DNA from: a virus | DNA length: 28,548 nucleotides | Virus record (IMG/VR): IMGVR_UViG_3300020160_002184 | Location: 1 to 28,548 of that record | Strand: one strand, 5' to 3' | Shown here: piece by piece, positions 1 through 28,548 of the stretch | Numbering within the stretch: position 1 is the first letter of the stretch | Layout: each line of letters opens with the position of its first letter | Notes under the pieces: generated by a model | Told to the model about the DNA's origin: nothing | What the model saw: the letters and a program-made list of their open reading frames with translations, nothing else | The model's database searches: none | Position numbers and translations under genes: made by a program

Positions 1-3000
1 ATTGAGCTAGAATCACCAAAATCGTCAATGCTGATACTTGGCGCATAGAACACTGTGGTAGTACCGTCGCCTGTGGTGGTGTCACTGATTACATAATCTT
101 GCATGGATTCTGGGCCAATGTTACCACGGCCTATGTCATACACATATGATCCTGCATTGTGGCTAGCAATGCCAGTTCCAGCTGTACCACGCAGTAGCCC
201 CCTTAAGGAGTTGTCGGCTAAGTTGCGAGTGCGATAGGTAATTCTCTCACCGTTAATAGTTATTACACCAAGATTGCCTGCCGCAGGGTCTGGGTTGTCT
301 AGTGCCGCAGCATTGGTCACGTAGATAGTATCTGCGGCAGCACTGAGAGCTTGAGCTAATTGAGTTGTAGTCTGTTTAGTAATTCTATAGGTAGCCTGTA
401 CTCCGCGCATGTCTTGGAAAATGCGGAATCCAATAGCTTCAGGTACTACAGAATTAGTGCACTCAGTTGCAACTACAATATCACTGGCTTCAATGGCGCC
501 AGATGCCAAGATCAAATACTGACCGTCAACAGTGTAATCTTGTCCTTCAAACAGTCGGAAGCCGTTGAGTGTAACCCACAATCTACCAGCGTTGATTCCT
601 GTTCGCAGTAAATCAAATTCATTGGTAGGAATAGCAGTACACACAGTGTAGTCATAAGTGCCAGGTGCACCGCTTAAAGTACCAGTGTCATAGTCTGTGC
701 TGTCGTAGGGCTCGTTAATGGTGACGCCTGTGGTTACAGGGCCAACCCAAGTCAAGGTCAATAGTTTTTGTTGTGCAGTGTCGTTCCAGCTGGTCACTGT
801 AAATCTGTCACCAAGATTTACTGGTGCGATGAGTTCTACAGAACTACCAACAACATTATAATCAACCACAGTGGTAATTGCAATTAAAATTTCTAAGCCC
901 GAAGCTGGCGGTGAGTTGAACACCACTTGACGGCCTGGAACTTCGCTACCGTCCCAGTTTGTAACGCTGTAATCACCAGCAACTGCACCAAAACTTTGTA
1001 CTTGTAAAACATTATCAACCCAGACATTTACATCTGTTTGTGCATCAATAATTTGTTGGCTGTATCCACTTCTTTGTGGCAAACCAAAACTCATTGAACT
1101 ATCATCGCCAATCCACTCTATAGAAGCAGCTGGTCGTAAACGTACTCCGTTCTTGGTCACAACAAGATTGGGTGCATTGGTGCCGGTCAGTGTAGCTGAT
1201 AAGTTTAAAGTTTGGGTTGAAACTAGATTAGCATCAGCTACAAAGTTTTGTACAACTGGCGTACTCCAAGAATATTGGGACGGTGTTGTAAAGCCTAATA
1301 CAACCAATGCAACATTGTCTGTGGTGTTGATTGTAGTATTCCAGGTGACTTTGCTCTCCAATGTAGGCACAAAAGCAAACCAATATTCTACATTGGTTAT
1401 TTCAATACCCACAGGCACATTTTGCAAGGCCCTGTAATAGGTACTGCTGTTTTTAACAATGTCAAGTTTTACATATGAATTGTTAATAACCCATGGTACA
1501 CTGTCAATATAAGGTGCCCATGTTACCCCAGTCAAAGATTCACTATTAACAAAAGTAACTGCATTCCAAATTTCAGCACTATTCACCGGCACAATAACTG
1601 AAGATCCAGCTTCAGTACCAGTGTAGTTTGCTCTAAACAACTGGCTGCCGCCGCCAACTTCGTACACACTGATGTTTATGATATCACCAGAGGATGCATT
1701 AGTTATAACTTCAATAGTTTGATCATTCCAGTTGACATAATAGTCAAGCTCTTGAGTCAGATCAATCCCAGATGTTACATTGCTCACTATGATTTGCACT
1801 GGATGATCTACCACGCCTTCCCAGCTTAGTATGGAAGTAATTGCTGGATTGTAGGTATATCGAACTGTGGCAATTTGGAAACCATGTCCATCACTTTGCC
1901 AGTCAGATCCAGGGCGAGTAAACACTCGCATGTCTAGTGTGTCATATTCGCTGCCGTTGACCAGTTCTTCAGGTGCGTGTCCTTCGTAAGGACCAATGAA
2001 TTCACCACCGTTGACATTGATACTGGTAAAAGTTTCTCCCAGTGTTAGATCCGTAAATTCGCTTTGATATTGCGCATCCAGTGGTACGGTTCCCAAGAAA
2101 TAGTCGCCCCAAACTTGCACGCCTGGATAGTCAACGCCATCAATTAACAGTGGCAATTCAAGGCCAGGTAAATTTACTCCAGCAACATAGAATCCCATGG
2201 TACGATCTACACCTGACAACTCACTGGCAGGAACTTGGTCCCAATCTTCTAGGTTGAATGATGGTCCTACGTTGGCCGAGCTTCCATCTGAATTGTCAGC
2301 CCGCCACACACGGTCATCGTAACGTACCAAGGTACCATTTTCGTAAGTACCTGTGGGAGACCAAGTCAACACTTGTGTTTGGTACTGGAATCTATCATAC
2401 TTGATAACTGTACGGAAGTCTCTTACTAGATCATTGGTTAAGCGCACATAGGCTCTTGCACCTGTGCCGTTACCACCTTCAAACAACACTGTGGGAGTTG
2501 AACGATATCCTGAACCATAGTCAGTGATGTTTACTGCCACAACCTGACCAACACTGTTGATAACTGCTACACCAACTGCTGGCGTGACAGCATCACCCAC
2601 AATGGTAACTTGCGGTGCTGCTTGATATCCAGTGCCTTGGTTAACCATGACAATTTCACTCAAACTCAACAAGTAGTTGCTGTACCATTGCGAGTATGGC
2701 CACTCTTGCCAAACTGTGCTGCTGACCGGCAAATCACTCTTGTCATTGCTGATCTCTGCTGTGCCATGATCATAAGGTAACAATATTGGGCTGGTAAACT
2801 GTGGAATCTCTAGACTGGTATTGTAGTAGGCTGGCACATCAAAGTCAGACATGTCTCCAAAGAAAGTGTTCAGGCCATTATATTTGAGGTTGAACTCACG
2901 AACTTGCACGTGATAAGGTTTGACTTCTTGAATATAGTCAGAAACAAATTCTTGGTTGTCTCGCACATAGTTCTGGAATGGCAACAACTCACGGATTCTG

Positions 3001-6000
3001 TGGTCAACGTCAATGAGAGATGTTTTAATCAACCACTCTGGGGCGGAGAATTCACTCAGCACAAAATTAAACATCAGCACCAAAGCTCGGTTGCGTTCTA
3101 TTGCAAGATCATCTATGAACAATTCTTCGTTGATGGCCTGAATTATTTTGCGAGTTTCAATTACAGGTTCTTGATCAAAATACTGTGCATCAAACACTTC
3201 TAGGTCAAAACCAAATCGTCCCAGTGCATAGTTCCACAGTTCTTCAGAAAACTCTATAGTACCGTCTTGCAAGACCACACGACTCCAACCAGTGTCTTCA
3301 AGCAGGTAAATTTCAAACTTGTTTTGAGCATTGGCAGTGACCCGCACACTGCTGCCTACTGGTAAACTCAGTGTACTCAAGGCGCTGTATGTGGACACTT
3401 CAGCCACAGGCTTGATGCTGTTGTTATACCCTGGACGATACCAGTTAATATAACTCCAATAGTCTGGTGTGTTGTAATTTTGCACACGAGTTAGAATCAA
3501 CTGTCGGCCTCCCAACAATATTGGATCAGCTTCAACTGTGTAGATTGACCACAAGCCTCGATTGTTTGAGTCAGTAACAACCAAATAACGATAACCCAAG
3601 GGCACAGTATAGATATTTTGGAAACTTAAAATTTCCAAGTTGGCCACACGCAGGTCCCACAGTCCGCTATTGGCGCTGGGTTCAGGCTCAGCACTGTTTA
3701 ACAACACAAAACTGCGGCTTTCGCTGATGGGGTACTGTGCTAATACAAAATTGGCTCTTGTGAAATAATTACGCAGGGCTTCAAAACGATCCACAAACAT
3801 ACTTTGTCGTGGTCTGAACTGTATGCCATATCTTTCTGCCACATTCAAATTAGGGTCAGGAACTTTGTTACCAAACGTATCAATTCCACAGAAACTATCT
3901 TGCAATTTACGATACAAGTTTGCGCTCAAGAATCCATCAGCTCTGTCTTGAGCAATGAGTTCGTATTCTACGTGAACATTGTCGTTTGTGAATTCGCGAT
4001 CAAATTCAATGTTCAAGATAGTGTCTTCAGCTTCAATCAAAGTTTCGCAATTATACAACGCAATAGTGCTGGCATTGATTGGTGCAATATATGCAATACC
4101 ACTTGATCTTGGATTGCTGATATATTGCGATACAACGCTGATGGCTAGAGTTTTTCCTTTTTGTGTAGCAACGTCTGTTAGACCGCGGACCCAGAAGAAG
4201 TATTGGGTACTAAATGTGCCATCAGTGCTGAGTACTGAATTAATGCTATAACTCACTGTGTCATGCAGAATACCTGGACCAGTGTAATTGGCCGGTGGTA
4301 CTGGACTCACAATCCACTGATACACATCAACGCTGGATCCAGGAAAAATTTGTCCCCAACGACGGCTAGCGTACACAATGTCATCTTGGCTGGGATCAAT
4401 AAATCTCACTGTGCTAATATCCCACCATACTTCACCTACATGTTCTGCGCCCCAGGTTGTGCCACGAATGTTAACAGGACCTGCATTGTAGCTAGCAGGA
4501 TCTACAGCACCAATGTAATCAATATTTTGCTGTGCGGCACCTAGTATTTTGCCCTGCAACGGATTGAAAAAATCTAAAAATTCAGTCTTGGCCGATGTCA
4601 CGCGGTCATACAAGAACACCCCGTTGAGCAATCTAACATCCACTGTGGGCTGTTCGCTGTTTATTGGTACCCAGCTAGGAGTACGTGTTTGATTTTCAAA
4701 CACAAACACACTGCCAAAGTTAGCAGATGATGAGTCTTCAAAGTCATTTCCGGGCGCACCAATCATTAGATTACCAGAAGTGTAATTTACTGCTACGCCA
4801 AACTGATCATAGCTGTCAATGCTAACATTTGAAATTTGATCACCAAATACAAACTTACCTGGGTTGCTCACACTCATGCTTGAGCTAGGCAAGTAATTAA
4901 ACGTATAGGCTGCGCCGCTTTGTGCAATCACAGAGAAGAAGATAGTGGCGCCAGCGTCAAAGTCAGTAATGCCATCATCAAATATTGTTTCTAAATACAA
5001 GGTACCTTGCGGAGCACCCACTACCAAATTTGTAGCAGTAGTATCAATGCTCAGGCTTGATCCAAATGCTGCGTAGTCAACAGGATACGGACTTTCAATA
5101 GTTTGTGTATACGCAAAGGTGTTAAATCCTAAATTATAGAAAGTAGATCCTACACTACCAGGGGCCACTTGTAGTTTATCGCCCACTGGCGCTGCACCGC
5201 TGTTTTTTACGCTGAGAGTCAGATACCCATCAGTTGACACTGTGGCAGTAACGTTGGGAACTTCGGCATTAATGGCTGCTGCCAACCCTGCAACATTTTG
5301 ATTGGGCGCATTAGGCACTGCAACATCAATGTTGTTGACGCGAATAGTTTCGCCAGAAATCAGAGTAGGGTTGGGTGTGATTGCTGTGATAACCCCGTAA
5401 GTACGTGATTGGTTAACTTGACGTTCAACTACACCACCTTTGAAAATTTGCACACTGCTTTGTGGCGCACCTGCATACAAACTACAATTGTAGTTACACA
5501 ATGCTACGGCAGATCCATAATTGCTAAATTCGGCCACTGTGTTCTGTGATAAAGTTTGTACCAGTTTAAATTGATTGGTTTCAATCTGCACCTCGTCGCC
5601 CACAGCCAAATCAGCATTGAGAGTTACTGTATTGCCACTAACAGTGAATGTGTTGGGAAACGATGAAGTAGCAGCAGCCTCATTGATCAGGAATACATTA
5701 TTGACCAATACACTAACTGGAGCGGTCACTGTACCAAGCACAGTGAAACTAATTGAACTGGGATCAGTCCCGTAGATAAATCTTTGTACATCACGATCGT
5801 AAACATACACTGCACCAGCCTCGCTCTGGCTATTCACTGTGGCGTCAGGTGCTCCTACAATGAGAGTGCGGCCGTCTGTGCTGCAACTAATGGTTTCACC
5901 AAAGCGAACATTGGTGCCGCCTAGAGTAATAGTATCTACATAGGTAAAATACGACTGTGCTCTAGCTGCAATAATAGTGCCTTGGGCAGGACTGTTTAAG

Positions 6001-9000
6001 AAAGTGATATCTTTAGTTGAACTGTTGAAAGTGTAATCAATGTTGGGTCGTTGTAGCACTTCGTCAACTAGTATGGTAAAACTATAAATGTTGCTGACTG
6101 TAAACAAATATTCGTTTAGTGAGAACGTTGTGGCCAGTGCAGGTGGTGTATATGCAATGGTAAATCCAGTGATGCCACCTGTGCCATCAACACTAGTAAT
6201 AGTCAAAGTGATAGGGTTTGTGCCGCCAAAGCTGGCGCCGGCAATGGTTATTGTGTTGGTTACTACATAACCAGATCCTACCGCAAATATGCTAACGCTA
6301 CCAGCATCGCTACCAGGTTGGCCTACTTCTCCGCGTGTGCGAACAATGGTAAAGGCAGCATTGATTCCTGATCCACTGGTTGAAGTTTGTGGAACATTAT
6401 AATAAGTTTGTCCGTCAAGTTGTTTACGGCCCAATCTGCGAATTGTAACTACACTGTCAGCTGGTGGCACAGTAATAAAATTCACAGCAGTGTAAGATGC
6501 ATTTACAGTGTAATTTGTGCCAAGCAGATACAATGTATCATCCACAGTAACACTGATTTGAGTATCAGCATTGATTTGAATTGTGTTAGAAATTTCATAC
6601 GTAGTTGAATCACCGTCAGACAACGAACGTATAAATTGATCTTGCCAATCAACTTTACCATAGGCATGTACTCGATTATTGCCCGGCTCACCTATGTACA
6701 TCCAGCGTTCGTCTTGACTCATGACCACACTGTAACCAAACTCACCTTGATCAACTGATACAGATCCTGGAGTGGTCAGTAGTTGCCACAAGAAGTAAGG
6801 GTTAGCGCCAGGTTGAGCTGATCCTGGATCTTTGTAAATCACAGCCACATAGCCATTATTGGCCTGGCTTGCTGATCCCAAACTAGCACTGGCGCCTGCC
6901 ACTGCCCAGTCACGTTCACCAAAGTCTACTGCATTACCAAATCCTCTGGTACCGGCTACGCCCAGGGTAAGAATTGCATCACCATCAAGCAACGGGCTGA
7001 TTGGAATGTACTGATCCGCAGTGCTTTTAACATATACATAGACTGCACCTGTTGCAGTGCCACTGCCAAATCCATAATATGGGCTGCCAACCAAAGCAGC
7101 AAAACGATTTAATGCCTGGGCCACACTGTAACCATAGCGTTCGTTGGCATCAAGATTTTCTGGGGCCAGCGTGATTACATCGCTAAACACTTTCTGTTTT
7201 TCTAGCACTTGCCATTTGCCTGTGCCATCGTCGTCTACCCAAACTCTAGCTCCGGGCAAGATGTCATTGGCATACGGTAGTGTGCCCACGTCAGATGCTT
7301 GCGATACTCGCATGGTTTGCAGTGTAAATGCTAGGCCTGTGCCATTGATTACTGTGCGATTTCCAAGTGGTACAAACGCAATGGTTATCTTGGTCAAGGA
7401 TGGTACTGTCAGTACTTGATATACTCCATCAACTTCAGTATCAAAATACTTGATAATAATAGTATTGCCAACACTCAGTCCATGCTGTTCAGTGAAAATA
7501 GCAATGCTGGTACCATCAAGGTTGTCACAGATATGACTGATAACCCCAGGTACATGATTTGTTCGATAAATGTTCCAGTCATAGTCATTTACTTTGGCCA
7601 CCCAAATACTGGTGCCATTGTAAATGTTATTGATTTCAGCTTCAAGGCTAGCAGGATTTGTTAAATCAAAAACTGTGACGTCAACGTCATTAAGATTTAC
7701 ATATCCAGCAGATGGTAATGCTGTGTCTGTGGGGACATCATATGTTTCGGGCAATATGTTTGTGCTGGTAAGTTTATAACTTTGTCGCCAAATATCACTT
7801 AGTAAAATAGCTTGATCAGCCTGGCTTGTTTGTTGTGGGAAGACCACTTGTACCAAGCTAGGGCTGGCGCTGAGTAATGCACGGTTTAATCGCAGTTCAA
7901 AGAAACTGCGGTTAGCATTGGCGCCGTACACTGCACGTTGTACTGCCCAGTTTTCATAGATGTCATAATTTCCAGCTTCTTTGCCAAGGTTGGTATTAGA
8001 GAACAGCTCTGCTGCAAGAATAGTACCTTTGCTACCTAGGAATTGTCGATAAACATTGACCTGACTAACATCGTCAAGATTCAATGCAGCCATGTATTGG
8101 CGTGGGCGGAATCCGATCAACCCATAGCTCAAAAGATCATTGTCACCTTCAAGATTAGCATTGTTAAGATTGTAGCTGTTGGCCAGCTGGTTGGCTTTAT
8201 TGGCCAAGTTTGGCAATAGTCCTAGCTCAATCTGTGTATAATCGCTTTGTACCCAATCGTTGTAATTGAACAGCGCACTAGGTTGCACAATGGTCAACGC
8301 TGACCAATAGGTATTTTTGTACTTGACAATTTCGCCTTTGCTATAAGTGCGCAGGCCAGTCCATTCTTCAACATTATTTTGGTTGAGTATGAAACCTTGT
8401 GCGTCTACACTGCCATTCCACTCAGTGGTTGTGGCGGCCACAATATTCAAACGACTCTGGCGTGCACCAGTGACTGGCTCATAAATTAAATCGCCGAACA
8501 CTGACACATTGTCCAACACAATCATGTGTTCATAAGCGGTGTATTTAATATCAATAAAACTCAGAGTTTGGTCATTCAATGGTTGCACAGTGAATGTGTT
8601 ATCAAAACGCACAATGTTAAGATTGCGTGTAGATAATTCTCTACGATTTTGATCTAGTAATAAATCTTCGCTGGTCTGAGCACGAATGCTGTCTACTACA
8701 CCATCAGCTTTGGTAACTGATAAACTAAACGCCAAGGGGTTTAGATTAATTAGTGCATCTTCTGACCAGCCCTGTTGGCTCCAGTATAGAAATTCTGTTA
8801 CCATCTGTTGCCAGGTCAGTACATAACCATTGGCTTGATTTGTAAATGTTAGTCCTTGTGTTTCTAAGAATCTACCATAACTTAACAAAAAGTCAGCGAC
8901 ACTAGACAAACTACTAAAAATAAACCCATATGGTACTTGTACCACAGTTTTGGTATAAACAGTGGGTACTTGAACTGAAACACCGGCTGCTGTAATAGTT

Positions 9001-12000
9001 TGTAGTTTGCCTGCTGGTACACTTTGCAAAACATTAAAGTATGGTTGAGTGGTGCTGTAGCCACCTACTGAATATCCGCCTGCTACTCGTTGAACCAATA
9101 CAGAACTATAACTGGTTCTATCAAACGGTTGATTCTTATACAACAACAAATTATAACTTTCGTCAGGAATCAAGAAAGTAGTATTTGTTGAACTAGGGCT
9201 GGTCTTTTCTGTGTAAATTTTAATGTACTGTTTGTCTGAAAAGCTTGCCATTCGATAACATAAACGTACATCAAGATTGGCCAAATCAGCAGTGAGGTCT
9301 TGTGTAGAATCTAGTCCAGTTTGACGATTGTAGTCCACAATCCAGTCAATATAGCTGGCTTTGGATACACCATTGCCGTAAACTTCAATGCCGTTAGTAT
9401 CAAGACGATAACGGTTGTTGTAGAGATATTGATCAAATTCTGCGTTGTAACGATACAAATCTCTATCTGCAAACAGCGCAAAAAACTTGGCTGGTTTTGT
9501 CAATGCCAACAGTCTCATTACAGCAAAAGGATATGCACTTGAATTCCACCAAGAGGCTTCAACTGGTCCGCCATCACCAACACTCCAACTCTTGCGGAAC
9601 TGTTGTGGATCGTAAGTGCTGACCACACTTTGCAAAGGAGCCAGTAATTCGCCTTCGCTACCAGTTGGAATTACTTGTCCAAGTCCAGGTCTAGCAAATT
9701 CTGGTAAAATATAAGGTGCAATTGGGTCGCGCACCAAACCAGCTTCAAGGTCATCCCAAAGCACTAAGTTATCTGCGGTGTATGGGGCGGTGCCATAAGT
9801 TTCATCCCACCAGTCTGGTTTAATACTGAATCCCAGCATTTCCCAGGGCGTAAATTCAGGTTGCTGAGTATCATAAAAATATCGATAGATACCGCGCCAA
9901 GCGCCCAACAAGTTCTCACTATTAAGTCGATTCTGAGCTTCGCTATAGTTGTAGGTAAATTCGTTTGTGGCAGAATACTGTTGCTCTTTGTAGTCCAGTT
10001 TGTTCCATGCAACATAGCTTAAAAAGTCTTGTGCTAGAATATTATTAACGGCAGATGCAGAAAATCCAGTCTCACGGAACTGTCCAGGTATTACGTCATA
10101 CGCTGACAGCGGAACAGGGTTTCCATCTAATTTTAAGTTGTTGTAAATTCTAGTTTCAAACTCCAACAGCACATTATCTCTGATGTCACCAAAAGTTTTT
10201 GTTACTGACCCATCATGTCCTATGATAACTGTTTGATCACCTTTGGCAGTTTTTTGCACAACCACAGCAGGTTCCCAGGCTTGGTACAGTCCCAACTTGG
10301 TGGGTGTGTTGGGCACAAAATTGCCATATGTTTGCGCATATTCACGAATGGTAATTGCATCGCCCACGGCCAGTGTCACAAGAATAGTCACACGTGGTCC
10401 GTCTGTGGCCACAACGTATTCTAAGTCACGAGTGAGAATTTCATTATTGAGATACACGTTCATGCCAAGGTAGTTGGCAGATTCGTAGTTGTAAACTTGC
10501 AATGTATCAAACACATTAGAAGTAATAAAACTCACAGTGTAGTTGGTTTCGTTGTACACAGCGCCACTAGGCACCATGTCACTCCAATAAAACGGCTGTG
10601 TTTCTACTTTGCCTAGTGTGATGGTCTCCATGGCAGTGTCAAGGATATCAGCAGTGGTTCGGAAATTAATTTCTTGACTAAGCACTGCATCCAGCATCTG
10701 GTACTTGAATTTGATGTATTCCTGACTGTTGTAGTCTAGTGAATTAAAAATATTAAATTGGGTACTGCGTAAGAAATACCCAGCTACGGTCAGTGGCGCA
10801 GCCTGTTGCAAAATGGTTAAACCATAAGGACCAATATTGCCAAGGTCTCTGGTATTGTTGTCACCTGAGATTGCACCTGAAATACTTGGCAGATTCTCGC
10901 AAATACTTTGGTATTGCTGACGTATTGTGCCCAATGTAAATTGATTGCTATTGCCGTTGAGCGGATTGTTCTCAAGGTTAATTGGCACCTGGTAGAAAGC
11001 AACTTGACTGGTTTGGTCACTTAGCACCAAAACTTCAATTATGTCGCCAGGCACATAGATTTCTTTAAGAGTAATAAATGTACTATTGGTAGTTCTAGTG
11101 TAGGTATATTTGCTAGGTTCTTGAAAAGCTGATCCTACGTAAATTTTAATTACAGGCACTACATCTGTATCATTGACTCTGACGTCAAGATTTAGAGTAC
11201 TGGTGGAATATGTAAATTTAAATTGTTGGTATACTTTGGTAGTTGTTACTGCATTTTGCCAGCCAATCAATCGTTGATATGCTGTACGAGTTTCATACTC
11301 CCGAGCTGTTCCAGAACTGAGAGGCAGTGTAACTGACACGTTGTCAAGTGTGTAGATAAAAGAATCTTTGTACAAATTATTATCAAATACAATATCGCCA
11401 ACGTTTTGTAAATTAAGATACTGCAACGGAAATTTCAACACTACGTCAAGGATACCACTGTCGCCCACAGCATAGCTAAACAACTTACTGCCTAAAAAGT
11501 CTGAGCTGGGGTATGTGGCTCTATCACCAAAACTAATACCATTGGCATCATATACATTGAATAATGGCGCTTGTTGTACACCAGTTTTTTGTTGTGCTTC
11601 AAACCAAACTGTACCATCGTACCAAAAAGTTTTGCCCTTGCGGTCAGTTCCATCTAAACACACCGTACACTGGTCAGCTAGAATCAAAGCGTCTGACGCA
11701 GGTACTAAGTGTATAACAGGTTGTCCAGTATAAGGTGATGGTATAGGTGGGGTTGAATCCGGTGATACAAATTGCACTACCCAAATTTTATTTCTTACGT
11801 TGACATCTTCGTCAGCAGCAAAAGTTACTCTTGATCCATCTACTAGAGTATAGCCATCTACTGTGTAACCAGTACTGCCTTCTACATTGCTGAAAGCATC
11901 AGTTTCTTCAAAGTCAATGATGTCAATTGCGACTTTACCGTCGGTTCCCATGTTGAACAAACGGATTCCTGGTCGGAACTGAACAACTGGACGCTTGGCT

Positions 12001-14258
12001 CGATATGCATTGTCAAGAACCGCCACAGTATTGTTATAGTCTGCTGTAGAGTTAATGACATCAATGTGGAACCAACGATTGCTACGTGACCATGCATTTA
12101 GATCTTTGCTGGCTCGGTCAATAGTTAGATAATCTAGTTCGTCAGGCTCAGTTGCAATGGTACTGTCGTTTGCATCAACAACATAGCTTTCTGGGGTTAC
12201 AAAATTTGAAACTGGTAGTAGCTCAATACTAGATCCTACACCAGCCACATAGTATTCACGATTGGTAATGGTCACACCATTCATGGTACCACTGCCAGTC
12301 AATAAGTTAACTGGCAATCCGCCTAGAGTGGCGCTGATGCTGAATTGATATGCACTGGCTATGGTACTGACATAGTATGTATAGCCTGCTGACAAGCCGC
12401 CCAATGTAGTGCCAGTAAACACAATCTGCTGACCTTCGTACAGGCCAGCAGTGCTGATGGTTGTGATATAGTTGGTGGCGCTGTTGGTGTTTGAACACAC
12501 AATAGATCCTGTGCCAGACCCATAGCTGGCAGGATATATATCGCCTGTGAATCTAACTTTTAAGCCATTGGTAAACTGCACGCCATTGGCTGAGGTGTAT
12601 TGTTGTTGATCCAGAATGTCACTAATGTATAGTGTGCTACTGTCAGTTTGATCCAATAGTTTGATTGTACCAAAAATTTCTGGATCAGTACCATCTTGAT
12701 AGTACAATGTGTCCATGGTAGCAGTTAGCAATGGAATTTGTGAAAATTCGCCAGCAGCAGTTTTGTACCAGTTGGTACTGCTGTATTGTGCACCATAACG
12801 AATAGTAAATTTTTCCAAATTAGCAACTGTTGCAGTTTTTGCCAATTGCATGTAAGTGTATCCGTTAGCAGTTACATAGTTAATGGTGTAAATTTGATAG
12901 CGATCTTCAGGCAATATTTCAGTGACTTGATCAAACGTTGTGGTATCATAAGTTCCAGGTAGAGCCTCATTGGATACCCCGGGTGCTACAGGATCAAACA
13001 ATGTAGTACGTAACCAGCCGCCGCCTTCAGCATCTTCAATGGGATTGGTAAACACCAAGGTACGACCGTTGAGATAGGTAATACCATCAATACCGTTATA
13101 GGTATTGATAAACTGATCCACAGGTTGATTGTTGATCTGATCAAATTTCATTGAGGTCAACAAGTCAATGGTGCCAATGTCTGCTAGATTATAATAAAAA
13201 TCTTGTGCAGTTTTGTATGGTACATCAAATATGATAGTGCCAAGGTCTTCACCGTTGTTTGAAACCCCTAATACATCTCTGCTGGAAATGTTGGGTGTAG
13301 CAGGAATTTGACCAGAAATACCCGGGTTGGTCTGAACCCAAAAGCCTGGACCTGTACCAGGTGTGCCATCTACAATCTGCAACATTCCATTCATGTTGGG
13401 CTGATTTTGTGAAGAATAGTACAGTGTGTCCGGCGCATCCTGCGGGACAACAAATGTCACTAGACCTAATATAGCTCCATTGCGACTTACTCCGGAGTCA
13501 TAGCTTTCGCCTACGCCAGTTGTGGGTGCTGTTTTAATCCAGAATGGATATGCCCCAGTCAATGCCAAATTAAACACGTAGGTGTTGCCACGAGCCAGTG
13601 TCAGTGTAGGGTTGTTTTGGAAATCAATATTGTATGCTGTGGTTCCAGTGTTTTTTACACGATAGTTCACAGTTTCTTTGGCATTCTGTGCTACTTGGAA
13701 AGTGTAACTGCCGCCGCGCACCAATTCAATTTGTGGATTTTCGCCAGGCACACCCGAGAAGGTGTAAACACCGTTTTCTCTAGTCACAACAAAATTGTCG
13801 CTGAACGGCACGCCGGTTGCAGCCACATCTACAGTGTCAGGTCCATTAGGCAACCAGTAATACTGTGCAAAGTTTACAAAAGCATCATAGTCTATAAATG
13901 GGTCCCAAGTATAGTAGTCACTTTCGTACAACAAGTCTGGTCTGCCGCCGTTGCCACCTTGGAAAGAAATAGCATCAGCCATGCCTGGATAGGTAATGGC
14001 ATTTTTAATATTGTTAGTGTCAGGCTCAAGGCTGATTACACCAGGTTCCAATTGATAATTGGCTCTGGTGGCACTGGGCTCAACCACATACTTGTCGTTG
14101 GGGTTGACGCCTGGGCCTACACTGCGACCAATGTAGCCCTGTGTTTTCTTAAACTTAGGTTCCTGAATCAGTTGATCAAGTGTGGCAGCCAAAAATTGTT
14201 TGTTGGCATCAGTTTGAAAAATTTGTGGAAGGAAGTCAACGCTTCTTATTTTGGCCAT
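1..14258 (-). CDS. Giant virion structural protein at the gp7 position (3' end outside window)
   Basis: A single open frame starts at the ATG at 14256-14258 and reaches the left edge without a stop, giving at least 4752 residues. GGAG lies 7 bases before the ATG, and the ATG overlaps the gp6 stop as TAATG, so the two genes are probably translationally coupled. The N terminus (MAKIRSVDFLPQIFQTD, then FLAATLDQLIQEPKFKKTQG) and internal blocks such as PWEMLGFSIKPDWW (near 9830) resemble large structural proteins of marine T4-like phages; this is from memory, not a search. Visible domains are a cupredoxin-like domain (residues ~213-295), seven FG-GAP-like repeats (~2375-3190), GxGY beta repeats (~3870-3940), and an ERITYR...RGTAGTG module near the window edge (about 180-280). 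In T4 this position holds wedge initiator gp7 (about 1030 residues). Whether this protein contains a gp7 homologue is inference. It could instead be a baseplate-peripheral or host-contact protein. Confidence 0.8.
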   Translation of the reverse strand, partial: MAKIRSVDFLPQIFQTDANKQFLAATLDQLIQEPKFKKTQGYIGRSVGPGVNPNDKYVVEPSATRANYQLEPGVISLEPDTNNIKNAITYPGMADAISFQGGNGGRPDLLYESDYYTWDPFIDYDAFVNFAQYYWLPNGPDTVDVAATGVPFSDNFVVTRENGVYTFSGVPGENPQIELVRGGSYTFQVAQNAKETVNYRVKNTGTTAYNIDFQNNPTLTLARGNTYVFNLALTGAYPFWIKTAPTTGVGESYDSGVSRNGAILGLVTFVVPQDAPDTLYYSSQNQPNMNGMLQIVDGTPGTGPGFWVQTNPGISGQIPATPNISSRDVLGVSNNGEDLGTIIFDVPYKTAQDFYYNLADIGTIDLLTSMKFDQINNQPVDQFINTYNGIDGITYLNGRTLVFTNPIEDAEGGGWLRTTLFDPVAPGVSNEALPGTYDTTTFDQVTEILPEDRYQIYTINYVTANGYTYMQLAKTATVANLEKFTIRYGAQYSSTNWYKTAAGEFSQIPLLTATMDTLYYQDGTDPEIFGTIKLLDQTDSSTLYISDILDQQQYTSANGVQFTNGLKVRFTGDIYPASYGSGTGSIVCSNTNSATNYITTISTAGLYEGQQIVFTGTTLGGLSAGYTYYVSTIASAYQFSISATLGGLPVNLLTGSGTMNGVTITNREYYVAGVGSSIELLPVSNFVTPESYVVDANDSTIATEPDELDYLTIDRASKDLNAWSRSNRWFHIDVINSTADYNNTVAVLDNAYRAKRPVVQFRPGIRLFNMGTDGKVAIDIIDFEETDAFSNVEGSTGYTVDGYTLVDGSRVTFAADEDVNVRNKIWVVQFVSPDSTPPIPSPYTGQPVIHLVPASDALILADQCTVCLDGTDRKGKTFWYDGTVWFEAQQKTGVQQAPLFNVYDANGISFGDRATYPSSDFLGSKLFSYAVGDSGILDVVLKFPLQYLNLQNVGDIVFDNNLYKDSFIYTLDNVSVTLPLSSGTAREYETRTAYQRLIGWQNAVTTTKVYQQFKFTYSTSTLNLDVRVNDTDVVPVIKIYVGSAFQEPSKYTYTRTTNSTFITLKEIYVPGDIIEVLVLSDQTSQVAFYQVPINLENNPLNGNSNQFTLGTIRQQYQSICENLPSISGAISGDNNTRDLGNIGPYGLTILQQAAPLTVAGYFLRSTQFNIFNSLDYNSQEYIKFKYQMLDAVLSQEINFRTTADILDTAMETITLGKVETQPFYWSDMVPSGAVYNETNYTVSFITSNVFDTLQVYNYESANYLGMNVYLNNEILTRDLEYVVATDGPRVTILVTLAVGDAITIREYAQTYGNFVPNTPTKLGLYQAWEPAVVVQKTAKGDQTVIIGHDGSVTKTFGDIRDNVLLEFETRIYNNLKLDGNPVPLSAYDVIPGQFRETGFSASAVNNILAQDFLSYVAWNKLDYKEQQYSATNEFTYNYSEAQNRLNSENLLGAWRGIYRYFYDTQQPEFTPWEMLGFSIKPDWWDETYGTAPYTADNLVLWDDLEAGLVRDPIAPYILPEFARPGLGQVIPTGSEGELLAPLQSVVSTYDPQQFRKSWSVGDGGPVEASWWNSSAYPFAVMRLLALTKPAKFFALFADRDLYRYNAEFDQYLYNNRYRLDTNGIEVYGNGVSKASYIDWIVDYNRQTGLDSTQDLTADLANLDVRLCYRMASFSDKQYIKIYTEKTSPSSTNTTFLIPDESYNLLLYKNQPFDRTSYSSVLVQRVAGGYSVGGYSTTQPYFNVLQSVPAGKLQTITAAGVSVQVPTVYTKTVVQVPYGFIFSSLSSVADFLLSYGRFLETQGLTFTNQANGYVLTWQQMVTEFLYWSQQGWSEDALINLNPLAFSLSVTKADGVVDSIRAQTSEDLLLDQNRRELSTRNLNIVRFDNTFTVQPLNDQTLSFIDIKYTAYEHMIVLDNVSVFGDLIYEPVTGARQSRLNIVAATTTEWNGSVDAQGFILNQNNVEEWTGLRTYSKGEIVKYKNTYWSALTIVQPSALFNYNDWVQSDYTQIELGLLPNLANKANQLANSYNLNNANLEGDNDLLSYGLIGFRPRQYMAALNLDDVSQVNVYRQFLGSKGTILAAELFSNTNLGKEAGNYDIYENWAVQRAVYGANANRSFFELRLNRALLSASPSLVQVVFPQQTSQADQAILLSDIWRQSYKLTSTNILPETYDVPTDTALPSAGYVNLNDVDVTVFDLTNPASLEAEINNIYNGTSIWVAKVNDYDWNIYRTNHVPGVISHICDNLDGTSIAIFTEQHGLSVGNTIIIKYFDTEVDGVYQVLTVPSLTKITIAFVPLGNRTVINGTGLAFTLQTMRVSQASDVGTLPYANDILPGARVWVDDDGTGKWQVLEKQKVFSDVITLAPENLDANERYGYSVAQALNRFAALVGSPYYGFGSGTATGAVYVYVKSTADQYIPISPLLDGDAILTLGVAGTRGFGNAVDFGERDWAVAGASASLGSASQANNGYVAVIYKDPGSAQPGANPYFLWQLLTTPGSVSVDQGEFGYSVVMSQDERWMYIGEPGNNRVHAYGKVDWQDQFIRSLSDGDSTTYEISNTIQINADTQISVTVDDTLYLLGTNYTVNASYTAVNFITVPPADSVVTIRRLGRKQLDGQTYYNVPQTSTSGSGINAAFTIVRTRGEVGQPGSDAGSVSIFAVGSGYVVTNTITIAGASFGGTNPITLTITSVDGTGGITGFTIAYTPPALATTFSLNEYLFTVSNIYSFTILVDEVLQRPNIDYTFNSSTKDITFLNSPAQGTIIAARAQSYFTYVDTITLGGTNVRFGETISCSTDGRTLIVGAPDATVNSQSEAGAVYVYDRDVQRFIYGTDPSSISFTVLGTVTAPVSVLVNNVFLINEAAATSSFPNTFTVSGNTVTLNADLAVGDEVQIETNQFKLVQTLSQNTVAEFSNYGSAVALCNYNCSLYAGAPQSSVQIFKGGVVERQVNQSRTYGVITAITPNPTLISGETIRVNNIDVAVPNAPNQNVAGLAAAINAEVPNVTATVSTDGYLTLSVKNSGAAPVGDKLQVAPGSVGSTFYNLGFNTFAYTQTIESPYPVDYAAFGSSLSIDTTATNLVVGAPQGTLYLETIFDDGITDFDAGATIFFSVIAQSGAAYTFNYLPSSSMSVSNPGKFVFGDQISNVSIDSYDQFGVAVNYTSGNLMIGAPGNDFEDSSSANFGSVFVFENQTRTPSWVPINSEQPTVDVRLLNGVFLYDRVTSAKTEFLDFFNPLQGKILGAAQQNIDYIGAVDPASYNAGPVNIRGTTWGAEHVGEVWWDISTVRFIDPSQDDIVYASRRWGQIFPGSSVDVYQWIVSPVPPANYTGPGILHDTVSYSINSVLSTDGTFSTQYFFWVRGLTDVATQKGKTLAISVVSQYISNPRSSGIAYIAPINASTIALYNCETLIEAEDTILNIEFDREFTNDNVHVEYELIAQDRADGFLSANLYRKLQDSFCGIDTFGNKVPDPNLNVAERYGIQFRPRQSMFVDRFEALRNYFTRANFVLAQYPISESRSFVLLNSAEPEPSANSGLWDLRVANLEILSFQNIYTVPLGYRYLVVTDSNNRGLWSIYTVEADPILLGGRQLILTRVQNYNTPDYWSYINWYRPGYNNSIKPVAEVSTYSALSTLSLPVGSSVRVTANAQNKFEIYLLEDTGWSRVVLQDGTIEFSEELWNYALGRFGFDLEVFDAQYFDQEPVIETRKIIQAINEELFIDDLAIERNRALVLMFNFVLSEFSAPEWLIKTSLIDVDHRIRELLPFQNYVRDNQEFVSDYIQEVKPYHVQVREFNLKYNGLNTFFGDMSDFDVPAYYNTSLEIPQFTSPILLPYDHGTAEISNDKSDLPVSSTVWQEWPYSQWYSNYLLSLSEIVMVNQGTGYQAAPQVTIVGDAVTPAVGVAVINSVGQVVAVNITDYGSGYRSTPTVLFEGGNGTGARAYVRLTNDLVRDFRTVIKYDRFQYQTQVLTWSPTGTYENGTLVRYDDRVWRADNSDGSSANVGPSFNLEDWDQVPASELSGVDRTMGFYVAGVNLPGLELPLLIDGVDYPGVQVWGDYFLGTVPLDAQYQSEFTDLTLGETFTSINVNGGEFIGPYEGHAPEELVNGSEYDTLDMRVFTRPGSDWQSDGHGFQIATVRYTYNPAITSILSWEGVVDHPVQIIVSNVTSGIDLTQELDYYVNWNDQTIEVITNASSGDIINISVYEVGGGSQLFRANYTGTEAGSSVIVPVNSAEIWNAVTFVNSESLTGVTWAPYIDSVPWVINNSYVKLDIVKNSSTYYRALQNVPVGIEITNVEYWFAFVPTLESKVTWNTTINTTDNVALVVLGFTTPSQYSWSTPVVQNFVADANLVSTQTLNLSATLTGTNAPNLVVTKNGVRLRPAASIEWIGDDSSMSFGLPQRSGYSQQIIDAQTDVNVWVDNVLQVQSFGAVAGDYSVTNWDGSEVPGRQVVFNSPPASGLEILIAITTVVDYNVVGSSVELIAPVNLGDRFTVTSWNDTAQQKLLTLTWVGPVTTGVTINEPYDSTDYDTGTLSGAPGTYDYTVCTAIPTNEFDLLRTGINAGRLWVTLNGFRLFEGQDYTVDGQYLILASGAIEASDIVVATECTNSVVPEAIGFRIFQDMRGVQATYRITKQTTTQLAQALSAAADTIYVTNAAALDNPDPAAGNLGVITINGERITYRTRNLADNSLRGLLRGTAGTGIASHNAGSYVYDIGRGNIGPESMQDYVISDTTTGDGTTTVFYAPSISIDDFGDSSS
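2440..2645 (-). other. GxGY-type beta repeat segment inside the giant protein
   Basis: Reading the giant frame, this stretch encodes two successive units: NQGTGYQAAPQVTIVGD, then DYGSGYRSTPTVLFEGG, followed by NGTGARAYVRL. The spacing between GxGY motifs is about 30 residues. Units of the form GxGY..xPxVxI recur in phage tail and adhesin proteins and usually build beta-strand-rich stacks. A single related unit (VGSGYVVTNTITIAG) is encoded near 6240-6290. The structural reading is inference from the repeat pattern. Confidence 0.6.
4690..7136 (-). other. Seven FG-GAP-like repeats (predicted beta-propeller) in the giant protein
   Basis: Seven units with the FG-GAP pattern (FG.SV... then L.vGAP... 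then G.vyvy) can be read in frame. Unit 1, 7136-7023: YGYSVAQ...ALVGSP...GAVYVYV. Unit 2, 6941-6826: FGNAVDF...WAVAGAS...NGYVAVI. Unit 3, 6740-6655: FGYSVVM...MYIGEPGNN. Unit 4, 5903-5793: FGETIS...LIVGAPDA...GAVYVYD. Unit 5, 5519-5436: YGSAVAL...LYAGAP...VQIFKG. Unit 6, 5066-4985: FGSSLSI...LVVGAPQG. Unit 7, 4802-4690: FGVAVNY...LMIGAPGND...GSVFVFE. Long inserts lie between units 3 and 4, 4 and 5, and 5 and 6. Seven units is the blade number of integrin-alpha propellers. I see no canonical DxDxDG calcium loop in the units. The motif is direct observation; the fold is inference from the FG-GAP family. Confidence 0.7.
13377..13620 (-). other. Cupredoxin-like domain near the N terminus of the giant protein, copper ligands apparently lost
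   Basis: Residues ~213-295 of the giant frame read NNPTLTLARGNTYVFNL, then GAYPFWIKT, TGVGESYDSGVSRNG, VTFVVPQDAPDTLYYSS, and PNMNGMLQIVD. This order of blocks matches a cupredoxin-like sandwich often found in marine phage structural proteins. There the usual blocks are G-H-PFWI and YY-C-x-x-H-x-x-M, carrying His, Cys, His and Met ligands. Here the first His is Tyr, the Cys is Ser, and the second His is absent; only the Met region remains. The domain is probably purely structural. The family assignment is from memory. Confidence 0.55.
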
Positions 14259-17200
14259 TAAATTACTCCACTGCCTGGCGCAGTACGCAAGTTGGTACTG
14301 GTAAGGGCTTCAATCACATCAATGTTGTCAATGGTTGCACCGTTTGCAAATATTTCATTGGGTTGACTGCGAATTTCGTACAAGTCACCAAAACTCTTTT
14401 GTGGGTCCAAAGGTACTAATACTACAGAACTAACAATGGTACCTAACTGTCTGTGAAGGTATGCTCCCAGTTCTGAAAAATAGAATGTGTCACCAAAGTT
14501 CCACTTGTCAATACTAAAGTAGTTGTTCATTTCGGCCAACACTGCGCTTTTGATTTCGCTGGTACTGGCTGTGCTATTCTGTGCACGAATCACTTTGATT
14601 GTGGCACGTAACGTAGAGGCTGCCTTGGCGCCAAACAACGGTTTGAAAACAACTGAGTTTAACACAATGTTGTCAGAAATCATTTTGTAATCTTGCAACT
14701 TTTGGTATTCAGTATTGAGATCGTCAATTGATGGTGGGCTGGGCTCGGTCACAGTGCCTGTAGTATCTTGCAACCAATTTTGATATGTTGTGTAGTAACT
14801 TTGTGTAACCACGTACAAATCAATAATGTTAGTGGTGCCTGGATCAATTCTTGAAGTCAATGGTGCATTATGACGGTATTGGAAGTAGAGGCTTTGGCGG
14901 CCACTTCTAGCAATCCAGCCAGTTACTTCATCAAGAACCAATACTCCAGTCACAGTTTGACTAAGTTCATAAAACTTTTCATCAGTGTAGGCATAAAACA
15001 CCTGTCCAGGACTCCACTCTGACTTGACTAATTCAATGTCATCTAATGTAGCATAGTCACTGTTAACTACGCCTGGCTCTACTAGCAAGTAACGTTGTAA
15101 GTTGTCAAAGTCCACAGTTTGCTGTAAGAACACCCAAGGTGAGCTGGTACTAGCCACTGTTGGTACTGTACCTACAATTTCTTGGAAGAAATCTGGATTG
15201 TCAGGCACACCGTCGTTGTCACTGTCACGATAACTGACCAAGACTTGGAAATCGTCAACGTATCCGTCACTCTCAACTGGCTGACCAACAATGGTCATAA
15301 TGATATCGCCTTCAAGAGGTTCAGTTGAGTCGGGCTGTGTGTTAACTGCCAGCACATTGATAAAATCTTTGATTACTGTGCCTGTGCGGCTGTCGTAAAT
15401 TTGCCCGCCTTCATAGTAGAAAAATCTAGTTTGAAGCACACTGCCAAAATTATACTGCAACCCACGGAAAGTAATTGTGTAGTTTTGATTCTGTACAGTA
15501 AATTGTATTAACCATGAAGCATCAAGGTTAGCACCAGAAGTGTTGCCTGCATAGGTCTGACTCCAAGGAGCATTGTCGTCAAGATTGGTGGATGTGATAA
15601 GGTACCAAGAGTACGCACTACCAGTAATGCTGCCGTCACTGTCATAGCCAAGACCAAAATTGCGGAACAACACAATCTGTTCACTCATGGCAGTTTCAAT
15701 GCTGAGCGGTAAGTCAGTAATAAACAGCGGTATCACAGTGCTAATAATTGCACCTGTGGGCACAAAGTTATTGAGTGTGATTGGACCAGCGCCATTGGTC
15801 AAGTTGCCTAGCCCAGCATTCATGCCATCACCAATAATTTGTAAAGGACTAGCCCAAATTTCCAAACGCTCGTCGGCCTTGGTAGGAGTACCCAACTGTA
15901 GTTTGTTGTTGCGATCAAAATAGTATCCAGTAGGCGGCACAAATTTAATCAGACTACCAACCAAGGCAAATCTAAACTGTGAGGTTGAATCTTCGCCAAC
16001 TGGTATAGGATTGCCTGTACTGTTTTTAAAGTAACCTGTAGTTTCGTTGGCCAAGGTGGTGCTTTGACTCCAGGTAGCATTGGCAGCCCAGACTATGCCT
16101 GGTGGCAGTGTGCTTGTGGCAGTTTCGCGTGGAAAGTTGGCATAGTAGAACTGCCGCATAGAATACTCAGTCAGTTGTGGTTGCACCTGATTGGTAATTA
16201 CGTCAGCAATTTCATTGCGATTAGTCCAACTAAACAATATAGTTGGCAGTATGTTTTGTTCCCACAACCCGCCATCACTTGAAAAAGTGTTAGTTGATGA
16301 GTACTTGCCAGTGTTGTCCACAAGGTCAAGATAGCGACTAGTACCAATACTAGCACGATTCAATGCCTTGCTCTTGATGATTGAGTTGTAGGCAGTGTAC
16401 GGGAAAAGATTATAGTCTTCACCGTTGACCATGCGATTCTGTGTGTAGTAACGTGCAGGAGCACGTTGCTTGATTGCGTCAATGTTTTCACGACTTTGAC
16501 TGTTGCTTACAGGATTGGTTATTCCGCAAGTAAATGTAATGGTTTGCAAGTTGCCTTTGCGGTCAATGTAGCTGATCGGCAACAGTACACTTTGCATTTC
16601 TTCAGGATTAATAATGTATTGCAAGCCGTTTGACGCACGAACATAAGCTCTAAACTGCCCTACTGGGATTTCAGAGAACACACCATCACCAAACACCATG
16701 GTAATTTGATCGTTTGTTCTTGAAGTTATAGAATATATTGGGCGCAGGCCAGTGAGTTGCTCTGTGACAGCAGCATAGATGTTATCAGTATAGGTCCACT
16801 CACGAGTAATGTTGCCTACATTATCCAATTGAAACAGCCAACGATCTTCGTTGTTGACACCTTCAACATTGATGTTCACAGTGCGATTACTAATACGTTC
16901 TGCCAAGTTGAAGTCTTGATTTTGTAGTGATCCCTGCTTGAAATAGAAAAAATATCCAGTATTAGCTGAGTTGAATCCCAATTGGTCGTTGCGGTACAGC
17001 ACATTAAACGTTGCGTTTGGTACAGGACTTGGCTCATAGACATAGTCACGCCCCACGCTGGTTGATGTGACTGCTTCAAACGGCATTGAAATACCGTCTA
17101 CTGTGGCATTGTAAGGTATTACTGGCAAAAATCCTTGTACCAAATTAACAGCATACTCATCGGTACGCACACCCAATATGGTTTGACGATTGCCGGGTCG

Positions 17201-17713
17201 ACCAATTTTTTGACTGTCAACCAAGGCAGCATTGATAATAGTAGTAAACTGTTCTTGCCAGTCTGGGTTAGTGGGGTCAGCCCAGTTGATTGTAACGTTG
17301 CTGAGATTAACACCATTGTAGTCATAGACATTTTCAGTGGTTGTGACATTAAAAACTTTGAGATAGCCTTGGGCAGCAGTGTTGCGTTTGGCAGTGTAGC
17401 TGACAAGATTGGCCAAGCGCACAACTGAATCTCTGCGTTCTGCTGTGTCTAAATAGTTTTCTCGTGTGTTTAGGTCTGTGCGGAAAGCCAGTGCCTGGCC
17501 CATAAACGCAATAACGTCTAATAGCGCAATGAATTCGCTTGATTCAATGTAGTCATTGAATGTTTCAGGATAGTACAAACGTAGGTAATCAATAAAACTC
17601 TTACGTAGGGTTTCAAAATCGTAACTTTGAAAGTCAGCTTCGCGATAGGTTTGATAGATCTGTTTCCAGTCCTCTACCCCGAATATTGCTGTTTGTCTTG
17701 TGGTTTTTGCCAT
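14258..17713 (-). CDS. gp6: Baseplate wedge protein gp6, long form with a central insertion
   Basis: gp6 forms the inner ring of the T4 baseplate and joins wedges into the six-fold disc. The N terminus (DFETLRKSFIDYLRLYYPE, then SSEFIALLDVIAFMGQALAF) is the recognisable gp6 helical region. The mid part (FGDGVFSEIPVGQFRAYVRA, then QRAPARYYTQNRMVNGEDYN, residues ~340-450) is the conserved J-like core. The C-terminal part (~1005-1151; NSVVFKPLFGAKAASTLRAT, FGDTFYFSELGAYLHRQLGT) is also gp6-like. At 1151 residues it is much longer than T4 gp6 (660); residues ~490-1005 are extra beta-rich sequence with an acidic DxDxDG-type loop at ~830-841. It follows gp25 after a 52-base gap holding a late-promoter-like AATAAATA. 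Its stop overlaps the giant gene's ATG. AGG about 9 bases upstream is a weak ribosome site. Confidence 0.9.
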   Translation of the reverse strand: MAKTTRQTAIFGVEDWKQIYQTYREADFQSYDFETLRKSFIDYLRLYYPETFNDYIESSEFIALLDVIAFMGQALAFRTDLNTRENYLDTAERRDSVVRLANLVSYTAKRNTAAQGYLKVFNVTTTENVYDYNGVNLSNVTINWADPTNPDWQEQFTTIINAALVDSQKIGRPGNRQTILGVRTDEYAVNLVQGFLPVIPYNATVDGISMPFEAVTSTSVGRDYVYEPSPVPNATFNVLYRNDQLGFNSANTGYFFYFKQGSLQNQDFNLAERISNRTVNINVEGVNNEDRWLFQLDNVGNITREWTYTDNIYAAVTEQLTGLRPIYSITSRTNDQITMVFGDGVFSEIPVGQFRAYVRASNGLQYIINPEEMQSVLLPISYIDRKGNLQTITFTCGITNPVSNSQSRENIDAIKQRAPARYYTQNRMVNGEDYNLFPYTAYNSIIKSKALNRASIGTSRYLDLVDNTGKYSSTNTFSSDGGLWEQNILPTILFSWTNRNEIADVITNQVQPQLTEYSMRQFYYANFPRETATSTLPPGIVWAANATWSQSTTLANETTGYFKNSTGNPIPVGEDSTSQFRFALVGSLIKFVPPTGYYFDRNNKLQLGTPTKADERLEIWASPLQIIGDGMNAGLGNLTNGAGPITLNNFVPTGAIISTVIPLFITDLPLSIETAMSEQIVLFRNFGLGYDSDGSITGSAYSWYLITSTNLDDNAPWSQTYAGNTSGANLDASWLIQFTVQNQNYTITFRGLQYNFGSVLQTRFFYYEGGQIYDSRTGTVIKDFINVLAVNTQPDSTEPLEGDIIMTIVGQPVESDGYVDDFQVLVSYRDSDNDGVPDNPDFFQEIVGTVPTVASTSSPWVFLQQTVDFDNLQRYLLVEPGVVNSDYATLDDIELVKSEWSPGQVFYAYTDEKFYELSQTVTGVLVLDEVTGWIARSGRQSLYFQYRHNAPLTSRIDPGTTNIIDLYVVTQSYYTTYQNWLQDTTGTVTEPSPPSIDDLNTEYQKLQDYKMISDNIVLNSVVFKPLFGAKAASTLRATIKVIRAQNSTASTSEIKSAVLAEMNNYFSIDKWNFGDTFYFSELGAYLHRQLGTIVSSVVLVPLDPQKSFGDLYEIRSQPNEIFANGATIDNIDVIEALTSTNLRTAPGSGVI
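15191..15226 (-). other. DxDxDGxxDxxD calcium-loop-like motif inside gp6
   Basis: In the gp6 frame this encodes DSDNDGVPDNPD (residues ~830-841), within the extra central region. The acidic spacing matches the calcium-binding loops of thrombospondin type 3 repeats and dockerin or EF-hand-like loops. Only one copy is visible, so it is a candidate metal site rather than a repeat domain. Metal binding is inference. Confidence 0.5.
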
Positions 17714-17738
17714 TGTTGCCTAGCCTTGCACTTTGAAT

Positions 17739-17746
17739 TATTTATT
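17739..17746 (-). promoter_or_regulatory. Late-promoter-like element AATAAATA before gp6
   Basis: Read on the minus strand, the gp25-gp6 gap contains AATAAATA, one base from the T4 late consensus TATAAATA and matching the looser NATAAATA. It sits 25 bases upstream of the gp6 ATG, leaving room for a short leader. It would be recognised by polymerase carrying gp55, which is encoded in this window. It could give extra gp6 and giant-protein transcription within the operon. Confidence 0.55.
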
Positions 17747-17765
17747 GAAAACAAAAACGGCTAAG

Positions 17766-18140
17766 TTATACTATGGATGCTTGGCGCTGTTGTAAGTCAA
17801 AGAAAACACTGAGAATGTCAGCATTAGACCCAGCCACAGTGGCTATTTCTAACTGTAAAAGAAATCCGTTCTCTTGCGGAAAGCATTGAACATTGCTCAC
17901 AGTGATTCTTGGATCTTGCGCAACTACTCTACTGACTTCGGCTTCAATGTTACGTTGTAGTTCTTCAATTTGATTTTCAAACAAGAAATCCCACAGCACT
18001 GTACCGTACTGTGGTCGGCCTGGCAGTTCGCCTTGTCTGATATTAAACGCATTCAACAAGTCTCGCTTGATTAACTCATAGTTGACCAAGGTAAACTTTT
18101 TGTATTGATTTATAGTATTGAACCCAACAAATGTAGTCAT
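17766..18140 (-). CDS. gp25: Baseplate wedge protein gp25
   Basis: gp25 is a small wedge subunit at the sheath-baseplate interface, where it helps start sheath assembly. It belongs to the gp25/GpW-like family shared with type VI secretion TssE. At 124 residues it is close to T4 gp25 (132). The recognisable parts are LIKRDLLNAFNIRQGELPGR, QYGTVLWDFLFENQ, and IEAEVSRVVAQDPRI, the gp25 order of R.G.RP..P.fG..l.d.lFe followed by the RI segment. It lies directly before gp6, an arrangement common in T4-like and related phages. The only sensible start is the ATG at 18138-18140; no strong ribosome site precedes it, and a late-promoter-like element is only 4 bases upstream. It may depend on coupling to the upstream gene, whose stop is 10 bases away. 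Confidence 0.88.
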   Translation of the reverse strand: MTTFVGFNTINQYKKFTLVNYELIKRDLLNAFNIRQGELPGRPQYGTVLWDFLFENQIEELQRNIEAEVSRVVAQDPRITVSNVQCFPQENGFLLQLEIATVAGSNADILSVFFDLQQRQASIV

Positions 18141-18144
18141 GCAG

Positions 18145-18152
18145 TATTTATT
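18145..18152 (-). promoter_or_regulatory. Late-promoter-like element overlapping the upstream stop codon, very close to gp25
   Basis: Minus-strand AATAAATA; its TAA includes the stop codon of the 498-residue gene. It ends 4 bases before the gp25 ATG. With T4 late spacing, transcription would begin at or inside the gp25 start codon, so it is doubtful as a gp25 promoter. It could serve downstream genes or be chance sequence. Confidence 0.3.
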
Positions 18153-19647
18153 AGGCTGTAGCTTTGTCTAATTCAGCTTGAATGGCAGCTAAAATTTTGT
18201 CAATAACTTTGAGCACTGTTTTTAGCGTATCCTTGGCGCTGTCAATATTGCTTTGCAGAGGATTGCTGCCAAGGTCACGTGCTATTTGCTTGCCTTGATT
18301 TTCATATTTAATTAAATCACTCTCAACAAGTGTGACTTCGCCCTTGATGTATTCAAGTTGGTCTTTGAAAGCAATAAATTCTACTTTTTCTGTAGCTTTC
18401 CCCAATCCTTTGTTGATTTCTATTGTGCTCTTGAGTAAAGAAAATGCTTTTCCTGTAGTTTTCAAAGTGTCTGTGGACCACTGGTCAAGGCTGATCTTAG
18501 GCGGTTTGCTATCATAACTTACAGCTGGAATTTTAGCATTGCCCGTGATGCGAGTTGCAGCAGCGTTCAGGGTGTCACGGTTTACTGTGCCTTCGGCCAC
18601 AGGTGGCGTTACTTCTTCTTTGAACGGTTCAGGAATTTTGGTTTGTGCCACTCCCACTGCAAATGCAGAAGCACTGGCTGTTTGATCAAAAGCTGTTTTT
18701 ACACCTGTTGGTAACGGAAGCCCTTGTGCCCACTTCATGGTGTCAGGTACGCTTTTGGCTGCATTGGCCAAGGTACCAGCAAGAGCTTGTGGGTTTAGTT
18801 TGTCCGTGGGGATTCCAAGATTGCTCACAGCATCTTTGCCCACAGCCATGAGTTTTTGTTGTACTGCATCTTGAGTGGGCAAACTTTCTAATAGACCTGT
18901 CAAGCTGCTAATACCATCTTTACCAGTCCACACTGTGGGACTTTTGAGAACGTCAGTGAGTTTGTTGACGCCAGTGCTTAAAAAATTTGCAGCCGTACCT
19001 GGCTTGAGCAATCCTGCGGTTTCCAACTGGCTAGCATCTAGCCCAAATTTTCCTACACCAAGAGAGTTTGTAATTTGACCAGCAGTCTGATTGACTAATT
19101 TTCCAACTTGACCCAGCGTGGCAGTAATGTCAGGCACAGACAGTTTGCCAATAGGCACTAATGCTGTGGCTTGTTTGGCAAAATCTGCTACATTGATACC
19201 ACTAGCCACTGGTGTTTTAGCTATGGCATTAGCAATGCCTCCCATAGTTGTTTGTGCAACACTTTTGACTGTATCCAGTGCTCCGGTTAGGCCTCCTGGC
19301 AGTGACGAGGCTGACTGCAAGGCAGTTTGTACCCCAGTTGCTATACCTGAGGCGGCTGCACTAAGTTGTCCAGGCGATGGTAAATTTTTCAATGCACCTT
19401 GTAGTGCACCTTGCGCACTGCCACCAATACCAGCAGCAGCTTGACCAACTTGACTTAGTGCAGACTGCAACCCATCAGCTGCCTGTGTGGCTGCACTGAG
19501 TGCGTCGCCTGGCTTGAATCCTACCAAACTGCCAGCGTCAATTTGCTTTTGAAATATGTCTCGAGCCTGTGCTTCAGTCAGTGTAGCAGGACCTTTTAGT
19601 TCAAAAGGTTGTCCATTTAAAGGATTAGTAAATTTAAAAATACTCAT
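18151..19647 (-). CDS. Ala/Gly/Leu-rich virion-associated protein of unknown function, between gp5 and gp25
   Basis: This 498-residue protein overlaps the gp5 gene end by 4 bases (ATGA) and has GGAGA about 10 bases upstream. The N terminus (FKFTNPLNGQPFELKGPATL, then TEAQARDIFQKQIDAGSLVG) looks like a small folded domain. It is followed by a long low-complexity region rich in Ala, Gly, Gln and Ser (~50-160). A central segment contains LETAGLLKPGTAANFL and LKSPTVWTGKDGISSLTGLL (~210-255), which I recall, without being able to check, from marine T4-like phages. The C-terminal ~110 residues are charged and probably helical or coiled-coil (FKDQLEYIKGEVTLVESDL), ending in a Lys/Ala-rich helix. No signal peptide or membrane segment is evident. 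Its place between spike and wedge genes suggests a baseplate or tail-tip role, but I cannot assign a function. Confidence 0.75.
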   Translation of the reverse strand: MSIFKFTNPLNGQPFELKGPATLTEAQARDIFQKQIDAGSLVGFKPGDALSAATQAADGLQSALSQVGQAAAGIGGSAQGALQGALKNLPSPGQLSAAASGIATGVQTALQSASSLPGGLTGALDTVKSVAQTTMGGIANAIAKTPVASGINVADFAKQATALVPIGKLSVPDITATLGQVGKLVNQTAGQITNSLGVGKFGLDASQLETAGLLKPGTAANFLSTGVNKLTDVLKSPTVWTGKDGISSLTGLLESLPTQDAVQQKLMAVGKDAVSNLGIPTDKLNPQALAGTLANAAKSVPDTMKWAQGLPLPTGVKTAFDQTASASAFAVGVAQTKIPEPFKEEVTPPVAEGTVNRDTLNAAATRITGNAKIPAVSYDSKPPKISLDQWSTDTLKTTGKAFSLLKSTIEINKGLGKATEKVEFIAFKDQLEYIKGEVTLVESDLIKYENQGKQIARDLGSNPLQSNIDSAKDTLKTVLKVIDKILAAIQAELDKATA

Positions 19648-21146
19648 GACGCTGAAATCTCCACACCTGCTGGCATTGGCGGTGCACCTGGCGGAGGTGA
19701 TGGCTTGCCATCTTCTAATGTAACTTCAACATCCACGCCTTTGTTGTGATAGCTCCATGGTTCGTGCGTTGGTGCTCGGGTAACCACACTCTCAAGTTTG
19801 TCTTTGACCACTTGCCAACCTTTGCTGGTGTCAAATTCAGCGTCATCTAGCAGTGTTTTTTGCAGTGGTTGTGGCGCAGTAACAGAAGCTGCGGCTGGTC
19901 CATTCAAGTCAATACCTCCCGCACTTAATGTCAAACTGCCGCCACCTGCCCAAGATCCTGTAGCACTCTGCAAAGCCAACGCACCATTGGCCTTGACAGA
20001 CACTGCTGCTTTGCTGTACAAAGTTAAATTTTGTTGAGCAGTGGCTATAAGATCAATTTCAGCTTGAAGTTGGATAGTTTCTGTGGCCTTGGCCTTGATA
20101 TTTCTACCTGCAAACATGTTGATATCTCGATCAGCATGCAAATTGATGTCGCCTTGTGTTCTAATGTTTACTGAGTTGGTGCTGAAAATATCAATTGTGC
20201 CTTCTTGTCCCAACTCAATCCAAGTTTGTCCATTGGCATGCAGAATATACAAAAAGTTACCTGAGTCATTCATGGTAATCTGATGGCCTTTGGCTGTTCT
20301 TAATCTAAACAGTTGATTGTTGCCATCAATGTCCCCGTCATCCATGACCAAGGTGTGTCCGCCCATGCGGCCAATTACCTGCAGATCAGCAGGTTTTACT
20401 TCACCTGAATTTAGTTTGGCTCTAGCATCACTAGGAGCAAGTCCACCTTGATACACTGCGGTGCCTGGAGTGCTAATACCAAATACTGCACTGGGACTTT
20501 CGCGTTGACTGCTACTGCGTATGGGACCACGTTCAATATCTTCAGCCACACCTTGTTGAAACATAGCTGCCGCAACCACACTGTGCACTGGTTTGGCTTG
20601 ATCAAAAAATCGTGTGCTGTTGTCAGCTGCTTGGTTATTGACGTTGATTTCAGTTACTGGCAGTAAACTAGCCTGTGCAAAGTATGTGCCTTGATTGACG
20701 TTTTCAGTTACATAGTTGCTTTCAGCACCAATGGCTGGCACCATGTGGTTTACACCGTTAACAGGAACCACGCCAATGTAATAGCCTAGTGTAGGATCGC
20801 CATTGACAAATATCACTACTACCTGCACGCCTATGTCTGGTGGTGTAAACCACATGCCATAACTGTTGGGGTTGCCCGGGTAACTGCCTGAACCACTGTC
20901 AGCAGTGTTGCCAGTAGGGGTACTACCGTAAAATGGAGGCATGTAGTTTACAGTGATCCATTTGGAATCATCATCTTCGTTGCCGTCAGCAAAAGTTTCT
21001 AAGTACACTTGCAACCGTCCAGTGCGTGTGGGGTCTATGTTGTTTTTTACAACGCCTAGAAATGGGCCAAAATCCGTTGGTGCTCCACCACGATCTTGTT
21101 TGTAGTTGCCTGGCCTGCCCTTGCTTCGTTGAATGTCATCAGTCAT
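19644..21146 (-). CDS. gp5: Baseplate central spike protein gp5, lacking the lysozyme domain
   Basis: gp5 forms the trimeric membrane-piercing needle at the tail tip. Residues ~29-140 are the OB-fold (FLGVVKNNIDPTRTGRLQVY ... DIGVQVVVIFVNGDPTLGYY), the VgrG/gp5 signature. Residues ~260-400 form a needle-like beta-helix with VgrG-type repeats (GGHTLVMDDGD, RLRTAKGHQITMNDSGNFLY, SVNIRTQGDINLHADRDINM). In T4 a lysozyme domain sits between these two parts. Here that interval (~141-255) is too short and shows no lysozyme-like catalytic sequence. The C terminus contains PTHEPWSYHNKG and a Pro-rich tail. The length is 500 residues versus 575 in T4. The gene starts 2 bases after the upstream gene and its end overlaps the next start. 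The ribosome site is weak (GAGA, about 9 bases upstream). Confidence 0.85.
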   Translation of the reverse strand: MTDDIQRSKGRPGNYKQDRGGAPTDFGPFLGVVKNNIDPTRTGRLQVYLETFADGNEDDDSKWITVNYMPPFYGSTPTGNTADSGSGSYPGNPNSYGMWFTPPDIGVQVVVIFVNGDPTLGYYIGVVPVNGVNHMVPAIGAESNYVTENVNQGTYFAQASLLPVTEINVNNQAADNSTRFFDQAKPVHSVVAAAMFQQGVAEDIERGPIRSSSQRESPSAVFGISTPGTAVYQGGLAPSDARAKLNSGEVKPADLQVIGRMGGHTLVMDDGDIDGNNQLFRLRTAKGHQITMNDSGNFLYILHANGQTWIELGQEGTIDIFSTNSVNIRTQGDINLHADRDINMFAGRNIKAKATETIQLQAEIDLIATAQQNLTLYSKAAVSVKANGALALQSATGSWAGGGSLTLSAGGIDLNGPAAASVTAPQPLQKTLLDDAEFDTSKGWQVVKDKLESVVTRAPTHEPWSYHNKGVDVEVTLEDGKPSPPPGAPPMPAGVEISAS

Positions 21147-21148
21147 GT

Positions 21149-24100
21149 TTAATATTCTCTACTACCAGTTTCTGGTCTAGTTGGTTGGCTTCCTACTGTG
21201 GCCGGAGCAGCACGGGCTCCCGTAGCAGGATCTTGTCCTGCTAATCGATTTAATACTCTATCTAAAAACCCAACTTGTTGTCCATTACTGGTAGCTGGTT
21301 TTGGTGGAGGAATAGGTGCAACTGTGTCTTTGGCCCCAGGTGGTGCTGGTGGGAACTGTCCACTTGTGCTGGTGCCCGTGGATGCTCCGGATGCGTCAGG
21401 TACAGGCGTAGCACCATTTTGTCCGTATTGTTGAGCTCGTGCCGCATTGGCCTGTGCGGCTCTGTCACGCAGGCTGCCAGGTCTAATATTGGGATTGCCC
21501 AATCTAGTTTGATTTGTCAAGGTTGGGTTTCCAGTGGCAGCACCACCGCCAGTAACAGTGCCTCCTGCACCTACCCACCCAGACCCAGATCTAGCTGGCA
21601 CATTGGCTGCTGATGTTGCTTGTGGTCGCGGATCTTCAGCAGCCACTGGCGGTGCTGTGGGTGCTTTGTTTTTCTCACTAGGCATAGGCAATGTGTACTG
21701 TACAGCATCAATTATCTGTGTAAATTTGCCTAATTTAAACTCGCTGATAACTTTTCTTGCTTTGTAAATCACACTTTGTCTAGGTTGGCGATCACCAAAA
21801 GTTTTTAAGGTACGTGCAAAAGGATCAGCCAGGCCAGTATTCAAATCATAATCTTCTGGTCGCTGCCAGGCCACTTCGTATAACACATCTTGTGTGTCAA
21901 AATTTATTGTGCCGTCTGGTTCAAACGGGTTGTTGTTTATACTAGCACCGTCAATACCAGATATGCTGCCTTGAGTGATCCAAGCAGGGTCGCCCAAGAT
22001 AGTAATTTTACTGTTGGCGGTGTCACTGGTATTGTACAAATATTCTGCAGCCGAAGCTGCCAACTCATTGGCCTTGCTGTCACTGCCCTGACTGCTTTGA
22101 TTACTACGAGCATAGTAGTGCAAAAACGGCACATCTCGCATACTACTAAAAGTTTTTTGGCGTAATTCAGCGGCAGCATTTTTGCCTGGTTCACTGCCAC
22201 TTACTGTGAGAGCATATGATTTGTTGAACTCTGCACTGTAATCTAGCACAGCAGTGTTGACTCCAGTAAACCACCATGGATAACTTTTGTGAATGCCCGG
22301 GAAACGTCCCAGAGGAAAATACGGACTAAACATTTCACTCACAGCATATCTACAAATGGTATAAGTTATTTCGTAAGCATAATCATTGCGTTTTTTATCA
22401 TAATTGAGTTGCCGAGTTGACATAAGGATTCTAAACCAATACATGTTCTCTGGATTAGATCTAGGATTGGGCACTGGTTGATTGGTACTTTCGTCAATGA
22501 CTGTGGTAGCTTGATTGGTAATGTACGAGCTGTTTCTTATTATGGTATCTAGAGCCTGCACCAGCTGAGTACCAGCTTTGACACTGACATTGCGTTGAGT
22601 GTTGTCAACTTGTTGTTTGTCTGGGCTGGCTGATGATGTATTTTGACTAGCAGCCTGTGACATAGGTGCTGTTGATTTATTTTTAGTTGTGCCCGGTTTG
22701 GTTATGGAGCCATTTTCTATGTCTTTGGCATCACTGGCAAAATTTATAATATATCTGTCGGCTTGTTCGTAAACACCTTTCTTGACCAGTTCATCTTGAA
22801 TGTCATTCATAGCCTTGAGCAAGCCCTGCTTGATAGTCTTGATTGTTGGCTGCGGTGCAGAGTTGGCCTTGGGTGGGGGTGGGGTATTGGCCGGAGCAGC
22901 ATCAGCTTTTTGAGCCTGCGCTCGATCGTATCGGGCCAGGCCGCCAGTAGTAGTAATAGGGGCAGTGGTAGCTGCTCCTGGTTGTGCAGCAGAGGCTGGT
23001 GGGGGCACATATTGGACGCCACCACCCAGCACTTCTTTTACTGTACCGCCACTGACTTCAAGGTCAAAGGGTATAGTTCCACGACGCTGACTGGTAGCAA
23101 CGGCATTGTGAGCGCCAGTGCACTCAAATTCATAACTGACTTGTTTGCCGTTCACAGCCCATTTTATGTTGTTAATCCTAAAAGGAATATACTTTTCCAC
23201 AATGGAATTAGTGTCTGACAGATTGCTGTCGGGGTCTGGGCTTTGCTTACCAGCTATCAATTTGCCATTGATGTCGTAGCCATAAAATCTTATGACCATG
23301 AGATACTCAGCAGCAACATAGTTAATTTTACCAATAGTGTCTTTTGGGGCTAGGTCTTGTACTGCTTCGTAAATTCTATCAATTAAAGTTATATTTTGAG
23401 GTTCAACCACTGTGAACTTCAAGGTAGCTGTTTGGTGTGGGCTGCCGTTGTTGCCGCCTGCGCCTACTACATTTTCCAAAGTGAGTTGGTCAATGTAAAA
23501 GTCATTGGGAAAAAATGGATTACGGCCAGCGTCAGGCGAATCTCGTCCAGGTAACGCTGCGTTAGGTGCAAATCCAATACCTTCACTTTCTAAGTCGGCC
23601 TGAGCTGTAGCAAACCCTGTGCCTAGCACTCCTTGCGCACCTCCAACGTTTTTTGCAGCGCCGCCACTTTGAAACAACAAATAATAATTGTTGATCAACT
23701 TGCGTCGACTGGTAGCAAATGCATTAAACTGCTCAGGACTGAATAGGTATACAGAAATTTGATAGGTACAACTAGCAAAATTGTCAAGCACATTGGGCTG
23801 TGGCTGGATCAGTTGCTTGGTACTAACATCCTTGGCATTGGCGTCTACTTGAGATTGTTCTGCAGATGGAGGCGGATTGTCATCAGTTGCGCCAACACCT
23901 GGATCTATGCTGGCAGAGGCGCTGGCTATACCGCCAGGATTGTATAGTTCACCAGTTTCAGGATTACGACGAAGATTACTTAATGAGCCATCTTCAGTTC
24001 TAACTCCAAATCCAATGGCCTGGCCATCTTGGTTTACCCCGTTAGTGGCCTGTGTTTGCGCCAAGGTTTTAACTGCTGGATTAGTGTTAGTATCTACAGC

Positions 24101-24526
24101 ACCAGTGGCTTGAGTCACTGTTACATCAGCATTGGTAGGCGTTGTAACTGGTGGTGGGTTGACTACTTGTCCAGTGACATTTACTGTTTTGGGTGGCTCT
24201 GCTACTGGGTTTGGCGGCTGTGCTGCCTGTGCTTGTTGGCCGGCACTTTGAGGTGCCGGCGGTTCTGTGGGCTGTTGTTGTGCAGCCTGTCTTTCTAAAT
24301 TGGCAATCTGTGTGTTGATTTCGCCTATACGATTATTGACTTGATCATACTGCTCTTCCAGTCTATTCACTTCTGAAAACAAGCTATTAGAACCGTCAAT
24401 ATCCCCACTCAGCTTTAGTTGCTTTGCTTTTCTTCGCACAGAGTCAATTTCTGCACTGATCTGGTCGCGCTGTGCTAGAAGTCCATTCAGCTCGCTTTGA
24501 AGTATTGTAATTTCGCCTTGGGCCAT
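21149..24526 (-). CDS. Large multi-domain tail/baseplate protein, candidate hub component
   Basis: This 1125-residue protein starts with a coiled coil (~1-85; VNRLEEQYDQVNNRIGEINT), followed by a Gln/Pro/Ala/Thr linker (~85-240). Two apparent globular regions follow: ~245-490 (CTYQISVYLFSPEQFNAF, FYIDQLTLENVVG, YIPFRINNIKWAVNGKQVSY) and ~690-950 (YWFRILMSTRQLNYDKKRN, FSPYFPLGRFPGIHKSYPWW). These are separated by another Pro/Ala/Thr linker, and the protein ends in a Pro/Gly/Ala-rich tail (~950-1125). It lies between gp53 (3-base gap) and gp5 (2-base gap). T4 gp5 docks on hub protein gp27, and no gp27 is otherwise visible here, so a hub role is a positional inference. The residue pattern resembles virion proteins of marine T4-like phages, but I do not recognise a named family. 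GGGG about 12 bases upstream is a poor ribosome site. Confidence 0.75.
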   Translation of the reverse strand: MAQGEITILQSELNGLLAQRDQISAEIDSVRRKAKQLKLSGDIDGSNSLFSEVNRLEEQYDQVNNRIGEINTQIANLERQAAQQQPTEPPAPQSAGQQAQAAQPPNPVAEPPKTVNVTGQVVNPPPVTTPTNADVTVTQATGAVDTNTNPAVKTLAQTQATNGVNQDGQAIGFGVRTEDGSLSNLRRNPETGELYNPGGIASASASIDPGVGATDDNPPPSAEQSQVDANAKDVSTKQLIQPQPNVLDNFASCTYQISVYLFSPEQFNAFATSRRKLINNYYLLFQSGGAAKNVGGAQGVLGTGFATAQADLESEGIGFAPNAALPGRDSPDAGRNPFFPNDFYIDQLTLENVVGAGGNNGSPHQTATLKFTVVEPQNITLIDRIYEAVQDLAPKDTIGKINYVAAEYLMVIRFYGYDINGKLIAGKQSPDPDSNLSDTNSIVEKYIPFRINNIKWAVNGKQVSYEFECTGAHNAVATSQRRGTIPFDLEVSGGTVKEVLGGGVQYVPPPASAAQPGAATTAPITTTGGLARYDRAQAQKADAAPANTPPPPKANSAPQPTIKTIKQGLLKAMNDIQDELVKKGVYEQADRYIINFASDAKDIENGSITKPGTTKNKSTAPMSQAASQNTSSASPDKQQVDNTQRNVSVKAGTQLVQALDTIIRNSSYITNQATTVIDESTNQPVPNPRSNPENMYWFRILMSTRQLNYDKKRNDYAYEITYTICRYAVSEMFSPYFPLGRFPGIHKSYPWWFTGVNTAVLDYSAEFNKSYALTVSGSEPGKNAAAELRQKTFSSMRDVPFLHYYARSNQSSQGSDSKANELAASAAEYLYNTSDTANSKITILGDPAWITQGSISGIDGASINNNPFEPDGTINFDTQDVLYEVAWQRPEDYDLNTGLADPFARTLKTFGDRQPRQSVIYKARKVISEFKLGKFTQIIDAVQYTLPMPSEKNKAPTAPPVAAEDPRPQATSAANVPARSGSGWVGAGGTVTGGGAATGNPTLTNQTRLGNPNIRPGSLRDRAAQANAARAQQYGQNGATPVPDASGASTGTSTSGQFPPAPPGAKDTVAPIPPPKPATSNGQQVGFLDRVLNRLAGQDPATGARAAPATVGSQPTRPETGSREY

Positions 24527-24529
24527 AAA

Positions 24530-24829
24530 TTAATACCCCAAATTGCTTTTGAGTGTGTCAGATTTGGGCAAATATATTTCTGTCCCTGTGACAAAATCTA
24601 ACGGGGGTGCTGTTAGTGTGTTGGGATTGCGTTGATAGAATACCCACCACAAGCTGCCAGTGCCATACAAGTCATAGGCCAACAAGTCTGGTCTGTATTG
24701 ATAAGTGGTATTGATAGTGAATCTAATGTCGTCACTTTGTTTGGGTACAGGTCGGTTAACCATGACATCCAAGAAAAATTGAGTGTACGGTGTAAGAAAA
24801 TATGGACTTGTTGCATCGTACTGAGCCAT
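24530..24829 (-). CDS. gp53: Baseplate wedge protein gp53, short form
   Basis: gp53 clamps neighbouring wedges in the T4 baseplate and contains a LysM-like fold. This 99-residue protein has the characteristic pattern: SPYFLTPYTQFFLDVMVNRP (N-terminal), TTYQYRPDLLAYDLYGTGSL, WWVFYQRNPNTLTAPPLDF, and a C-terminal TGTEIYLPKSDTL. The RPDLLAYDLYG..LWWVF..RN block is the usual gp53/LysM-like core of phage baseplates. It is half the length of T4 gp53 (196), so only the core is present. Its ATG overlaps the upstream stop by one base (TAATG), and AGGA lies about 10 bases before the ATG, pointing to coupled translation within the baseplate operon. Confidence 0.85.
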   Translation of the reverse strand: MAQYDATSPYFLTPYTQFFLDVMVNRPVPKQSDDIRFTINTTYQYRPDLLAYDLYGTGSLWWVFYQRNPNTLTAPPLDFVTGTEIYLPKSDTLKSNLGY

Positions 24830-27192
24830 TACCAGAATCCTTGTTTCAATAAATCACCATTAGCAAAGCGATTCAAACTGAATTGCTGACTGACTTGACT
24901 GCGTGTGTTTACTGGCAGCAACGTGATTGAGATTTCAATCTTGGTGGGCACGTATGTAGTCTGACCTGTGCCACTGACTTTTTGTTGTACAGTACCAAGA
25001 TCAACTGGGCCACCTGGGTTGGCTCCCTTGGGCAGGCCAGCATTTTTCAAACGATTAATAACTGAGCTCAATGTGCTGCCTGGACTACTGCTGGTAAGTT
25101 GTTGCCTTGGAGCCAAGGACAATCCTTGGTTGTTGGGGTCAACTCGGATGTAATCAACGTCAGCTGGCAAATTGTATTGAAAACTACTGATCAATACTGG
25201 ATGGTTGTTGAATTGATATTCGCCCATGCCATCTAAAAAGCACAGTGGTGGTGGTGCTCCGCGCTGTTCGTCTTGTCCATAAAACATCTTTGTGACTGAG
25301 CGGAAAAAGTGTATCACTGCCAACAGGTATGTGGCTTCAGCAGTGTCTTGTGCAGTGAATGCTCCTGTAATCTGTATGTCGCCTACCTGACTGTTTTTGT
25401 AAAAGTATCCACGATGATTGCTGTGTGTTAATTCATACTTGTCGTAGTTGGCAGTGTAGTTTGTTTGTATACTAGGAGTATAGGGAAAAATTATACCGTT
25501 GGTACTTTTTAAAACTTTTAATATTCCTGGGTCATCACTGTTGTAAAGATAATCTGAGCCAGTGGCCAGGCTTAGTCTTACCCGCCAATCGCCTTGTGTG
25601 GTTTGATTGAATCGTTGCTGAATAGTAGACTGTGCTTGGGCGTTGGCCAGTTTGGCCTTGGTGTCAGATGCCGCGGCTGCATCTACTGCTGCGGCATCAT
25701 TACGTTCGGCCAGTGCTGATGCAGAGTCGGTATTTAATGAACTACCATATCCTGGGTTAGTGTCAGGATTAACATTTTCAGCTTGTCGTGCAGCAACTGC
25801 CGCATCAACTCCGCCAAACTCGTCAGTCTGTCCGCTAAACAATCCTGGTTCAACATCTGTGGCTTCTGTGGCCAAGACACGACGATTTTCAGCTTGTTGT
25901 GCATCAAGTGCGTCAGCTTCTTCGTCTGTCAATACTGGCACGTCTGCAGGTTCAAACTCAATTGGTACAGTTTCTTCAGCGGCAAGTTGTGCTTGGAATC
26001 GTGCTTCCTCAAAAGGATCAGTGTTGGGATCAACATTTTCAGGGTCAAACACTGATTCGCCATCAGCGTTGAATGTTTCGCCAGGATCAAATACGTTTTC
26101 GCCAACATCTTGTGTGGGATCAAACACACTTTCAGATACTGGTTGCCCAACACCAGGGTCAAATACATTTTCTTGTATGCCTGGATCTTCTAGCGCACTC
26201 ACTTGAGGCGGGCCATTACCGTTGTTGTTTATCACAAATGCGTCGGCGTTTGCCTGTGCAGCTATTTCATTTTCAAGGATGCTGGCTTGTTGTGCTTCGT
26301 TGTTTGCAGTGGCGCTATCAATATTATCTTGTGCTTCATCAATTACTGCTGCATTTTCTGCGATGCTGGAAAGTTGGGCAGCATTGTTGGCCTCTAATTC
26401 AGCACGTCGATCATCGCCAATGGTAGGGTCAGCAAGTTCAGCATTGTTTTGATCAATGGTTGCTTGGGCACGGCGTTGTTGTTCTTGTGCAGCAGCTTGG
26501 GATTCTTCGTTGGCCAATATTGAGCGATTGTTAACCTGGGTGTTTATGTTGGCTCTGTCAATCTGCGCATTTGCTTCATTGATGTTAGTGAGATTTGTTT
26601 CAGCGTTTGGAGTCAGAGTTGAGTCAGTGGCACGAACTTGTGTGGCTTGCCTGCTTAACTCAGCAGTGTTGTAATCTGGCGTTTTGTATGCAGATCCGTA
26701 ATCAGTTGCACCAGCCACTGATGTCTTGGTAGTCTTGTTAAAAAGGCCACCAAACAAATTACCAATAGTTCCTAGCGCATTGTCTATAGGCGCAAATCCT
26801 GTGGTAAGTTTTGACAACCCAAACCCAGATGCATTTAATGTAGACCCCGGCAACTGGGGTATACCCAGTCTGGCACGAACATACGGATCAGTGGGATCTG
26901 CTCCGCCAAGTTTTTGCAATTGAGTTGGGGATAGACCAGCAGTGGGGTCGTTAAGTTGTGCAGCCGCAGTTACAGCAGGGTTAGGCAGCGCGGCATTTGG
27001 ATTGAATACATTTTCGCCTACATCTTGTCGTGGATCAAATACAGACTCACTGGCTGCTGTTTGGTACTCAACAGTTTCAGCATTTGTCGTAGTGTTGGGT
27101 ACTTTATTGACCGTAGGAGGGTTAGGTGGGTTTGCTACTACTGTAGTTGTTCCGCCGTTGCCGTCAGCACCTGTTGGGGTAGTATTTGCCAT
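24829..27192 (-). CDS. Virion protein with E[SN]VFDP repeats and a C-terminal tail-tube/baseplate-like domain (gp48-like?)
   Basis: From the ATG at 27190-27192 the protein has 787 residues. An upstream in-frame ATG at 27234 is less likely because it has no ribosome site and lies upstream of the late-promoter-like element, whereas the chosen ATG has AGGA 7 bases before it. Residues ~49-66 and ~340-387 carry six E[SN]VF[DN]P motifs. Residues ~200-325 are a Gln/Asn/Ala/Glu-rich helical, probably coiled-coil segment. The C-terminal ~255 residues look folded: GDWRVRLSLATGSDYLY, IIFPYTPSIQTNYTANY, AVIHFFRSVTKMFYGQDEQR, VPTKIEISITLLPVNTRSQ. This C-terminal pattern reminds me of the baseplate tube-cap (gp48) annotation in marine T4-like phages. 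That is a memory-based, uncertain link. As first gene of the operon before gp53, a baseplate or tube-initiation role is likely. Confidence 0.72.
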   Translation of the reverse strand: MANTTPTGADGNGGTTTVVANPPNPPTVNKVPNTTTNAETVEYQTAASESVFDPRQDVGENVFNPNAALPNPAVTAAAQLNDPTAGLSPTQLQKLGGADPTDPYVRARLGIPQLPGSTLNASGFGLSKLTTGFAPIDNALGTIGNLFGGLFNKTTKTSVAGATDYGSAYKTPDYNTAELSRQATQVRATDSTLTPNAETNLTNINEANAQIDRANINTQVNNRSILANEESQAAAQEQQRRAQATIDQNNAELADPTIGDDRRAELEANNAAQLSSIAENAAVIDEAQDNIDSATANNEAQQASILENEIAAQANADAFVINNNGNGPPQVSALEDPGIQENVFDPGVGQPVSESVFDPTQDVGENVFDPGETFNADGESVFDPENVDPNTDPFEEARFQAQLAAEETVPIEFEPADVPVLTDEEADALDAQQAENRRVLATEATDVEPGLFSGQTDEFGGVDAAVAARQAENVNPDTNPGYGSSLNTDSASALAERNDAAAVDAAAASDTKAKLANAQAQSTIQQRFNQTTQGDWRVRLSLATGSDYLYNSDDPGILKVLKSTNGIIFPYTPSIQTNYTANYDKYELTHSNHRGYFYKNSQVGDIQITGAFTAQDTAEATYLLAVIHFFRSVTKMFYGQDEQRGAPPPLCFLDGMGEYQFNNHPVLISSFQYNLPADVDYIRVDPNNQGLSLAPRQQLTSSSPGSTLSSVINRLKNAGLPKGANPGGPVDLGTVQQKVSGTGQTTYVPTKIEISITLLPVNTRSQVSQQFSLNRFANGDLLKQGFW
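26041..26172 (-). repeat. Four E[SN]VFDP motif copies inside the 787-residue protein
   Basis: Minus-strand 18-base units encode ENVFDP (26155-26172), ESVFDP (26116-26133), ENVFDP (26083-26100) and ESVFDP (26041-26058). Spacers are 21, 15 and 24 bases, so all remain in frame. Together with the N-terminal pair at 26998-27048 there are six copies. The repeats lie just after the helical segment in an acidic, Pro/Gly-rich stretch. They could be short linear binding motifs for a repeated partner; that role is inference. Confidence 0.75.
26998..27049 (-). repeat. N-terminal pair of the E[SN]VFDP repeat, imperfect copy of 26084-26134
   Basis: This stretch encodes ESVFDPRQDVGENVFNP. The segment 26084-26134 encodes ESVFDPTQDVGENVFDP. 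The two 51-base DNA segments agree at about 40 positions, with several silent differences. This points to an old internal duplication kept for its protein sequence rather than a recent DNA repeat. Confidence 0.7.
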
Positions 27193-27199
27193 TTCTGTT

Positions 27200-27217
27200 T
27201 CCTGTGCATTATTTACC
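27200..27217 (-). promoter_or_regulatory. Late-promoter-like element and ribosome site for the virion operon
   Basis: Minus-strand GGTAAATA (27210-27217) differs from NATAAATA at one position. With T4 late spacing, transcription would start near 27204, giving a leader of about a dozen bases. AGGA (27200-27203) then lies 7 bases before the ATG at 27192. This arrangement supports 27192 as the start and late expression of the operon. Confidence 0.45.
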
Positions 27218-27248
27218 GCTAATAAAAACGGCATAGTTTAACAAGAGG

Positions 27249-27276
27249 TTGACAATTGTTGTAAATATGCTACAAT
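27249..27276 (+). promoter_or_regulatory. Host sigma-70-type promoter for gp55
   Basis: TTGACA (27249-27254) is a perfect -35 box. After a 16-base spacer comes TACAAT (27271-27276), preceded by TGC, an extended -10 feature. Transcription would start around 27283, so the leader before the gp55 ATG is only about 16 bases. Such a promoter fits early expression by unmodified host polymerase. Confidence 0.7.
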
Positions 27277-27282
27277 CCTATT

Positions 27283-27288
27283 AAGGAG
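27283..27288 (+). promoter_or_regulatory. Shine-Dalgarno AAGGAG for gp55
   Basis: AAGGAG lies 10 bases before the ATG at 27299 and is the strongest ribosome site in the window. It falls at the predicted 5' end of the transcript from the TTGACA/TACAAT promoter. Confidence 0.75.
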
Positions 27289-27298
27289 ACTTATTTAC

Positions 27299-28198
27299 AT
27301 GACATTAATTGCAAAACCTGCTGCCAAGGTCAATTATCTCAACAACAGAGATATCTTAAAAGAAATACACCACAGCAAAAACACATACTGTAGCTATCGT
27401 GATCCAGTAACAGATCATCAGTATGATATAATTTTACCTAGTATTAGTAAAATCAATCAGCGCACAATTGTTGAAGCAAGAAAAAATCGTGCTGACCGTA
27501 TCAAACGCGAAACAGGCGAAGTGATTGATCAAAAGAAAATTCCCAACACAGATCTTGTGTTTAGGATCACTTGCTGGGAACACATCCCCATGGCACCCAA
27601 AAAAGTCACCAAAGCACAGGCCAAAAAACGCAGACTAGAAGATATTTTAGATCTAGATGATGCTACAGAAGATCCGCCAGAAGACGAGTTGTTGGACATT
27701 CCTGTACTGAGTCCCACACACATGAGAGTTAACTTTCCCCCGTTTTTTCACTACAGAATCAACGAACACAAGATACCTTTCATAGTTGGTAAATCACACT
27801 GGAAAGGCAATTTGGAAACAGGAGAGTTTTCAAAGGACCATGGCAACATGACTCGCAAGTTAGCCATGATGTTTATGAAACTGTGCGAACGCTATGCCAC
27901 ACGTTCCAACTGGCGTGGCTACACCTACAACGAGGAAATGCGTGGACAAGCTCTACTTCAACTTAGTCAAATTGGTCTTCAATTTGACGAATCAAAATCG
28001 CAAAACCCCTTTGCTTACTATACCGCTGCTATCACTAATAGCTTTACACGGATTCTTAACATTGAAAAGAAAAATCAAAATATCAGAGATGACATCCTGG
28101 AGATGAACGGCTTGAACCCATCATGGACTAGACAGAACTCTGGCAAAGCTGGCATGGCTGCCATGTCCGGACCGGTTGTATCTAGCCTGGATCAGTAG
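27299..28198 (+). CDS. gp55: Late-transcription sigma factor gp55 with an N-terminal extension
   Basis: gp55 binds host RNA polymerase and directs it to TATAAATA-type late promoters. The diagnostic region is in the second half: RINEHKIPFIVGKSHW (~153), RGYTYNEEMRGQALLQL (~205), QNPFAYYTAAITNSFTRIL (~235), and NIRDDILEMNGLNPSW (~260), which is the gp55 order of F.YY..A..NSF...L..EKK...IRD. The protein is 299 residues against 185 in T4. The extra N-terminal ~110 residues (VNYLNNRDILKEIHHSKNTY, YDIILPSISKINQRTIVEAR) are followed by an acidic linker (~112-133, LEDILDLDDATEDPPEDELL). I recall similar extensions in marine T4-like phages but do not know their function. It is transcribed divergently from the late operon and is followed after 12 bases by gp47. 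Confidence 0.88.
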   Translation: MTLIAKPAAKVNYLNNRDILKEIHHSKNTYCSYRDPVTDHQYDIILPSISKINQRTIVEARKNRADRIKRETGEVIDQKKIPNTDLVFRITCWEHIPMAPKKVTKAQAKKRRLEDILDLDDATEDPPEDELLDIPVLSPTHMRVNFPPFFHYRINEHKIPFIVGKSHWKGNLETGEFSKDHGNMTRKLAMMFMKLCERYATRSNWRGYTYNEEMRGQALLQLSQIGLQFDESKSQNPFAYYTAAITNSFTRILNIEKKNQNIRDDILEMNGLNPSWTRQNSGKAGMAAMSGPVVSSLDQ

Positions 28199-28210
28199 TA
28201 TACTAGCAGG

Positions 28211-28548
28211 ATGACTAATCTATTCCGCAAAGCCGCAATCTTTACTGACATACATTTTGGACTCAAAAGCAATTCAACTCTGCACAATGAAGATTGCCTG
28301 GCTTTTGTAAAATGGGCCACTGCCAAGGCCCGAGAGGAAGGCTGTGAAACTGCCATGTTCCTAGGTGATTGGCACAACAATCGGGCCAGCCTAAATATTG
28401 TTACTCTAAACTATAGCCTTCGATCACTGGAACACCTGAATGCTAATTTTGACCGTGTGTATTTTATACCTGGGAATCACGATCTTTATTATCGCGACAA
28501 GCGTGATATTCAGAGCGTGGAGTGGGCACGCCATCTCCCCAATGTGGA
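28211..28548 (+). CDS. gp47: Recombination nuclease subunit gp47 (SbcD/Mre11-like), 5' part only
   Basis: gp47 with gp46 forms the phage SbcCD/Mre11-Rad50-type nuclease used in recombination-dependent replication and host DNA breakdown. The 112 residues in the window show three metallophosphoesterase motifs: DIHFG (residues ~13-17), GDWHNNR (~52-58) and GNHDLYYR (~87-94). The last is the GNHD signature also present in T4 gp47 (GNHDLHYK). The frame is open to the window edge. The start is 12 bases after the gp55 stop. The only upstream ribosome-like sequence is AGCAGG directly against the ATG, so translation may be weak or coupled to gp55. The gp55-gp47 order is seen in T4 relatives, with gp46 expected next. 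Confidence 0.88.
   Translation, partial: MTNLFRKAAIFTDIHFGLKSNSTLHNEDCLAFVKWATAKAREEGCETAMFLGDWHNNRASLNIVTLNYSLRSLEHLNANFDRVYFIPGNHDLYYRDKRDIQSVEWARHLPNV

Follow-up and report, generated by a model that had tools for sequence, protein, structure and literature searches.

Integrin alpha headpieces carry seven FG-GAP units, and the FG-GAP propellers of integrins dock the beta subunit. Among phages, a seven-bladed propeller at the jumbo-myophage baseplate is already known from the C-terminal domain of phiKZ gp131 (gp131C; PDB 4GBF), for which receptor binding has been proposed (PMC4901313). The baseplate host-recognition protein Gp45 of phage phi11 is a separate trimeric receptor-binding protein with a five-bladed propeller, structurally closest to the propeller of an enzyme (PMC4901313). 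Virus-encoded FG-GAP repeats have been described in proteins of MntV1 and medusavirus, with a proposed attachment role; the authors who described MntV1 were aware, in 2024, of one further virus with an FG-GAP protein (PMC11467894). We found no report of a jumbo-phage baseplate propeller of the FG-GAP/integrin type: no paper combined FG-GAP with baseplate and phage, or FG-GAP with tail fiber, in the literature searched, which covered only a minority of subscription papers and no bioRxiv preprints. Here, we analyzed a 28.5-kb stretch of viral DNA (the window), which is an entire IMG/VR record and probably a genome fragment, and describe a predicted FG-GAP propeller in its giant baseplate protein.

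Results

The minus strand of the window carries a T4-like baseplate operon, and the plus strand carries a late sigma factor and an SbcD/gp47-like gene. The genes of the operon and the conserved parts of the giant protein are as follows:

24829..27234, minus strand: structural protein
24530..24829, minus strand: gp53-like baseplate wedge protein (phrog_7145, E=3e-23; PF11246 below threshold)
21149..24526, minus strand: structural protein in the hub position
19644..21146, minus strand: gp5-like spike with an OB domain (PF04717, E=2e-7; phrog_13211, E=3e-40)
18151..19647, minus strand: protein between the gp25-like gene and the gp5-like spike
17766..18140, minus strand: gp25-like baseplate wedge protein (PF04965, E=6e-9)
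14258..17713, minus strand: gp6-like baseplate wedge protein (phrog_10646, E=5e-281)
3..14258, minus strand: giant baseplate structural protein in the gp7 position, 4752 aa or more in length, running past the window edge (open reading frame; phrog_10938 virion structural protein, E=7e-291)
7434..11111, minus strand: residues 1050-2275 of the giant protein, forming its conserved core (identity about 55-80% in most relatives and about 30-35% in the divergent relative L064)
8235..8372, minus strand: module within the core resembling CBM5/12 (chitin-binding type) (PF02839 below threshold in the PA5oct homologue; weak local fold match of the model of relative L225 to chitin-binding domains)
3459..4652, minus strand: conserved segment past the insertion site, residues 3203-3600 (conservation among relatives)

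We assigned the giant protein (the carrier) to the gp7 position because its gene lies directly after gp6, which is the place of the T4 gp7 family in the baseplate operon. The initial annotation had spoken of a phage baseplate protein, and the carrier's location in this operon agrees with that. The carrier showed no resemblance to T4 gp7 in sequence or profile comparison (hhalign probability 0.2%), and the core profile gave no T4 gp7 match. The cultured relatives of the window are jumbo myophages (PA5oct, Atu_ph07, 121Q, GAP32, SCTP-2 and others). Giant homologues of 3.3-4.4 kaa were present in all six cultured jumbo phages examined, namely these five and Vibrio 2.275.O, and the core is common to the giants of PA5oct, Atu_ph07, 121Q and GAP32. 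The upstream neighbor of the cultured giants is the gp6-like gene, except in SCTP-2 and Vibrio 2.275.O, which have another large gene there. The PA5oct homologue carries the annotation ESI-MS/MS, read here as mass-spectrometric detection of this protein. Several shuffled beta modules occur in the giant protein, one of them common to cyanophage giants.

Between the core and the conserved segment lie seven FG-GAP units, starting at residues 2375, 2440, 2507, 2786, 2914, 3065 and 3153 (base 7136 is the start of residue 2375, and base 4689 the end of residue 3190):

4653..7184, minus strand: predicted seven-bladed FG-GAP propeller domain with inserts, residues 2359-3202 (AlphaFold2 model; integrin alpha as top PDB matches)
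7026..7136, minus strand: FG-GAP unit 1, residues 2375-2411 (motif, conservation, left-out-unit profile)
6831..6941, minus strand: FG-GAP unit 2, residues 2440-2476, the weakest (motif, conservation, profiles in relatives)
6651..6740, minus strand: FG-GAP unit 3, residues 2507-2536 (motif, conservation, left-out-unit profile)
5793..5903, minus strand: FG-GAP unit 4, residues 2786-2822 (motif, left-out-unit profile)
5412..5519, minus strand: FG-GAP unit 5, residues 2914-2949 (motif, left-out-unit profile)
4890..5066, minus strand: FG-GAP unit 6, residues 3065-3123, with a B-C loop of 32 residues (motif, left-out-unit profile, loop lengths)
4695..4802, minus strand: FG-GAP unit 7, residues 3153-3188 (motif, left-out-unit profile)

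The Pfam family FG-GAP_2 (PF14312) matched the window protein with 36.8 bits (E=4.4e-9; curated cut-off, 23) and 28 out of 29 aligned relatives at E<=0.01, with a best E value of 9.8e-25. In a 29-row alignment, the FG glycine was identical in 29/29 rows for six units and in 27/29 for unit 1. The GAP triplets of units 1 to 7 read GSP, GAS, GEP, GAP, GAP, GAP and GAP; the initial annotation had likewise noted GAP or a near variant in the last five units. We scored each unit with a profile built from the other six, excluding the window sequence from the profile. The scores for units 1 to 7 were 4.6, -3.0, 12.4, 22.6, 13.8, 7.3 and 10.9 bits, respectively, positive for six out of seven units, and no score elsewhere in the 4752 residues exceeded -3.5 bits. 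Unit 2, weak in the window, scored above 5 bits in 14 of the 29 relatives. A family profile recognized seven domains in the window, at 29-50 bits each. Across 500 shuffles, the best single domain reached 9.2 bits, and none had more than one domain above 5 bits. Seven units in order at 4690-7136 (residues 2375-3190), as originally read by eye, were thus borne out by Pfam, profiles and shuffles. A sequence search of the PDB with the propeller matched no chain.

The AlphaFold2 model of residues 2340-3230, computed from 29 sequences, had a pLDDT of 85 and a pTM of 0.85 and was almost all strand; strands A, B and C were present at every unit. A Foldseek search of the PDB placed integrin alpha headpieces (alpha5, alphaV and alphaIIb) on top, with probability 1.00 and E values down to 5e-10; the chains among the top matches included 9dia_A, 4wk2_A, 4wk0_A, 9b9k_A and many more. 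The TM score normalized to the target was 0.50-0.60 for the shorter headpiece chains (4wk2_A, 0.60, E=8e-10; 9dia_A, 0.59). The query-normalized TM score was low (0.31) because inserts make up nearly half of the query. Viral models in BFVD also resemble the propeller model. In the model of the region first proposed (residues ~2370-3200), the blades coincide with the units listed above, and the strand pattern together with the fold match suggests that the ring closes. Taking these results together, computational evidence strongly supports residues 2375-3190 as an integrin-type seven-bladed FG-GAP propeller, the fold that the initial annotation had suggested.

Three long inserts had been noticed between the later blades, and the alignment and model place all of them between strands C and D of blades 3, 4 and 5:

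5961..6647, minus strand: insert 1, between strands C and D of blade 3 (a module resembling the N terminus of the T7 tail fibre, PF03906, E=2.8e-5, narrowly below the cut-off, plus a further module)
5595..5774, minus strand: insert 2, between strands C and D of blade 4 (alignment, AlphaFold2 model)
5121..5411, minus strand: insert 3, between strands C and D of blade 5 (a motif resembling Flagellin_IN, PF07196, E=2e-5, above the cut-off)

The modules that Pfam recognized in the inserts are of virion type. A module related to insert 1 also occurs in cyanophage giant proteins, and one relative has a CBM5/12-type module in its insert. By propeller geometry, C-D loops lie on the same side as A-B loops, opposite the D-A/B-C face, which is the ligand face of integrins. 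We compared loop lengths in 83 sequences, comprising the window and 82 dereplicated relatives. The A-B loops were fixed at 2-5 residues, but length differences of tens of residues occurred in B-C loops (blades 1, 2, 4 and 6) and in D-A loops (blades 2-4). Variation in loop length is therefore a feature of the D-A/B-C face, mostly of blades 1-4. None of the A-B loops of the propeller contained DxDxDG, so, with only 2-5 residues in these loops, the calcium sites of integrins are absent; the initial annotation had likewise seen no DxDxDG loop. A DDDGTG turn occurs in a flanking hairpin immediately before blade 1.

To define the distribution of the propeller, we used a first scan (62 loci), a profile scan (481 related IMG/VR stretches, of which the best 80 were used) and a core-profile scan (at least 597 loci); the loci of the three scans overlap, and these locus counts therefore include duplicates. 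Exactly seven units above 3 bits were present in 178 out of 193 protein segments spanning the site, duplicates included. One group of relatives (L221-L231), with 3-4 recognized units, was considered as fewer-bladed; this was dropped, as L221 has seven diverged units by eye. A FastTree core tree of 90 dereplicated rows, the window among them, plus the six cultured jumbo phages separated the rows of the propeller clade from the cultured phages, with long outgroup branches that leave its details uncertain. FG-GAP units were found in none (0/6) of the cultured giants. Computational evidence thus strongly supports clade-wide inheritance of the propeller, which occurs across the whole of a deep, uncultured jumbo-phage clade. 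A tblastn search of 50,697 phage records with the propeller gave no match at E<=1e-5, and with L064 as the query, none at E<=0.1. Weak cyanophage matches were insert-1 modules lacking FG-GAP units and were rejected as propellers. Two peptide patterns searched in bacterial genomes revealed no relative.

The insertion site is recognizable outside the clade. Conserved blocks flank it in PA5oct, 121Q, GAP32, Vibrio 2.275.O and SCTP-2 with a spacing of 39-346 aa, compared with 904 aa in the window, and Atu_ph07 and SCTP-2 have other material there. The insert in SCTP-2 looked LamG-like, an assignment that we dropped given that Pfam showed no match.

One member of the clade has an empty site. In L225 (IMGVR_UViG_3300025458_000019), the giant frame is uninterrupted, with 106 residues and zero units at the site, and its flanks GARVWVNRNENNKHAVYQKYDVIG and GAWAMLHEEQDTVDVTLINKALLFDK align with both propeller edges in the window. 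Its sister L211 (support 99) retains seven units. Lineages with the propeller branch both next to L225 and outside it, which makes loss more parsimonious than gain on several occasions, and a clean, in-frame natural loss in L225, at least once in the clade, is strongly supported computationally. The empty-site model consisted of a strand, a disordered linker and a strand, at modest confidence (pLDDT 69.6, pTM 0.47); it had no significant PDB match, and T4 gp7 was outside its top 50 PDB matches.

Pairwise distances of the blades correlated with those of the core (r=0.92), indicating that propeller and carrier have been inherited together, without free exchange of the domain. Relative to the core and flanks, the blades diverged about 1.3 times and the inserts about 1.5 times as fast. 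Co-inheritance with the carrier speaks against a specificity module that changes hands rapidly. The loss in L225 and the length-variable D-A/B-C loops fit an accessory contact domain, and clade-wide inheritance combined with a clean loss therefore points to what is probably an add-on domain for docking or host contact.

Discussion

We consider it reasonably probable that this calcium-free integrin-alpha-type FG-GAP propeller, set between two conserved carrier segments, serves as an accessory recognition or docking platform. It would project from the baseplate wedge, with the D-A/B-C face contacting a conserved ligand and the beta-module inserts protruding from the opposite A-B/C-D face. The ligand might be a virion part, for example a fibre or a protein at the baseplate periphery, or else a polymer common on host surfaces. 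We thus infer a binding role, toward a virion partner or the host surface, and give host contact and virion docking about equal weight, although co-inheritance with the carrier could equally reflect a purely structural role. The stronger statement, that an integrin-alpha-like calcium-free headpiece sits permanently in the baseplate wedge of this clade, its top face engaging a conserved ligand that belongs either to the host surface or to the fibres of the phage itself, has somewhat less than an even chance in our estimation.

Host binding, with the propeller acting as a receptor- or glycan-binding domain in adsorption, has phage propellers of the same proposed role as precedents (phi11 Gp45 and phiKZ gp131C; PMC4901313). 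The confinement of variable loops to one propeller face, the CBM5/12-type modules in the giant protein and in one relative's insert, the faster evolution of the propeller relative to the core and its loss in L225 all suit such a role. However, specificity domains often swap, whereas the propeller shows no exchange among lineages, and the usual tip proteins are not gp7-position proteins. We hold this version only tentatively.

We hold equally tentatively that the propeller is an internal docking adaptor for a virion component, for example, a tail fibre or a peripheral wedge protein. Its stable co-inheritance with the carrier would be expected of an adaptor, and insert 1 contains a module like the N terminus of the T7 fibre; the T7 member of the PF03906 family attaches the fibre to the tail. 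Beta-subunit docking by integrin propellers is a further parallel. The clean loss in L225, with the carrier frame kept, speaks against an adaptor, although a partner could have gone too.

Passive bulk, adding to the size of the baseplate with no specific ligand as part of general module accretion, appears unlikely: the shuffled beta modules of the giant protein, including the one common to cyanophage giants, and the other material at the site in Atu_ph07 and SCTP-2 would suit it, but seven units kept across a deep clade are more than drift would leave. A chance signal or a different all-beta repeat, to which only the weak unit 2 of the window lends itself, is highly improbable given that Pfam, leave-one-out profiles, relatives, AlphaFold2 and the PDB fold search all agree.

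The propeller is a domain of testable function in a protein whose database name says no more than "virion structural protein", and the uncultured jumbo-phage group that has it is widespread (481 related IMG/VR stretches). The defined insertion site, with natural occupied and empty forms, makes the role of the domain testable. Few phage baseplate propellers are on record, and the one described here brings in the FG-GAP/integrin type; moreover, if the headpiece reading is true, phages have an integrin-like solution to adhesion.

The giants of PA5oct, 121Q, GAP32, Atu_ph07, SCTP-2 and Vibrio 2.275.O are homologous carriers without the FG-GAP units of the window protein. The MntV1 and medusavirus proteins share virus-encoded FG-GAP repeats with it, but are separate proteins of eukaryotic viruses, with no tail baseplate. 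Phi11 Gp45 is likewise a propeller in a phage baseplate protein, differing in its five blades and in not being integrin-like. PhiKZ gp131C is also seven-bladed and also at a jumbo-myophage baseplate, but belongs to a different carrier and phage group, lies outside the top 50 fold matches and, like every other PDB entry, gave no sequence match. Compared with integrin alpha, the window propeller lacks calcium loops, has large C-D inserts in blades 3-5, shows about 9-10% identity and stands in a phage virion context, with unrelated flanks in place of thigh and calf domains and no beta subunit. What it has in common with the integrin alpha headpiece, its best fold match in the PDB, is the set of seven FG-GAP units.

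Inserts and loops of the propeller

Two parts of the FG-GAP propeller in the giant baseplate protein were compared with related proteins (window coordinates):

5961-6647, minus strand: insert-1 module, the long C-D loop insert of blade 3
5412-5519, minus strand: FG-GAP unit 5, with two cysteines (LCNYNC) in the A-B region of blade 5

The insert-1 module showed 27-35% identity to stretches in giant structural proteins of cyanophages (P-SSM7 VrlC, S-SSM7 gp7, S-RIM14, S-MS29), and FG-GAP units were absent from these proteins. We consider it a shuffled virion module. The blade-5 cysteine pair was conserved at 90% or more among relatives, and may form a disulfide or a metal site. In the related loci L045 and L047, the B-C loop of blade 4 carried a large additional insert; in integrins, the B-C loop face is the ligand-binding face.

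Neighboring protein and the propeller site

One further protein was encoded between the gp5-like spike and gp25:

18151-19647, minus strand: alanine-rich protein, 498 aa, without significant match in Pfam and PHROG searches

On the L024 and L025 contigs, the giant frame was broken across two reading frames near the propeller start, reflecting either an assembly error or a real frame change. Other material occupied the propeller site in Salicola phage SCTP-2 (L068:17788-19116) and Agrobacterium phage Atu_ph07 (L067:16885-21477), including, in the latter, repeated modules of the G-G-x-G-Y type. Giant baseplate proteins may have a hot spot for insertions at this site.
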